Below, piece after piece: positions 1 through 55,634 of a stretch of DNA of 55,634 nt (positions are counted from its first letter, which is position 1; the number at the start of each line of letters is the position of its first letter). Source of the DNA: Sphingobium sp. (GTDB taxonomy: Bacteria > Pseudomonadota > Alphaproteobacteria > Sphingomonadales > Sphingomonadaceae); NCBI GenBank assembly GCA_013911745.1, contig JACESO010000003.1:1-55634 (forward strand), given 5' to 3'. The translations under genes were made by a program, and so were the position numbers. The notes beneath the pieces were generated by a model. It did not search any database, was not told the origin of the DNA, and saw nothing but the letters and a program-made list of their open reading frames with translations.

Positions 1-252
1 CTCTACGCCTTGCCCGGTGACGTCTTCCCGCGCTGGATGGCCGGATCGGTCGTTGGCCTGGGCGGTCTTGCCGGGGCGGTCGGCGGGATGCTGATGGCGA
101 AGTTCGCGGGCGTGATCCTCGAAACCATCGGCAGCTACGGCCCGATCTTCGCCGTCGCCTCGGTCGCCTATCTGGTCGCGCTCGGCGTCATCCACCTTCT
201 TCTGCCCCGCTATCAGCCGGTGGCGATCACCCCTTCCGAAAGCGCCGCATGA
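1..252 (+). CDS. MFS transporter, C-terminal end (partial; probable hexuronate permease)
   Basis: The reading frame is open from base 1, so the gene begins upstream of the window and only about the last 83 residues are present. They contain two strongly hydrophobic segments (a glycine-rich one ending near LMAKFAG and a second ending near IHLLLPRY) and a short hydrophilic tail, as at the end of a major facilitator protein. Its stop overlaps the start of uxaC by four bases (ATGA at 249-252), so the two are translationally coupled. The pairing with uxaC and a uxuB-like gene suggests an ExuT-type transporter for glucuronate or galacturonate, acting in the inner membrane. The substrate is inferred only from the neighbours. 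Confidence 0.7.
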   Translation, partial: LYALPGDVFPRWMAGSVVGLGGLAGAVGGMLMAKFAGVILETIGSYGPIFAVASVAYLVALGVIHLLLPRYQPVAITPSESAA

Positions 253-1661
253 CACTGCCCCTGCGTCTACATCCCGACCGTCTGTTTCCGTCCGATCCCG
301 CGACGCGCGCGATCGCCCGTTCGCTCTACGAGACGGTGAAGCACCTGCCCATCGTCAGCCCGCACGGCCACACTGACCCGCGCTGGTTCGCCTATGACGA
401 ACCCTTCGCCAACCCCGCCGACCTGCTGATCGTGCCGGACCATTATGTGTTCCGGATGCTCTACAGCCAGGGGGTGAAGCTGGAGGAGCTGGGCGTGCCT
501 ACGGTGGACGGCAGCCCGACCGAGACAGACCCGCGCGCCATCTGGCATCGCTTCGCTGCGCATTATCCTCTGTTCCGGGGCACGCCTTCGCGCATGTGGC
601 TGGACTGGGTCTTTGCCGAGGCGTTCGGGATCGACGTGCGGCTGGATGCGACGACGGCGGATCATTATTACGACATCATCGACGCGGCGCTCAAGACCGA
701 TGCCTTCCGGCCCCGCGCGCTGTTCGAGCGTTATAATATCGAGGTGATCGCGACCACCGAGGGGCCGCTCGATCCGCTCGATCATCATCGCGCGATCCGC
801 GCCTCGGGCTGGGGCGGGCGTGTCATCACCGCCTATCGTCCCGACCCGGTGATGGACCCGGACGATCCGCGCTTCATCGACAATGTCCGGCGCTTCTGCG
901 CGATGGCGGGCGAGGAGGACAGCTATGCCGGCTATCTGCGCGCACATGAAAAGCGGCGCGCCGAATTTCGGGAGGCGGGCGCGACATCGACCGACCACGG
1001 CCATCCCAGCGCCTTCACTGCCAATCTCTCGCTCGATGAGGCGGAGGCGCTCTATGGCCGGGTGACCAGCGGGCCGGTCGACGCGAAGGATGCGGAGCTG
1101 TTCCGCGGCCATATGCTGGTGCAGATGGCGCGGATGTCTATCGAGGACGGGATGGTGATGCAGCTGCACCCCGGCGTCCACCGCAGCCATAATGACGCCG
1201 TCCGCGCGCGCTTCGGCCGCGACAAGGGCGCCGACATTCCGGTTGCGGGGGAATTCGTCCGGGCGCTCAAGCCGCTGCTCGACCTGTACGGCAATGATCC
1301 GCGCCTGACGCTGATCCTCTTCACGCTGGACGAGGATGTCTATTCGCGGGAGCTTGCCCCGCTTGCCGGCCATTATCCGGCGCTGCGGCTGGGGCCGCCC
1401 TGGTGGTTCCATGACAGTCCGGAAGGGATGCGCCGCTTTCGCGAACGGATGACAGAGACTGCCGGCTTCTACAATATGGTGGGCTTCAACGACGACACGC
1501 GCGCCTTTCTGTCGATCCCGGCGCGCCATGATGTCGCTCGCCGCATGGATTGCGCCTGGCTGGCGCAGCTGGTCGTCGAACATCGGCTGGAAGAAGATGA
1601 GGCGCATGAAGTCGCCCACGACCTTGCCTACGCCCTCGCGAAGAAAGCCTATAAGCTGTGA
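249..1661 (+). CDS. uxaC: glucuronate isomerase (uronate isomerase)
   Basis: This 470-residue protein has the usual length of UxaC, which isomerises D-glucuronate to D-fructuronate and D-galacturonate to D-tagaturonate, the first cytoplasmic step of hexuronate catabolism. The amidohydrolase-type metal motif PHGH is visible with His39 and His41, followed by the typical DPRWFAYDEPF segment. Later conserved-looking blocks include the histidine-rich MQLHPGVHRSHN stretch and the C-terminal WWFHDSPEGM. The ATG overlaps the stop of the upstream transporter by four bases, and its own TGA overlaps the GTG of the next gene by four bases (1658-1661), so the three genes form one operon. Confidence 0.93.
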   Translation: MTLPLRLHPDRLFPSDPATRAIARSLYETVKHLPIVSPHGHTDPRWFAYDEPFANPADLLIVPDHYVFRMLYSQGVKLEELGVPTVDGSPTETDPRAIWHRFAAHYPLFRGTPSRMWLDWVFAEAFGIDVRLDATTADHYYDIIDAALKTDAFRPRALFERYNIEVIATTEGPLDPLDHHRAIRASGWGGRVITAYRPDPVMDPDDPRFIDNVRRFCAMAGEEDSYAGYLRAHEKRRAEFREAGATSTDHGHPSAFTANLSLDEAEALYGRVTSGPVDAKDAELFRGHMLVQMARMSIEDGMVMQLHPGVHRSHNDAVRARFGRDKGADIPVAGEFVRALKPLLDLYGNDPRLTLILFTLDEDVYSRELAPLAGHYPALRLGPPWWFHDSPEGMRRFRERMTETAGFYNMVGFNDDTRAFLSIPARHDVARRMDCAWLAQLVVEHRLEEDEAHEVAHDLAYALAKKAYKL

Positions 1662-3142
1662 AGAGACTATCGTCCGCCGCGCTGGCGGATCTGCCCGGCG
1701 ACGTGATCCGCCCGGCCTATGATCGTGTCGCCGTCCGCTGCGGGGTCGTGCATATCGGCATCGGGGCATTCCATCGCGCGCATCAGGCGGTGTTCTTCGA
1801 CGACGCGCTGAACGGGGGCGACCTGCGCTGGGGCATCGTCGCCGCTTCGCTGCGCTCGCCGGCCGTGCGTGACCAGATGGAGCCGCAGGACGGCCTCTAC
1901 ACCATGCTGGTGCGTGACGGCGCGGCGGAGCAGGCGCGCGTCATCGGCGCTGTCCAGCGGGTCATCGTCGCGCCGGAAGAACCGCAGGCGCTGATCGAGG
2001 CGATGGCGTCGCCCGACACGCATATCGTCACGCTGACCATCACGGAAAAAGGCTACAAGCTCGATCCCGCGACCGGCGCGTTGATGGAGGAGGACGTGCA
2101 GCTGGCGGCCGACATCCTGTCGCTGGAGCGGCCGCAGACCGCGCCCGGCTTCATCGTCGCCGCGCTGGCGCGCCGGCGGGAAGCTGGCCTGCCGCCCTTT
2201 ACCGCGATCAGCTGCGACAATCTGCCGCATAATGGCGCGCGGTTGCGGGATGCCGTGATCGCGCTCGCCGGCCGGCATGACCCGGGGCTGGCGGACTGGA
2301 TCGCGGCGGAGGGGGCCTTCCCGCAGACGATGGTGGACCGCATCGTGCCCGCCACCACGGCGGCCGATGTCGCGGCTCTTTCGGCGCGGCTTGGCGTCGA
2401 GGATCGGGCGATGGTCAAGACCGAGCCCTTCCGCCAGTGGGTGATCGAGGATCGTTTTTGCGGCCCGCGCCCTGATTTCGGGGAGGGCGTGCAGCTGACG
2501 CGCGATGTCGCGCCTTGGGAGGAAGCGAAGCTGCGGCTGCTGAACGGCGCGCACAGCGGCATCGCCTATCTGGGGGGGCTGGCCGGGATCGACCATGTGC
2601 ATGAGGTTCTGGCGCTGCCGGATGCGCGCCATTTCGTGGAAGCCCTGTGGGATGAGTCGGAAACGACGCTCTCGCCGCCCCCCGGCCTGAATGTCGCGAC
2701 CTATCGTCGCGCGCTGATGGCGCGGTTCGACAATCCGACGCTCGCCCACCGGACGCGGCAGATCGCCATGGATGGGTCGCAGAAGCTGCCCCAGCGCCTG
2801 CTCGCGCCGGTCGCCGCGCGGATCGCAAGAGGGCAGGAGGCGGATGCGTTGTCCCTGGCGGTGGCGGCATGGATCCGATGGCAGGCGGGAGTCGATGACG
2901 CGGGGGCGGCCCATGCGGTGGACGATCCGCTGGCCGGCGAGATCGCGGTCTTGCTGTCGGACGCCAAGACGGCTGCGCAGCGAGTCGACATGATACTGGG
3001 TTTCGGTCTGGTCGTGCCGGCGGACCTCAGGGCGAGCAAGCATCTGCAACTGTCGCTGGTGCGCTGGCTGACCGCGCTGGAAGAGCGCGGCGCGCTCGCC
3101 GCCCTGCGTGAACTGCGACATTCCGGTCACAAAAAGATGTAA
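1658..3142 (+). CDS. uxuB: mannitol dehydrogenase family protein, probable D-mannonate oxidoreductase (fructuronate reductase)
   Basis: This 494-residue protein belongs to the polyol-specific long-chain dehydrogenase family. The N-terminal nucleotide-binding region contains VHIGIGAFHRAHQAVF, and the middle contains MVKTEPFRQWVIEDRF and KLRLLNGAHSG, where the family's catalytic lysine and its partners lie. Next to uxaC the most likely reaction is NAD-dependent interconversion of D-fructuronate and D-mannonate (UxuB). A tagaturonate reductase or a mannitol-type dehydrogenase remains possible. Translation starts at a GTG coupled to the uxaC stop. The TAA stop lies inside a short palindrome that may be an operator for the next gene. 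Confidence 0.85.
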   Translation: MKRLSSAALADLPGDVIRPAYDRVAVRCGVVHIGIGAFHRAHQAVFFDDALNGGDLRWGIVAASLRSPAVRDQMEPQDGLYTMLVRDGAAEQARVIGAVQRVIVAPEEPQALIEAMASPDTHIVTLTITEKGYKLDPATGALMEEDVQLAADILSLERPQTAPGFIVAALARRREAGLPPFTAISCDNLPHNGARLRDAVIALAGRHDPGLADWIAAEGAFPQTMVDRIVPATTAADVAALSARLGVEDRAMVKTEPFRQWVIEDRFCGPRPDFGEGVQLTRDVAPWEEAKLRLLNGAHSGIAYLGGLAGIDHVHEVLALPDARHFVEALWDESETTLSPPPGLNVATYRRALMARFDNPTLAHRTRQIAMDGSQKLPQRLLAPVAARIARGQEADALSLAVAAWIRWQAGVDDAGAAHAVDDPLAGEIAVLLSDAKTAAQRVDMILGFGLVVPADLRASKHLQLSLVRWLTALEERGALAALRELRHSGHKKM

Positions 3143-3148
3143 CGTTAC
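3139..3148. promoter_or_regulatory. palindrome GTAACGTTAC, LacI-type operator candidate
   Basis: A perfect 10-base palindrome with a central CG spans the uxuB stop codon. The form TGnTAACGTTAnCA is typical of operators for LacI-family regulators of carbohydrate genes. It sits about 120 bases upstream of the TonB receptor start and pairs with a second palindrome at 3203-3216. No LacI gene is in the window, so the regulator is inferred. Confidence 0.4.
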
Positions 3149-3202
3149 CATTTATCTTCTGGTGATATTGACAGCATAAAACCGCTCGCTATTAGGCAAA
3201 AC

Positions 3203-3216
3203 TGATAGCGCTAACA
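3203..3216. promoter_or_regulatory. palindrome TGATAGCGCTAACA, LacI-type operator candidate
   Basis: This 14-base sequence is palindromic except for one pair (TGATAGCGCTAACA against TGTTAGCGCTATCA) and has the central CG and TG...CA ends of LacI-family operators. It lies 49 bases before the receptor ATG, where a repressor could block transcription. Confidence 0.45.
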
Positions 3217-3265
3217 GTCGGCTTGCAAACAGGCCATGGGCGCTAGGTTCGGAGAGGGTTTTCTC

Positions 3266-6184
3266 ATGTCTGCTCATATTCACGCTTTTCGCGCTGCGCT
3301 TTTCGCAGCTTCCGCCGTCGGCTCGCTGACCCTGGCATCCGTCGCCTTTGCGCAGGACGCCGCCGCGCCGCAGGACGCCGCGCCGCAGGCCGCGCCTGCC
3401 GATGATGTCGCCGAGATCGTCGTGACCGGCATTCGCGGATCGCTGCAAAGCGCGACCAACGCCAAGAAGAATGCCGTCGCGTTCGGCGATGCCATCTTCG
3501 CCGAAGATATCGGCAAGCTGCCCGCCACCAACCTCGCTGAAACGCTGAACCGCATGCCGGGCGTCCGCCTGAACCGCGACATCACCGGCGAAGGCACGCA
3601 GGTCGCGATCCGCGGCCTTGGACCCAGCTTCTCGAAGGTGCTGCTGAACGGATCGCAGATCGCGGTCGCTTCGGACGGCGGCACGACGGGCGGTAGCGGC
3701 GACAACCGCCAGGTCGACCTGGACTTCTTCCCGTCCGAACTCTTCACCCGGCTGGACCTTGCCAAGTCGGCGACCGCTTCGACCATCGAAGGTGGCATCG
3801 CGGGCACGGTCAACCTACGTAACGCGCGGCCGTTCGACAAGCCGGGCACCCATGTCACCGTGGTGGCGCAGGGCCAATATACCGACAGCAATGACAAGGT
3901 CAGCCCGCGCGGTGCGCTGGTCGCCAGCCACACCACCGACACGTTCGGCATCCTGCTGGGCGTGGCGGGCGTGAAGACGAAGACCCGCGTCGACGGCTTC
4001 GATACGGTCGGCTGGACCGACGGCAATCTGGGCGTCGGTGATCCGGGCGGCAACAACTTCACCTGGGCCTCGGTCGTACCGCGCAACACCGGCCATGGCC
4101 TGGTCGCCGGGCAGCCGGTCGACGTCGTCGCGACGTCGGGCCTGACCCGCGACCAGCTCAGCACCGCGCTGATCCCGCGCCTCGCCCGCAACGCGCTGAC
4201 CACCGGCGACCGCTCGCGCATCTCCGCTCTGGCCTCGCTCGAATGGCGCCCCAGTGATGAGCTGCACTTCGCGATCGACGGCATCTGGGCCAAGTCCACG
4301 CGCGACTTCACCCGCGTCAACATGAACTGGCAGGTCCGCAACTCCGGTCCGGGCACCAGCCCGCAGTCGACCGGCGGCATGATCCCGATCGACCTGACCG
4401 TGGACGAGAACAATGTCGTCACCAGCGGCACCTTCGCCAACTCCTCCTTCTTCCTGGAGGCGAGCCGCTTCAAGCAGACGACGCATTTCTGGAACATCAA
4501 CCCCAGCGTGACGTGGCAGCCGACCGACAAGCTGACGGTCGTCGCCAACCTCAACATGTCCAAGAGCCGCTTCTTCCGCGAGCAGCCGACCTGGGCGTTC
4601 CAGACCACGCCACAGTCGGGCGTCGACGTCTATTATGACAATACGAACGGCTATTATCCGCAGATCACGACCAATATCGACCTGAACAGCCCGCAGGCCG
4701 GGTGGCAATGGTATCGCCAGAACGTCCAGAACGTCCGCCGCCGCACGGAGACGCAGGGCGCGCATCTGGACCTGACCTATGGCGACGAATATCTGAACGT
4801 GAAGCTGGGCGGCGCCTATGACCGCGCCAAGCGGAGCGTGCGCGCCTACGACAACAGCACCGCCTATCAGAACACCGTGTGCGGCGCGAACTGCGCCGGG
4901 CTGACCGGGTCCATCACCAACGCGCAGATCCCGCAATATCTGCTGCCGTTCCCGGTGAACAACTTCGGCCATCTCGCGAACCGCAACGTCGGCTACACCG
5001 CCTATGTCGTGCCCGATTTCCAGAAGATCATCGACGCGACCAACTATGAGCAGTTCCGCGACAATGCACCCGAAGCGCGCGGCGCGGTTACCGGCGGCGC
5101 GACCGGCGACGTCGATGAAAAGGTGTGGGGCGCCTATTTCGAGATCAACGGCAGGACGACCTTCCTTGGCCGTGACCTGGATGTGAATGCCGGCATGCGC
5201 TATGCGCGTACCCGGCAGAATGTTCTTGGTCCGAGCCAGGTCGGCCAGACCATCGTCAACATCTCCGCCGATTCCACCTACGAGAATTTCCTGCCCGCTC
5301 TGAACGTGACGTGGAGCGCGATGGACAATCTGAAGCTGCGCTTCTCCGCATCGCGGACGATGACGCGGCCGGAAGCGGGCAACATCCTGCCCGGCATCAC
5401 CTTCTCCGACCCATCGGCGCTCGAAGCTACGGCGGGCAATCCCGGCCTCAAGCCGTTCACGTCGAACAATTTCGATATCGGTGGCGAATATTATACTGGC
5501 GGCATCGGCTATGTCGGTCTGACGGCGTTCCAGAAGAAGGTGAATGGATTTACGCAAAACCAACTCAGCACCGCTACGTTCGGCTCCCTGAATATTCCGT
5601 TCGAAAGCCTGCAATCGACGCAACAGGGCGCGCTGCGCGACCGGTCTTTGCGTACAGGCGTTGCGATCGAAGACCTGCCGATCAACCTGAACCGGCCGGT
5701 GAACCTGGACGCTATCCGACTTCGTGGACTTGAAGCGACCTGGGTGCAGCCGCTCGATTTCCTTGTGAAGGGCTTCGGCTTCTCGGCCAACGGCACATAC
5801 ATCAAGCAGTCGTCCAATTCGTTCGTGAACGGCGTCAAGCTGATCGCGACGGGTGTTCCGAAATGGTCGTACAATCTCCAGGGCTTCTACGAAGATCATG
5901 GCTTGTCGGTCAGCCTGAACTATGTGTGGAACGACAAGGCGGTGACGAGCGGGCCGGGGCAGAACGGCATTTCGACGGCGCGCCTGGGGAGCGATTCGCG
6001 CGGTCAGCTCGACCTGTCGGCCGGCTATCAGCTGCCCTTCTTCAACAAGGCGCTGCGCCTGACGGTGGACGTGCTCAACATCACCAACGAGCCGATCCGC
6101 AGCACATTTGCTTACGACAACGCGCCTTATTCGATCTTCTACCCCGGCCGCCAGGTTCTGGCCGGCGTCCGGGCGAACTTCTGA
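3266..6184 (+). CDS. TonB-dependent outer-membrane receptor (Xanthomonas type)
   Basis: I choose the ATG at 3266 because GGAGAG lies ten bases upstream; an in-frame ATG at 3236 has no such site. The 972-residue protein starts with a signal peptide (hydrophobic to about residue 25, cleavage near AFAQ) and an Ala/Pro-rich linker. A TonB-box-like AEIVVTG and the plug domain follow (DIGKLPATNLAETLNRMPGV, then the RGLG block), then the beta-barrel with repeated Tyr/Asn/Asp strand patterns and the terminal Phe expected of outer-membrane barrels. The plug pattern matches the TIGR01782 class, which is often tied to plant glycan uptake. The uronate genes just upstream suggest a uronic-acid-containing oligosaccharide. 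A strong hairpin terminator follows. Confidence 0.93.
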   Translation: MSAHIHAFRAALFAASAVGSLTLASVAFAQDAAAPQDAAPQAAPADDVAEIVVTGIRGSLQSATNAKKNAVAFGDAIFAEDIGKLPATNLAETLNRMPGVRLNRDITGEGTQVAIRGLGPSFSKVLLNGSQIAVASDGGTTGGSGDNRQVDLDFFPSELFTRLDLAKSATASTIEGGIAGTVNLRNARPFDKPGTHVTVVAQGQYTDSNDKVSPRGALVASHTTDTFGILLGVAGVKTKTRVDGFDTVGWTDGNLGVGDPGGNNFTWASVVPRNTGHGLVAGQPVDVVATSGLTRDQLSTALIPRLARNALTTGDRSRISALASLEWRPSDELHFAIDGIWAKSTRDFTRVNMNWQVRNSGPGTSPQSTGGMIPIDLTVDENNVVTSGTFANSSFFLEASRFKQTTHFWNINPSVTWQPTDKLTVVANLNMSKSRFFREQPTWAFQTTPQSGVDVYYDNTNGYYPQITTNIDLNSPQAGWQWYRQNVQNVRRRTETQGAHLDLTYGDEYLNVKLGGAYDRAKRSVRAYDNSTAYQNTVCGANCAGLTGSITNAQIPQYLLPFPVNNFGHLANRNVGYTAYVVPDFQKIIDATNYEQFRDNAPEARGAVTGGATGDVDEKVWGAYFEINGRTTFLGRDLDVNAGMRYARTRQNVLGPSQVGQTIVNISADSTYENFLPALNVTWSAMDNLKLRFSASRTMTRPEAGNILPGITFSDPSALEATAGNPGLKPFTSNNFDIGGEYYTGGIGYVGLTAFQKKVNGFTQNQLSTATFGSLNIPFESLQSTQQGALRDRSLRTGVAIEDLPINLNRPVNLDAIRLRGLEATWVQPLDFLVKGFGFSANGTYIKQSSNSFVNGVKLIATGVPKWSYNLQGFYEDHGLSVSLNYVWNDKAVTSGPGQNGISTARLGSDSRGQLDLSAGYQLPFFNKALRLTVDVLNITNEPIRSTFAYDNAPYSIFYPGRQVLAGVRANF

Positions 6185-6205
6185 TCCTCCCCCAAGGACA
6201 CCTCG

Positions 6206-6236
6206 AGGGCCGGCCGCAACGCCGGCCCTTTTTCTT
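6206..6236 (+). terminator. rho-independent terminator after the TonB receptor
   Basis: A GGGCCGGC stem (6207-6214) pairs perfectly with GCCGGCCC (6221-6228) around a six-base loop, is extended by an A-T pair, and is followed by a run of T. It begins about 20 bases after the receptor stop. Confidence 0.85.
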
Positions 6237-6258
6237 TCTGGACAATTGTTTCCGTTAA

Positions 6259-6278
6259 GGCTGAGCCTGTCGAAGCCC
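6259..6278. repeat. short intergenic repeat-like element (GGCTGAGCCTGTCGAAGCC type)
   Basis: The sequence around 6259-6278 resembles a short element (GGCTGAGC(C/T)TGTCGAAGCC) that I recall as scattered between genes in sphingomonad genomes. It has partial dyad symmetry (GGCT...AGCC). It lies just upstream of the GDSL hydrolase gene. I see only this one copy in the window, so the repeat status rests on memory of other genomes. Confidence 0.35.
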
Positions 6279-6298
6279 CTTTATGCTCGGGAGCCGAA

Positions 6299-7522
6299 AT
6301 GCGATCGCTGTTCTTGCTGCCTTTGGCCCTCATCGCCGCCTCGCCCGTGCAGGCGAAGCAATGCGCCCCCGCCTGGGTCGCCGCCTGGGCCTCTGCGCAG
6401 TACAAGCCGGTCAACGACGCCGTGCTGCCGCCCGGCACGCTTGAGGACCAGACGCTGCGCCAGATCGTTCGCCCTTCGGTATCGGGCGATCGACTGCGCG
6501 TGCGCGTGTCCAATCTCGCCGGCACCCAGGCTTTGCGGATCGCCGGTGTCAGTATCGCGCGGGCGCTGGGCAGCGGATCGCCCGCGATCGATCCGGCCAG
6601 CATCACCGCGCTCCGTTTCGATGGCCGGGCGGATGTGGTCGTGCCGCCGGGGGCGGACTATCTCTCCGATCCGGTCACGCTGAAGGTCGCGGCGCTGGAA
6701 AATATCGCCGTCTCGATCCGCTATGACAGGGAGCCGGAGCAGACATCGCATCCGGGGTCGCGCGCGACATCCTGGCACTTGCCGGGCGATCATCTGGCCG
6801 ATGCCAGGATGGCGGGCGCGGCGCATTTCGACCACTGGTTCCACCTAGCCGCGCTGGAGGTGGAGCGCTGCGCGCCGCCCCGCATGATCGTCGCGCTTGG
6901 CGATTCCATCACCGACGGGCGTGGCTCCACGACCAATGGCAACGACCGCTGGACGGACCGGCTGGCGGAGCGGCTGCAGGCCGATGCCAGGCACCGGGAC
7001 ATCGCCGTGGTCAATCAGGGGATCGGCGGCAACCGCTTGCTGGACGATGGCCTTGGCCCCAGCGCACTGGCGCGGCTGGACCGCGACGTGCTGGCGCAAC
7101 CGGGCGTCACCCACCTCATCCTGCTGGAGGGCGTCAACGATCTCGGCACGCTGACTCGCGAGGCCCCCGTGAGCAGGGCGGCGCATGAGGCGCATGTCGC
7201 CCGCATCATCGGCGCGTACCGGCAGATCGTGGCAAAGGCCCATGGCAAGGGGATCAAGGCGATCGGCGCGACGATCCTGCCCTATGGCGCCAACGACTAT
7301 TATCATCCCGATGCCCAGAATGAGGCGGACCGGCAGGCGGTGAACGCGTGGATCAGGGCGCCCGGCCATTTCGACGGGGTGATCGATTTCGACCGGGCGA
7401 TGCGGGATCCGACGCATCCCGACCGGTTGCGCCCGGCCTATGATGTGGGCGACGGGCTCCATCCCTCGCCCGCGGGGTACAGGGCGATGGGCGGCGCGAT
7501 TCCGCTCAGCCTTTTCGACTGA
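6299..7522 (+). CDS. secreted SGNH/GDSL hydrolase (esterase)
   Basis: The 407-residue protein begins with a short signal peptide (about residues 1-19, ending VQAK). A beta-rich N-terminal domain follows (RVRVSNLAG, then SDPVTLKV), as seen in two-domain GDSL esterases. The catalytic SGNH blocks are all present: GDSITDG with the nucleophile Ser, the Gly block NQGIGGNR, the Asn block EGVNDLG, and the Asp-His block DGLHPSPAGY. Such enzymes remove acetyl or other acyl groups from polysaccharides or act as lipases in the periplasm. Following a uronate operon and a TonB receptor, deacetylation of an acetylated uronic-acid glycan is plausible but inferred. Its 3' end overlaps the convergent Lrp gene by 17 bases. 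Confidence 0.85.
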   Translation: MRSLFLLPLALIAASPVQAKQCAPAWVAAWASAQYKPVNDAVLPPGTLEDQTLRQIVRPSVSGDRLRVRVSNLAGTQALRIAGVSIARALGSGSPAIDPASITALRFDGRADVVVPPGADYLSDPVTLKVAALENIAVSIRYDREPEQTSHPGSRATSWHLPGDHLADARMAGAAHFDHWFHLAALEVERCAPPRMIVALGDSITDGRGSTTNGNDRWTDRLAERLQADARHRDIAVVNQGIGGNRLLDDGLGPSALARLDRDVLAQPGVTHLILLEGVNDLGTLTREAPVSRAAHEAHVARIIGAYRQIVAKAHGKGIKAIGATILPYGANDYYHPDAQNEADRQAVNAWIRAPGHFDGVIDFDRAMRDPTHPDRLRPAYDVGDGLHPSPAGYRAMGGAIPLSLFD

Positions 7523-7997
7523 CCCGCCGGCTTCCGGCCTCCAGCACCGTTTCCATCGCGACGAAGGTGGATGTGCTGGCGACATGGGGCAGGGCGCTGA
7601 TCTTTTCGCCCAGCACGGCGCGGTAGCGGCGGATGTCGGCCGTCCGCACCTTCAGCAGATAGTCGAAATTGCTCGCCAGCATGTGGCATTCCTCGACTTC
7701 GGGGATGCGCCGTACCGCAGCGTTGAATTCGTTCAGGGCCTTCTCGCGCGTGTCGCTGAGCTTCACTTCGGTGAAGGCGACATGGTCCATGCCGAGCTTC
7801 GCCGGATCCACGATCGCGCGGAAGCCCCGGATGACGCCGCTGTCCTGCAAACGCCGCAGCCGCACCTGGCAGGGGGTCTTGGACAGGCCAACCGCCGCTG
7901 CCAGATCGGTCACGGTCATTCGTCCATCTTCCACCACAGCGGCGACGATGCGGCGGTCATGATCGTCCAATTCGACCTGAGGGGACTCATTCTTCAT
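7506..7997 (-). CDS. Lrp/AsnC family transcriptional regulator (putative putA regulator)
   Basis: The protein has 163 residues, the standard size for Lrp/AsnC regulators. Residues about 10-60 form a winged helix-turn-helix (LDDHDRRIVAAVVEDGRMTVTD-type start, then VGLSKTPCQVRLRRL). Residues about 75-150 form the alpha/beta RAM ligand-binding domain, including EVEECHMLASNFDYLLKV. It is divergent from putA across a 95-base gap. In many alphaproteobacteria an Lrp protein (PutR) activates putA in response to proline. That role is very likely here because this PutA lacks its own DNA-binding domain. The assignment of proline as ligand is inferred. Confidence 0.88.
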   Translation of the reverse strand: MKNESPQVELDDHDRRIVAAVVEDGRMTVTDLAAAVGLSKTPCQVRLRRLQDSGVIRGFRAIVDPAKLGMDHVAFTEVKLSDTREKALNEFNAAVRRIPEVEECHMLASNFDYLLKVRTADIRRYRAVLGEKISALPHVASTSTFVAMETVLEAGSRRVSRKG

Positions 7998-8092
7998 CCC
8001 ATTCGCCTATCATGGCCGCTTAAATAAGTCATTCCGTCTCGTTCATGCTCTCCTAAAAGTCGGAACCACTTCGGCCTTTTTGCTATGTTCCC

Positions 8093-11000
8093 ATGATGAC
8101 CAGCCAGCCCCCCTTCGCCGCCTTCGCGCCCCCTGTCAGCCAGCCTACCCCGCTTCGCGAGGCGATCACCGCCGCTTATCGCCGGAACGAGGCGGAGGCG
8201 ATGGCGCCCCTGATCGACGCCGCCACGCTGCCAGAGGGCACGCGCGCCGCCATCGCCACGACGGCGACTTCCCTCGTCACCGCACTGCGCGCCAATCACA
8301 AGGGCAGCGGGGTCGAGGGGCTGGTGCAGGAATATGCGCTGTCCAGCCAGGAAGGCGTGGCTCTGATGTGCCTGGCCGAAGCGCTGCTGCGCATCCCCGA
8401 CAATGACACGCGCGACGCGCTGATCCGCGACAAGATCGCCGACGGCGACTGGGGATCGCATCTGGGCGGGGACAAGTCGCTGTTCGTCAACGCGGCGACA
8501 TGGGGACTGGTCGTCACCGGCAAGCTGGTCGGCAGCGTGGACGACCGGGGCCTGGGCGCGGCGCTCACCCGCCTGGTCGCGCGCGCGGGCGAGCCGGTGA
8601 TCCGGCGCGGCGTCGATCTTGCCATGCGGATGATGGGCGAACAGTTCGTCACCGGCGAGACGATCAAGCAAGCGCTGAAGCGCGCGCGGGAGATGGAGGC
8701 CAAGGGCTTTTCCTACAGCTACGACATGCTGGGGGAGGCGGCGACCACAGCGGCGGACGCTGCGCGCTACTATGCAGAGTATGAGAAGGCCATCCACGCC
8801 ATCGGCAAGGCGTCGGCGGGTCGCGGCATCCATGCCGGCCCCGGCATCTCGATCAAGTTGTCCGCGCTTCACCCGCGCTATGCCCGCGCGCAGGCGGACC
8901 GCGTAATGAGCGAGCTGCTCCCCGCCGTGAAGCGGCTCGCGCTGCTGTCCAAGGGCTATGACATCGGTTTCAACATCGACGCGGAGGAGGCCGACCGGCT
9001 CGAATTGTCGCTCGACCTGCTGGAGAGCCTGGCGCTCGACCCCGATCTTGCCGGCTGGAACGGCCTTGGCTTCGTGGTGCAGGGCTATGGCAAGCGTTGC
9101 CCCTTCGTCATCGACTGGATCGTCGATCTGGCGCGCCGCGCCGGGCGCCGGATCATGGTGCGGCTGGTCAAGGGCGCCTATTGGGACGCGGAGATCAAGC
9201 GGGCGCAGGTGGATGGGCTGGAGGGCTTTCCGGTCTACACCCGCAAGCTGCACACCGACATCGCCTATGTCGCCTGCGCGCAGAAGCTGCTCGCGGCGCG
9301 CGACGCGGTGTTCCCGCAATTCGCGACCCATAATGCGCAGACGCTGGCGACCATCTACCATCTCGCCGGGCCGGATTTCGCCCTTGGGGATTATGAGTTC
9401 CAGTGCCTGCACGGCATGGGCGAGCCGCTGTATGAGCAGGTGGTCGGCGCGGGCAGGCTGAACCGGCCGTGCCGCATCTACGCCCCGGTAGGGACGCACG
9501 AGACGCTGCTCGCCTATCTCGTCCGCCGCCTGCTGGAAAATGGCGCGAACAGCAGCTTCGTCAACCGCATTGCCGATCCGGCCGTGTCGATTGACGATCT
9601 GGCGGCCGATCCGGTCGATGTCGTCCGCGCCATGCCGCATCCCGGCGCGCAGCATGACCAGATCGCGCTGCCGGCCGATCTCTACCCCGACCGCCGCAAT
9701 TCGGCCGGCCTCGACCTCAGCAACGAAGCGACGCTCGCCAGCCTCAGCGATGCGCTGCGCCACAGCGCCACCATCGGCTGGACTGCCGCGCCGGAGGGCG
9801 GGGAAGGGGCAACGCGCCCGGTCCTCAACCCCGCCGATCATCGCGACGTGGTGGGCCATGTGACCGAAGCGTCGCCGGAACAGGCGCGCGCCGCCGCGAT
9901 CCGCGCCGCCGCCTCGCTCTGGCCGAACACGCCGGTCGCAGACCGCGCAGCGATGCTGGAGCGCGCGGCCGACGCGATGCAGGCGCGCATGCCGATCCTG
10001 CTCGGCCTCATCGTTCGCGAAGCGGGCAAGTCCCTGCCCAACGCCATCGCCGAAGTGCGCGAGGCGATCGATTTTCTGCGCTATTATGCGGCGCAGGCGC
10101 GGTCGACCTTCGGCCCGCAGCAGCAGGCGCTTGGCCCCGTCACCTGCATATCCCCATGGAATTTCCCGCTGGCGATCTTCACCGGACAGGTCGCCGCCGC
10201 GCTGGTGGCGGGCAACCCGGTGCTGGCGAAGCCGGCCGAGGAAACGCCGCTGATCGCGGCTGAGGCGGTGCGCCTGCTGCATGAGGCGGGTGTTCCGGCC
10301 GACGCGCTGCAACTGCTGCCCGGCGAGGGGCCGATCGGGGCCGCCCTGGTCGCAGCGCCGGAAACCGCCGCCGTGATGTTCACCGGATCGACCGAAGTCG
10401 CGCGGTTGATCCAGAAGCAGCTCGCCACGCGCCTTTCGCCTGCGGGCAAGCCCATCCCCCTGATCGCCGAGACCGGCGGGCAGAATGCCATGATCGTGGA
10501 CAGCAGCGCGCTGGCCGAACAGGTGGTGGCAGACGTGATCGCGTCTGCCTTCGACAGCGCGGGGCAGCGCTGCTCGGCGCTGCGCATTCTCTGCCTGCAG
10601 GAGGATGTGGCCGACCGCACGCTCGCCATGCTGAAGGGAGCGCTGGCGGAACTTCGGATCGGCCGCACCGATGCTCTCAATGTCGACATCGGACCGGTCA
10701 TCACGGCGGAGGCGCGGGACGGCATCGGCCGCCATGTCGAGGCGATGAAGGCGCTGGGCCGCAGGGTGGAGCAGAGCCCGCTGCCGCCCGGATGCGCGCA
10801 TGGAACCTTCGTGCCGCCGACGATCATCGAGATCGACAGCATCGCGGACCTGAACCGCGAGATATTCGGTCCCGTCCTCCATGTCCTGCGCTTCCGGCGC
10901 GACCGGCTGGACGCGCTGGTGGAGGAGATCAACGGCACCGGCTATGGCCTCACCTTCGGCCTGCACACGCGGCTGGACGAAACCATCGCGCGCGTCACCG

Positions 11001-11698
11001 AGCAGGTGAAGGTCGGCAACATCTATGTGAACCGCAACGTCATCGGCGCGATCGTCGGGGTTCAGCCCTTCGGCGGCTGCGGCCTGTCGGGCACGGGGCC
11101 GAAGGCTGGCGGGCCGCTCTATCTCGGCCGGCTCGTCACCACGCCGCCGGTCTTTGCCGAACGGGTGAGCCATCTGCGTTCGCCGCTCCATGCCTTTGCC
11201 GACTGGCTGGACGCGCAGGGGGAGGGCGAAGCCGCCGCGCAGGCGCGCCGCACAGGCGACTCGTCCGCGCTGGGCGTCGAACTGATGCTGCCGGGACCGG
11301 TGGGCGAGCGCAACCTTTATGCGCTGCACCCGCGCGGTCGCGTCCTGATGCGCCCTGCGACGCGGCAGGGACTGTACCGGCAGATGGCGGCGGTGCTCGC
11401 CACCGGGAATCGGGGCATTATACAGGGCATGACGCCGCCCCGCGGCTTACCGCGGGTAGTCGAGACATCGTTCAGCAGCATCGGCGAGGCGCCCTTCGCC
11501 GCCGTTCTGGTGGAAGGGGATGCGGCGAAAATCCTCGCCACGACCCAGGCGGTCGCCGATCTGCCCGGCCCGATCGCGTCGGTCCATGCCGACGATCATG
11601 GCCATGGCTACTGCCTCGACTGGCTGCTGGAGGAACAGTCGACCTCCATCAACACGACGGCGGCGGGTGGCAATGCCAGCCTGATGATGATCGGCTGA
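8093..11698 (+). CDS. putA: bifunctional proline dehydrogenase / L-glutamate gamma-semialdehyde dehydrogenase
   Basis: This 1201-residue protein oxidises proline to glutamate in two coupled steps at the membrane face. The FAD-dependent proline dehydrogenase barrel occupies roughly residues 150-470 (IKLSALHPRY near 250, RLVKGAYWD near 357, FATHNAQT near 409). The aldehyde dehydrogenase domain runs from about 560 to 1030, with PWNFPLAIFTGQ, general base Glu793 in AETGGQN, and nucleophile Cys827 in AGQRCSALR. A C-terminal domain follows. There is no N-terminal ribbon-helix-helix, so it is the bifunctional, not the autoregulating trifunctional, form. It starts MM with no clear Shine-Dalgarno sequence; either ATG could be used. 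Confidence 0.95.
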   Translation: MMTSQPPFAAFAPPVSQPTPLREAITAAYRRNEAEAMAPLIDAATLPEGTRAAIATTATSLVTALRANHKGSGVEGLVQEYALSSQEGVALMCLAEALLRIPDNDTRDALIRDKIADGDWGSHLGGDKSLFVNAATWGLVVTGKLVGSVDDRGLGAALTRLVARAGEPVIRRGVDLAMRMMGEQFVTGETIKQALKRAREMEAKGFSYSYDMLGEAATTAADAARYYAEYEKAIHAIGKASAGRGIHAGPGISIKLSALHPRYARAQADRVMSELLPAVKRLALLSKGYDIGFNIDAEEADRLELSLDLLESLALDPDLAGWNGLGFVVQGYGKRCPFVIDWIVDLARRAGRRIMVRLVKGAYWDAEIKRAQVDGLEGFPVYTRKLHTDIAYVACAQKLLAARDAVFPQFATHNAQTLATIYHLAGPDFALGDYEFQCLHGMGEPLYEQVVGAGRLNRPCRIYAPVGTHETLLAYLVRRLLENGANSSFVNRIADPAVSIDDLAADPVDVVRAMPHPGAQHDQIALPADLYPDRRNSAGLDLSNEATLASLSDALRHSATIGWTAAPEGGEGATRPVLNPADHRDVVGHVTEASPEQARAAAIRAAASLWPNTPVADRAAMLERAADAMQARMPILLGLIVREAGKSLPNAIAEVREAIDFLRYYAAQARSTFGPQQQALGPVTCISPWNFPLAIFTGQVAAALVAGNPVLAKPAEETPLIAAEAVRLLHEAGVPADALQLLPGEGPIGAALVAAPETAAVMFTGSTEVARLIQKQLATRLSPAGKPIPLIAETGGQNAMIVDSSALAEQVVADVIASAFDSAGQRCSALRILCLQEDVADRTLAMLKGALAELRIGRTDALNVDIGPVITAEARDGIGRHVEAMKALGRRVEQSPLPPGCAHGTFVPPTIIEIDSIADLNREIFGPVLHVLRFRRDRLDALVEEINGTGYGLTFGLHTRLDETIARVTEQVKVGNIYVNRNVIGAIVGVQPFGGCGLSGTGPKAGGPLYLGRLVTTPPVFAERVSHLRSPLHAFADWLDAQGEGEAAAQARRTGDSSALGVELMLPGPVGERNLYALHPRGRVLMRPATRQGLYRQMAAVLATGNRGIIQGMTPPRGLPRVVETSFSSIGEAPFAAVLVEGDAAKILATTQAVADLPGPIASVHADDHGHGYCLDWLLEEQSTSINTTAAGGNASLMMIG

Positions 11699-11745
11699 GC
11701 CCGCTCACATAGGTTAGGCCCCGCTTGCTTCCCGGTCCTTGGCCG

Positions 11746-11771
11746 GGAACGGTCGCGATGCGGCAACGGTT
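11746..11771 (+). promoter_or_regulatory. EcfG-type stress promoter candidate (GGAAC-N17-GGTT)
   Basis: GGAAC at 11746-11750 is followed after 17 bases by GGTT (11768-11771), one base off the alphaproteobacterial general-stress consensus GGAAC-N16/17-CGTT. A start site about 7 bases further on would leave a short leader to the strong AAGGAGG at 11788 and the ATG at 11800. The geometry fits a real promoter. Confidence 0.5.
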
Positions 11772-11799
11772 AGCCGGTCATCCCAACAAGGAGGCCAGC

Positions 11800-12393
11800 A
11801 TGGGCGAAACCGTGACACCGTATCCCGGTGATGACGCGCCGTTGAGCGAATCCAAACATGGCGACCGGCAGGAAGCGGCCAGTCAGTTGATCGCGCACCC
11901 TGTCGGCGACACGCTGGTCGCCAAGACGGTGACGATCGCGCGACCCCGACAGGAGCTTTATGATTATTGGCGGGCGCTCGAACGGCTGCCGACCTTCATG
12001 GACAATGTCCTGTCGGTCGAACCGCTGGGCGGCGCGCGCTACATGTGGGTGGTGAAGGCTCCAGCCGGCAAGACCGTCGAATGGATCGCCGCCATCACGG
12101 AGGACGTGCCGGGCGAAGCGATCGGATGGGCGTCGGAGGAAGGCGCGGACGTGCCCAACCGCGGCCGCGTCGAATTTCGCGACGCGCCCGGCGGGCGCGG
12201 CACTTGGGTCACTGCCACCATCCTCTACGATCCGCCCGGCGGCGCGGTCGGCAGGATCATCGCCAAGCTGTTTCAGCGCGAGCCGGCGATCCAGGCGCGG
12301 CGCGACCTCCGCCGCTTCAAGCAGCTGATGGAAACCGGCGAGATCGCCACGGGCGCACGGAACCTGCGCGAATATGCTGAGGAGACGGACTGA
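11800..12393 (+). CDS. SRPBCC family protein (cyclase/dehydrase-like)
   Basis: I place the start at ATG 11800, six bases after a perfect AAGGAGG, rather than at an in-frame ATG further upstream. The 197-residue protein has a START/SRPBCC-like domain over about residues 45-175: the entry motif [15 protein letters not shown], the [11 protein letters not shown] helix, the [19 protein letters not shown] strand pair, and the closing helix [10 protein letters not shown]. These cavity proteins bind hydrophobic ligands, but the function of this subfamily is unknown. Its stop overlaps the next ATG by one base (TGATG at 12391-12395), so it is co-translated with an alcohol dehydrogenase. An EcfG-type promoter upstream suggests a stress role. 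Confidence 0.8.
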
Positions 12394-13577
12394 TGCGCGC
12401 ATTGACCTGGCACGGCAAGCATGACGTCCGCGTCGATACGGTGGACGATCCCGAGATCATCAACCCCCGCGACGCCATCATCAAGGTGACATCCACCGCC
12501 ATCTGCGGGTCGGACCTGCACCTGTATGACGGATATATCCCGACGATGAAGGCGGGCGACATCCTGGGCCACGAATTCATGGGCGAGGTTGTGGAGACCG
12601 GCCCCGGATCGACATTGAAGAAGGGGCAGCGGGTCGTCGTGCCCTTCACCATCAGCTGCGGCAGCTGCTTTCATTGCTCCAAGCATCAATATTCCGCCTG
12701 CGACAACGGCCTGCCCGCCGACAACCAGGACATTGCCCAGACGGCCTATGGTCAGCCGATGGCCGGGCTGTTCGGCTACAGCCATATGACCGGCGGCTAT
12801 GCAGGCGGGCAGGCCGAATATGTGCGTGTCCCCTTCTCCGACGTCGGGCCAATCGTCATCCCGGACGGCGTGGAGGACGACAAGGTGCTGTTCCTGTCCG
12901 ACATCCTTCCCACAGGCTGGATGGCGGCGGAAAATGCGCAGATCGAACCGGGCGACACCGTCGCGGTCTGGGGCTGCGGCCCGGTCGGCCTGTTCAGCGT
13001 CCAGTCCGCCTTCCTCATGGGAGCGGAGCGGGTAATCGCCATCGATCATTTCCCCCACCGCCTTGAACTTGCCCGCCGCTTCGGCGCGGAGACGATCAAT
13101 TTCGAGGAGACGAAGACCTATGACGCGCTGATGGAGATGACCGGCGGTATCGGGCCGGACGCCTGCATCGATGCGGTGGGTCTGGAGGCGCACGGCTTCT
13201 TTGCGGACAATGTGTGGGACCAGATCAAGGTTTCGACCTTCATGGCGACCGACCGCACCCATTCGATCCGTCAGGCGATCCTTGCCTGCCGGAAGGGCGG
13301 GCGGGTGTCGATGCCTGCGGTCTATGGCGGCTTCGTCGACAAATTCCCGCTCGGCGCCTTCATGGAAAAGGGACTGACGCTCAAGACCGGGCAGACCCAT
13401 GTGCAGCATTATATGCCCGCGCTGCTGAACGCGGTGATGGAAGGGAAGATCGATACGACCTTCCTCATCAGCCATCGCATGCCGCTCGAACAGGCGGCCG
13501 AGGGATATCGCATGTTCCACGACAAGCAGAATGAAGTGACCAAGATCGTGCTGAAGCCCGGCATGGTTCTCGCCTGA
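12393..13577 (+). CDS. zinc-dependent alcohol dehydrogenase (formaldehyde dehydrogenase-like)
   Basis: The 394-residue protein is a medium-chain dehydrogenase. Catalytic zinc residues are visible as Cys38 (TAICGSD), His60 and Glu61 (GHEFMGE). The structural zinc lobe has Cys89, Cys92, Cys95 and Cys103 in CGSC-x2-C-x7-C spacing. The Rossmann motif is WGCGPVG, near residue 192. The size and the insertion after the zinc lobe resemble the glutathione-independent formaldehyde dehydrogenase-like subgroup, often annotated simply as a glutathione-dependent or zinc-dependent alcohol dehydrogenase. It is coupled to the SRPBCC gene and followed after 24 bases by an SDR, a common stress-associated trio. 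The substrate cannot be read from the sequence. Confidence 0.85.
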
Positions 13578-13601
13578 CCGGCGCAGCAGAAGGAGATGGA
13601 C

Positions 13602-14390
13602 ATGGCTTCCGACACATTCGCCGTGGTGACCGGCGCATCGACCGGCATCGGCTTCGAACTGGCGCACCTTGCGGCTCAGGCGGGCCACGACCTGCTGGTG
13701 GTTGCGGACGAGCCGCTGATAGAAGCAGCCGCGCGCGATTTCGCGCAACATGGCGTGGCGGTCCAGCCGCTGGTGGCGGACCTTTCCACCATCGAGGGCG
13801 TGGACAGGCTGATCGCCGCGACCAACGGCCGCCCGATCGACATACTCTGCGCCAATGCGGGGCGCGGCATTGGCCACGGCTTTCTGGAGCAGGATGTCGC
13901 GGACTGGCGCAGGGTAATAGATACCAACGTCACCGGCACGCTTTACCTGCTGCAACAGGTGCTGAGGCAGATGGTAGCACGGAATGCCGGCAAGGTGCTC
14001 ATCACCGGATCGATCGCGGGCTTCGTCCCCGGCTCCTTCCACGCGGTCTATAACGGCACCAAGGCCTTCGTGGACAGTTTCGCAGACGCCATCCGCAATG
14101 AACTGAAGGATGTCGAGGGCGTGACCATCACCACCTTGATGCCCGGCCCCACCGACACGGAATTTTTCGAGCGCGCCGACATGCTCGATACGAGCGTCGG
14201 CCAGGCGAGGAAGGATGACCCGGCGAAGGTGGCGCGCGACGGGTGGGAGGCGATGCTGGCGGGCAAGGGCAACATCATATCGGGCTGGAAGAACAAGCTG
14301 ACGGCGGCCGCATCCCACATCGCGCCGGCGGCGGTGCTGGCGGAACAGCATCGCAGCATGGCCGAACCCGGATCAGGTAAGGCGGATTGA
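13602..14390 (+). CDS. short-chain dehydrogenase/reductase (SDR)
   Basis: An AAGGAG at 13590-13595 is too close to the ATG at 13596 and well placed for the ATG at 13602, which I choose (262 residues). The classical SDR signatures are present: TGASTGIG at residues 10-17 for NAD(P) binding, CANAGRG for the NAG motif, a serine in LITGSIAG, and Tyr150/Lys154 in YNGTK. It would reduce a ketone or oxidise an alcohol in the cytoplasm. It is the third gene of the SRPBCC-ADH-SDR group and probably shares its promoter. A GGGGC...GCCCC hairpin without a T run lies just after the stop (14397-14422). Confidence 0.87.
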   Translation: MASDTFAVVTGASTGIGFELAHLAAQAGHDLLVVADEPLIEAAARDFAQHGVAVQPLVADLSTIEGVDRLIAATNGRPIDILCANAGRGIGHGFLEQDVADWRRVIDTNVTGTLYLLQQVLRQMVARNAGKVLITGSIAGFVPGSFHAVYNGTKAFVDSFADAIRNELKDVEGVTITTLMPGPTDTEFFERADMLDTSVGQARKDDPAKVARDGWEAMLAGKGNIISGWKNKLTAAASHIAPAAVLAEQHRSMAEPGSGKAD

Positions 14391-14459
14391 CGGGAAGGGG
14401 CGATCGCTTTCGCGTTTGCCCCCTAACGCCCATAATATTGCCTTATGTCAGTGTCGGCC

Positions 14460-14484
14460 GGAACGTCCTGCTGTGCCCTGCATT
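14460..14484 (+). promoter_or_regulatory. weak EcfG-type promoter candidate (GGAAC-N16-CATT)
   Basis: GGAAC at 14460-14464 and CATT at 14481-14484 are separated by 16 bases, one mismatch from the consensus -10. The Shine-Dalgarno of the next small gene follows 13 bases later, the same arrangement as at 11746 and 24765. Confidence 0.35.
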
Positions 14485-14509
14485 CAGCCTTCGACAAGGA
14501 GAGATGCAC

Positions 14510-14692
14510 ATGGCCACCCTGATTTCGATCCGCTCCATCCCCGCCGACGAAGCGCTCTGCGGCAGCGGAGATGTGGATGCCTATCACCGCCAAATCCATG
14601 AGCGCCGCCGCGCGTGGCTGGGGATCGACAGGGACCGGACCCAGCCGGCCCGTTCAGGCCGCGATGGGATGGTGCAGCGCCGGGCCGAATAG
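14510..14692 (+). CDS. small uncharacterised protein (60 residues)
   Basis: AAGGAGA at 14496-14502 is well spaced for ATG 14510 but not for the ATG at 14504, so I choose 14510. The protein is short, charged and Arg-rich towards the end (HERRRAWLGIDRDR), with no signal peptide or membrane segment. I recognise no domain. It has a plausible stress promoter and a good ribosome site, which argues that it is real. Its last 39 bases overlap the convergent gene at 14654-14965, so one of the two 3' ends could be wrong. Confidence 0.5.
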   Translation: MATLISIRSIPADEALCGSGDVDAYHRQIHERRRAWLGIDRDRTQPARSGRDGMVQRRAE

Positions 14693-14965
14693 CGCCCGCA
14701 CCTGCTTCAGGCAGTTGTCGAGAGAGGGGCCCGCAAAATGTGTGTCCCTCCCATCGGCATGGCGGATGCTGACTTCCCAAAGCGTCTGGCCGTTGACGCA
14801 CGCCGAGCGCGCCGCGCTGTCGCTGAAGCGGGGCGCTTCGGCGAGGCGTTCGCGATGCAGGAGGTGGCGGGCGATTGTCGTGTGGCTTTCCCGATGCGGA
14901 TTGCACCGGATCTGAAAATTTTCGCTATGTGCCGCCAGCCATTCCAACATCGTACCGTCGATCAT
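14654..14965 (-). CDS. hypothetical protein (103 residues)
   Basis: Starting at the internal ATG (MIDGTMLEWLAAHSENF), preceded by a GAGAG stretch at a reasonable distance, gives 103 residues. The composition is globular: an N-terminal helix, an ARHLLHRERLAE helix, then strand-like WEVSIRHADG and a GPSLDNCLKQVRALF helix. This looks like a real soluble protein rather than antisense noise. I do not recognise a family. It stands alone and converges on the small gene at 14510. Confidence 0.55.
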   Translation of the reverse strand: MIDGTMLEWLAAHSENFQIRCNPHRESHTTIARHLLHRERLAEAPRFSDSAARSACVNGQTLWEVSIRHADGRDTHFAGPSLDNCLKQVRALFGPALHHPIAA

Positions 14966-15055
14966 CGTGCCGCTCTCTCGTGAAGCGCAGGCGAACATGC
15001 CCGCTGCATAAGCGGAGACGCGTGTAAAAGGGGCAAGTTCCGTGTCCTTCAGCCG

Positions 15056-17446
15056 CTATTCATATAGGTTAACGAAATAGGGATCCCGCGCAAACATTCG
15101 TGCGGGCGGCAAGTCGTCCTCCCCTTCGAGGCGGGTGTCGCCCCACCATGGCTCGTCCGGCATTCCACCCCGTTCCACAATCGGCAGGCCGAGGCGCAGG
15201 GCGACGGCGCAGACCAGCCTCTTCCCCTCATGCCGCCGCTCGAAGGCGAGGATATGGCCGGCTCGCAGGCCGGTGGCGGGGATCGGCCGATAGCTGCCAT
15301 GCGCGAACAGGGCAGGCGCGCTGTTGCGCAGGGCGCTCAGTCTGTGGACCAATCCGATCTTCCGCCCGTCTGCGCCTTCGTCATCCAGCAGCTTTGCTTG
15401 GCGGGCGACATAGTCCACCGCACGGCGATTGTCGGGATCGACCAGGCTGAAGTCCATTGCCTCGCACCCCTGATAGGTGTCGGGCACGCCCGGCACGCAG
15501 AATTTGAGTGCGGTTTGCGCCAGCGTGTTCGCCATGGCGGCGGGTGCGATGCGCTCTAGAAATGCGGACATATCTGCCCGGAAATCCTCTGCGGCGAGGA
15601 GCCGCTCGACGAGAAGCTGCGCCCGCCCTTCATAGTCGCTGTCCGGCGCTTCCCAGCTTGACCGCAGCCGCCCTTCGCGCAGCGATTTTTCCAGCCAGGC
15701 TGCGATCCGGCCGCTGAAATCGTCTGCGAGCGGACGCCCGGCCTCGTGCGGCCAGACGCCGATCAGCGTTTGGAGGATCTGGTAGCGATCGGCCGGATGG
15801 ACGAGGAGATCGGGTTCCCGGTCGATCCACCGCGCCACCGCCTCCCGCCACAGGTCTGGCACTGCGCTCAGCACGGCCAGCCGAGCGCGCACATCCTCGC
15901 CACGCTTGTGGTCGTGGGTTGCGCTCGCCAGCATGGCGTGAGGGAAGAGGCCGCCTCGCTCCGACGCGCGACGGTGAAAGGTGTCGATGGAGATGGAGAA
16001 CTGTTCCGGCGCGGAGCCGACATCATTCGCCGACAGCAGCGGCGCGTAGCGGTAGAAGGCGGTGTCCTCCACGCCCTTGGCGGCGATCGGCGCGGACAAT
16101 TGCTGGAAGCGCCTGACCGCTTGCGCGACAAGCGTAGGGTCGCCCTGCTTGTCGCCGCTCAGCCAGTCCAGCACCAGCCGCGCGACATTCGCTTCGCCGG
16201 GCGGAAGATGAGGCTGAACGTCCTCCCATGCCTTGTCGCGCGCGGCCGTGTCGCTGGCAGGCGCGGCGCGACCGTCATGATAGGTGCGATACACGGGGAA
16301 GACCCACAGCAGCCGCTCGATCGCGCGGCGGAGCATCGCCGGGTTGATGGCTTCCATCGCGGGGGCCGCCGGGCGCTCCGCAGCGACCAACGCTTCGAAC
16401 GCGGCGACGCAGGCCCCAAGCTGCGCGTCGAACTGCCAGGACAGCATGTCGCGGCGGGCCTGCGTCACGACCGCAAGCGGATCGACATGGGCAGGGTCGA
16501 AGGATTGCCACAGCGCCTTGAGCGGCTCTTCGCCCGCCGGATCGTGCAGCAGCGCGGTCGCGTCGCGCATGAAATCATAGCCGCTGGTCCCGTCCACGCC
16601 CCAGTCGGCGGGCAGCGCTTCGTCCGCCGCCAATATCTTTTCCACCACGATGTAGGCGCGGTCCTCCCCGTCGCGGATGGCGTCGAACCGCGCGCGCAGC
16701 GTCCGGCAATAGCCTGCCGGATCGGTCAGCCCATCGACATGGTCGATCCGCACCCCGTCGATCAGCCCTTCGCGGAACAGGTCGAAATAGAGGCGGTGCG
16801 TGTCTTCGAAGACGTGCGGGTCTTCGATCCGCAGGCCCGCCAGATCGTTGATAGAAAAGAAGCGCCGCCAGTTGAGGCTGTCATTGGCGGTGCGCCAGTG
16901 GACCAGCCGATAATGCTGCCGGTCGAGCAGGTCATGAAGGTCGCCGCCGGTCGATCCCGGCCGCAGCGGTAGCGCCTGTTCGCCATAGAGGACCAGTTGC
17001 CCCTCCTGAAGCCTCAAGTCGCCCGACGCGACGACTTCAGGCAGGGTCGCGCCCAGGATCGGCAGGATCAGCGGTCCACGCCAGTCGATGTCGAACCAGC
17101 GGGCATAGGGGCTGTCCGGCCCCAGCCTCAGCACGTCGTTCCAGTAGGGATTCTCGCCGCCGGCCACGCCCATATGATTGGGCACGATGTCGATGATGAT
17201 GCCCATGCCCCGCGCGCGCAGGGCGGCCGCGAGCTGCCTGAACCCCTCGTCCCCGCCCAGTTCCGGGTTGATGCGGGTGGGGTCCACCACATCATAACCG
17301 TGGCTCGACCCCTTGCGCGCGGTGGTGATGGGGGAGGCGTAGACATGGCTGAAACCCAGGTCCGCGAGATAGGGGATGATCGCCTGCGCGGCGCTGAAAG
17401 GGAAGTCGCGCGTCAATTGCAGCCGATACGTGGAGCGAGGGATCAT
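15056..17446 (-). CDS. treY: malto-oligosyltrehalose synthase (TreY)
   Basis: The start is the ATG at 17446 (MIPRSTYRLQLTRDF), which overlaps the malQ stop by four bases; the frame stays open upstream but only as a shadow of malQ. The 796-residue GH13 protein converts the reducing-end alpha-1,4 bond of maltodextrins to an alpha,alpha-1,1 bond. The opening motif YRLQL and LGFSHVYASPI are characteristic of TreY. The catalytic candidates are Asp235 (GVRIDHVDGL), Glu269 (YIVVEKI) and Asp512 (THDHKRGEDVRARL). It is the last gene of the glgX-treZ-malQ-treY operon. The product is the substrate of TreZ encoded two genes upstream. Confidence 0.95.
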   Translation of the reverse strand: MIPRSTYRLQLTRDFPFSAAQAIIPYLADLGFSHVYASPITTARKGSSHGYDVVDPTRINPELGGDEGFRQLAAALRARGMGIIIDIVPNHMGVAGGENPYWNDVLRLGPDSPYARWFDIDWRGPLILPILGATLPEVVASGDLRLQEGQLVLYGEQALPLRPGSTGGDLHDLLDRQHYRLVHWRTANDSLNWRRFFSINDLAGLRIEDPHVFEDTHRLYFDLFREGLIDGVRIDHVDGLTDPAGYCRTLRARFDAIRDGEDRAYIVVEKILAADEALPADWGVDGTSGYDFMRDATALLHDPAGEEPLKALWQSFDPAHVDPLAVVTQARRDMLSWQFDAQLGACVAAFEALVAAERPAAPAMEAINPAMLRRAIERLLWVFPVYRTYHDGRAAPASDTAARDKAWEDVQPHLPPGEANVARLVLDWLSGDKQGDPTLVAQAVRRFQQLSAPIAAKGVEDTAFYRYAPLLSANDVGSAPEQFSISIDTFHRRASERGGLFPHAMLASATHDHKRGEDVRARLAVLSAVPDLWREAVARWIDREPDLLVHPADRYQILQTLIGVWPHEAGRPLADDFSGRIAAWLEKSLREGRLRSSWEAPDSDYEGRAQLLVERLLAAEDFRADMSAFLERIAPAAMANTLAQTALKFCVPGVPDTYQGCEAMDFSLVDPDNRRAVDYVARQAKLLDDEGADGRKIGLVHRLSALRNSAPALFAHGSYRPIPATGLRAGHILAFERRHEGKRLVCAVALRLGLPIVERGGMPDEPWWGDTRLEGEDDLPPARMFARDPYFVNLYE

Positions 17447-19176
17447 GCGCCTCTCTCCGCATTCAGCAAGGCGATGCGGCGCGCGACATCCTCCCGCCGC
17501 AGCAATTCGTCCACCGGCGCAGGGAGCCTGCGCCGCCAGTTGGGATGCTCGTCCACCGTGCCGGGCAGGTTCGGTTGCTCGACGAGCGCAGCCAGATCCT
17601 CCATCGGCACGATCAGCAGCGGACACGGCGTCTGCGTCAGGAAGGCTATGGCCCGGTCCACCACGGGGGCGGGATCGTCGTCTGCGGGTTGGGGCAAGCT
17701 GTCCCCGATCGCGGCCCAGAGCCTCTTGCGGTCCACCGCCCGCTCCTCCGCCGTCTGTCCGCCGCGATCGAGCTGGCGGTTCCACTCCAGGTCGCGCCCG
17801 GTCCACCAGCCCGCCAGCGTCGCCACATCGTGGGTGGCGCTCATGGCGACGGCGGTTTCGCGATAGTCCTCCGCAGGCAGGAAAGCACCGTCTTCGTCGC
17901 GGGAGAAGGGCAGGACCGCCATGCCGTAAATGCCGGCTTCCTCCAGCGCGTCGACGAAGCCCAACGGCCGGGTGCCCAGATCCTCCGCGATGACAATGGC
18001 GTCGGCGCGCCACGCCTCCAGCTTCACCAACCGCACAAGGTCGTCGAACGGATAGGTAAGATAGGCGCCGTCGCGGGCGGATCGTCCCCTTGGCACGACC
18101 CAAAGGCGTTGCAGTCCGAACGCATGGTCTATCCTGATGCCGCCGCCGGTGGGAATGTTGGCCCGCAGCATGGCAATGAAGGGCGCAAAACCGCTGTCGG
18201 CAAGGCCGAAGGGGCTGTAGCTGGTGAGGCCCCAGTCCTGACCGAGCGGCCCCAGAGGATCGGGCGGCGCGCCGATGCCGAGCGCGTTCAGGAACAGGCC
18301 CGGATCGTTCTGCGCCTCCATGCCTGCAGGGTCGACGCCCACTGCCAGGTCCGCGATCAGGCCGACCGCCATGCCCGCGTCGCGCGCGGCCTGCTGCACC
18401 CGGTCCAGTCCGGCTCGGGCATTGTGCTGGAGGAACGTCGCGAAATCCTCCGCGCCGTCGAAATTGCTTCGCAGCGCTTCCAGCTTGGCGGGCCCGGCCT
18501 GCGTCCAGTCGATCAGCGGATCGGACGTCGCGTTGGCAGAAGTCTCCGCTTCGCCCAGCAAGGCGTTGAGGGCGATGCGACTGGAGGGGGAATAGGGCGC
18601 GAACCGGCCCGGATCATCGATCGACAGCGCATGGACGGGGCTCAATGCCACGGCGTTCGCGCCGGCTTTCCCAAGCGAGGTGACGGCGCGGGCGAGATCG
18701 GCAAAGTCCCCGAAATCCCCCTGTCCGCGCAGAGACGGTATCTGAACGGCGACGCCCCAGCAGCGGCCCTTCAGTTGGCGGCACCGCTCGGGCGCGACTG
18801 CGATGGTGCAGGTCTCGTCCCCCGCCACCAGTTGGTAATAGCCCGGCTCCGCGATGCCTTCGCTGCTGATCCGGCTTGTGTCGCGCTCCACAACCGCCCC
18901 CGCTTCGTTGAGCAGGATGGCACTGTCGAACCCGTCCGGTAGTGAGAAGGGCGTGGCGCAATCGACCGTGATCAGGCACGGCATGCGCATCGCGCGCTCC
19001 ATCAGCCGCCGCCAGCTCTCCATGATCTCCGCCGGCTCTTCAGCAGGAAGGTCGAGCGCCGCCAAGATTGCGCGCAGGCTGTCGTCGCTGACCTGCTGCT
19101 CCACGCCGTCGGCGTCGGTCCACAGCCGCGCTATGCCCGCCGCCGCCGCCAGCATGTGCAAGGGAGCCATCGTCAT
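17443..19176 (-). CDS. malQ: 4-alpha-glucanotransferase (MalQ)
   Basis: I start at ATG 19176 (MTMAPLHML), which forms an ATGA overlap with the treZ stop, giving 577 residues. The protein is a GH77 enzyme that transfers maltodextrin segments and so recycles short chains that TreY cannot use. The catalytic residues are visible: Asp350 in IRIDHAFGL, Glu398 in VIAEDLGT and Asp450 in ATHDVATL. The N-terminal segment (ARLWTDADGVEQQVSDDSLRAILAAL) is typical of proteobacterial MalQ. Both ends overlap neighbouring genes by four bases, so expression is tightly coupled to trehalose synthesis. Confidence 0.93.
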   Translation of the reverse strand: MTMAPLHMLAAAAGIARLWTDADGVEQQVSDDSLRAILAALDLPAEEPAEIMESWRRLMERAMRMPCLITVDCATPFSLPDGFDSAILLNEAGAVVERDTSRISSEGIAEPGYYQLVAGDETCTIAVAPERCRQLKGRCWGVAVQIPSLRGQGDFGDFADLARAVTSLGKAGANAVALSPVHALSIDDPGRFAPYSPSSRIALNALLGEAETSANATSDPLIDWTQAGPAKLEALRSNFDGAEDFATFLQHNARAGLDRVQQAARDAGMAVGLIADLAVGVDPAGMEAQNDPGLFLNALGIGAPPDPLGPLGQDWGLTSYSPFGLADSGFAPFIAMLRANIPTGGGIRIDHAFGLQRLWVVPRGRSARDGAYLTYPFDDLVRLVKLEAWRADAIVIAEDLGTRPLGFVDALEEAGIYGMAVLPFSRDEDGAFLPAEDYRETAVAMSATHDVATLAGWWTGRDLEWNRQLDRGGQTAEERAVDRKRLWAAIGDSLPQPADDDPAPVVDRAIAFLTQTPCPLLIVPMEDLAALVEQPNLPGTVDEHPNWRRRLPAPVDELLRREDVARRIALLNAERGA

Positions 19177-20873
19177 GCCAGCCACGCGGCGAAGCTGGCG
19201 GGGCCGCCTGCATCGCCCAGCAGGAACAGCGGTTCGCCTATATCGGGCGCGGCCACTTCCGTCTCGCCCAGATTGAGGAGGATGGTCAATGTTTCGCCCG
19301 ACCCCATGCGCCATGATGCCAGTACCGCCGCTTCCGACAGGCTGCGCGCGCCCGCCGGTCTGCATCCGGCAAGCCTCGGTATAATCTGCTGCCGCCGCAG
19401 CGCCAGCAATTCGCGATAGAAGTCGCGCCATGCCGCTGCGTCCTCGCCCGCCGCGACGCGCGAGGCGTCGAAGGTCGCGACGGCGTTGGGATCGGGGATG
19501 TGCGCGCGCGCCTCTTCGCTGGAGAAGGCGGCGAAGGCGGCGAATTCCCGCCGCCGGCCCTCCCGCACGGCGTCGGCCAGTTCGTCGTGGAAATCGGTGA
19601 AGAAGAGGAAGGGGCTTTGCGCGCCGGATTCCTCCCCCATGAACAGCATCGGGATTTGCGGCATCAGCAACAGCAGCGCCGTCGCTGCCTTCAACCGCGC
19701 CGGCGTTGTGAGCCGGACCAGCCGCTCGCCCAGCGCCCGGTTGCCGACCTGATCGTGATTCTGGAGGAAGGCGATGAAGGCGGTCGGCGGCAAATGGCCG
19801 CTCGCGGAACCGCGTACCTTGCCGCCCTGATGCGGGGAAGGATCGCCCTGGTAGATGAAGCCTTCGGCGAGGCAGCGGGCCAGCTTCTCGGCCGGCCGCT
19901 CGGCGAAATCCTCATAATAGGCGTCGCGCTCTCCCGTCAGCAGGACGTGCATCACATTATGAAAATCGTCATTCCATTGCGCGTCGTAGCGGTCGGGCGA
20001 CAGCCGGTCGGGATCGTTGCGCTCATTTTCCAGCATCAGATGGACATGCCGGTCCGGTCCCGTTGCGGACCGGATATCCCGCGCCAGTCCATCGAGGAAA
20101 TCGTCATCACCGATCGCGTGGACCGCGTCGAAGCGCAGCCCGTCGAACCCATAATCGCCGAGCCACATCAGCGCATTTTCGCGAAAATAGGCGGCGACCT
20201 GAGAACGGTCCACCGCCACCGCGCCGCCCCAGGGCGTATGACGTTCGGCGTGGAAGAAGGAGGAGGCGTAGGCGCCCAGATAATTGCCGTCCGGCCCGAA
20301 ATGATTGTAGACGACGTCGAGGAACATCATCAGCCCCTGCGCATGGGCGGCGTCGATCAGCGCGCGCAGGTCGGCAGGGGTGCCATAGGCCTCTGCCGGG
20401 GCAAAGGGCAGCACGCCGTCATAGCCCCAGTTGCGCGTGCCGCTGAACGCGTTGATCGGCATGAGTTCGACGGCGGTCACGCCGATGGCGGCGAGGTCCG
20501 GCAACAGAGCGGCGACGCCCGAAAAGCCGCCGCACAGGCCGACATGCAGTTCGTAGATCACCGTTTCCGCCCAGGGGCGGCCGCGCCATTCACCACCAGA
20601 AGCGGGCAGATCGACCAGCAGGCTCCAGCCATGGACCCCGCCCGACTGCGCGCGCGAGGCCGGATCGGGGACCGAGAGATCCGCATCGATGCGGAAGCGG
20701 TAGCGATCGCCCGCCTGAGCCGCCGTCTCCACCACATGCCAGCCGTCAGCATCGCACGTCATCGGTAGGTCCGGCGCGCCGTCCCGTTCCAGCGTCACCG
20801 CGTCCCGGTCCGGCGCCCACAGGCGAAAGCGCCAGCGATCCTCCTCCAGCCGGACCGGCCCCCAGAGGGTCAT
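19173..20873 (-). CDS. treZ: malto-oligosyltrehalose trehalohydrolase (TreZ)
   Basis: The 566-residue protein has an N-terminal carbohydrate-binding module (FRLWAPDRDAVTLE, about residues 10-95) followed by a GH13 barrel. The catalytic triad is Asp249 (GLRFDAVHAIG), Glu282 (LMLENERND) and Asp374 (LQNHDQVGNRA). TreZ cleaves the maltosyl-trehalose bond made by TreY and releases free trehalose, a compatible solute. The GTWN-like region here is FSGTRNWGYDGV, and VYNHFGPDGNY is the family's region I. Its ATG overlaps the glgX stop and its stop overlaps the malQ start, each by four bases. Confidence 0.95.
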   Translation of the reverse strand: MTLWGPVRLEEDRWRFRLWAPDRDAVTLERDGAPDLPMTCDADGWHVVETAAQAGDRYRFRIDADLSVPDPASRAQSGGVHGWSLLVDLPASGGEWRGRPWAETVIYELHVGLCGGFSGVAALLPDLAAIGVTAVELMPINAFSGTRNWGYDGVLPFAPAEAYGTPADLRALIDAAHAQGLMMFLDVVYNHFGPDGNYLGAYASSFFHAERHTPWGGAVAVDRSQVAAYFRENALMWLGDYGFDGLRFDAVHAIGDDDFLDGLARDIRSATGPDRHVHLMLENERNDPDRLSPDRYDAQWNDDFHNVMHVLLTGERDAYYEDFAERPAEKLARCLAEGFIYQGDPSPHQGGKVRGSASGHLPPTAFIAFLQNHDQVGNRALGERLVRLTTPARLKAATALLLLMPQIPMLFMGEESGAQSPFLFFTDFHDELADAVREGRRREFAAFAAFSSEEARAHIPDPNAVATFDASRVAAGEDAAAWRDFYRELLALRRQQIIPRLAGCRPAGARSLSEAAVLASWRMGSGETLTILLNLGETEVAAPDIGEPLFLLGDAGGPASFAAWLA

Positions 20874-22975
20874 GCGGACGCCTCTTCACCCACCCAGCAG
20901 ACCAGCACCGCCGAATGCGGCTGGACGCCATAGTCATCCTCGATCTCGAACGGCTCGCGATCGGGCTGGGCGCTGTCGATCAGCACCTCGCGTGTGGCGG
21001 ACGGCGCGGGCAGGATGAAGTCGATGGGCGTATCGCCGGCATTGAGCAACAGGGTCAGAACCTCCACCTTGCCGTCGTCCCGCTGGGTCGCGCGGCGCAT
21101 CACCAGCGCGCGGCCTTCGGGATTGTCCCAATCTTCCGGCGACAACGGATTGCCGCGTTCGTCCCACCATTCGATGTCGTTCACACCGACGCCGGGGGAG
21201 TCCTGTCCGTAAAGGAAGGTCGGCGCGCGCAGGACCGGATGCTGCTTGCGCAAGGCGATGAGGCGCGCGGTGAAGTCGAACAGCGCCTTGCCCTCTTCCC
21301 CTTCCATCATCGACCAGTCGAGCCAGCTGATCTCATTATCCTGGCAATAGGCGTTGTTGTTGCCGCCCTGCGTCCGCCCGAACTCGTCGCCTGCGACCAG
21401 CATCGGCGTCCCGAGCGAGGTGAGCAGGGTCGTCAGCATCGCCCGGCGCACCCGTCCGCGCGTCTCGTTGATTCCTTCGTCTTCGGTCGGCCCTTCCGCG
21501 CCCCAGTTGCGCGAGAGGTTGTTGTCATGCCCGTCGCGATTATCCTCGCCATTGGCCTCGTTGTGCCGCTCCTCGTAGGACACGAGGTCGGCGAGGGTGT
21601 AGCCGTCATGGCTGGTGAGGAAATTGACGCTGGCCCAGGGCCGCCGCGCACGCCGGTCGAACACGTCGCCCGAGCCGGAGAGCCGGGCGGCGAGGTCGCC
21701 GCGCTGGCCCGGATCGCCCCGCCAGAAGCGGCGGACGGTGTCGCGATATTTGTCGTTCCACTCGGCAAAGCCCGGCGGGAAATTGCCGAGTTGATACCCG
21801 CCCATGCCGACGTCCCATGGCTCCGCGATGAGCTTGAGCCGGCCCAGGATCGGATCCTGCCGCAGCACATCGAACAGGCCCGCATTGGGATCAAAGCCAT
21901 GGTCCGTGCGCCCGAGCGTCAGGCCAAGGTCGAAACGGAAGCCGTCGATGCCGAAGCTGGTCGCCCAGTAACGCAGCGAATCCGCCACCATCTGGATGAC
22001 GCGGGCGTGGGTCAGCTTGAACGTGTTGCCGGTCCCGGTATCGTTCAGGCAATAACGCGGATCGTCGGGCAGCAGCCGGTAATAGGTCGCATTGTCGATC
22101 CCGCGCCACGACAGGGTTGGCCCCATCTCGCTGCCTTCGCAGCTATGGTTGTAGACAACGTCGAGGATCACCTCGATCCCGGCCGCGTGCAGCCGCCGCA
22201 CCGCCACGCGCAGTTCGTCATGCGTGTCGCTCGCGAAATAGCTGGGTTCGGGGGCGAAGAAGCTGAGCGTATTATAGCCCCAATAGTTGCGCAGCCCCTT
22301 TTCCTGCAGGAAACGGTCCTGGGTGAAGGCGTGGATCGGCATCAGTTCCAGCGTGGTGATGCCGAGGCGCTTCAAATGGTCGATAACCTTGGGGTGGGCC
22401 AGCGCGGCGAAGGTGCCGCGTTCCTGCGGTGGCGCGGCCTCCAGCAATTTGGTCAGGCCCTTGGCGTGCGCCTCGTATATCACGGTCTCGGACCAGGGCA
22501 CATTGGGACGCACGTCGCGCGACCAGTCGAAACTGTCGTGCGTCACCACCCCCTTTGGCATTGCGGGCGCGCTGTCCCGCTTGTCGAAGCCTAGGTCGCC
22601 ACGCCGCCCGCGCACCGGATAGCCGTGCAGCACGTCGTTCCAGCGCAGGCTGCCCGACAATTTGCGGGCGTAGGGATCGAGCAGCAGTTTGTTGGGATTG
22701 AAGCGATGCCCCTGTTCCGGCGCATAGGGGCCGTGGACGCGATAGCCGTAAAGCAGGCCCGGCCGCGCGTCGGGCAGGTAGCCATGCCACACCTCGTCGG
22801 TGCATTCGGGCAGGGTGAGGCGCGCCAGTTCCTTCTTCCCCTGCGGATCGAACAGGCACAGTTCCACCCGATCGGCGTTGGCGGAAAAGATGGCGAAGTT
22901 GACGCCCAGCCCATCGAAACTGGCGCCAAGCGGGTAGGGGGAGCCGCCCTCGAGGCGGTCGGGAAACTGGCTCAA
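20870..22975 (-). CDS. glgX: glycogen debranching enzyme (GlgX/TreX type isoamylase)
   Basis: The 701-residue protein has a CBM48 domain at the start (YPLGASFDGLGVNFAIFSAN, about residues 13-110) and a GH13 catalytic domain of the isoamylase subgroup. The triad is Asp349 (GFRFDLGL), Glu385 (LIAEPWDVG) and Asp457 (LTSHDGYTL). The signature VVYNHSCEGSE lies near residue 280. It removes alpha-1,6 branches and so feeds linear maltodextrins to MalQ, TreY and TreZ encoded immediately downstream. In this context it plays the role called TreX in other bacteria. No glycogen synthase or branching enzyme gene is in the window. Confidence 0.95.
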   Translation of the reverse strand: MSQFPDRLEGGSPYPLGASFDGLGVNFAIFSANADRVELCLFDPQGKKELARLTLPECTDEVWHGYLPDARPGLLYGYRVHGPYAPEQGHRFNPNKLLLDPYARKLSGSLRWNDVLHGYPVRGRRGDLGFDKRDSAPAMPKGVVTHDSFDWSRDVRPNVPWSETVIYEAHAKGLTKLLEAAPPQERGTFAALAHPKVIDHLKRLGITTLELMPIHAFTQDRFLQEKGLRNYWGYNTLSFFAPEPSYFASDTHDELRVAVRRLHAAGIEVILDVVYNHSCEGSEMGPTLSWRGIDNATYYRLLPDDPRYCLNDTGTGNTFKLTHARVIQMVADSLRYWATSFGIDGFRFDLGLTLGRTDHGFDPNAGLFDVLRQDPILGRLKLIAEPWDVGMGGYQLGNFPPGFAEWNDKYRDTVRRFWRGDPGQRGDLAARLSGSGDVFDRRARRPWASVNFLTSHDGYTLADLVSYEERHNEANGEDNRDGHDNNLSRNWGAEGPTEDEGINETRGRVRRAMLTTLLTSLGTPMLVAGDEFGRTQGGNNNAYCQDNEISWLDWSMMEGEEGKALFDFTARLIALRKQHPVLRAPTFLYGQDSPGVGVNDIEWWDERGNPLSPEDWDNPEGRALVMRRATQRDDGKVEVLTLLLNAGDTPIDFILPAPSATREVLIDSAQPDREPFEIEDDYGVQPHSAVLVCWVGEEASA

Positions 22976-23022
22976 GCGGCCTCCGGTCGTTCAGAGGGAA
23001 GAAAGGCGGGACGGGAAAGACG

Positions 23023-23250
23023 TCAGACCGTTTTCTTGCGTCGCTTGGGCTTGGCGAGTTCCTCCGCCGCAGCCCCGGTCGCAAGGGGATTGGGCAGTTC
23101 GACCGCCTCGCCGGGCGCGGTCACGTCCAGCGCCGCGATTTCCGCGGCCGCCTGCGCCCAATGTTCGTCCGCCAGTCCCTCGGGATGGCCCTGCGCTTCC
23201 CATATGGCGTGGGCGCGTTCGCGGATACGGTCGTCATTCTCTTGGGACAT
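23023..23250 (-). CDS. DUF2934 domain protein (75 residues)
   Basis: The first 40 residues match the DUF2934 pattern: RIRERAHAIWEAQGHPEG followed by DEHWAQAAAEI. The tail is Pro/Ala-rich and ends in a basic KPKRRKKTV stretch, which might bind nucleic acid or simply be disordered. The function of the domain is unknown. It lies 47 bases upstream of glgX on the same strand and is probably the first gene of the trehalose operon. A pairing of DUF2934 genes with glycogen or trehalose genes is a pattern I recall from alphaproteobacteria. Confidence 0.8.
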   Translation of the reverse strand: MSQENDDRIRERAHAIWEAQGHPEGLADEHWAQAAAEIAALDVTAPGEAVELPNPLATGAAAEELAKPKRRKKTV

Positions 23251-23341
23251 GGCTGGCCCTCCCTGTCGGCGCTGCTCGTCAGCGCTCCTTCAATGCGTGA
23301 GCCGACGATAGGATGCACCATCCTTTCGCCGGCGTGAAATT

Positions 23342-23701
23342 CTAATGGATGATGCGCCGGAGCGCCGGGACAAGGCGGGCGGCAACCGCGTCTTTGGAAA
23401 CGACCGGCGCTTGAGGATGCTGGGCCGCGACGCTTCCGCCGATTGCGCCCGAGCAGAAAAGATAGGGAACGCCATAGGCATCCAGATCGTCGGCGATCAG
23501 GCCGACATCCTGGCGACCCAGACGGATGTCGAGCACCGCGCCGGCGGGCAGGCGGCCCGCCAAAGCGGCCGCGCCTTCGCTTAGCGTCCGGTGTGGCCCG
23601 TCGACGGCGAAGTCGGCGTCTTCCAATATATCCATGATCGCGGCCGCCACGGATGGATCGTCCTCGACCAGCAGGATGGTTTGCGTAGCCATGGTCGTCA
23701 T
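23342..23701 (-). CDS. single-domain response regulator
   Basis: The start at 23701 overlaps the stop of the upstream HDO gene by four bases; the product of 119 residues is a receiver domain only. The acidic pocket (EDD at 13-15), phosphoacceptor Asp58 (AVLDIRLG), Ser84 and Lys103 are in the expected places. The switch region PYLFCSGAI recalls the PFxFxTGY (FAT GUY) receivers such as SdrG of Sphingomonas, which act in general stress signalling, but the usual KPF after the lysine is replaced by SKD. With no output domain it must act through protein contacts. Coupling to the HDO gene suggests a shared role. Confidence 0.85.
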   Translation of the reverse strand: MTTMATQTILLVEDDPSVAAAIMDILEDADFAVDGPHRTLSEGAAALAGRLPAGAVLDIRLGRQDVGLIADDLDAYGVPYLFCSGAIGGSVAAQHPQAPVVSKDAVAARLVPALRRIIH

Positions 23702-24585
23702 GCCAGTCCGAAATGCGCGCGGTAGGCATCGAAGCAACGCGCGCCGCAGCGCAGGCGGATGAGCGCGCCTTCCGCCATCGCGGTCGCGCGGCGCGGGTCT
23801 TCCGCCACCAGCGGCTTGATAGCCTCCTCGTTCCAGTCCTTGCTGTGCTTGACGTCAAGCACCGCGTGCAGGTCGAAATATCGTCGCTCCGCATTGGACA
23901 GGCCGATACGTTTGAGCGCACGCGCGGTGTGCGCGGAGCGATCGGGGGCGGTCAGTTCGATGACGCCGAGCGCGCCGACGCTGTGCCAGGCATAGAAGCG
24001 CGATGTCGCCATGGCGGTCATGGCATTGGCAAGCGCCAGGCTTTCCCAGCAGGTCTGCTCGATGCGGGTCTCCAGATCGAGTATGTCGACCAATTGCGAG
24101 AGCATCGGGCCATGCATGCCCTTCACATTGCCGCGCCCCATTTCGTCCCAATAGTTGCGGGCCAGCTCCATCTTCGCCTGGGTCGGCAGCTTTACCTGCG
24201 TCATTGCGACCAGATCGTCGAACCCAGCCTCGCCCGCCGCTTCCTGGCCCAGGAACCAGCGTATCTGGTCCCGGTCGGCCTCGTCCGCGAGCCAGGGGAA
24301 CAGCCGGTCGTGCTGCCCCGGCCCGGACTGCTTCAACTCCTCGAACCAGGCGATGAAGCCTTCGACATCGGTCGGGGCGCGGGCGGCCTCGGGGCGGACC
24401 TCCGCGCGCAGTTCCTCAATGAAGGCGCGTTCGAGGCGCGCCATGCGTGCGTCGGTCTCCAGCCGCTGCGCCACCGCCTCGTCTGGATAGGCGGGGGCGA
24501 GGCGGGACCGGTTCCACCGGCTGAGCTGCTCCTGAAAATTCTGTTGCAGGAACTGCGAGTCTTCGAACTTCAATCGGGTAGCCAC
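23698..24585 (-). CDS. heme-oxygenase-like diiron oxidase (HDO superfamily) enzyme
   Basis: The frame is open far upstream, but the recognisable protein starts at GTG 24585, with AGAGGA about ten bases before it, giving 295 residues. Residues about 105-290 form an all-helical heme-oxygenase-like fold. The six metal ligands of HDO enzymes can be read off: Glu148 and His158 in DEMGRGNVKGMH (E-x9-H), Glu210 in GVIELTAP, and His240, Asp244 and His247 in HAVLDVKH (H-x3-D-x2-H). The spacings agree with what I recall of SznF. Such enzymes oxidise amino or fatty acids with O2 and two irons. The substrate here is unknown. It is coupled to a response regulator and has an FNR-like box upstream. Confidence 0.75.
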   Translation of the reverse strand: MATRLKFEDSQFLQQNFQEQLSRWNRSRLAPAYPDEAVAQRLETDARMARLERAFIEELRAEVRPEAARAPTDVEGFIAWFEELKQSGPGQHDRLFPWLADEADRDQIRWFLGQEAAGEAGFDDLVAMTQVKLPTQAKMELARNYWDEMGRGNVKGMHGPMLSQLVDILDLETRIEQTCWESLALANAMTAMATSRFYAWHSVGALGVIELTAPDRSAHTARALKRIGLSNAERRYFDLHAVLDVKHSKDWNEEAIKPLVAEDPRRATAMAEGALIRLRCGARCFDAYRAHFGLA

Positions 24586-24663
24586 GACAGGATGATCCTC
24601 TTTATCAGGCTTTGTGCGTGACTGAACAATCCCGCAGCGGCGCGGCCGTTCCGCAAAATCTGA

Positions 24664-24677
24664 CTGATCCCGATCAA
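24664..24677. promoter_or_regulatory. FNR/FixK-like box (CTGAT-CCCG-ATCAA)
   Basis: The sequence differs at one base from the Crp/Fnr-family consensus TTGAT-N4-ATCAA. It lies 79-92 bases upstream of the HDO start on the minus strand and about 140 bases upstream of the small gene on the plus strand, the normal distance for an activator site on the HDO side. Three Crp/Fnr genes lie 3-5 kb away. Confidence 0.4.
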
Positions 24678-24764
24678 TTTGACGTGTGCGAGGCCCAAAT
24701 GTGCGGCTTTTTGCCCTGCTTTGCGATGCGGCCAAGCTGGGACTAACCTGTGTAAGGTTGTGCA

Positions 24765-24789
24765 GGAACCAACCCTGCGCCGCCTCCTT
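24765..24789 (+). promoter_or_regulatory. EcfG-type stress promoter candidate (GGAAC-N16-CCTT)
   Basis: GGAAC at 24765-24769 and CCTT at 24786-24789 have 16-base spacing and one -10 mismatch. The Shine-Dalgarno for the 51-residue gene begins ten bases later. It would serve the small gene, the CinA-type gene and nadE together. Confidence 0.4.
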
Positions 24790-24812
24790 GTCCCCCGCAA
24801 AGAGGAGAGCGC

Positions 24813-24968
24813 ATGAAAGACGAAAAAGCCCATCGCGAACGGCGACCCAACATCTCGACCGAGAACCAGCCGCCCGGCGCGGCGCGTCATCCGCGCGATA
24901 CGCTGGACCGGCCTCCGGGAAAGGGGCCGGGCAGCAGCAGCGCGAAGGGGCGGCCCGATGGCGAATGA
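24813..24968 (+). CDS. small hydrophilic protein (51 residues)
   Basis: An AAGAGGAGAG stretch (24799-24808) precedes this ATG by four bases. The product is very hydrophilic, rich in Arg, Pro and Gly (HRERRPNISTENQPPG at residues 7-22, later PPGKGPGSSSAKG), has no hydrophobic core and is probably disordered. Its last 11 bases overlap the start of the CinA-type gene, so translation is likely coupled. I know no function. A stress-type promoter lies just upstream, and small Gly/Pro-rich proteins of this kind are common among sphingomonad stress genes. It is too short for many gene finders. Confidence 0.6.
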   Translation: MKDEKAHRERRPNISTENQPPGAARHPRDTLDRPPGKGPGSSSAKGRPDGE

Positions 24969-25512
24969 CGCGGATGTGGCGGACGCTGCTGACGATGCCG
25001 CCGCCAAGACCTTGTCGCCGATCTTGCCCGCCGACATAGAGGACGCGGCCGCCGCCCTGCTGCGCGACGCCTGCGCGGCCGACCTCAGCCTCGTGACGGC
25101 GGAAAGCTGCACCGGCGGGCTCCTGTCTTCGCTGCTGACCGATGTGGAAGGCGCGAGCCATGCATTCGAGCGCGGCTTTGCCGTCTATAGCGAGGACGCG
25201 AAATGCGAGCTTCTGGGGATAAGGCGCGACGCGATAGAGGCATGCGGAGCCGTGAGCCGCGACGTGGCGGTCGCCATGGCGGAAGGGGCGCTCGCCCGGT
25301 CGCGGGGCGACATCGCCCTGGCCGTGACGGGCTATGCCGGTGCCGCACCCGATGGCGAGGAGAACGGCTTGGTCCACTTTGCCTGCGCCCGCAAGGGTGG
25401 TCCGACGCTGCATCGGGAAAAGCATTTCGGGGATATCGGTCGCGGCCCGGTGCGGATAGCATGCCTGCGTGTGGGACTGGACATGATGAGGCAGGCACTT
25501 GAGCGAAGCTGA
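24958..25512 (+). CDS. CinA family protein, nicotinamide-nucleotide amidohydrolase domain (PncC-like)
   Basis: The 184-residue protein corresponds to the stand-alone C-terminal domain of CinA. The family motif TAESCTGGLLSSLLTDVEGAS is at residues about 46-66 (given here in part: AESCTGG), YSEDAKCELLG stands where YSNEAK-LLGV is usual, and AVTGYAGA is near residue 123. PncC converts nicotinamide mononucleotide to nicotinic acid mononucleotide in the NAD salvage cycle. The next gene, overlapping by 14 bases, is NAD synthetase, so the pair plausibly recycles pyridine nucleotides. An N-terminal Asp/Ala-rich extension of about 20 residues is unusual and may be a late-start artefact. Confidence 0.85.
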   Translation: MANDADVADAADDAAAKTLSPILPADIEDAAAALLRDACAADLSLVTAESCTGGLLSSLLTDVEGASHAFERGFAVYSEDAKCELLGIRRDAIEACGAVSRDVAVAMAEGALARSRGDIALAVTGYAGAAPDGEENGLVHFACARKGGPTLHREKHFGDIGRGPVRIACLRVGLDMMRQALERS

Positions 25513-27559
25513 CGATTTTCTTTCCATTCATCGCCATGGCCTCGTCCGCGTCGCGGCGGCGACGCCTGCGGCAAGTGCCGGCGATGTGGCCGCCAATGCA
25601 CGATCGATCCTGGCCGTGGCCCGGCAAGCGGCGGAGCGGCGGGCCGACCTTGTCCTCTTCCCCGAACTGTGCCTGTCCTCCTACGCGATCGACGACCTGC
25701 ACTTGCAGGATGCGCTCCTGGACCGGGTCGAGCAGGAGGTCGGCCATCTGGTCGCCGCCAGTGCCGACCTTCCGCTGCTGCTGATCGGCGCACCTTTGCG
25801 GCGGGCGGGGCGGGTCTATAATTGCGCCCTTGTGATCGCGCGGGGACGGCTGATCGGCGTGGTGCCGAAAAGCTACCTGCCCAACTATCGCGAATATTAT
25901 GAGAAGCGCTGGTTCGCGTCCGGCGCGGGTCTCACCGGGCTCGACATCGAGGTCGCGGGCATGACCGTTCCCTTCGGCACGGACCTGCTGTTCGCGGCGG
26001 AAGGGTTTGCCGATTTCATCTTCCATGTCGAAATCTGCGAGGATTATTGGGCGCCGCTGCCGCCCTCAACCTTCGGGGCGATGGCGGGCGCGCTGATCCT
26101 GTGCAACCTGTCCGCGTCCAACATCACCATCGGCAAGTCGCGCGACCGCCATCTTCTGTCCGCGTCGCAATCGATGCGCTGCGTCGCCGCCTACGCCTAT
26201 TCCGCCGCCGGCGCAGGGGAAAGCACCACCGACCTTGCCTGGGACGGTCAGGCGATGGTGCATGAACTGGGTGATCTGCTGGGCGAATCCGGCCGCTTTG
26301 GCGATAGTCCGGAATTGTTGCTGGCCGACATTGATGTGCAGCGGGTCCGGCTGGAGCGGATGCGCAACGGCACCTTCAACGACAGCGCAGCGGCGGCCGG
26401 TCATCCCGAAACCCGCTTCCGCCGCCTGTCCTTCCCCTTCACGCCTGCCAAAGCCGACATGGGCTTGCATCGCCCCGTCCGCCGCTTTCCCTTCGTGCCC
26501 GCCGATCCGCTGCGGCTCGACGCCGATTGCTACGAGGCCTTCAACATCCAGGTGGAGGCGCTTGTCACCCGGTTCCGCGCGACGGCGGGGCGACATATGG
26601 TGATCGGCGTTTCCGGCGGTCTCGATTCCACTCATGCGCTGATCGTCGCGGCCAAGGCGTGCGACCGCATGGGACTGCCCCGCTCGACCCTGTTGGGCTA
26701 CACCATGCCGGGCTTTGCGACCGGCGAGCAGACGAAGGGCAATGCCTGGGCGCTGATGAACGCGCTCGGCATCACGGGCGAGGAAATCGACATCCGTCCC
26801 GCCGCGCGCCAGATGCTCGCCGACATGGACCACCCCTTCGCGCGCGGGGAGGCGGTCTATGACATCACCTTCGAAAATGTGCAGGCGGGCCTGCGCACCG
26901 ACTATCTGTTCCGGCTGGCGAACCGCCATGGCGGCTTCGTCATCGGGACCGGCGACCTCAGCGAGCTGGGGCTGGGCTGGTGTACCTATGGCGTTGGCGA
27001 CCAGATGAGCCATTATGCTGTCAACAGCGGGGTGCCCAAGACGCTCATCCAGTTCCTGATCCGCTGGTGCATCGCAACCGACCAGTTCGACGATCCCACC
27101 AAGCGGATATTGGACGCCATATTGAACACGGAAATCTCGCCCGAATTGGTTCCGGCGGGGGCGGGCGGCGCGTTGCAGAGCACGGAATCGAAAGTCGGGC
27201 CTTACGCGCTCAACGACTTCTTCCTGCATCATATCGTGCGCTTGGGCCTGCCGCCGTCCAAGGTCGCCTTCCTCGCCTGGCATGCCTGGGGGGATGCGGC
27301 AGTCGGGGAATGGCCGCCCGATTATCCTGAGGACGCGCGCGTCGCCTACGACCTGCCGACGATCCGGCGCTGGCTGGACAATTTCCTGTACCGCTTCTTT
27401 GCGATCAGCCAGTTCAAGCGATCGGCGCTCCCCAACGGACCGAAAGTCTCGGCGGGCGGCGCGCTGTCGCCGCGTGGCGACTGGCGCGCGCCCTCCGATG
27501 GCGTCGCCGGGCCGTGGCTCGACGAACTGGCGAGCGCGCTCGGCCCGCGCCAGGACTGA
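25499..27559 (+). CDS. nadE: glutamine-dependent NAD(+) synthetase
   Basis: The frame starts at TTG 25499, which has GAGG about nine bases upstream and overlaps the CinA-type gene by 14 bases; no ATG suits better. The 686-residue protein has an N-terminal nitrilase-type glutaminase with Glu56 (LFPELCLSSY), Lys124 (VVPKSYLPNY) and Cys180 (VEICEDYW). A linker and the ATP-pyrophosphatase synthetase domain follow, with VSGGLDST at residues 371-378. It makes NAD from deamido-NAD, using ammonia from glutamine. The length and order match the long, two-domain NadE of actinobacteria and many proteobacteria. Confidence 0.93.
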   Translation: MSEADDFLSIHRHGLVRVAAATPAASAGDVAANARSILAVARQAAERRADLVLFPELCLSSYAIDDLHLQDALLDRVEQEVGHLVAASADLPLLLIGAPLRRAGRVYNCALVIARGRLIGVVPKSYLPNYREYYEKRWFASGAGLTGLDIEVAGMTVPFGTDLLFAAEGFADFIFHVEICEDYWAPLPPSTFGAMAGALILCNLSASNITIGKSRDRHLLSASQSMRCVAAYAYSAAGAGESTTDLAWDGQAMVHELGDLLGESGRFGDSPELLLADIDVQRVRLERMRNGTFNDSAAAAGHPETRFRRLSFPFTPAKADMGLHRPVRRFPFVPADPLRLDADCYEAFNIQVEALVTRFRATAGRHMVIGVSGGLDSTHALIVAAKACDRMGLPRSTLLGYTMPGFATGEQTKGNAWALMNALGITGEEIDIRPAARQMLADMDHPFARGEAVYDITFENVQAGLRTDYLFRLANRHGGFVIGTGDLSELGLGWCTYGVGDQMSHYAVNSGVPKTLIQFLIRWCIATDQFDDPTKRILDAILNTEISPELVPAGAGGALQSTESKVGPYALNDFFLHHIVRLGLPPSKVAFLAWHAWGDAAVGEWPPDYPEDARVAYDLPTIRRWLDNFLYRFFAISQFKRSALPNGPKVSAGGALSPRGDWRAPSDGVAGPWLDELASALGPRQD

Positions 27560-27563
27560 TCGA

Positions 27564-28295
27564 TCAGGCGGAGTGCCGCCCGGCCCAGGCCGCAGGACGG
27601 AAATCGACCAGTTGCGCCAGCTTTTGCCATTGGGGAACCATGATCTCCCGTCGGTTCCTCTGGATGATGCCGTCGCTTTCAAGGGCGCGCAGCGTGCGGT
27701 TCACATGAACAGTCGTCATGCCGGTCGCGTCCGCCAGTTCCGATTGCGTGAACGGCAGGCTGAAGACGCAGCCGTCAAAGCCGCCCCCGGGATGGCTTCG
27801 TATCACCAGTTCGTAGAACAGATGCGCGATCCGCCCGCGCGCGTCGCGGCGGCCCATATTGGCGACCCACGCCCGGGTGATGGAAAGCTCCGCTTCGGCT
27901 TCCGTCCACAGGGCCGAAGCGATGGCGGGACAGGTGCGGCTCAGGTCCAATATGCTGTCGATCGGCACCGCGGCGACCCGCACCGATGTCAACGCCTGAA
28001 CGAAATCCTCCGCCGCCGGCGGTGGCAGCGATGGTAGGTTCAATATGTCGCCAGGGCCGTGGATGCCAATGATATGCCGCAACCCCTCGGCGGAAAAACG
28101 GTGCCGGTGGGCGAGGCCGCCGAGCAGGATGTGGCAGCTGGTCGCCCGGTCGCCTTCCTGGATCACATAGCCCCCAACAGGCAGGCTCCGTTCCTGGAAC
28201 GGCAGCGCCAGTAGGGCCGCGTGGTCAGTGGGCGACAGGTTCATCCTGCCTTTCAGACGTGTGGCAAGGGGGGCGAGAATATGCTGCACGGTCAC
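27564..28295 (-). CDS. Crp/Fnr family transcriptional regulator (1 of 3)
   Basis: Starting at GTG 28295 (or GTG 28289 two codons later) gives about 243 residues. Residues 20-120 form a cyclic-nucleotide-binding-like beta barrel (LPVGGYVIQEGDRA, then HIIGIHGPGDILNL), followed by a long dimer helix with GRRDARGRIAHLFYEL. The C-terminal winged helix includes FTQSELADATGMTTVHVNRTL, where HVNRTL is the recognition helix of this subgroup. I see no N-terminal cysteine cluster, so it is not an Fe-S FNR. The ligand is unknown. It converges on nadE with a four-base gap and lies 209 bases from the next paralogue. Confidence 0.88.
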   Translation of the reverse strand: MTVQHILAPLATRLKGRMNLSPTDHAALLALPFQERSLPVGGYVIQEGDRATSCHILLGGLAHRHRFSAEGLRHIIGIHGPGDILNLPSLPPPAAEDFVQALTSVRVAAVPIDSILDLSRTCPAIASALWTEAEAELSITRAWVANMGRRDARGRIAHLFYELVIRSHPGGGFDGCVFSLPFTQSELADATGMTTVHVNRTLRALESDGIIQRNRREIMVPQWQKLAQLVDFRPAAWAGRHSA

Positions 28296-28504
28296 GACGC
28301 GCGCCCCGCTTTTCTACCCAATATTTGATCCTGTCATGATCCGTCATGTTGGTGGCGCGGGCCAAGAAGCTCTCGCGGCGCGACAGCATGGACATGCTTC
28401 CTGCCGAGAGCGCCGCACCTTGCTCCAAAGACGGAACTGCGGACGCTAACATATGCTAACTAGGTTGTAATTTTTCTGTCAGGCTTGGAAAACCGGGTTT
28501 TTCA

Positions 28505-29143
28505 TCACGCCGGGGCGTCGTTCACGGATATGGCGGCCGCTTCGCGCAGGGCCGCTATGTCGGGTATGCGCAGCCATTTGGACTGCAGTTCGATCAACCC
28601 GCGCGTCCGCATCGTCTGGAGGGTGCGATTGACATGCACCGGTGTCAGGCCCGTGACGTCCGCAATGTCCATCTGCGTCAGCGGCAGGGAGCATTGCTGG
28701 CCGTAGGCCAGGCCGCACCCGCGCATCCGCTCGAACAGTTCCAGCAGCAGGTGCGCCAGCCTCTCAAGAGCCGTTCGCCGGCCCAGCGTAACCAACCAGC
28801 TCGCCTGCCGTTCGGACCCATCCACCATATTCTTCCAGAAGCTGGCCTGGATGTCGCCCGAACCCGAAGCGGGAATCTGGCACGGCGCCTTGCGCGCGCG
28901 CACATTGGTGAGCGCAACGATGGGCTGGGAAGGCCGCCGGCCGAGCGCCCAGTGCGGTTCGCAATAGTCGCCGGGCAGATAGAGCGCGGTGATCTGTCGC
29001 CGGCCGTCCGGCAAAAGCCGGTACCGCGAGGCCCAGCCTTCCAATATCTGATAGAGACCGTCCGGCTTCTCATTTTCCCGCGCGAGAAACTCGTGCGGAC
29101 GAAAGAAAACCAATGCGTCTTCTGCTGCAACCTGGCTTAACAT
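28505..29143 (-). CDS. Crp/Fnr family transcriptional regulator (2 of 3)
   Basis: The ATG at 29143 follows AGGGGA by a few bases. The 212-residue protein is shorter at the N terminus than its neighbours and begins almost directly in the sensor barrel (FFRPHEFLARENEKPDGLYQ). It keeps GRRQITALYLPGDYCEP, the dimer-helix segment GRRTALERLAHLLLEL, and the helix-turn-helix LTQMDIADVTGLTPVHVNRTL. The shared GRR...RLAHL and VHVNRTL patterns show that it is a paralogue of the genes at 27564 and 29647. Loss of about 25 N-terminal residues could change the sensor site. Confidence 0.87.
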   Translation of the reverse strand: MLSQVAAEDALVFFRPHEFLARENEKPDGLYQILEGWASRYRLLPDGRRQITALYLPGDYCEPHWALGRRPSQPIVALTNVRARKAPCQIPASGSGDIQASFWKNMVDGSERQASWLVTLGRRTALERLAHLLLELFERMRGCGLAYGQQCSLPLTQMDIADVTGLTPVHVNRTLQTMRTRGLIELQSKWLRIPDIAALREAAAISVNDAPA

Positions 29144-29360
29144 GGTTATCCCCTGTCAAGCCCCCCTAAAGTGCATGATAGGCGCATGGTGCCTTTTCAA
29201 ATTCACTTATGTTGCCTTTGTCCGATTTTTTTTTCAGGCGGACCGCCATTTCCACCGCCCTGGCTGAACCCGTTCACCGGTCGGCAATATTTGGGTCGGC
29301 GGATCGCCTTGCCTGGCGCGACTCGAGGGAACTCTTTGCCCGCCCCGGTCTTGAAGCGGC

Positions 29361-29600
29361 ATGGAACGCTATCACATCAATCTCTTCAACGACGCGGACA
29401 TTCTGGACGAGGAGGGACAGGAGTTTGTCGACCTCGCCGCCGCGCATGCGGAAGCGATGCGCAGCGCGCGCGAAGTCATTGCCGATCATGTGATGAACGG
29501 CCGGCCGATCGACCTTCGCCACCGCATGGAAATTACCGACAATGCGGGCAAGCTGTTGGATATGATCCGATTCGGCGACGCGATCAGCATCGTGTCGTAA
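29361..29600 (+). CDS. DUF6894 family protein (79 residues)
   Basis: The sequence pattern YHINLFNDADILDEEGQEF, followed by DLAAAHAEAMRSAREV and a C-terminal strand-forming segment (MEITDNAGKLLDMIRFGDAI), matches the small DUF6894 proteins common in Rhizobiales and sphingomonads. The family's function is unknown. The ribosome site is weak (GAAG). A GGAAC at 29328-29332 has no good -10 partner. It lies between divergently oriented Crp/Fnr genes, a neighbourhood in which I recall DUF6894 genes recurring. Confidence 0.75.
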   Translation: MERYHINLFNDADILDEEGQEFVDLAAAHAEAMRSAREVIADHVMNGRPIDLRHRMEITDNAGKLLDMIRFGDAISIVS

Positions 29601-29646
29601 AGCTTATGCCGGCGCAGGTCAGCGCCATTGCGACTGAAGGAGTATC

Positions 29647-30393
29647 ATGCCGCGCGGTCACCCCGCCTTCGACCTGTTCGTGCGCAAATTGTCGCAACGC
29701 TCCATCCTGACGGAGGATGAGCGGCAGGCGATCCTTTCGCTGAACGGCAGGGAGATGGAGGTGGAGCCGCATCGCGACATCGTCGGGCCGGGGCAGGTCA
29801 CGGACACATCCTGCTTCGTCGTGTCGGGCCTCGCCGCGCGGTTCGGGCAATTGAGAGACGGCCGGCGCCAGATCACCGCCATCCATATTCCCGGCGACAT
29901 GTGCGATCTCTATTCGCTGATGCTGCCCAAGGTGGAATGGGCGCTTCAGGCCCTGTCCGCCCGGCTGACGATCGTGAAGGTGCCGCATCGCGACCTTGCA
30001 GCCTTGTGCCGTGCCTATCCTGGGATCGCTGAAGCCTTCTGGCGCGATTGCGTGGCGGATGGGTCGATCCTGTCGCAATGGGTGGTCAACGTGGGCCGGC
30101 GGGATGCGCGGATGCGAACCGCCCATCTGTTCTGCGAACTGGGCGTCCGCATGGAAAAGGCGGGGCTTGGGCAGCGGACCCGCTATCGCCTGCCGGTGGT
30201 GCAGGTGCAGCTTGCCGATGCCCTGGGCGTGACGCCGGTCCATATGAACCGGGTCATCCGCTCCATGCGGGAGGATGGCTTGATGACGATCAGGGCGCGG
30301 GAGGTCCACATATCCGACTGGGCGGCGCTCGCCACCGCAGCCGGGTTCGATGAAGGCTATCTGGAACTGCGCCAGGAAGCGCGACGCCTGTAG
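29647..30393 (+). CDS. Crp/Fnr family transcriptional regulator (3 of 3)
   Basis: AAGGAG (29637-29642) precedes ATG 29647. The 248-residue protein has a sensor barrel (EVEPHRDIVGPGQVTD, then GRRQITAIHIPGDMCDLYSL), a dimer helix with GRRDARMRTAHLFCEL, and a winged helix with LADALGVTPVHMNRVI. The motif GRRDAR is shared with the gene at 27564, and GRRQITA with the one at 28505, so the three are related by duplication. It begins 46 bases after the DUF6894 stop and may be co-transcribed with it. It ends seven bases before the convergent glycan operon. The signal sensed is unknown. Confidence 0.88.
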   Translation: MPRGHPAFDLFVRKLSQRSILTEDERQAILSLNGREMEVEPHRDIVGPGQVTDTSCFVVSGLAARFGQLRDGRRQITAIHIPGDMCDLYSLMLPKVEWALQALSARLTIVKVPHRDLAALCRAYPGIAEAFWRDCVADGSILSQWVVNVGRRDARMRTAHLFCELGVRMEKAGLGQRTRYRLPVVQVQLADALGVTPVHMNRVIRSMREDGLMTIRAREVHISDWAALATAAGFDEGYLELRQEARRL

Positions 30394-30400
30394 CGGCTCG

Positions 30401-31408
30401 TTATTCGGCGGCGATGTGGACCGGCGCGATCTGTTCGCAGGGCGCGCCGATCTCCGCGGCGAAGAAGCGGCAGGTGCGCTGCAATCCGTCCTCCAGCGTC
30501 ACGCGCGGCGACCATCCCAGCAGTTCGCGCGCGCGGCTGATGTCCGGCCGGCGACGGCGCGGATCGTCAACGGGCAACGGGCGATGGACGATCCGCGACG
30601 GGGATCCGGTTTCTGCGATGATCCGTTCGGCAAGCTCAACGATGCTATATTCCTCGGGATTGCCGAGGTTGACGGGTGCGAGTTCCGGCAGGTCCGCCTC
30701 CATCAGCGCGATCAGCCCGTCCACCATGTCGGACACATAGCAGAAGCTGCGCGTCTGCGACCCGTCGCCATAGATGGTGATGTCTTCGCCCGAGAGCGCC
30801 TGGCACAGCAGGTTGGATACGACGCGCCCGTCATCGGGATGCATGTTGGGGCCGTAGGTGTTGAAGATGCGCGCCACCCGCACGTCGGCGCGGCCTGAAC
30901 GCGCGAAGTCGAACGCCATGGCTTCGGCCGCGCGCTTGCCTTCGTCATAACAGGCGCGGGGGCCGGTGCAGTTGACCCAGCCGCGATAGTCCTCCCGCTG
31001 CGGATGCGCTTCGGGGTCGCCATAGACTTCGCTCGTGGAGGTCAGCAGGAAGCGCGCGCCGGTCTGTTCGGCAAGGCGCAGCAGATGGTCGGTGCCGACG
31101 ACGCTGGTCAGCATCGTATGTTCGGGGTCCGCCTGATATTGGGGCGGAGAGGCCGCGCAGGCCAGATTGTAGATGCGGCTGATGTCGCGGCGGCGGGCGA
31201 TCGCGTCGGGCAGCGGATCGACGACATCGGCGCGGATGAAGCGGAAATCCGGCTCCGCTTCGAACGGCTGCAGGTTGATCGTGCGCGCGGTCTGCAAATT
31301 GTCGAGGCACAGCACCTCATAGCCGCGATCCAGCAGCGCGCGGCAGAGATGCGACCCGATGAAACCCGCGCCGCCAGCGACCAGTGCGACCTGTTTGCCT
31401 TGCCTCAT
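30401..31408 (-). CDS. NAD-dependent epimerase/dehydratase, UDP-glucuronate decarboxylase-like
   Basis: An ATG at 31441 would overlap the upstream stop, but the codons after it contain a perfect AGGAGG nine to ten bases before the ATG at 31408, so I choose 31408 (335 residues). The extended-SDR motifs are AGGAGFIGSH near the N terminus, the serine in TSTSEVYGDPE, and YDEGK for the Tyr/Lys pair. RIFNTYGPNM and GSQTRSFCYV are characteristic of UDP-xylose synthase. That enzyme makes UDP-xylose from UDP-glucuronate in the cytoplasm. It is the last gene of a seven-gene glycan operon and would supply a pentose donor to the four upstream glycosyltransferases. Confidence 0.83.
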   Translation of the reverse strand: MRQGKQVALVAGGAGFIGSHLCRALLDRGYEVLCLDNLQTARTINLQPFEAEPDFRFIRADVVDPLPDAIARRRDISRIYNLACAASPPQYQADPEHTMLTSVVGTDHLLRLAEQTGARFLLTSTSEVYGDPEAHPQREDYRGWVNCTGPRACYDEGKRAAEAMAFDFARSGRADVRVARIFNTYGPNMHPDDGRVVSNLLCQALSGEDITIYGDGSQTRSFCYVSDMVDGLIALMEADLPELAPVNLGNPEEYSIVELAERIIAETGSPSRIVHRPLPVDDPRRRRPDISRARELLGWSPRVTLEDGLQRTCRFFAAEIGAPCEQIAPVHIAAE

Positions 31409-31437
31409 CCGTTGCGATCCTCCTGTTGCTATGTCGT

Positions 31438-32514
31438 TCATTCTGCCGCCACCGCGCACCGTCCGGCCGCGTCCTGCGCTTCTTCCAGATAGCGTTCGAG
31501 TTCGGCCGCCCGGCAGGCAGCGCTATGGCCGGTCAGGATGCGCTCGCGCGCTGCGGCGCCAACGGCGCTTGCGTCCTCCGCCAGCCACGCGACGATGTCG
31601 TCGCTTCCTTTCGCCAGCAGGATTTCGCTGCCGGGGCGCAGCAGCTCGTCGATGCCGGGCCATATGTCCGACAGGATGGGCGTGCCGCAGGCCGCAGCCT
31701 CGAACAGCCGGACCGAGGGCGACCAGCCCGCCGCGATCATGTCGGCGCGCGTGACGTTCAGCGTGTAGCGCGAGGCGGAATAGAAGGCGGCGTGATCGGC
31801 GGGCGGCAGGTGGTCGATCCGCTCCACATTGGCGGGCCAGTCGATATCGTCGGGATATTGCGGGCCGGCCACGGCGAAGCGTTTCTCCGGCATCCGGCGC
31901 GCGGGATCTATCAGCAGCGCCTCCAGCGTCGGCTGCCGGTCCGGGCTGTAAGTGCCGAGATAGGTGAGATCCCACCTCTTTTCGACGGGCATCGGCCGAT
32001 AGGCGTCGATATCGACCGAGCAATAGAGCGCGCGCGCCATGGGCGATCCATATTCGCGCTCCAGCAGGTCCAGCGTCGGCCCGCCGGTGAAGGAGCAATA
32101 GAGATCATAGCCGGCGATCAGCTCCGCCGTCAGATAGTCGCAGCGCCCCTCGCGGAGGGCAGTCAGCGTGACGGGCGTGTCGATGTCGTAGAAGGCGGTG
32201 ACGCCCTGCGCATGGTCGAGGGCATAATGGCCGATGGCGATCCCGTCCGGCACATAGGAGCCGACGATCACGGCGTCAGCCGCAGCGATCTCCGCCCGCC
32301 ACGCGTCCAGACCGGGGAGGTCGTCATAGAAGGCGAGCCGGCAATAGTCGGGCGCGTCAAGGTCGCGATGCGCCGCATACCAGGGGACGTTTCGTTCGAG
32401 GAACAGGATGTCATGCCCGCGCGCCGCGAAGGCGGACAGCAGCGCGCGGAAGGTGGTGGCATGACCGTTCCCCCAGGAGGAGGAGAGGCTGAGGCCAAGG
32501 ACGACGATCTTCAT
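31438..32514 (-). CDS. CgeB-like glycosyltransferase (1 of 3 in tandem)
   Basis: The 358-residue protein has a GT-B layout. The N-terminal domain opens KIVVLGLSLSSSWGNGHATT and continues RGHDILFLERNVPWY. The C-terminal domain has DLTYLGTYSPDRQ, a YTLNVTRADM segment and the donor-site-like SVRLFEAAACGTPILSD. This matches the DUF3880/CgeB type of glycosyltransferase group 1, enzymes of uncertain donor specificity. Its start overlaps the next gene's stop as ATGA (32511-32514). The N terminus is clearly related to those of the next two genes upstream. Confidence 0.78.
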   Translation of the reverse strand: MKIVVLGLSLSSSWGNGHATTFRALLSAFAARGHDILFLERNVPWYAAHRDLDAPDYCRLAFYDDLPGLDAWRAEIAAADAVIVGSYVPDGIAIGHYALDHAQGVTAFYDIDTPVTLTALREGRCDYLTAELIAGYDLYCSFTGGPTLDLLEREYGSPMARALYCSVDIDAYRPMPVEKRWDLTYLGTYSPDRQPTLEALLIDPARRMPEKRFAVAGPQYPDDIDWPANVERIDHLPPADHAAFYSASRYTLNVTRADMIAAGWSPSVRLFEAAACGTPILSDIWPGIDELLRPGSEILLAKGSDDIVAWLAEDASAVGAAARERILTGHSAACRAAELERYLEEAQDAAGRCAVAAE

Positions 32515-33617
32515 GCGCGCTCCATTTCCGGAAGGTCGGCGGCGCGCGCGGCGGCGGCATCGCGCAGGATGGCATCCACCTGCGCGCCACGCAGCGCATA
32601 GCTATGCTCGCGCAATACCCGGGCCCGCGCCGCCTCTCCGATAGTGCGCGCCCTGTCGGCGGTCAGGGTGGACAGATGATCCGCCACATCCTGCCCGTCG
32701 CGCGCGACCAGCACTTCCTTGTCCGGGGTCAGGAACATCTCTATCCCTTCCCATGCGTCGGTGATGAGGCAGGCGGCCGCGCCCGCCGCTTCGAACACCC
32801 GGGTTGCTGGCGAAAAGCCGATCTGCGCCATGCTGTCGCGCGCGACGTTCAGCACCGCGAGCGGGGTGCAGTTGAACGCATTATGTTCGGCGGTATAGAC
32901 ATGGCCGCGATGGCGGACATTGGCCGGCATCGCCTTGCTCTCCCAGCCATTGCCGCCGATCAGGAACGACCGGTCGGGCAGCAGCGCGGCGGCCTTCAGG
33001 AAATATTCCTCCACCCGCGCCTCCCGGTCGGGCAGGCGGTTGCCCAGGAATGCGAGGTCGCAGGCGAAGCGGGGGTCGGGGGCGACGGGCAAATGGCTGT
33101 CCGGGTCCAGTGCGTTATAGACCGGGATGCAACGACGCGCGCCCATGCCGCAATAGGCGTCCACGACCGGATCGCCGCCGCCATAGGTCAGTACCATGTC
33201 CAGCCCCGGCAGCGCTGCGCGCACCGGATGATCGGGATCGGCGCGCATTTCGTCCAGCGTGGCGGCGGCGTCCACATCCCAGAAGATGCGCAGCGCATGG
33301 GGCGCGGCGCGCCGCATCACGCCGTCCAGCAATTCCGCGTCGAACACGCCGACGCCGCTCGCCTTCACCACGACATCAGCGTCGGCGGCCTCGTCCATGA
33401 CCTTGGTCAGCGCTTCCGGCGTCGCGTCATAGACCACGACCCGCGCCCAGTCCGGCGGATCGATGTCGCGATGCTGCTGACGGTCGAAAGCATCCGGCTC
33501 GTAGAAGCATATCTCATGCCCGCGCGCCGCCAATTGCTTCAGGATGCCGCGATAATAGGTCGCTGCCCCGTTCCAATAGGAGGACAGCAGGCTTGATCCG
33601 TAAAAGGCGATCTTCAT
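32511..33617 (-). CDS. CgeB-like glycosyltransferase (2 of 3 in tandem)
   Basis: I start at ATG 33617 (MKIAFYGSSLLSSYWNG), one base after the previous gene's stop, giving 368 residues; the upstream extension in this frame is a shadow. Motifs parallel those of its neighbour: RGHEICFYEPDAFDRQ, a Rossmann-like centre, CDLAFLGNRLPDRE, and a C-terminal RVFEAAGAAACLITD block that would hold the nucleotide-sugar. HVYTAEHNAFNCTPLAVLN is the equivalent of the acceptor-side loop. It is a GT-B enzyme of the cytoplasm with unknown donor. The tandem position with two relatives suggests that one glycan chain is built stepwise. Confidence 0.78.
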   Translation of the reverse strand: MKIAFYGSSLLSSYWNGAATYYRGILKQLAARGHEICFYEPDAFDRQQHRDIDPPDWARVVVYDATPEALTKVMDEAADADVVVKASGVGVFDAELLDGVMRRAAPHALRIFWDVDAAATLDEMRADPDHPVRAALPGLDMVLTYGGGDPVVDAYCGMGARRCIPVYNALDPDSHLPVAPDPRFACDLAFLGNRLPDREARVEEYFLKAAALLPDRSFLIGGNGWESKAMPANVRHRGHVYTAEHNAFNCTPLAVLNVARDSMAQIGFSPATRVFEAAGAAACLITDAWEGIEMFLTPDKEVLVARDGQDVADHLSTLTADRARTIGEAARARVLREHSYALRGAQVDAILRDAAAARAADLPEMERA

Positions 33618-33618
33618 G

Positions 33619-34734
33619 TCAGGCTCCCACCAGGCTGGCGGGCGTCGGCGCGCCAAGCCCCTCGACTATGTCCAGAAGTTCCCGCGCGCGATGGGCGCAG
33701 CTGTGGCGCGCCCGTACCGTTTCAAGCCCGCTCCGCGTCAGGCTCTCGCGCAATCCTTCGTCCTGCGCGATCGCGCGCAGGTGCCGCACCATCTCCGCGC
33801 CGTCCCGCGCGTAGAGGAAGTCCTCGTCCGGCCGGAACAGCCCTTCGCTGTCGCGCCAGGGTGCGGACACCAGCGGGATGCCGCAGGCCAGCGCCTCGAA
33901 CATGCGGATGGTCGGGATGCCGGGCAGCAGATCGGCATAATAGCGGCGCGGCACATGCACCGTCGCCAGATGCCGCGCAAAGATGGCGGGCGCGGCGGCG
34001 TTGGCCGCCCAGCCATGATAGCGCACGCCATAGCGGTCCAGCGCCGCGCGGGCTTCATCCGGATAGCGCACGCCATAGATGTCGAGCGGCAGGCCCGCCG
34101 CCTCGGCCGGACGGAACAGAAATTCCTCCAGTTCCGCCGTACGTTCCCCGTCGCCCCAATTGCCGATCCATACGATCCCCTCGCGCGGGGCTTCCTGTGC
34201 GGGCGGATGGAAATGGTGAATGTCGGCCGCTTCGTGCCAGGTCCAGACGAGGCTTCCCCAGCCCCAACTGCGATAGACTTCCGACAAGGCCTCGCCGAAC
34301 GCCAGCACGCCGTCATAGCCCGACAGGTCGAAGGCGCGGATAGCGTCCGGATCGGACACGGCGCGATGATGCGTGTCGTGGAAGAGGAGAGTGAAGCGCG
34401 CGCCCTGCGCCCGCATTCGCCCCAGCCGCGCGACCAGCGACGGCTCGTTCCACTCATGCATGATGACGAGATCCGCGCCGTCGGTCAGCGCCTCTACATC
34501 GGCATCCGCCCCATAGCTTATCGTCCGTAATTCAGCATAGGCGGCGCGGAAGGGCGCCAGCCCCGCGTCGCCATGATCGCGGATCAGGTTGGTGAGGCTC
34601 CAGTTTCCCTCCGGCTCCAGCGCGACGACATCATGGCCGAGCGAGCCGAGTTCGCGCAGCACGCCGCGCAGGAAATGCGCATTGCCATGGTTCCAGCAGG
34701 ACAGCAGCGAATGGGTGAAATAGACGATCCTCAT
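33619..34734 (-). CDS. CgeB-like glycosyltransferase (3 of 3 in tandem)
   Basis: The 371-residue protein starts RIVYFTHSLLSCWNHGNAHF, close in pattern to the other two. It contains a histidine-rich LLFHDTHHRAVSD segment, IVWIGNWGDGERT, and the C-terminal RMFEALACGIPLVSAPW block typical of GT-B donor sites. Its ATG overlaps the stop of the GT4 gene (ATGA 34731-34734). Function is inferred as transfer of a sugar to the same glycan as its neighbours. No membrane segment is visible, so it probably works in the cytoplasm or loosely on the membrane. Confidence 0.78.
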   Translation of the reverse strand: MRIVYFTHSLLSCWNHGNAHFLRGVLRELGSLGHDVVALEPEGNWSLTNLIRDHGDAGLAPFRAAYAELRTISYGADADVEALTDGADLVIMHEWNEPSLVARLGRMRAQGARFTLLFHDTHHRAVSDPDAIRAFDLSGYDGVLAFGEALSEVYRSWGWGSLVWTWHEAADIHHFHPPAQEAPREGIVWIGNWGDGERTAELEEFLFRPAEAAGLPLDIYGVRYPDEARAALDRYGVRYHGWAANAAAPAIFARHLATVHVPRRYYADLLPGIPTIRMFEALACGIPLVSAPWRDSEGLFRPDEDFLYARDGAEMVRHLRAIAQDEGLRESLTRSGLETVRARHSCAHRARELLDIVEGLGAPTPASLVGA

Positions 34735-35816
34735 GCCGCCACCCGATCCTTCAGCCGGTCGTAGAGGCCGGCCATCCGGCTCGCCATCGCGCCCGGCGTG
34801 TAGCGCGTCGCGCGCTCCCGCGCCCGCTCGCCGGCCTCGTGACGGGCGGCGCTGTCCTCGATCATCGCCTCGATGGCGTTGGCGAAGCCGCCCGCGTCAC
34901 ATGCCGGTACGAAGGTTGCTGCTCCGTCCCATAGTTCGCGGAAGGTGGGGATGTCCGAGAGGATGAGCGCGCATCCGGCCGACGCTGCTTCCAACACCGC
35001 CAGACCGAAGGGTTCGTAGAGCGCGGCGGACGCGAAGACCGGCCGCGCGCCCAGATGCTGGGCCAGTTCCGCTTCGCCGAGCGATCCCAGCCGGTGCAAG
35101 GCCTGAAAGGCGGGGCCGTCTCCCTGCGGCGAAAACGATGGCCCCGCCGCCTTGAACGGCACCGTCAGCTTCGCTGCCGCGCGATCCAGCGTGGCGACAT
35201 TCTTGCCTTCGTCCCACAATCGCCCGGCGGTAAACGCCTGATCGTGGGGCGTCAGGGAAGGGCAGGGCAGCGCCCGCCCATTATGCACCGGCATGGGGGC
35301 CACGCCATAGATGCGCCGTACGTCCGCTGCGAAGGCGGCACTAGGCGCAACCGTCAGGCTGGCGTTGCGCAGTCCCTTCGCAATCAGCGCCGTGCGCCAT
35401 CCGAAGTCCGTGGGCATCGGTCCCTTTCGCACGGCCTGCCACCAGCTCGCCACGCAGCTGTGCAGCACGGCGACCACCGGGCAGGGGTAGCGGCCGATGC
35501 TGGCGAGCGCGGGCGTATGCAGCTGCACCAGATCGGCGCGCAGGTCGCCGGCCATCTGCGCCAACCGCTCCTCCGCCGCCACGACCTCCGCTGCATCCTC
35601 AGCGATCCAGTCGAGCGGCAGGCCGGTGTCGATCAGGTCCAGATGGGCGATGGACGCCGCCTTCGCGCGCTGCTCCGCTGACGCAGCCGGTCCCATCACC
35701 GCCAGCGTGACCCGGTAATCGAAAGCGCCCAGCGCCTCGGCCAGATCGACCGAATATTGCCACACGCCGCCTACCGCGTCAGTGGTCAGCAGCAGATGCC
35801 GTTCGCCCGCCATCAT
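34731..35816 (-). CDS. glycosyltransferase family 4-like protein
   Basis: The ATG at 35816 begins MMAGERHLLLTTDAVGGVW and overlaps the epimerase stop (ATGA 35813-35816), giving 361 residues. The N-terminal motif TDAVGGVWQYSVDLA is typical of GT4 enzymes. The C-terminal domain has FTAGRLWDEGKN and ASAALYEPFGLAVLEAASAGC, in which the E-x7-E pair (EPFGLAVLE) is the GT4 nucleotide-sugar signature. It is therefore a retaining GT-B enzyme. Among the four glycosyltransferases of the operon it is the only one with clear GT4 hallmarks and could start or extend the chain. Confidence 0.83.
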   Translation of the reverse strand: MMAGERHLLLTTDAVGGVWQYSVDLAEALGAFDYRVTLAVMGPAASAEQRAKAASIAHLDLIDTGLPLDWIAEDAAEVVAAEERLAQMAGDLRADLVQLHTPALASIGRYPCPVVAVLHSCVASWWQAVRKGPMPTDFGWRTALIAKGLRNASLTVAPSAAFAADVRRIYGVAPMPVHNGRALPCPSLTPHDQAFTAGRLWDEGKNVATLDRAAAKLTVPFKAAGPSFSPQGDGPAFQALHRLGSLGEAELAQHLGARPVFASAALYEPFGLAVLEAASAGCALILSDIPTFRELWDGAATFVPACDAGGFANAIEAMIEDSAARHEAGERARERATRYTPGAMASRMAGLYDRLKDRVAA

Positions 35817-36880
35817 GCACGCTCCGCGATGCGCGCGGGCGCAGCCTCGGCGCGCTGCCGCATCAGCCAGTCCGCAAGGTCCGCCACGCCCTGCCGCCAT
35901 GGCTTGCGCGTGCGCGGACCGATCGCGGAATAGAGCGCGCGCGTGTCCGCGACGAAATAGCGCTGGTCGCCCGCGCGCCAGTCGGCCGCCTCGATTTCGA
36001 TGGGATGCCCCAGATAGTCCCCGATATGGCGGATCAGCTGGCGCAGGCTGACGGCATTATCGATGCCGCCGCCAAGGTTGAACACGCGGCCGGGCAAGGC
36101 GTGGATGTTGCGCCAGAGGCTGAGATAGGCGTCCACCGCATCGCCCACATCCAATATGTCGCGAACCTGGAAGCCGTCGCCGTAAAGGGTGATGGGTCGC
36201 CCCTCCAGCGCGCTGATCAGGAAGTGGGCCACCCATCCCTGATCCTCCGTCCCCATCTGCCGCTGGCCGTAGATGCAGCTCATCCGCAGCACGGCGGTCG
36301 GCACGCCGAAGCTGCGGCCATAATCCAGCACATATTGGTCGGCCGCGCCCTTGGAGCAGCCATAGGGCGTGTGGAAATCGAGCGGGCGGGCCTCGCCAAT
36401 GCCATGGGCGGCGATGGCGGCGTCCTGTGGCACATAGCGGTCGCCATCGAGCGCGAAATCGATATCCTCAAGGCCCCCATAGACCTTGTTGGTCGAAGCG
36501 AAGATGACCGGCGGCGGCGTGGCGCAGCGCCGCGCGGCTTCCAGCAGGTTGAAGGTGCCGAGCGCGTTGACGGCAAAGTCGGCGGCGGGATCGGTCAGGC
36601 TGGTCGTCACCGCGACCTGCGCCGCCATGTGGAACACCGCCTTGCACCGGCCGACCGCGTCCTTCAGCGGCGCTGCGTCGCCCATGTCGGCGATCATCGC
36701 CTCGATCCGCTGCCCGTGCCGCTCCTCCAGCCAGCCGAGGTTGCGCTCGACGCCGGGCCGGGCGAGGGAGTCATAGACGATGACGTCATGCCCTTCGCTT
36801 GCCAGCCGGTCGGCGATGTTGCTGCCGATGAAGCCGGCACCGCCGGTCACCAGCACGGGCCGGGGATCGCCCGCGCTCAC
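35813..36880 (-). CDS. NAD-dependent sugar epimerase (CDP-paratose 2-epimerase-like SDR)
   Basis: I start at GTG 36880, which overlaps the stop of the upstream gene as GTGA, giving 355 residues; the longer open frame upstream is a shadow of that gene. Motifs: TGGAGFIGSN for NAD binding at the N terminus, HMAAQVAVTTSL, ASTNKVYG and YGCSKGAADQYV with the catalytic Tyr and Lys. RMSCIYGQRQMGTEDQGWVAHF is like that of CDP-tyvelose/paratose epimerases. It most likely inverts a hydroxyl on a nucleotide-activated sugar. The exact sugar cannot be read from the sequence. Confidence 0.83.
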   Translation of the reverse strand: MSAGDPRPVLVTGGAGFIGSNIADRLASEGHDVIVYDSLARPGVERNLGWLEERHGQRIEAMIADMGDAAPLKDAVGRCKAVFHMAAQVAVTTSLTDPAADFAVNALGTFNLLEAARRCATPPPVIFASTNKVYGGLEDIDFALDGDRYVPQDAAIAAHGIGEARPLDFHTPYGCSKGAADQYVLDYGRSFGVPTAVLRMSCIYGQRQMGTEDQGWVAHFLISALEGRPITLYGDGFQVRDILDVGDAVDAYLSLWRNIHALPGRVFNLGGGIDNAVSLRQLIRHIGDYLGHPIEIEAADWRAGDQRYFVADTRALYSAIGPRTRKPWRQGVADLADWLMRQRAEAAPARIAERA

Positions 36881-37989
36881 GCCACCAGCCCGCGCGCTTC
36901 GAGTTCGGCCCGCGCCTCCGCCACCCGATCCTCGGCGGTCTGCTCGGCCACCCATTCCGCCAGTTCGGCAAGACCTTCGCTGAAATCCTGCCGCGCTTCG
37001 AAACCCAGCGTCCTTGCCGCCTCGCTCGTGTCGCAGAAGCAATGGCGGATGTCGCCGGTGCGCGCCTTGCCCACGATTTCGGGATCGACATCGTTGCGGC
37101 CCATCGCGGCGGCGAGCGCCTGCGCTACCTGCGTCACCGAACGGTCCTGGCCTGATCCGATGTTGAAGGTGCCGCCTGCCGCCTGCGGCAGTTCCAGCGC
37201 GTCGGCGAAGGCGCGGGCGACGTCGCTCACATGCACGAAGTCGCGGCGCTGCTCCCCATCCTCGAAGATCATCGGCTTTTGCCCGTTCAGCAGCCGGGAG
37301 GCGAAGATCGCCAGCACGCCGGTATAGGGATTGGACAGTGCCTGGCCCGGCCCGTAGACGTTGAACAGGCGCAGGCACACGCCCTCCATGCCGTAGGGCG
37401 CGGTCATGATATGGGTGGTGCGTTCCTGCACATATTTGTTGAGGGCGTAGATGGAAGCGAGGTTGGGCCGCTTCCATTCGGGCGTCGCGACTGGGGTGAG
37501 CGGGCGGCCCTGCGCGTCGGTCGGTTCCCAATTCTTCTGCCCGTCGCGGATCGTCCCGCGCTCGGCATCCTGCACCAGCGCGCCGTCCGCATCGCGATAG
37601 AGGCCCTCGCCATAGATGCTCATGGACGACGCGGTGACGACGCGGCGCACCGGCTTTGCGATCAGCTGCTCGAACAGGACGGCGGTGCCGACATCGTTCA
37701 CAGAGGTGTAGCGTTCCACCTCATACATGGACTGGCCGACGCCCACTTCGGCGGCGAGGTGGACGACGCTGTCGATGCCCTGCAACGCCCGTTCGACCAG
37801 CAGCGCGTTGCGCACGTCGCCCTGGATCAGCTCGACCTCGTTCGGCAGGTCTTCGGGGCGTTCGCCCTTGCCGTGGACCTGCTCGATCAGGCTGTCGAGC
37901 ACGCGCACCTCATGGCCGCGCTCCAGCAGTTCCTGACATACCCTGCGGCCGATGAAGCCCGCGCCCCCGGTTACGAGTATCTTCTCCAC
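36877..37989 (-). CDS. NAD-dependent epimerase/dehydratase
   Basis: Two in-frame GTG codons are possible; AAGGGA is six bases before GTG 37989 but almost touches GTG 37995, so I choose 37989 (370 residues). The protein is an extended SDR: VTGGAGFIGRRVCQELL, HLAAEVGVGQSMYE, TASSMSIYGEG and YALNKYVQE with the Tyr/Lys pair, then RLFNVYGPGQ. It contains a longer insertion near residues 130-165. It is the first gene of the leftward glycan operon and lies next to a stress-type promoter candidate (38071-38096). It supplies a modified nucleotide sugar; which one is unknown. Confidence 0.84.
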   Translation of the reverse strand: MEKILVTGGAGFIGRRVCQELLERGHEVRVLDSLIEQVHGKGERPEDLPNEVELIQGDVRNALLVERALQGIDSVVHLAAEVGVGQSMYEVERYTSVNDVGTAVLFEQLIAKPVRRVVTASSMSIYGEGLYRDADGALVQDAERGTIRDGQKNWEPTDAQGRPLTPVATPEWKRPNLASIYALNKYVQERTTHIMTAPYGMEGVCLRLFNVYGPGQALSNPYTGVLAIFASRLLNGQKPMIFEDGEQRRDFVHVSDVARAFADALELPQAAGGTFNIGSGQDRSVTQVAQALAAAMGRNDVDPEIVGKARTGDIRHCFCDTSEAARTLGFEARQDFSEGLAELAEWVAEQTAEDRVAEARAELEARGLVA

Positions 37990-38070
37990 GCCCACTCCCT
38001 TTGCTGATGGGGATGCTCATGCGGCCGAGGAAGGCATGATGGTCATGCACAGCCGAGCATATGGCGGAGG

Positions 38071-38096
38071 AACATCATCTTCTTCCGCTCGGTTCC
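38071..38096 (-). promoter_or_regulatory. EcfG-type stress promoter candidate (GGAAC-N17-TGTT), leftward glycan operon
   Basis: On the minus strand GGAAC (38096-38092) is followed after 17 bases by TGTT (38074-38071), one base from consensus. The first codon of the epimerase is about 80 bases downstream. The mirror-image promoter at 38258-38283 has the same spacing and the same -10 variant. Confidence 0.45.
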
Positions 38097-38257
38097 GGGG
38101 GGATGATGAAGAAGAACATCGCATGTGTAATGCGGCAAGGATGGCGTAATCAGGATAAGAAGGAATAACATATATTGAAAGCTTCAGTTGATTAATGATG
38201 CAGGTTATTTTTGTTTCGTTATAGTTGCGCAAGGGTTTGATATTGCGTTTCGCAGCT

Positions 38258-38283
38258 GGAACTATGCGTGGCGTGACGATGTT
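38258..38283 (+). promoter_or_regulatory. EcfG-type stress promoter candidate (GGAAC-N17-TGTT), rightward operon
   Basis: GGAAC at 38258-38262 and TGTT at 38280-38283 are 17 bases apart. A start site near 38290 would leave almost no leader before the ATG at 38295 or 38301, which fits the absence of a Shine-Dalgarno there. Confidence 0.45.
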
Positions 38284-38294
38284 GAACGGCATCT

Positions 38295-38933
38295 ATGTTG
38301 ATGCTGTCTCCAGAAAATCGCAGTGCTGTCCTTTCGGGAACGACGTGCCTGCATCTCGTGCGCCACGGCGCGCATGGCGATGTCGGACGCCGGCTGAGCG
38401 GCCGGGCGGAGGCTGGCGGCCTTAGCTTGATCGGTAGCGGGCAGGCGACGCGCGCGGCCATCGCCTTGGGCAGGCTTGATGCCGTCCATGCCAGTCCGCG
38501 CCGGCGCACGCTTGAGACCGCATCCATCATCGCGGCGCAGCACGGCCTGACGGTCGAAGAAGCGGACGCGCTCGACGAGATCGATTTCGGCGCCTGGAAC
38601 GGCGCGTCCTTCGATGCGCTGGCCGACGATCCCGCCTGGCGCGCATGGAACAGCAACCGGGCCACGGCCCCGACCCCCGGAGGAGAAACCATGGTTCAGG
38701 CAGTCAGGCGGGCGGTGGCTCATCTGGAAGGATTGGTGCGGCAGGGCGCGGGCAGGCAAGGCAACATCGCCTGCGTCACCCATTGCGACATCATTCGCGG
38801 CGTCGTTGCGCATTATATGGGGCTCAGCCTCGACAACATCCTGTGCTTCGATGTCGATCCCGGATCGATCACCACGCTGCGCTTCGCACCGGGCGAAACC
38901 CGCGTCACGCGCATCAACATGGTGCCGGCATGA
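38295..38933 (+). CDS. histidine phosphatase family protein (phosphoglycerate mutase-like)
   Basis: The 212-residue protein has the branch-1 histidine phosphatase motifs: LVRHG with the phospho-accepting His near residue 24, ASPRRRTLETA, the acidic EIDFGAWNG, PGGET, and VTHCDIIRGV with the second catalytic His. Such enzymes remove phosphate from sugars, alpha-ribazole phosphate or other small molecules. Here it opens an operon with inositol-3-phosphate synthase, so a phosphatase acting on inositol phosphate or another sugar phosphate is an attractive inference. ATG 38295 or 38301 could start it; neither has a ribosome site, consistent with a near-leaderless mRNA. Its stop overlaps the next ATG (ATGA 38930-38933). 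Confidence 0.83.
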   Translation: MLMLSPENRSAVLSGTTCLHLVRHGAHGDVGRRLSGRAEAGGLSLIGSGQATRAAIALGRLDAVHASPRRRTLETASIIAAQHGLTVEEADALDEIDFGAWNGASFDALADDPAWRAWNSNRATAPTPGGETMVQAVRRAVAHLEGLVRQGAGRQGNIACVTHCDIIRGVVAHYMGLSLDNILCFDVDPGSITTLRFAPGETRVTRINMVPA

Positions 38934-39739
38934 GGATGGCGACATCCGCGACCAAGGAGGACGGCGCGTTGCGCCGCGCGATCGAGGCGCTTGGCCCCTG
39001 GTTTCAGAATTTGCGGATCGGCGGGATCGAAACCGCGCCCGATCATTTCCTGGGCGACTATCCCGCCTTCAAGTTCGCGCGGTTCGAGCCGGCCCTGCCG
39101 CAGGACTTGACCGGCAAGACCGTGCTCGACATCGGCTGCAATGCCGGCTTCTACTCGCTGGAGATGAAGCGGCGCGGCGCGGCGGAGGTGCTCGGCATCG
39201 ACACGGACGACCGCTATCTGGCGCAGGCGCGTTTCGCCGCCGATGCGCTCGGCTTTTCCGACATGCGCTTCGAAAAGCTGTCGGTCTATGATGTCGGGGC
39301 GCTGGGCCGGCGGTTCGATCTCGTCATCTTCATGGGCGTACTCTACCATCTGCGCCACCCGCTGCTGGCGCTGGACCTGATCCGCGAGCATGTGGCGGGC
39401 GACCTGATGCTGTTCCAGACGATGCAGCGCGGGCCGGCAGATGTCCTCCAGGTGCCGGAGGACGCGCCCTTCCATGTCGCCGCTACGGACCAGCCGCCCA
39501 CCTATTTCGACAATCCCGCCTATCCGCGGATGCACTTCATCGAACGGCGCTACGCCGGCGACTGGACAAACTGGTGGGCCCCTAATGCCGCCTGTTCGCA
39601 GGCGATGCTCCGCGCCGCCGGCTTCTCGATCGAAGCGCAGCCGGAGGAGGAAGTCTATCTCTGCCGCGTCGCTCCTGTCCCCTATGCGGACTGGATGGGC
39701 GAGCCGGCGGTCTATCCCGCAAGAGGAAGCAAGCCATGA
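38930..39739 (+). CDS. SAM-dependent methyltransferase (TIGR04290/CmoB-like type)
   Basis: The ATG at 38930 is coupled to the phosphatase stop; an open frame further upstream is a shadow. The 269-residue protein has motif I VLDIGCNAG at residues 65-73, the acidic ribose contact in LGIDTDDRY, and DLVIFMGVLYHLRHP, closely resembling the CmoB/DUF1698 group. The C-terminal half has an NWWAPNAACSQAMLRAAGF segment typical of the TIGR04290 family, which I recall only from sugar gene clusters of unknown product. It probably methylates a hydroxyl of the glycan precursor. It overlaps the following glycosidase-like gene by four bases. Confidence 0.83.
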   Translation: MRMATSATKEDGALRRAIEALGPWFQNLRIGGIETAPDHFLGDYPAFKFARFEPALPQDLTGKTVLDIGCNAGFYSLEMKRRGAAEVLGIDTDDRYLAQARFAADALGFSDMRFEKLSVYDVGALGRRFDLVIFMGVLYHLRHPLLALDLIREHVAGDLMLFQTMQRGPADVLQVPEDAPFHVAATDQPPTYFDNPAYPRMHFIERRYAGDWTNWWAPNAACSQAMLRAAGFSIEAQPEEEVYLCRVAPVPYADWMGEPAVYPARGSKP

Positions 39740-40659
39740 TCGAAGCCGCGATGATCTGGAACGAACCCAACAACAAGTCGCATTGGGATCCGGAGGTCGA
39801 TCCCGACTGGTCGCTCTATGCCGACATGGTGCTCCGCGCCGGCGGGGCGATCCGTGCCGTCAATCCGGCCGTCACCCGCGTGCTGGGCGGCATGTCGCCG
39901 ATCGATCCGCACTGGGTCAACCGGATGCGGGATCATGGCGCGCTTGACGCCGTCGACGTGGTGGCTGTCCATGGCTTTCCGCTCGACTGGAACCTGTGGC
40001 CGATCCACGCCTGGCCCGACAAGATCGCGGAGATCGAGGCGGTTGTGCCCGACAAGCCGGTATGGGTGACCGAAGTCGGCGTCGGCTCCTTCGGCGCGGA
40101 GGAGGTGCAGGTCTTCGGCGTCAATCGCACCGCCGAATTGCTGATCGGCCGGGTGCCGCGCATCTACTGGTACAGCCTCTATGACCTGCCGCAGGAGTGG
40201 GGCGCGACCACCCGCCATCGCGAGGCGGAAGGCTCCAGCTATTATCGCCATTTCTACATGGGCCTCATCCGCGAGGACGGCACGCCCAAGCCGGCGCTGG
40301 ACGATTATGCGAAGGTCGCGGACCGGATGGGCCTGATGCAATGGTTCCATTTCGAGGATCCGCGCCTGGACGATGCCGTCGCCTGGATGAAGCGGCTGGG
40401 CGTCCGGCACCTGCGCACCGGCCTCAGCTGGGCGGACAGTTTCCGCCCCAACGCCATCGACTGGTTCGACCGGCAGATGGAGGCGCTTGAGCCTTTCGAC
40501 GTCACCGTCACCTTCTGCTTCACGCCCGAACATCTGGGCATCGCCCCGCACCACAGCAGCGCCGTGCATGATCCGCAGGCCTTCGCCGATTTCTGCGCCT
40601 GGATGATCGAACGCTACGCCCCGGCGCAGGCTGCGCTGCCGGTCGCCCGCACCGCCTGA
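39736..40659 (+). CDS. glycosidase-like TIM-barrel protein with apparently permuted strand order
   Basis: The 307-residue protein opens directly at IWNEPNN (Glu10), the acid/base motif found on strand 4 of clan GH-A barrels such as GH39 or GH5. Next come VVAVHGF with His79 (strand 6), WVTEVGVGS with Glu113 (nucleophile position, strand 7) and IYWYSLYD (strand 8). After residue 195 come segments that look like strands 1-3: QWFHFED, RHLRTGLSWAD and VTVTFCFTPEH, then a DFCAWMIERY helix that normally leads into strand 4. This is the order of a circularly permuted barrel. The ATG is coupled to the methyltransferase stop and no missing N-terminal part exists upstream. No signal peptide is present, so it acts in the cytoplasm. 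Confidence 0.75.
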   Translation: MIEAAMIWNEPNNKSHWDPEVDPDWSLYADMVLRAGGAIRAVNPAVTRVLGGMSPIDPHWVNRMRDHGALDAVDVVAVHGFPLDWNLWPIHAWPDKIAEIEAVVPDKPVWVTEVGVGSFGAEEVQVFGVNRTAELLIGRVPRIYWYSLYDLPQEWGATTRHREAEGSSYYRHFYMGLIREDGTPKPALDDYAKVADRMGLMQWFHFEDPRLDDAVAWMKRLGVRHLRTGLSWADSFRPNAIDWFDRQMEALEPFDVTVTFCFTPEHLGIAPHHSSAVHDPQAFADFCAWMIERYAPAQAALPVARTA

Positions 40660-40670
40660 CGGAGACTATC

Positions 40671-41792
40671 ATGCCCCAATCCCCCATCAACATCGGCATC
40701 GTCGGGGTGGGCAATTGCGCCAGCTCGCTGGTGCAGGGCCTCACCCATTATCGCGCGGAGAGCAACGATCATCACGGGTTGATGCATTGGGAGATTGGCG
40801 GCTATCGGCCCTGCGACATCCGCGTCGCCGCCGCCTGGGACATCGACCGGCGCAAGGTCGGGCGCGACGTCGCCGAAGCCATCTTCGCCAAGCCCAACTG
40901 CACCCAGACCTTCTGCCCCGATCCGGCGGCATCGGGCACGATCGTCGAGATGGGCCGCATCCTGGACGGCGTCGCGGACCATATGGCGGATCATCCCGAC
41001 GACCGCACCTTCCTGCCCGCCGAAGCGGCGGAGGCGACCCGCAAGAGCGTCGTCGCCCGACTGCGCGCCGCCAAGGTCGACGTGCTCGTCAATTACCTGC
41101 CGGTCGGATCGCAGCAGGCGACCGAATTCTACGCCGACTGCGCGCTGGAGGCGGGCGTTGCCTTCGTCAACGCCATCCCCGTTTTCATTGCCAGCGATCC
41201 CGGCTGGGCGCAGCGCTTCGCGGCGGCCGGCGTGCCGATCATCGGCGACGACATCAAGGCGCAGCTCGGCGCGACGATCGTGCATCGCGTGCTCACCGAC
41301 CTGTTCGCCAAGCGCGGCGTGAAGCTCGACCGCACCTATCAGCTCAACACTGGCGGCAACACCGACTTCCTGAACATGGCGAACCGCAAGCGCCTCAAAT
41401 CCAAGAAGATATCCAAGACCGAAGCGGTCCAGTCCGTTGCTGAAACCCGGCTGGACGACGACAATATCCATGTCGGCCCGTCCGATTATGTCGCCTGGCA
41501 GAATGACAACAAGGTCTGCTTCCTGCGCATGGAAGGGCAATTGTTCGGCGGCGTGCCGATGAACCTGGAACTGCGCCTGTCGGTGGAGGACAGCCCCAAT
41601 TCGGCCGGGGTCGCGATCGACATGATCCGCTGCGCGAAGCTGGCGCTCGACCGGCGGATCGGCGGCCCGATCCATCCCGCCGCCGCCTATTTCTGCAAGC
41701 ATCCCCCGCAGCAGATGACCGACGATCAGGCGCATGAGGCGCTGGAAGCGTTCATCCATGACGGCGCGCGCGTGGCGGTGGCGGCGGAATGA
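40671..41792 (+). CDS. ino1: inositol-3-phosphate synthase (myo-inositol-1-phosphate synthase)
   Basis: The 373-residue length and sequence fit the short bacterial (actinobacterial-type) enzyme. The NAD motif is GIVGVGNCASSLVQG at residues 9-23. Further conserved blocks are VLVNYLPVGSQQAT, FVNAIPVFIAS, GDDIKAQLGAT, QLNTGGNTDF and KSKKISKT, which carry the catalytic lysines and substrate contacts. It converts glucose 6-phosphate to inositol 3-phosphate in the cytoplasm. No phosphatidylinositol synthase or other inositol-lipid gene is adjacent. Its partners are a phosphatase, a methyltransferase and two oxidoreductases, suggesting that inositol or an inosose derivative is being made for the glycan. 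GGAG precedes the ATG, and the stop overlaps the next start. Confidence 0.92.
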   Translation: MPQSPINIGIVGVGNCASSLVQGLTHYRAESNDHHGLMHWEIGGYRPCDIRVAAAWDIDRRKVGRDVAEAIFAKPNCTQTFCPDPAASGTIVEMGRILDGVADHMADHPDDRTFLPAEAAEATRKSVVARLRAAKVDVLVNYLPVGSQQATEFYADCALEAGVAFVNAIPVFIASDPGWAQRFAAAGVPIIGDDIKAQLGATIVHRVLTDLFAKRGVKLDRTYQLNTGGNTDFLNMANRKRLKSKKISKTEAVQSVAETRLDDDNIHVGPSDYVAWQNDNKVCFLRMEGQLFGGVPMNLELRLSVEDSPNSAGVAIDMIRCAKLALDRRIGGPIHPAAAYFCKHPPQQMTDDQAHEALEAFIHDGARVAVAAE

Positions 41793-42793
41793 GCGAACTC
41801 CTAGAACCCGCCGCCCGTCCGACGACGCAGGCGAAGACGATGCGCGCCGCCACAGTGACTGCGCCAGGCACGGTCCGCATCGACCATGTCCCGCTGCCTG
41901 AGCCGGGGCCGGGTCAGGTGCGCATCCGGCTGGAAGGCTGCGGCGTCTGCGCGTCCAACCTGACACCCTGGGCCGGCCCGGAATGGCAGCACTATCCGCT
42001 CGATCCCGGCGCGCTCGGCCATGAAGGATGGGGCGTGGTCGATGCCGTGGGAGACGGCGTGACATCTGTCCAGGTCGGTGTCCGCGTCGCCGCTCTGTCC
42101 TATGCCAGCTATGCCGATTACGACATCGCGCAGGAACAGGCGGTGGTGCCGCTGCCGCCAGAACTAGATGCCATGCCTTTTCCGGGTGAGCCCTTGGGCT
42201 GCGCGTTCAACATCTTCCGCCGATCTGACATCCGCGCGGGGCAGACGGTGGCGATCATCGGCATCGGTTTCCTGGGTGCGATCCTGACGCGACTGGCGAC
42301 GGACGCCGGCGCGCGCGTCATCGCCATCTCGCGCCGCGAATCCTCGCTCGCGCTCGCCCGGGACTATGGCGCGGCCGAAACGATTGCCATGGACGATCAT
42401 AACCGCATCATAGAACAGGTGAGCGCGCTGACCGAAGGCCGGCTATGCGATCGCGTCATAGAGGCGGTGGGCAAGCAATGGCCGCTCGATCTCGCCGCCG
42501 AACTCACGGCCGAACGGGGCCGCCTCGTCATCGCGGGCTATCATCAGGACGGCCCCCGGCAGGTCAATATGTGGCTGTGGAACTGGCGCGGCATCGACGT
42601 CATCAATGCGCACGAGCGCGACCCGATGATCTATGCGCAGGGCGTGCGCGAAGCGGTGGAGGCGGTCGCTTCGGGCCGGCTCGACCCGGCACCGCTCTAT
42701 ACCCACCGCTACCCGCTCGAACGGCTGGGCGAGGCGCTGGACGCCACGCGCGACAAGCCCGACCATTTCGTCAAGGCGATCATCACCCTATGA
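41789..42793 (+). CDS. zinc-binding medium-chain dehydrogenase lacking the structural-zinc lobe
   Basis: The 334-residue MDR protein has CGVCASNL and GHEGWGVV, which hold the usual catalytic-zinc Cys and His, and the Rossmann motif IIGIGFLGA. The four-cysteine structural zinc lobe is absent; the segment RVAALSYASYADYDIAQ stands in its place. The closing block QVNMWLWNWRGIDVINAHERDP resembles dehydrogenases of sugar and inositol pathways. It would oxidise or reduce a secondary alcohol of a sugar or cyclitol in the cytoplasm. It overlaps ino1 and the following Gfo/Idh gene by four bases each, so the three are expressed together. Confidence 0.83.
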   Translation: MSELLEPAARPTTQAKTMRAATVTAPGTVRIDHVPLPEPGPGQVRIRLEGCGVCASNLTPWAGPEWQHYPLDPGALGHEGWGVVDAVGDGVTSVQVGVRVAALSYASYADYDIAQEQAVVPLPPELDAMPFPGEPLGCAFNIFRRSDIRAGQTVAIIGIGFLGAILTRLATDAGARVIAISRRESSLALARDYGAAETIAMDDHNRIIEQVSALTEGRLCDRVIEAVGKQWPLDLAAELTAERGRLVIAGYHQDGPRQVNMWLWNWRGIDVINAHERDPMIYAQGVREAVEAVASGRLDPAPLYTHRYPLERLGEALDATRDKPDHFVKAIITL

Positions 42794-43860
42794 CCCTGCT
42801 CACCGCCGCCCCCGCGCCCTCCGTCGATCTCGATCGTCCCCGTATCGGCTTCCTCGGCGTCGGCTGGATCGGCCGCAACCGCATGGAAGCGATGCTGGCG
42901 AGCGGCCGGATCGAAGTGGCGGCCATTGCCGATGCGGTGCCCGGCAATAGCGAGGAAGCGGCGCGTCTCGCACCTGATGCGGTCCTGTGCGACAGCCTTG
43001 ACGCGCTGCTCGACCAGCATCTCGACGGCCTCGTCATCGCGACGCCCAGCGCGCTTCACGCCGATCAGTCGATCCGGGCGCTGGAACGAGGCGTCCCCGT
43101 CTTCTGCCAGAAACCGCTTGGCCGTAATCTGGCGGAAGTGAAGGCGGTGATCGCCGCCGCCCGGTCCGTCGACCGGCTGCTGGGCGTCGACCTTTCCTAT
43201 CGTGGCACCGCCGGCATGCGCGCGATCCGGGAGCGGGTGCGGGCGGGCGAACTCGGGCACATCCATGCCATCGACCTCGTCTTCCACAACGCTTACGGCC
43301 CCGACAAGCCGTGGTTTTACGATCCGGCGCTGTCGGGCGGCGGATGCATGATGGACCTGGCCGTCCACCTCATCGACCTCGCGCTCTGGACGCTCGACTT
43401 TCCGGCCGTTGAAAGCATCAGCGCCGACCTCTTCGCGAAGGGGCGTCCACTGTCCGATCGCGCAACGCAGGTTGAGGATCTGGGCTTCGCCACGCTGCGC
43501 CTGGCGGGCGGGACGATGGTGCGGGTCGCCGCCTCCTGGCACCTCCACGCCGGGCAGGACGCGGTGATCGCGGCGGACTTTCACGGCGACCGCGCCGGAG
43601 CGGGCTTCCGCAATGTCGGCGGTTCCTTCTACGATTTCGAGTCGAGCCTCTTCCACGGAACGGCGCGGGAGCAGCTGGCTGCACCGGGCGATGCATGGGG
43701 CGGGCAGATGGCGGCGCAATGGGCCGAACGGCTGACTGCTTCGCCCGGCTTCGATCCGGCCTGCGAACGGCTGGCCGATGTCGCCGCCGTGCTGGACGGC
43801 ATCTATCGCGCCGCCGGTCCAAGCCAGTCGAACAACCTGCCCAGCCGCCCGCGCGAGTAG
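42790..43860 (+). CDS. Gfo/Idh/MocA family oxidoreductase
   Basis: The ATG at 42790 overlaps the preceding stop (ATGA 42790-42793) and gives 356 residues. The N-terminal Rossmann domain has FLGVGWIGRNRM, IATPSALHAD and CQKPLGRN, a variant of the family's EKP motif with Gln in place of Glu. The C-terminal domain has GGGCMMDLAVHLIDL, which carries the conserved Asp and His. Family members oxidise sugars, inositols or their nucleotide derivatives with NAD(P). Next to inositol-phosphate synthase an inositol or inosose substrate is plausible. The last 58 bases overlap the convergent FrhB-like gene. Confidence 0.87.
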   Translation: MTLLTAAPAPSVDLDRPRIGFLGVGWIGRNRMEAMLASGRIEVAAIADAVPGNSEEAARLAPDAVLCDSLDALLDQHLDGLVIATPSALHADQSIRALERGVPVFCQKPLGRNLAEVKAVIAAARSVDRLLGVDLSYRGTAGMRAIRERVRAGELGHIHAIDLVFHNAYGPDKPWFYDPALSGGGCMMDLAVHLIDLALWTLDFPAVESISADLFAKGRPLSDRATQVEDLGFATLRLAGGTMVRVAASWHLHAGQDAVIAADFHGDRAGAGFRNVGGSFYDFESSLFHGTAREQLAAPGDAWGGQMAAQWAERLTASPGFDPACERLADVAAVLDGIYRAAGPSQSNNLPSRPRE

Positions 43861-45179
43861 GTCAGCGCCTGATACACCGTCAGCATCGCCCGTCCGCCTC
43901 CGATGAACAGGGCAGGCCGGCGCAGCCGCCGCGCCGCCCGGAACAGCGCCACGCTCCCCCGCGCGATGGCGTGGCGGCCACGATAGATGAGCTTGCGCCG
44001 TATCGGCAGGTCATGACCGGGTGTCACCCGCTTGAGCGGCCGGATCGCGCCATGCCGCCAACTCAGCCGATAGGCGAGGCCTTCGCGGCGCTGCCGAAAT
44101 CCCGCCGCCTGCGTTTCGACGACGAAGGCGGCGTCCACCGGTTTCAGCGTCACGCGCCCCTCGGCGCAGCCTTGTTCGATCAGGTCGAGCATCGCGCGCG
44201 ACCGCACGACCACGACATTGGTCCCGCGCCCGTCCGACGAATAGGGTTCTACCCAGGCGTCGCCGAAGCTGATGTCGGCGGTCTCCGCCACTACATCGTC
44301 GCACCAGTCGCACGCCCGGTTCTGGAAAAAGCCGGAACCCCAGTCGCCATCGACCAGATGCCACCAATCCTGCGCCCGCGTCGCGCCATCGCGGTGAGTC
44401 AGCTTCGCCCGATACCAGTTGGCGGGGCGGGTGGCATCCTTCACGCGGAAGTCGACCGCCTGCACATCCTCGATCCGCGTCTGCATCTGCCAGGCGAAGC
44501 TTTCGACCATGTGCCGGCTCTTCATATGGCCGCACACCAGCCCGAGCGTATGGACGATTCGTTCGCGCAGCAGCGGATGCTGCCGCCGCGCCAAATGGAC
44601 GGCTTTGATGAAGCAGGGGATGCCGACCACCGCATAGCGGCCCGGAATAGCCAGAATCTCGCGCAGGATGGCGGACAGTTCGATCGGATAATAGCGTGAC
44701 TTGGCGCCGCTTCGCAGGGCATCGACGTTTCGGGATATGCGGTAGCGGAACAAGGCGCCCTCGGCGGGATCGACGGGCGCGACATGGGCGACGCCATCGA
44801 CCAGGCCACGCCGGAGCAATTCTTCCGCGACCCAGCCCGCCATGCCCCCCGAACTGCCCCGTTCGCGGTATTGCCCCTCCTCGGCGTGGCCGACATAGGC
44901 GCGGTGGAACCGGCCTATCGCCGGGTCCACCGCCGCCGCATGGGAGAAGCACTCCGCGGCGATCACATCCTCGTTCGCGGCATGGGGAGAGAAGGGGCAG
45001 AGCGTGGCGAAGTCCAGAGAGGGCTGCGTCCGCCAAGCGGGATCCCCCGCCGGCTTCAGTTGGCCCTCGGCGTCCCAGCCCATGCGTGCGCTCGCGTCGC
45101 GGCTCAGGCCCGCACAGGCGCCGCATCCTATGCACAGGCCCGCCTTGGCCATAGCCTCCGGGCTGAGCGGCGCGTTCAC
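43803..45179 (-). CDS. coenzyme F420 hydrogenase/dehydrogenase beta subunit-like (FrhB-like) iron-sulfur flavoprotein
   Basis: The start is GTG 45179, overlapping the stop of the pyruvyl transferase gene as GTGA; the product has 458 residues. The N terminus has a C-x2-C-x2-C cluster (Cys16, Cys19, Cys22 in CIGCGAC), and a further Cys pair lies in CDWCDDV. RERGSSGGMAGWVAEELL, VVGIPCFIKAVH and ADISFGDAW match the FrhB N- and C-terminal families. Sphingomonads are not known to make F420, so the cofactor is probably FAD and Fe-S. Homologues of this kind often accompany polysaccharide pyruvyl transferases, where their reaction is unknown. The 3' end overlaps the convergent Gfo/Idh gene by 58 bases. 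Confidence 0.82.
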   Translation of the reverse strand: MNAPLSPEAMAKAGLCIGCGACAGLSRDASARMGWDAEGQLKPAGDPAWRTQPSLDFATLCPFSPHAANEDVIAAECFSHAAAVDPAIGRFHRAYVGHAEEGQYRERGSSGGMAGWVAEELLRRGLVDGVAHVAPVDPAEGALFRYRISRNVDALRSGAKSRYYPIELSAILREILAIPGRYAVVGIPCFIKAVHLARRQHPLLRERIVHTLGLVCGHMKSRHMVESFAWQMQTRIEDVQAVDFRVKDATRPANWYRAKLTHRDGATRAQDWWHLVDGDWGSGFFQNRACDWCDDVVAETADISFGDAWVEPYSSDGRGTNVVVVRSRAMLDLIEQGCAEGRVTLKPVDAAFVVETQAAGFRQRREGLAYRLSWRHGAIRPLKRVTPGHDLPIRRKLIYRGRHAIARGSVALFRAARRLRRPALFIGGGRAMLTVYQALTYSRGRLGRLFDWLGPAAR

Positions 45180-46255
45180 GCGGTCAGAACCCGCTTGAGG
45201 AACCGGTCAGACTCGCCTCGCAGTCGTGCCAGCGGGGATGCCACATCGGCGGGTTCGGCCAGCAGCCTGCCATAGGCCGGCGTGCCGGTTTCCGCCGTCA
45301 AGATTCGCTCCTCTATGCCCAGGCTGCGCATCAGCCCCTGCACCTTGTTGCGGCGATAGGGCGTGGGGGCGGTAATCAGCGGACGATCATGCGCCAGCGC
45401 GAAGACGCATCCGTGGAAGAAGTTGGTGACCACCGCTTCCGCCCCCGCCATCAGCCGGTTGAACAGGTCCGGGTCGGCATCCAGCCTTTGTTCGTCCGCC
45501 CAATCGTTCCGATAACCGAGGCTGACCAGCCTGACATCCCGATCCCGCGCCCAGCGCCGGACCGGCTCCATCAGCCAGCCGGGGAAATTATGGCCATAAA
45601 CCACCGCATAGGCGCGCCGTTCCATGGCCTCGCCAGCACGGGATGGCGGGAATTGCAGGCACGGGTCGAGCACCATGTCCGGCTCGCGGCCCGTGGCGGC
45701 CCGCACGATGTCCCGGCTGTTCCCGTCCCGAACCGACAGCGCGGAAAAGGCGTCCAGCCGCCCGGCCCAATAAGGCGACAGGCCACGCCCCGCATCCTGA
45801 TTGCCGAAGCTCGCCGCATAGGAGGCCAGCCGGCCGCCAAAACCTTCGCCATAGAAGGTGGCGCAGCCGCCATACCAGGGATGCTCCAGATTCCACACCT
45901 CGTCACTCCCGACGATCACCAGGTCGTGGCTTGTTTCGGGGCGGTCGAGCGGGAAGGGTTCGGACAGCGGCAGGCGCGCAAAAGCATCGCGGAAGGCGCG
46001 AGTCTTGCGCGCATAGGCAGGGAAGTCGGCGCGGGGCGTATGGAGCGGCAGCGTCGGACGGAAGGCGCAGCGCAGCTCCGCCCGCTCGGCCGCGACGGAA
46101 TGATGGTCGAGCAGGACCGCGTCCGCGCCCATCGCGCGAACGCCCTCCACCAGGCAGCGCGCCTGCCAATAGGAGCCGTAATTGATGCAGCGATGGAAGG
46201 TCAGGATGCCGACCGACAGCCGACTTTCGCCGGAAGGAGCCAAGTCCGCCTTCAT
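45176..46255 (-). CDS. polysaccharide pyruvyl transferase family protein
   Basis: The 359-residue protein starts with VGILTFHRCINYGSYWQ, the characteristic opening of the family, and has VIVGSDEVWN, the SYAASFGN motif and NFFHGCVFALAHDRPLI, a good match to the conserved (S/T)xFHG block. It would transfer a pyruvyl ketal from phosphoenolpyruvate to a sugar, adding negative charge to a surface polysaccharide. The ATG (46255) abuts the upstream DUF6165 stop, and its own stop overlaps the FrhB-like start. The pair with FrhB is a common genomic arrangement. The acceptor sugar is unknown. Confidence 0.85.
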   Translation of the reverse strand: MKADLAPSGESRLSVGILTFHRCINYGSYWQARCLVEGVRAMGADAVLLDHHSVAAERAELRCAFRPTLPLHTPRADFPAYARKTRAFRDAFARLPLSEPFPLDRPETSHDLVIVGSDEVWNLEHPWYGGCATFYGEGFGGRLASYAASFGNQDAGRGLSPYWAGRLDAFSALSVRDGNSRDIVRAATGREPDMVLDPCLQFPPSRAGEAMERRAYAVVYGHNFPGWLMEPVRRWARDRDVRLVSLGYRNDWADEQRLDADPDLFNRLMAGAEAVVTNFFHGCVFALAHDRPLITAPTPYRRNKVQGLMRSLGIEERILTAETGTPAYGRLLAEPADVASPLARLRGESDRFLKRVLTA

Positions 46256-46672
46256 TCAGCCGCGCCCGCCGGAAGCCGTGCGGGCGGCATAGCATTTCTC
46301 CTCGACGAGTTCCGATTGCAACAGCATGTTGATCCGTCGCTTCACCGCCGCCCGCCGGTCGTTCATCCGATAGACGGAGCGCGCCAGCCGGATGAAGGCG
46401 GGGCCGAAGCGCGCCGCCGCCTCCTCGTTCCGGATCGCATCCTCAATCTCCCAAAGCCGCTCGTTGATCCGCCGCAGCAGCCGAACCGCCCGCGCGACAT
46501 CCTGCCGTTCCAGCGCGGTGGTGGCGATGCCGCCGACCAGCTGATATTCGCGCCCGACATGGGCCAGGGCGCCGGGGGCGCTGATACGGTCTCGCTTGAT
46601 CTCCAGAATCGTCATCTTGTCCAGCAATTCGCCCCAGCTCACTGGGACGACGGGGGTGACAAAGGCGGTCAT
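46256..46672 (-). CDS. DUF6165 family protein (138 residues)
   Basis: The sequence opens PVVPVSWGELLDKMTILEIK and continues with two long charged helices (RLLRRINERLWEIEDAIRNEE, then YRMNDRRAAVKRRIN), ending SELVEEKCY. This is the pattern of DUF6165, a helical family without a known function that I recall near polysaccharide genes. It has no signal peptide or membrane segment. It sits in a tight row with a gap of four bases from the upstream GT9-like gene and none to the pyruvyl transferase. A role in glycan assembly is inferred from position only. Confidence 0.75.
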   Translation of the reverse strand: MTAFVTPVVPVSWGELLDKMTILEIKRDRISAPGALAHVGREYQLVGGIATTALERQDVARAVRLLRRINERLWEIEDAIRNEEAAARFGPAFIRLARSVYRMNDRRAAVKRRINMLLQSELVEEKCYAARTASGGRG

Positions 46673-46676
46673 GGCG

Positions 46677-47615
46677 CTATCCGGTCCTGCGGGCGAAGGC
46701 AGTAAGGTCTCTCTCGACCTCCTTCACCACCGACGCCCAGTCGCCCGGCCGAGGCTGGGCATAGATGTGCATGGACAGATACCAGGGGGTGGAATCCATC
46801 CTCATCGGCCAGCGCCAGTCCGGCTCCGCCTTCAGCAGCAGCCATGCCGCCTTGCCCATCGCGCCGGCGAGGTGGGCGATCATCGTGTCGACCGTGATGA
46901 CCAGGCTGGCCGCCGCCACCAGCGCGGCGGTCGCCTCCATGTCGAACGGGCATCCTTCGGGGTTGAGGACGGGCAGGGTGCTTCGCCCGGTCGTCAGGGT
47001 GATGACGGGGGCCTGGTCGCACAGCTTTTCGAGCAGCGCAGGCGGAACGGTGCGGCCGTCGTCCCAGTCGCCTGCCGCATGGCACAGGCCGATCGTGCCC
47101 GGGGGAAGGATGGCCTTGCGCAGGGGGAGATAGGGGCAGCGCACGTCATGGGGACGCATACGCAGGGCGAAGCACAGCTCCGTGATCTCGATGTCGCATT
47201 CGGACGGCGGAAGCGGGCGGGCGGGATCGAAGGGCGCGAACCGGATCGATCCCGCATCCGCCGCCAACGCCATCCGGCGCAGCAGCGGGATCAGCCGGGG
47301 CTGCGCCTCGATCGTAACCGAAGCGGCGCTTGCCGCCAACATCGGCAGGAAGCGGGCGAACTGGATGGTATCACCCAACCCGTGGTAGCAGCGCACCAGG
47401 CAATGCCGGCCGCGATAGTCCCGACCGTCCCACACCCACCGCAGATGATAGGGGAGGGACGGGTCGTCACGGCTCGCCGGGTCGCGCGCGCGCAGGTCCG
47501 CTTCGGAAATCGCCCAGGCGGCGGCGTAATCCTGCGCGCGCATGGCGGCGACCCAGGATGATGCATCCGCCTCGGTTCGATCCAGTTCCGCCTGCTCCCC
47601 GCCGGTCATCGCCAT
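46677..47615 (-). CDS. GT9/heptosyltransferase-like glycosyltransferase
   Basis: The 312-residue protein has a short helical N terminus (DYAAAWAISEADLRARDP), resembling the end of a TPR-linked region. CLVRCYHGLGDTIQFARFLPML follows, the signature start of TPR-linked glycosyltransferases of the GT9 type. The C-terminal half has IGLCHAAGDWDDGR and VDTMIAHLAGAMGKAAWLLL, the usual nucleotide-sugar site of heptosyltransferases. It would add one sugar to a glycan or a protein. ATG 47615 or 47609 may start it; no clear ribosome site is visible. The DUF4142 gene ends ten bases upstream on the same strand. Confidence 0.78.
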   Translation of the reverse strand: MAMTGGEQAELDRTEADASSWVAAMRAQDYAAAWAISEADLRARDPASRDDPSLPYHLRWVWDGRDYRGRHCLVRCYHGLGDTIQFARFLPMLAASAASVTIEAQPRLIPLLRRMALAADAGSIRFAPFDPARPLPPSECDIEITELCFALRMRPHDVRCPYLPLRKAILPPGTIGLCHAAGDWDDGRTVPPALLEKLCDQAPVITLTTGRSTLPVLNPEGCPFDMEATAALVAAASLVITVDTMIAHLAGAMGKAAWLLLKAEPDWRWPMRMDSTPWYLSMHIYAQPRPGDWASVVKEVERDLTAFARRTG

Positions 47616-47625
47616 GCCCGGAAGA

Positions 47626-48102
47626 TCACATGCCTTGCAGCATCATGATATGATGCTCGACCACCGGCGCGATCTTGCCGGCGACGGCCTTCAGCGGCAC
47701 CTTGTCGCCCTTGCTGGCATAGCCCTGATGCAGCGCTAGCGCCTTCTGGTGCGCCGCCTTCTGCTGCGTCACGTACATCTTGTCGCGCGCCTCGCCGGTC
47801 GCTCCACGCAATTGCGCGATCATCTGCGCCTGTTCGGGCATCAGCGCGGGGGGCTTGGGCTTCAGGCCTGCCTGCGTCGCGGCCTTCACGACCATTTGCG
47901 TGCTGTTCGTATGATCCTTGACCATCATGGTCGCGAACTCCCGGACCTTGGCGTTCTTCGTGCTTTGCAGCACCAGCTGGCTGGACTGCCGCTCATAAAG
48001 GTCGCTGGCGCCCGCCGCCTTCACGAAGTCCGGCGCGGTGGCGGGCTGGGCCAGGGCGGGGGAAGCAATGCAGAGCGCAGCGGCGACGAAATAGCGTTTC
48101 AT
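47626..48102 (-). CDS. DUF4142 domain protein, exported
   Basis: The start at ATG 48102 has AGGAGAG at good spacing; the longer open frame is ignored. The 158-residue protein has a signal peptide (RYFVAAALCIASPALAQ) and a DUF4142 four-helix domain. The domain contains FVKAAGASDLYERQSSQLVL, FATMMVKDHTNS and a C-terminal AVVEHHIMML-like helix (here PVVEHHIMML) with metal-site-like histidines. These periplasmic ferritin-like proteins are frequent members of the alphaproteobacterial general stress regulon. A GGAAC-N16-GGTT element lies upstream. The ten-base gap to the GT9-like gene suggests read-through into the pyruvyl transferase group. Confidence 0.85.
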   Translation of the reverse strand: MKRYFVAAALCIASPALAQPATAPDFVKAAGASDLYERQSSQLVLQSTKNAKVREFATMMVKDHTNSTQMVVKAATQAGLKPKPPALMPEQAQMIAQLRGATGEARDKMYVTQQKAAHQKALALHQGYASKGDKVPLKAVAGKIAPVVEHHIMMLQGM

Positions 48103-48171
48103 GAACGACTCTCCTGGTATGAAGGGGCATAGGAAGGCCGCATCGGCGCGGCTCGGATCGATGTCGCTTTC

Positions 48172-48196
48172 AACCGGGCCGGCGCAGCCCGGTTCC
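48172..48196 (-). promoter_or_regulatory. EcfG-type stress promoter candidate (GGAAC-N16-GGTT) for the DUF4142 gene
   Basis: On the minus strand GGAAC (48196-48192) and GGTT (48175-48172) are 16 bases apart, one mismatch from consensus, about 70 bases before the DUF4142 start. The same -10 variant occurs at 11768-11771. Confidence 0.45.
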
Positions 48197-48337
48197 TGCG
48201 CCGCAGCCGGTGCGCTTACCCAGATTAGGGGGCATTGTAGCGCATTTGGCCTTGCGGCTTTGACGAAAGTCAATCGACGCGGGGCATCCGCCACGTTAAG
48301 GGAGGGCGAATGGATAGAGAGCGGTCGCATTTCGCCC

Positions 48338-48979
48338 ATGCAGCATAAGCCAAAGCGCAGCCGGGCGATCGCCTTGCCGAACAGCGAGTTTCGCGCCCGC
48401 GCCACCGAATATCTCGATTTCCTTGCCGCCTGGGTGAAGAAACCGCGCCAGACTGCATCGGTCGTACCGTCCAGCCGCTATCTGGCGCGGCTGATGGTGT
48501 CGCGCATCGATCCGCGCGACGAAGGGCGCGTGCTCGAATTGGGCGGGGGAACCGGAGTCTTCACCCGCGCTATCCTGGAAACCGGCTTGCCGCCCGAGCA
48601 ATTGGAAGTGGTGGAGATCAATCCCGGCTTCGCCCGCGGGCTGCGCCGCCATTTCCCGCTCGTGTCCGTGCTGGAAACCCCGGCGCAGATCGTGTCCACC
48701 GCCACGGCCGGCGCGCCGGGCGACTATCAGGTGGTGGTCAGCGGTCTTCCGCTCCTGGCCATGGACCGGCACATGCATGCCGACATCCTGTCCGAATCCT
48801 TCCGCATGTTGCGGCCGGGGGGCAGCTTCGTCCAGTTCACCTATTCCATGCGCCCGCCTGTCAGCCGCGACATTCTCGACGCGCTCGACCTGGATGTCGT
48901 CCGCGCCGGCCAGACGGTGCGCAATTTCCCGCCCGCGACCGTCTTTCGCTTCTTTCGGCGCGGCGAACAGCTTGCCTGA
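48338..48979 (+). CDS. class I SAM-dependent methyltransferase (phospholipid N-methyltransferase-like)
   Basis: I choose ATG 48338 (213 residues) because recognisable sequence begins there; the ribosome site is poor and the true start could be slightly upstream. The N-terminal FLAAWVKKPRQTASVVPSS followed by motif I RVLELGGGTGVFTRAIL is the pattern of PmtA-like phospholipid or rRNA-dimethylase-like enzymes. VVEINPGFARGLRRHFP is motif II, and VVVSGLPLLAMD stands where the NPPF/Y-like motif would be. It may methylate phosphatidylethanolamine, but the substrate is unproven. It is divergent from the DUF4142 gene and 50 bases upstream of an ABC exporter. Confidence 0.75.
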   Translation: MQHKPKRSRAIALPNSEFRARATEYLDFLAAWVKKPRQTASVVPSSRYLARLMVSRIDPRDEGRVLELGGGTGVFTRAILETGLPPEQLEVVEINPGFARGLRRHFPLVSVLETPAQIVSTATAGAPGDYQVVVSGLPLLAMDRHMHADILSESFRMLRPGGSFVQFTYSMRPPVSRDILDALDLDVVRAGQTVRNFPPATVFRFFRRGEQLA

Positions 48980-49029
48980 AGCCGTAGCGCTCCTATCTTT
49001 GCGGCAACGCAAAAGGGGCAGAGCCATCC

Positions 49030-49962
49030 ATGGCATCCATCATAGAGGTTAACGGCCTGACGAAACGCTATGCGTCGGGCTTCGAAGCGCTGAAGGGCGT
49101 CGATCTTTCCATCAACGAAGGCGAGATATTCGCGCTGCTCGGTCCCAACGGCGCGGGCAAGACGACGATGATCTCCATCATCTGCGGCATCGCCCGCCCG
49201 ACCGGCGGCAGCGTCACAGTGGCCGGCCATGACATCCTGCGCGACTATCGCGGCGCGCGCTCCGCGATCGGCCTCGTGCCGCAGGAGCTTTCCACCGACC
49301 AGTTCGAGCGGGTGATCGACACCGTCACCTTCAGCCGGGGCCTCTTCGGCAAGCCGCGCAACGACGCCTATGTGGAGAAGGTGCTGCGCGACCTCTCGCT
49401 CTGGGATAAACGCCACAGCAAGATCCTCGAACTGTCGGGCGGGATGAAGCGCCGCGTGATGATCGCCAAGGCGCTGTCCCACGAACCGCGCGTGCTCTTC
49501 CTCGACGAACCCACGGCGGGCGTGGACGTCGAGCTGCGCCGCGACATGTGGAAGCTGATCGGCGAACTGCGCCAGACCGGCGTCACCATCATCCTCACCA
49601 CCCATTATATCGAGGAGGCGGAGGAGATGGCCGACCGCGTCGGCGTCATCACCAGGGGCGAACTGTTGCTGGTCGAGGAAAAGACCGCGCTCATGAAGAA
49701 GCTGGGCAAGAAGACGCTGACCATCGTGCTGGCCGACCCGATCGATGCGGTGCCGGCGGCGCTGGCGGACTGGAACGTGACGCTCCACGCCGAAGGCAGC
49801 GAGATCGAATATATTTTCGACACGCAGGCTGAGCGCACCGGCGTCTCCTCCCTGCTGCGGCGGCTGGGCGATCTCGGCATCGGCTACAAGGACTTGAACA
49901 CCCGGCAAAGCAGCCTGGAGGATATCTTCGTTAGCCTCGTCCATCAGGAGAAGGCCGCATGA
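49030..49962 (+). CDS. ABC-2 type transporter ATP-binding protein
   Basis: The 310-residue protein has Walker [10 protein letters not shown] (residues 38-46), the Q-loop in GLVPQELS, signature LSGGMKRRV (135-143), Walker [11 protein letters not shown] (155-164) and the switch His in TTHY. A C-terminal extension of about 85 residues ends in [14 protein letters not shown] sequence ([14 protein letters not shown]), common in ABC-2 drug and polysaccharide exporters. It overlaps the permease gene by four bases (49959-49962), so both form one exporter at the inner membrane. A small GCAA-loop hairpin (48998-49013) lies in the leader. The cargo is unknown. Confidence 0.92.
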
Positions 49963-50729
49963 GCCTCCAGAATTTGCGCGCCATCGCCGCCATCTACAAG
50001 TTCGAGCTGCACCGGTTCCGTCGCACGCTGCTGACCGGCCTGATGGTCCCGGTCATCACCACCTCGCTCTATTTCGTGGTGTTCGGCGGCGCGATCGGAT
50101 CGCGCATGACGGAAGTGGACGGCATTCCCTATGCCGCCTTCATCGTGCCTGGCCTCATCATGATGTCGATGTTCACCGAAAGCATCTTCAACGCCAGCTT
50201 CGGCATCTACATGCCCAAATTCACCGGCACTATCTACGAACTGCTGTCCGCGCCGGTCTCCGCGACGGAAACGGTGATCGCCTATGTCGGCGCGGCCGCG
50301 ACCAAGTCGCTGATCGTCGGCACGATCATTTTCGTGACCGCGCATCTCTTCGTGGACGTGCCGGTCGCGCACCCCTTCGCCATGGCCGCCTTCATGGTGC
50401 TGATCGCGGTCAGCTTCTGCCTGTTCGGCTTCATCCTTGGCATCTGGGCGCAGAGTTTCGAGCAGTTGCAGGTCATCCCGCTGCTGCTCATCATGCCGAT
50501 GACATTCCTGGGCGGCGCCTTCTATTCTGTGCATATGCTGGCCGAACCTTGGCGCACGATCACGCTTTTCAACCCGATCGTCTATCTGATCTCCGGCTTT
50601 CGCTGGACCTTCTTCGGCCGCGGCGACGTGGGGATCGAGTTCAGCCTGTTGTTCGTCGCGGGGATGCTGACGGTCTGCCTCGGCATCATCGGGTGGATGT
50701 TCAGGACGGGATACCGGCTGAAGAAATGA
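49959..50729 (+). CDS. ABC-2 type transporter permease
   Basis: The 256-residue protein has about six hydrophobic segments, beginning after [13 protein letters not shown], and the typical [15 protein letters not shown] and [20 protein letters not shown] stretches of ABC-2 membrane subunits. The last segment is followed by FRTGYRLKK. It is coupled to the ATP-binding gene and would pair with it as a dimer. Homologues export drugs, nodulation factors or glycans. The distance of about 2.3 kb from the glycan cluster allows, but does not show, a role there. A strong terminator follows. Confidence 0.9.
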
Positions 50730-50757
50730 AAAGGGCGGCCATTGGCCGCCCGCTTTT
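50729..50757 (+). terminator. rho-independent terminator after the ABC exporter
   Basis: GGGCGGCC (50733-50740) pairs with GGCCGCCC (50744-50751) around an ATT loop, flanked by an A run before and GCTTTT after. It may also work for the convergent gene at 50776. Confidence 0.8.
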
Positions 50758-50775
50758 CGTTTCTGTTCCCTGCTG

Positions 50776-51096
50776 TCAGGCGGCGGCGCTTTCCGGCTGG
50801 ATGGCGAACAGCGTCACGCCCTTATATTTGTCGTCGCCTTCGTTGTAGAGGCCGTACATCCCGTCGAACGCCTCATCCAGAACCTGGAGGTCGGACAGGC
50901 CGGCGACCTTGAACGTGCCCAGCTTCAATTCGCGCGGCGGGCGTCCATCCCGGTCGGTCGTCACGGCGTCGATATACATCTCGTCATGACGGGTATAGAG
51001 GATGTGGGGTGCCAGCGTGACCACCATCTTGTTGTAGGTCACCTTCAGGCACTTCTGGAGCGCAATGGCTTGCAAAATCTCGGTCGGGGCTTGCAT
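50776..51096 (-). CDS. conserved hypothetical protein, WYL-like (106 residues)
   Basis: The sequence opens TEILQAIALQKCLKVTYNK, continues with strand-like PHILYTRHDEMYIDAV, and has LGTFKVAGLSDLQVLDEAF. This arrangement recalls the small beta-barrel of WYL domains that sense ligands or nucleic acid ends, without any helix-turn-helix. I recall very similar stand-alone proteins in other sphingomonads. It has no signal peptide. It is a single gene, converging on the ABC exporter, with its own upstream region shared with the end of the MATE gene. Function unknown. Confidence 0.65.
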   Translation of the reverse strand: MQAPTEILQAIALQKCLKVTYNKMVVTLAPHILYTRHDEMYIDAVTTDRDGRPPRELKLGTFKVAGLSDLQVLDEAFDGMYGLYNEGDDKYKGVTLFAIQPESAAA

Positions 51097-51188
51097 GATG
51101 CCGGTTTATTGACCGATTTGCGCGATTCTTTCAATTGCTTTGTGCGTCGCACCATGATCCTTCCGTGCAAGCGACGCGACGAACCGCC

Positions 51189-52559
51189 TCAATCCGGCAC
51201 CAGCCCCAGTCGCTCCCGCATCGTCCAGCGCGCGATCAGCAGTAGCGCCACCGCGCCAAGGCCGCTCGCCAGACCCAGCCATATGCCGACCCCCGCCATG
51301 CCGAACGGGAACGCCAGCAGCGTGCCGACGCCGATGCCGACCACCCAATAGCCGACCAGCGCAAAGATCATCGGCACCTTCGTGTCCTGGACGCCGCGCA
51401 GCACGCCCGCGCCGACTGCCTGCGCGGAATCGACCAACTGGAACAGTGCCGCGATGCTCAGGAAGCTGATTGCCAGCGTGGCGGTCCGGGCATTCGCCGG
51501 GTTCGACAGGTCGAGAAAGGCCGACACCAAAGTCCGCGGCATCAGCACCAGCAGCGCGGCGGCGCAGCAGGCAAAGCCAGTCCCGATCATCAGCGCCAGC
51601 CAGCCCGCGCGGCCCACGCCGGCAGGATCGCGTTTGCCATAGGCGATGCCGACCCGCACCGTCGCCGCCTGACCGATGCCCATCGGCACCATGAAGACGA
51701 GCGCGGCGATCTGGATCGCGACGGCATGGGCCGCGAGCGAATCCCGGCCGATGAGGCCCATCAGGAAAGCGGACGCGTTGAACACGGTCGTCTCGAAGCC
51801 CAGTGTGATCGCGATCGGCAGCCCCAGCGTCCAGACCTGCCGGTGGCGTTCCCGGTCGCGCGTCCAGAACCGCCCCATCAGCCGGTAGCGGCGGAACCGC
51901 CGGTCGAGCAGGATGACGGCCAGCAGGCCGAAGAACAGGAAGCAGGACGACAGGCTGCTCGCCAGCCCCGCGCCGAACAGTCCCAGTTCGGGCAGGCCGA
52001 AATGACCGAAGATCAGTGCCCAACCCGCCGCGACGTTGATCGGAATGGCGGCCAGCATGATGATGAGGCCCCAGACCGGCCGCTCCAGCGCCGCGATGAA
52101 GTTGCGCAGCGTGGTGAAGCAAAGGAACGGCAGCAGCGCCCATTGCAGGCCGTGCATCAACTGCCCGGCCTCCCGCGCCAGATCGGGGGCCTGCCCCATG
52201 GCGCGCAGGATCGCCTCGCATTCCCACAGCAATGCCCAAGCGGGCAGGACGAAGAACAAAGCGGCGCGCAGGGTCTGGTGAACCGTCCGCCGCACGTCGC
52301 GCACGCTGTTGCGCCGGCGTCCCCGCTCGCTCGCGATCAGGGGAGAGGCAGCCGTGACCAGCCCCATGCCGAAGATCAGCAGCGCGTGGAACAGGTTGAT
52401 GGCGAGCGCGCCCGCCGCAACACTTTCCGCGCCCCGCCGGCCGAGCAGCAGCAGGTCGCTGGCGGCAATCGCCGACCAGGCAACATTGCCCGCGATCATC
52501 GGCAGCGCCAGCGTGATGAGCGCGCGCGCCTCGATGCGCCAGGGGGAGGGGTGAGTCAC
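51189..52559 (-). CDS. MATE family efflux transporter (NorM-like)
   Basis: The 456-residue protein has about 12 membrane helices in two similar halves, with the MATE hallmarks LALPMIAGNVAWSAI in helix 1 and GLPIAITLGFETTVFNASAFLMG at the start of the second half. VRVGIAYGKRD is also typical. MATE proteins export cationic drugs or metabolites using sodium or protons. The start is GTG 52559 with a poor ribosome site. It lies 39 bases after the DUF808 gene on the same strand, so co-transcription is likely. Confidence 0.9.
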   Translation of the reverse strand: MTHPSPWRIEARALITLALPMIAGNVAWSAIAASDLLLLGRRGAESVAAGALAINLFHALLIFGMGLVTAASPLIASERGRRRNSVRDVRRTVHQTLRAALFFVLPAWALLWECEAILRAMGQAPDLAREAGQLMHGLQWALLPFLCFTTLRNFIAALERPVWGLIIMLAAIPINVAAGWALIFGHFGLPELGLFGAGLASSLSSCFLFFGLLAVILLDRRFRRYRLMGRFWTRDRERHRQVWTLGLPIAITLGFETTVFNASAFLMGLIGRDSLAAHAVAIQIAALVFMVPMGIGQAATVRVGIAYGKRDPAGVGRAGWLALMIGTGFACCAAALLVLMPRTLVSAFLDLSNPANARTATLAISFLSIAALFQLVDSAQAVGAGVLRGVQDTKVPMIFALVGYWVVGIGVGTLLAFPFGMAGVGIWLGLASGLGAVALLLIARWTMRERLGLVPD

Positions 52560-52598
52560 GTCAGTTCGTCTGTGTTTTGAATGGGGAGGGGATGGCGA

Positions 52599-53534
52599 TC
52601 AGTGCTTCTTCGACGGCACCAGATGGAGCGCCGCGACGATGATGCCGCCGATGACCGCGCCGACCAGCGCCGAACCGGCCGCGTTCACGATCCATTCGAC
52701 AGCGCCGCCGATCGCCGGCACGGCATGCGCCGCGCCTTCCGCGACATGGTGGATCGCGCCGGGGACCAGATCCCAGTGGAATTCATGCAGGCCATGGACG
52801 ATGAGGCCGCCGCCCACCCACAGCATCGCGGCCGTGCCGACCACGCCCAGCACCGACATCAGCACCGGCATCGCTTTCACCAGGCCGCGACCCATCGCCT
52901 GCGCTCCGGCGGAAGAGCGCTTGGCGAGGTGGAGGCCGATATCGTCCATCTTCACGATGAAGCCGACGACGCCATAGACGCCCGCCGTGATGAGGATGGC
53001 GACCACCACCAGGATGACTGCCTGTTCCCAGATCGGCACGCCTGCGACCTCGCCCAAGGCGATCGCCATGATCTCGCCCGACAGGATGAAGTCGGTGCGG
53101 ATCGCGCCCGACACTTTCTGCTTTTCAAGCTCGGCCGAACTGAGCGTCGCTGCGGCCTCGGTCGCTTCGTCATGCCCTCCGCTTATCGCCTCGACGATCT
53201 TCTCGACCGCCTCGAAGCACAGAAAAGCGCCGCCCAGCATGAGCAGCGGAGGCAGCAGCCACGGCGCGAAGGCGGAGAGCAGCAGGGCGGCCGGCAGCAG
53301 GAAGAGCAGCTTGTTGCGCAGCGACCCCCGCGCGATCTTCCAGATGATCGGCAGTTCGCGCTCGGGGCTGAGGCCCATGACATAATTGGGCGTCACGGCG
53401 GTATCGTCGATCACGACGCCCGCCGCCTTCGACCCGGCCTTGCTGGCTGCCCCTGCGACATCGTCCAGCGAGGCGGCGGCCATTTTTGCGATCCCCGCCA
53501 CATCGTCGAGCAGCGCGATCAGACCCGAAGGCAT
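52599..53534 (-). CDS. DUF808 family membrane protein
   Basis: I choose ATG 53534 (MPSGLIALLDDVAGIAK) because AGGGGA lies six bases upstream; two in-frame ATGs further up are less well placed. The 311-residue protein has the DUF808 start DDVAGIAKMAAASLDDVAGAA, then four to five hydrophobic helices (LLFLLPAALLLSAFAPWLLPP, then a glycine-rich pair near the end). The family (YedI in Escherichia coli) is conserved in proteobacteria and its function is unknown. A CGGGCG/CGCCCG hairpin lies in the region before the gene (53551-53566). It may form an operon with the MATE gene. Confidence 0.85.
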   Translation of the reverse strand: MPSGLIALLDDVAGIAKMAAASLDDVAGAASKAGSKAAGVVIDDTAVTPNYVMGLSPERELPIIWKIARGSLRNKLLFLLPAALLLSAFAPWLLPPLLMLGGAFLCFEAVEKIVEAISGGHDEATEAAATLSSAELEKQKVSGAIRTDFILSGEIMAIALGEVAGVPIWEQAVILVVVAILITAGVYGVVGFIVKMDDIGLHLAKRSSAGAQAMGRGLVKAMPVLMSVLGVVGTAAMLWVGGGLIVHGLHEFHWDLVPGAIHHVAEGAAHAVPAIGGAVEWIVNAAGSALVGAVIGGIIVAALHLVPSKKH

Positions 53535-53619
53535 AGTCATTCCCCTGTTGCGGGCGGCACCGCCCGTTGCCTGCCTCATAGAGGCGGCGGTTCAGGCGGG
53601 CAATGGACTGTTGCAGGCG

Positions 53620-53850
53620 TTAATAATTGCCGGGCGGGTCGCTGGCGGGAAAGCTCTCGTCGACCTGCTCGTCCACCTTGTCCCACTCCGTGTCGCCCGT
53701 CTGGGGGCCGGCATCCCGCACGATGCCGGACGATCCGGCCGGGCCGCGATCATCCTCGCGCGGCTGGGCCGTTCCCATCCAGTCGCGCCAGCCCTTGAAA
53801 GCGAAGGCGCCCAGGCCGGTGACGATGGCGAGTTTCAACAACCCCTTCAT
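53620..53850 (-). CDS. small protein with FPASDPPG motif (76 residues)
   Basis: The ATG at 53850 overlaps the upstream gene's stop (ATGA 53847-53850). Residues 1-19 are hydrophobic enough for a membrane anchor (KGLLKLAIVTGLGAFAFKG). The rest is hydrophilic and ends in DEQVDESFPASDPPGNY. The (D/E)xxFPASDPP motif recurs in many small alphaproteobacterial proteins of unknown role. It is the second gene of a pair driven by a perfect EcfG-type promoter, which supports a stress function. I know no biochemical activity for it. Confidence 0.65.
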   Translation of the reverse strand: MKGLLKLAIVTGLGAFAFKGWRDWMGTAQPREDDRGPAGSSGIVRDAGPQTGDTEWDKVDEQVDESFPASDPPGNY

Positions 53851-54176
53851 GATGACCTGTCCTCTTTGCGCAGATGCACCCAATCCGCCCGGTCGTGGCC
53901 GATCGCGTCCTGCGTGAGCCGCATGTCCCCTTCCTCGTCCGCTCCGCCGGGGGAGTCTCCGTCTGCTGCCGGCTGGGGCACCTGCCAGCGTTCCCGCAGC
54001 GCCGCGTCGATCATCCGTTCCCACGCATCCTGATCGCCCGCAGCGCGCATGGCCGGGTCCGGTTCCTTCAGGATCGCCAGGATGCTGGCGGCGGCCTCCA
54101 CCTTCGCAGGCCAGGCGTCGGGTTCTCCGGCCGCCAGGTGCCGCGCCAGCTTCTCGATCAGGGATCGTTCTTCCAT
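53847..54176 (-). CDS. hypothetical acidic protein, stress-promoter driven (109 residues)
   Basis: The start at ATG 54176 (MEERSLIEKLARHLAAGEPD) is supported by its position eight bases after the -10 of a perfect stress promoter; no Shine-Dalgarno is present, so the mRNA is probably leaderless. Residues 1-60 are helical (EKLARHLAAGEPDAWPAK, then AASILAILKEPDPAMRAAGD), followed by an acidic, disordered-looking stretch and a DAIGHDRADWVHL tail. I do not recognise a family. It overlaps the downstream 76-residue gene by four bases. Confidence 0.6.
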   Translation of the reverse strand: MEERSLIEKLARHLAAGEPDAWPAKVEAAASILAILKEPDPAMRAAGDQDAWERMIDAALRERWQVPQPAADGDSPGGADEEGDMRLTQDAIGHDRADWVHLRKEDRSS

Positions 54177-54184
54177 GGTGGCCG

Positions 54185-54209
54185 AACGCACCGGCTGCTT
54201 GCCCGTTCC
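54185..54209 (-). promoter_or_regulatory. EcfG-type stress promoter, perfect consensus (GGAAC-N16-CGTT)
   Basis: On the minus strand GGAAC (54209-54205), 16 bases, then CGTT (54188-54185) match the alphaproteobacterial EcfG consensus exactly. The predicted start site lies within a few bases of the ATG at 54176, implying a leaderless transcript. Confidence 0.65.
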
Positions 54210-54236
54210 GTCATTCGTGACGCTGCCGCACCGATA

Positions 54237-54261
54237 TGAACACATAGGTTGGGCGGTCGTT
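54237..54261 (+). promoter_or_regulatory. EcfG-type stress promoter candidate (TGAAC-N16-CGTT)
   Basis: TGAAC at 54237-54241, 16 bases, then CGTT at 54258-54261: one mismatch in the -35 and a perfect -10. It faces the gene at 54292, whose AAGGAG starts 17 bases later. Together with the element at 54185 it forms a divergent pair. Confidence 0.5.
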
Positions 54262-54291
54262 GGAAAGCCATCGAAGTCAAGGAGAGATCCG

Positions 54292-54594
54292 ATGCCGCAG
54301 GGTGACAAGAGCAGCTACACCGACAAGCAGAAGCGCAAGGCCCGCCATATCGAAGAAGGCTATGAGGAGCGCGGCGTTTCGGAGGACGAGGCGGAGCGCC
54401 GGGCCTGGGCCACCGTCAACAAGGAATCGGGCGGCGGCAACAAGTCAGGCTCCGGCCGCGGCAAGCTGGACACCCATGTCTCATCGCGTAAGGGCGGACG
54501 GAAGGGCGGCGCGGCGTCGGCCCGGCGTTCGGCGGCGGACCGCTCTGCCGCGGCGAAGAAGGGTTGGGAAACCCGGCGCAAAAAGGCGAGCTGA
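54292..54594 (+). CDS. small basic protein, often annotated as plasmid stabilization protein (100 residues)
   Basis: AAGGAG (54279-54284) precedes ATG 54292. Residues 1-50 hold the pattern SSYTDKQKRKARHIEEGYE and ERGVSEDEAERRAWATVNK, followed by glycine-rich and lysine/arginine-rich repeats (GGRKGGAAS, then AAAKKGWETRRKKAS). Close relatives in my memory carry the label plasmid stabilization protein, but no toxin or antitoxin fold is visible and no partner gene is present. The basic C-terminal half could bind DNA or RNA. A stress-type promoter lies upstream, and the location is clearly chromosomal (near rplI). Confidence 0.7.
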   Translation: MPQGDKSSYTDKQKRKARHIEEGYEERGVSEDEAERRAWATVNKESGGGNKSGSGRGKLDTHVSSRKGGRKGGAASARRSAADRSAAAKKGWETRRKKAS

Positions 54595-54617
54595 CGCTTC
54601 GGGAAAGGAGGCGGTAT

Positions 54618-54995
54618 ATGATTCATCACCTGTCGGTCGGCACGTCAGACCTGGACCGGGCGCGCGCCTTCTACGATCCCGTCATGCGGGAACTCGGCCT
54701 GCGCCGCACGCTCGATGTCGAAGATGCCGTGGGCTATGGCGCGGGAATCACTTCGTTCAGTCTCAACCGGCCGGCGGATGGCAGGGCTGCGACGGTCGGG
54801 AACGGAACGCATGTCGCCTTCGAGGTGGAAACGCGCGCTGCGGTCGATGCCTTCTTCAGGGTCGCGCTGGCGCACGGCGGCACCGGCGATGGCGAGCCGG
54901 GCCTGCGACCCGAATATGATGCGCATTATTATGCGGCCTTCGTGCGCGATCCCGACGGCAACAAGATCGAGGCCCTGACCTTCGCTGCCGCCTGA
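54618..54995 (+). CDS. VOC family protein (glyoxalase/dioxygenase superfamily)
   Basis: AAAGGAGG (54604-54611) and ATG 54618 define a 125-residue protein. The vicinal-oxygen-chelate fold is indicated by HHLSVGTSDLDRARAFYDPV at the start and the closing YYAAFVRDPDGNKIEAL. The metal-site residues expected in the family, His near the N terminus and Glu in KIEAL, are present. Such proteins include glyoxalases, fosfomycin-resistance enzymes and many of unknown substrate. It starts 23 bases after the preceding gene and may be transcribed with it. It ends about 40 bases before a terminator shared with rplI. Confidence 0.85.
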   Translation: MIHHLSVGTSDLDRARAFYDPVMRELGLRRTLDVEDAVGYGAGITSFSLNRPADGRAATVGNGTHVAFEVETRAAVDAFFRVALAHGGTGDGEPGLRPEYDAHYYAAFVRDPDGNKIEALTFAAA

Positions 54996-55034
54996 CTGCG
55001 AGGCGGCTTAGTCCCTTCCCCTAGCCCCAACAAA

Positions 55035-55061
55035 AAAGCCGCCCCACGACAGGGCGGCTTT
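55035..55061 (-). terminator. rho-independent terminator of rplI
   Basis: AAAGCCGCCC (55035-55044) pairs with GGGCGGCTTT (55052-55061). Read on the minus strand the hairpin is followed by a run of six T, so it mainly ends the rplI transcript; the plus strand side is weaker but may stop the VOC gene transcript. Confidence 0.85.
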
Positions 55062-55084
55062 CCTGTTTCGATCCCGCGAAGAAA

Positions 55085-55634
55085 TCAGGCCTCTTCGGCC
55101 GGCTCTTCGTCAGCGGCCGTCGTGGCGATCTCGCCCGGCTCGGCATTGGGATCATAATCTTCGGTGAAGCCGCTCTCGTCCTTTTCGAACAGGTCGGCCA
55201 TCACGTCGACGCCCTGCGCCTGAAGGTCGGCTTCGTCCGGCGAGCGGGCGACGTTGACCGAGATGGTGGTGACGACTTCGGGGTGCAGCGCGACCTTGAC
55301 GTCGAACAGGCCCAGCGTCTTGATCGGGCGTTCCAGCACGATCATCGCCTTGGTGACGTTGGTCACGCCATCGGCGTGCAGCGCTTCCACGATGTCGCGG
55401 ACCGCGACCGAACCATAGAGCTGGCCGGCGTTGGACGACTGGCGGATCAGGACGATCTGCTTGCCGTTAACGCCTTCGGCAGCCTTTTCGGCGTCCGAAC
55501 GACGGGCCGCATTGTCCGCCTCGATCTTCGCGCGGTTGGCTTCGAAGACCTTCTTGTTGGCGGCATTGGAACGCAGCGCCTTCTTGTTGGGCAGCAGGAA
55601 GTTACGGGCATAGCCGTCCTTCACGGTGACGACG
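55085..55634 (-). CDS. rplI: 50S ribosomal protein L9, N-terminus cut off by the window edge
   Basis: The frame is open to the last base of the window; the visible 183 or so residues begin VVTVKDGYARNFLLPNKKA, the highly conserved N-domain loop of L9, so about 20 residues are missing. The long central helix (ANRAKIEADNAARRSDAEKA) and the C-domain (GKQIVLIRQSSNAGQLYGSV, then VALHPEVVTTISVNV) follow. After the usual end there is an acidic tail of about 40 residues (DYDPNAEPGEIATTAADEE), which I recall from other sphingomonads. L9 binds 23S rRNA and limits frameshifting. Confidence 0.95.
   Translation of the reverse strand, partial: VVTVKDGYARNFLLPNKKALRSNAANKKVFEANRAKIEADNAARRSDAEKAAEGVNGKQIVLIRQSSNAGQLYGSVAVRDIVEALHADGVTNVTKAMIVLERPIKTLGLFDVKVALHPEVVTTISVNVARSPDEADLQAQGVDVMADLFEKDESGFTEDYDPNAEPGEIATTAADEEPAEEA

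What the first reader, a model, noticed from the sequence alone, without database searches (positions are those of the whole stretch)
39736..40659. Glycosidase-like protein that appears to be a circularly permuted TIM barrel
In clan GH-A glycosidases (GH39, GH5 and relatives) the NEP acid/base motif lies on strand 4, after about 120-150 residues of strands 1-3, and the catalytic Glu follows on strand 7. Here IWNEPNN is at residues 7-13, followed by H79 (strand 6), TEVG with Glu113 (strand 7) and YWYSLYD (strand 8). The remaining residues 200-295 then look like strands 1-3: QWFHFED, RHLRTGLSW, VTFCFTPEH and a closing helix ending IERY, which is the sequence that normally leads into strand 4. 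The gene start is fixed by an ATGA overlap, so this is not a truncated gene with a lost beginning. I know of no described family with this order.
Basis: partly seen in the sequence, partly recalled or inferred. Interest (0 to 1): 0.75.

Follow-up and report, generated by a model that had tools for sequence, protein, structure and literature searches.

The report
Naturally circularly permuted barrel glycosidase
This bacterial gene encodes a sugar-cleaving-type enzyme whose eight-part barrel is wired in a rotated order, starting at part four and ending with parts one to three, and it appears to have taken over the job of a normally ordered relative in a stress-linked sugar pathway.

Summary
In detail: ORF 39736-40659 encodes 307 aa with WNEPNN at residues 8-13, its start overlapping the upstream methyltransferase stop (NTGA in 77 of 80 relatives). 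Sequence strongly supports the permutation. A profile of 64 normally ordered relatives matches residues 4-186 (143 bits) and 198-295 (81 bits) in swapped order; the window protein and all 120 listed homologues show this, and rotation at residue 196 gives one collinear match of 226 bits. Seven sequences match solved PslG at 6.6e-8 in two swapped stretches, and at 8e-12 in one stretch once rotated. The permuted form is one clade. Normally ordered relatives sit in a largely shared gene cluster, fused to a sugar-nucleotide dehydrogenase. In one genus five genomes carry both forms: the normal copy lost its acid/base motif in 5 of 5, the permuted copy is intact in 5 of 5, which suggests takeover. 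Six full-text searches showed no described permutation inside a clan GH-A barrel; GH70 (clan GH-H) is the precedent.

The parts
39736..40659 (+). Circularly permuted glycosidase gene, 307 aa
   Evidence: the window protein and the 120 listed homologues have the same swapped order
39736..40296 (+). First half of the protein, residues 1-187: equivalent to barrel units 4-8 of normally ordered relatives
   Evidence: profile positions 106-282 on residues 4-186, 143.3 bits
40297..40326 (+). Short new link (residues 188-197) joining the old C-terminus to the old N-terminus
   Evidence: unmatched stretch between the two profile matches; rotation scan peaks at 193-196
40327..40620 (+). Second half, residues 198-295: equivalent to barrel units 1-3
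   Evidence: profile positions 2-101, 81.1 bits
39763..39765 (+). Glu10 of WNEPNN, predicted acid/base
   Evidence: invariant in A2; aligned with the NEP of normal relatives and with PslG
40072..40074 (+). Glu113 of WVTEVG, predicted nucleophile
   Evidence: invariant in A2; aligned with WITETG
39736..39739 (+). ATGA start-stop overlap that fixes the gene start
   Evidence: NTGA in 77 of 80 relatives
38930..39739 (+). TIGR04290 family methyltransferase, upstream partner; its own start overlaps the stop of the phosphatase gene (ATGA)
   Evidence: 368.6 bits, cutoff 300; start read
38295..38933 (+). Histidine phosphatase family protein
   Evidence: PF00300, 1.5e-38
40671..41792 (+). Inositol-3-phosphate synthase-like protein
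   Evidence: PF01658 126 bits; TIGR03450 447 bits, below its cutoff 638
41789..42793 (+). Zinc alcohol dehydrogenase
   Evidence: PF00107/PF08240
42790..43860 (+). Gfo/Idh/MocA-type dehydrogenase, inositol dehydrogenase-like
   Evidence: TIGR04380 100.6 bits, below its cutoff 355; start read
36877..37995 (-). SDR1, sugar-nucleotide epimerase/dehydratase type
   Evidence: PF01370; present in both kinds of cluster
35813..36880 (-). SDR2, free-standing here (GTGA overlap with SDR1); in unpermuted clusters it carries the normal glycosidase domain at its N-terminus
   Evidence: start read
30401..35810 (-). Four glycosyltransferase-like genes and a UDP-glucuronate decarboxylase-like gene of the same cluster
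   Evidence: similar to Rhizobium etli cluster genes; so annotated in the matching Sphingobium cluster, though the Rhizobium copy of the last gene is annotated dTDP-glucose 4,6-dehydratase
38258..38283 (+). EcfG-type promoter-like site upstream of the phosphatase-methyltransferase-glycosidase operon
   Evidence: compare the Fr1 consensus GGAAC-N17-20-GTT (PMC6599016, passages)
38071..38096 (-). EcfG-type promoter-like site upstream of SDR1

Best explanation
The gene encodes a complete clan GH-A-type (beta/alpha)8 glycosidase whose chain has been circularly permuted. It starts just before strand 4 (NEP acid/base), runs through strand 7 (Glu113) and strand 8, passes a link of about ten residues, and ends with strands 1-3. 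Both the new break (between helix 3 and strand 4) and the new link (between helix 8 and strand 1) fall in alpha-beta turns, which in TIM barrels lie on the face away from the active site, so the catalytic centre at the other end should be intact (inference from general TIM-barrel anatomy). Shown here by sequence: the swapped order, a single clade, conservation of the catalytic residues, and a gene cluster largely shared with normally ordered relatives. Inferred: the barrel closes; catalysis is the retaining two-Glu mechanism, with Glu10 as acid/base and Glu113 as nucleophile; the enzyme is cytosolic (the catalytic motif starts at residue 8, leaving no room for a signal peptide); it trims or transfers a sugar on an intermediate of a glycoside, perhaps inositol-containing, made under the EcfG general stress response; and it has taken over the role of the normal glycosidase domain that relatives carry fused to SDR2.
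For: Swapped two-part match in the window protein and all 120 listed homologues; reciprocal match in 64 of 64 normal relatives; rotation scan peak at residue 196 with 226.3 bits. PslG: the same seven sequences give 6.6e-8 in two swapped stretches (13.3 and 20.8 bits) in native order and 8e-12 in one stretch over 25-304 after rotation; the single window sequence goes from 0.0035 to 3.1e-7, one stretch over 27-303. hhalign to normal relatives, same seven sequences: native 177 columns, E 7.6e-40; rotated 281 columns, 4.6e-59. Controls: six normal proteins score best at or near their own termini; 500 shuffles of the relocated half reach at most 4.2 bits. Start fixed by NTGA in 77 of 80. One clade, support 100/100. 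Takeover: SDR1-SDR2 gap median -24 bp in 68 permuted loci, against 834-987 bp in six of seven normal loci; in five genomes with both forms the normal copy lost the NEP motif in 5 of 5 and the permuted copy is intact in 5 of 5, while the normal copy is intact in 9 of 9 genomes where only it was found. EcfG-type motif in 37 of 76 upstream regions against a shuffled mean of 0.68.
Against: No structure was predicted or solved. No activity, substrate or product is known. The permuted clade sits on a long stem (2.35 changes per column), so its ancestor is not resolved and it need not derive from the SDR2-fused form. G484 carries both forms and the visible part of its normal copy keeps the nucleophile Glu (the contig end hides the rest), so takeover need not be complete everywhere. 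The inositol synthase gene is near the glycosidase in only 36 of 80 loci and the phosphatase in 61 of 80 (some loci are cut short), which weakens the inositol reading. The 76 upstream regions come from related loci of both cluster kinds, and 39 lack the motif as I wrote it. After rotation the first part also matches an unrelated-looking putative lipase, 3bzw (1.9e-4 with one sequence; 0.033 with the profile), which I did not explain.
Confidence: 0.88

Rival explanations
1. A truncated glycosidase that lost strands 1-3, with an unrelated C-terminal tail.
For: Pfam sees only the strand 4-7 part (PF11790 on residues 3-123).
Against: The tail is itself the missing half: 81 bits to profile positions 2-101, and found in all 120 listed homologues; motifs LRTGLSWAD and FTPEH align with the normal LRTHLSWAEY and YTPPS.
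Confidence: 0.01
2. The two halves belong to two different barrels, for example a domain-swapped dimer in which residues 198-295 complete the barrel of a partner chain.
For: Sequence order cannot exclude it; the link of about ten residues was not modelled.
Against: TIM-barrel termini normally lie side by side (general knowledge), so a ten-residue link should be enough for closure within one chain.
Confidence: 0.06
3. The permuted protein is a correctly folded barrel but no longer a hydrolase; it binds a sugar or acts as a transglycosidase.
For: It sits in what looks like a biosynthetic cluster with four glycosyltransferases and sugar-nucleotide enzymes, an odd place for a degradative enzyme; its normal counterpart is fused to a dehydrogenase.
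Against: Both catalytic Glu and the strand-6 His are invariant in the 45-row alignment, unlike in the decayed normal copies. This speaks against a mere binder, not against a transglycosidase.
Confidence: 0.35
4. The permuted gene is a paralogue with its own role, and the decay of the normal domain in one genus is a coincidence.
For: Long stem branch; among normal proteins held, the best scores to the permuted profile belong to free-standing proteins from the search that named Tepidisphaeraceae, not to SDR2-fused alphaproteobacterial ones.
Against: Both forms occur with largely the same SDR1, SDR2, glycosyltransferase, UDP-sugar and TIGR04290 genes; of the 39 carriers among 82 genomes, 32 have only the permuted form, 2 only the normal form, and the 5 with both have a decayed normal copy. 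The 5 are one genus, so this may be one event.
Confidence: 0.25

Closest known systems
PslG (PDB 4zn2, 5bx9; its place in GH39 and clan GH-A is recalled)
   Same: Closest solved relative by sequence; its chain order matches the rotated protein collinearly; NEP and second Glu align.
   Different: Normal strand order. That PslG acts on the Psl polysaccharide of Pseudomonas is recalled, not from a call.
Unpermuted glycosidase domain fused in front of SDR2 (e.g. L010/L134; Rhizobium etli CIAT 652 RHECIAT_PC0000295, annotated nucleoside diphosphate epimerase); many relatives are named 'CDP-paratose 2-epimerase'
   Same: Halves 33% (32 of 96) and 39% (65 of 167) identical to P0122, same catalytic motifs, largely the same gene cluster.
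   Different: Normal strand order; fused to the dehydrogenase; P0122 matches no glycosidase family of Pfam at E 1.
GH70 glucansucrases and GtfB enzymes (clan GH-H)
   Same: A natural circular permutation of a glycosidase (beta/alpha)8 barrel, with non-permuted relatives in the same family (GtfC, GtfD): PMC9732880, passages seen.
   Different: Different clan; alpha-glucan-active multidomain enzymes.
Transaldolase versus class I aldolases
   Same: Recalled example of a natural permutation of an alpha/beta barrel.
   Different: Not a glycosidase; recalled only, the papers listed were not opened.
MalS, GH13_19
   Same: Reported to have circularly permutated domains (PMC10223318, start of abstract in the listing).
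   Different: Alpha-amylase of GH13, not clan GH-A.

Membership tests
Clan GH-A type glycosidase | NEP acid/base motif at strand 4 and catalytic Glu at strand 7, about 100 residues on (definition recalled) | tested here: met
   E10 and E113 invariant in 45 rows, aligned with both Glu of normal relatives and with PslG
Clan GH-A type glycosidase | Canonical chain order, strands 1-8 | tested here: not met
   Order is 4-8 then 1-3; met only after rotation
Clan GH-A type glycosidase | (beta/alpha)8 barrel fold | not testable with these tools
Clan GH-A type glycosidase | Retaining hydrolysis of a glycoside | not testable with these tools
   Needs an enzyme assay
GH39 (Pfam PF01229) | Score above the gathering cutoff of 26 bits | tested here: not met
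   12.6 bits; 14.6 after rotation
Pfam PF11790 Glyco_hydro_cc | Score above the gathering cutoff of 21 bits | tested here: met
   25.1 bits on residues 3-123; 28.7 after rotation; 44 of 45 A2 members match at E 0.01
NCBIfam families | Any model at E 0.01 | tested here: not met
   0 families
GH70 | Pfam match to a GH70 or GH13 family | tested here: not met
   None listed at E 1; only the principle of permutation is shared
EcfG regulon gene cluster | EcfG-type promoter upstream | tested here: met
   Two sites in the window; 37 of 76 regions of the set against a shuffled mean of 0.68, maximum 3 in 50 rounds. With the published spacing 46 of 76, no shuffle control
EcfG regulon gene cluster | Expression depends on EcfG | not tested
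   The Fr1 study names an EcfG-dependent Zn-dehydrogenase and glycosyltransferases (PMC6599016, passages), but I could not tie them to this cluster

The most novel reading that the evidence does not exclude
This is the first circular permutation found inside a clan GH-A barrel. Living genomes still show the takeover in steps: normal domain alone; both forms, with the normal domain catalytically decayed but kept on its dehydrogenase; and permuted form alone, with the old domain gone from the dehydrogenase.
Probability: 0.6. Interest if true: 0.8.

Novelty: new variant of a known kind. Interest (0 to 1): 0.7.

Why it matters
Clan GH-A is called the largest glycosidase clan (abstract start of PMC8447715 in the listing). 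A natural permutant that is common (528 loci in the GTDB genome collection encode a relative of the query; the 80 kept are all permuted), with a normally ordered counterpart in what looks like the same pathway, makes it possible to ask directly what a permutation costs or gains in folding, stability and catalysis. It also explains why Pfam sees only half of this enzyme and why sources name it vaguely ('glycosyl hydrolase', 'beta-xylosidase'). The surrounding cluster is an uncharacterised, probably stress-controlled sugar pathway.

Tried and rejected
Truncated gene: rejected, since the missing half is present at the other end. Chance similarity of the relocated half: rejected by 500 shuffles, best 4.2 bits. 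Rotation gain due to a different choice of rows: my first comparison set a 45-row native profile against a 7-row rotated one, which was not like for like; I repeated it with the same seven sequences in native order and with the single sequence, and the gain remains, though smaller for the profile (6.6e-8 to 8e-12). Duplicated intermediate (two barrels in tandem): looked for in all 357 proteins held, none found: 121 swapped, 236 with one match. Those 357 are the listed best 120 of three searches plus two translated queries, so absence is weak evidence. Ancestor of the permuted clade: the careful tree puts it on one long branch with no supported sister; its bootstrap had not fully settled.

Structure prediction and hence fold search: not possible. 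TIGR04290 in print: 0 papers. PslG with circular permutation: 0 papers. Searches for the pathway in print gave no listed paper that I could tie to this cluster; of those listed only PMC6599016 was opened, and only passages of it were seen. Genome searches covered the window's phylum only, so the permuted form in other phyla was not looked for by genome, apart from the collection scan, of which 80 of 528 loci were kept.

Flaws in my own calls: the reference for the GT4 gene was translated partly out of frame, so that gene is found there through its Rhizobium relative. One search failed on a file name and was redone. In one search one sequence was given on the wrong strand; one search is the corrected alignment and A4 was not used. 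The regions are related to each other, so the shuffle count is not a probability.

Full report
What is there. The ORF at 39736-40659 (+) encodes 307 aa, starts with an ATG that overlaps the stop of the upstream TIGR04290-family methyltransferase gene by four bases (ATGA), and has WNEPNN at residues 8-13. Pfam recognises only residues 3-123, as PF11790 (25.1 bits, cutoff 21), and GH39 weakly (12.6 bits, cutoff 26). Homologues are very many: the search scored its full 8000 candidates and listed 120, which are 302-336 aa long and 85-93% identical; those with a source name are from sphingomonads. In the GTDB genome collection 528 stretches encode a relative, of which 80 were kept.

Is the start right? 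In the 80 kept loci the methyltransferase lies directly upstream in 77 and was not found in 3, and the glycosidase start codon reads NTGA in 77 (34 ATGA, 35 GTGA, 8 TTGA). The NEP-first order is therefore not a misplaced start.

The permutation. A search from that domain gave 229 proteins, 120 listed. 63 of these 120 cover the domain, and with the query they made a 64-row profile of 294 positions. This profile hits the window protein twice, in swapped order: positions 106-282 on residues 4-186 (143.3 bits) and 2-101 on residues 198-295 (81.1 bits). All 121 proteins tested (the window protein and the 120 listed homologues) show the same, and all 64 normal ones show the mirror image with the permuted profile. 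Cutting and rejoining the window protein at every third residue gives a smooth peak at residue 196, where one stretch of 226.3 bits covers positions 2-282. Six normal proteins treated in the same way score best at or near their own termini, and 500 shuffles of the relocated half reach at most 4.2 bits. By profile-profile comparison the same seven permuted sequences align with the normal family over 177 columns in native order (E 7.6e-40) and over 281 columns after rotation (4.6e-59).

An outside yardstick. Among solved structures the nearest by sequence is PslG. The normal family matches it collinearly (profile 19-272 to chain 29-306, E about 9e-5). A 45-row permuted profile in native order matches it in two swapped stretches, 201-296 to 25-130 (5.2 bits) and 4-154 to 133-301 (21.5 bits), E 1.2e-5. 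Seven diverse permuted sequences in native order give 6.6e-8, again in two swapped stretches (13.3 and 20.8 bits); rotated, the same seven give 8e-12 in one stretch, 6-269 to 25-304. The window sequence alone goes from 0.0035 to 3.1e-7 in one stretch, 8-269 to 27-303. This does not depend on my normal-order profile. The rotated sequence also matches a putative lipase, 3bzw, over residues 5-113 (1.9e-4, 0.033), which I left unexplained.

Active site. In the 45-row permuted alignment N9, E10, P11, H79, E113 and R227 are invariant. They align with NEP, the strand-6 His, the TET/TEA Glu and the LRT Arg of the normal family. Residues from both halves are conserved, as expected if they meet in one site. 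The break (before strand 4) and the link (helix 8 to strand 1) both lie in alpha-beta turns, which in TIM barrels are on the face opposite the active site (general knowledge).

Distribution and history. Of 108 loci examined by profile, 100 are permuted, 7 normal and 1 cut by a contig end. Some are the same gene twice: L004/L132 and L009/L133, and L001 is the window. In 385 genomes of the class, 14 carry the family: 6 permuted only, 6 normal only, 2 both. In 398 genomes of the phylum, 14 carry it, all in the window's class: 12 permuted, 2 normal. In 119 genomes of the window's family, 19 carry it and all 19 are permuted. These orders were read from the match tables. The named carriers of the permuted form that I looked at are Alphaproteobacteria (taxonomy lines; other names judged from general knowledge). 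Normal forms are wider: names given by sources include Coleofasciculus, Myxococcales, Acidobacteria, Flavobacterium and Tepidisphaeraceae. The tree of 96 rows (25 permuted, rotated; 71 normal) puts the permuted ones on one side of a branch with support 100/100 and length 2.35; the bootstrap had not quite settled. One origin fits; the sister group is unresolved.

Takeover in the same pathway. Where enough flank is held, both kinds of cluster largely share SDR1, SDR2, four glycosyltransferases, a UDP-glucuronate decarboxylase-like gene and the TIGR04290 methyltransferase; not every locus shows every gene. A TIGR04295-like radical SAM gene is in 11 of the 20 stretches but in 0 of the 80 loci. In normal clusters the glycosidase domain is fused in front of SDR2, and no inositol synthase or histidine phosphatase was seen in the roughly 16-29 kb held (7 loci). 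In permuted clusters SDR2 is free: the distance from SDR1 to SDR2 has a median of -24 bp and a maximum of 284 in 68 loci, against 834-987 bp in six normal loci and 4350 in L123, which has another gene order. In the order of genome G619, 39 of 82 genomes carry the family: 32 permuted only, 2 normal only, 5 both, the 5 being all genomes of one genus in that search. In those 5 the normal domain has lost the NEP motif (5 of 5), the strand-6 His (5 of 5) and the nucleophile (4 of 5), though it keeps the Arg; the permuted copy of the same 5 genomes keeps WNEPNN, HGFP, TE/SE and LRTGLSW in 5 of 5 (G619, the other four). In the 9 genomes in which only the normal form was found, it is intact in 9 of 9, and also on the Rhizobium etli plasmid, whose other replicons I did not search. 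Two further weak matches in G718 and G719 were not examined. Against a simple story, G484 has both forms, and the visible part of its normal copy keeps the nucleophile. The 5 genomes are one genus and may reflect one event.

What it may do. There is no room for a signal peptide in front of the catalytic motif, and the normal form is fused to a dehydrogenase, so the enzyme is probably cytosolic. The cluster looks biosynthetic. Inositol synthase, a phosphatase, a methyltransferase and inositol-dehydrogenase-like genes suggest a methylated or oxidised inositol glycoside, but within the kept flanks the synthase is near the gene in only 36 of 80 loci and the phosphatase in 61. The region upstream of SDR1 carries EcfG-type sites in 37 of 76 loci of both cluster kinds (shuffled mean 0.68, maximum 3 of 50 rounds); with the spacing published for Sphingomonas melonis Fr1 the count is 46 of 76, without a shuffle control. 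In the window one site faces each operon. The consensus used was recalled and then compared with passages of PMC6599016. The pathway is thus probably part of the general stress response. Whether the enzyme hydrolyses or transfers is open.

Known or new. Circularly permuted glycosidase barrels are known in GH70, clan GH-H (PMC9732880, passages; others in the listing). For clan GH-A I saw none in the full-text searches; the listings were capped at 25 papers, and most subscription papers are outside that library. I therefore call it a new variant of a known kind.

Noticed in passing
window 37996-38294: EcfG-type promoter-like sites on both strands between SDR1 and the histidine phosphatase gene; such sites lie upstream of SDR1 in 37 of 76 loci.
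   Followed up: partly
L121 about 9860-10690; L137, L138, L139, L149: Catalytically decayed normal glycosidase domain still fused to the dehydrogenase in five genomes of one genus.
   Followed up: yes
L094, L121-L128, L131, L133: A TIGR04295-like B12-type radical SAM gene lies in these clusters but was not matched in the window, L091, L092, L093 or L134, nor in the 80 loci.
   Followed up: no
window 43803-46255 (-): FrhB-like and polysaccharide pyruvyl transferase-like genes next to the cluster; the same pair adjoins the permuted gene in Sinorhizobium medicae (L092) and is found in 16 of 80 genome loci.
   Followed up: partly
window 27564-30393: Three Crp/Fnr-like regulator ORFs in a row beside the cluster (27564-28295 -, 28505-29143 -, 29647-30393 +), judged by eye from their sequences; a Crp/Fnr regulator is annotated at the same end of the Sphingobium cluster.
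   Followed up: no
P0243-P0357: Large group of mostly free-standing normal-order relatives, several named as from Tepidisphaeraceae, many labelled 'CDP-paratose 2-epimerase' by one source.
   Followed up: partly
query residues 196-296 plus link, PDB 3bzw: The rotated protein matches a putative lipase over its first 113 residues (1.9e-4); not explained.
   Followed up: no
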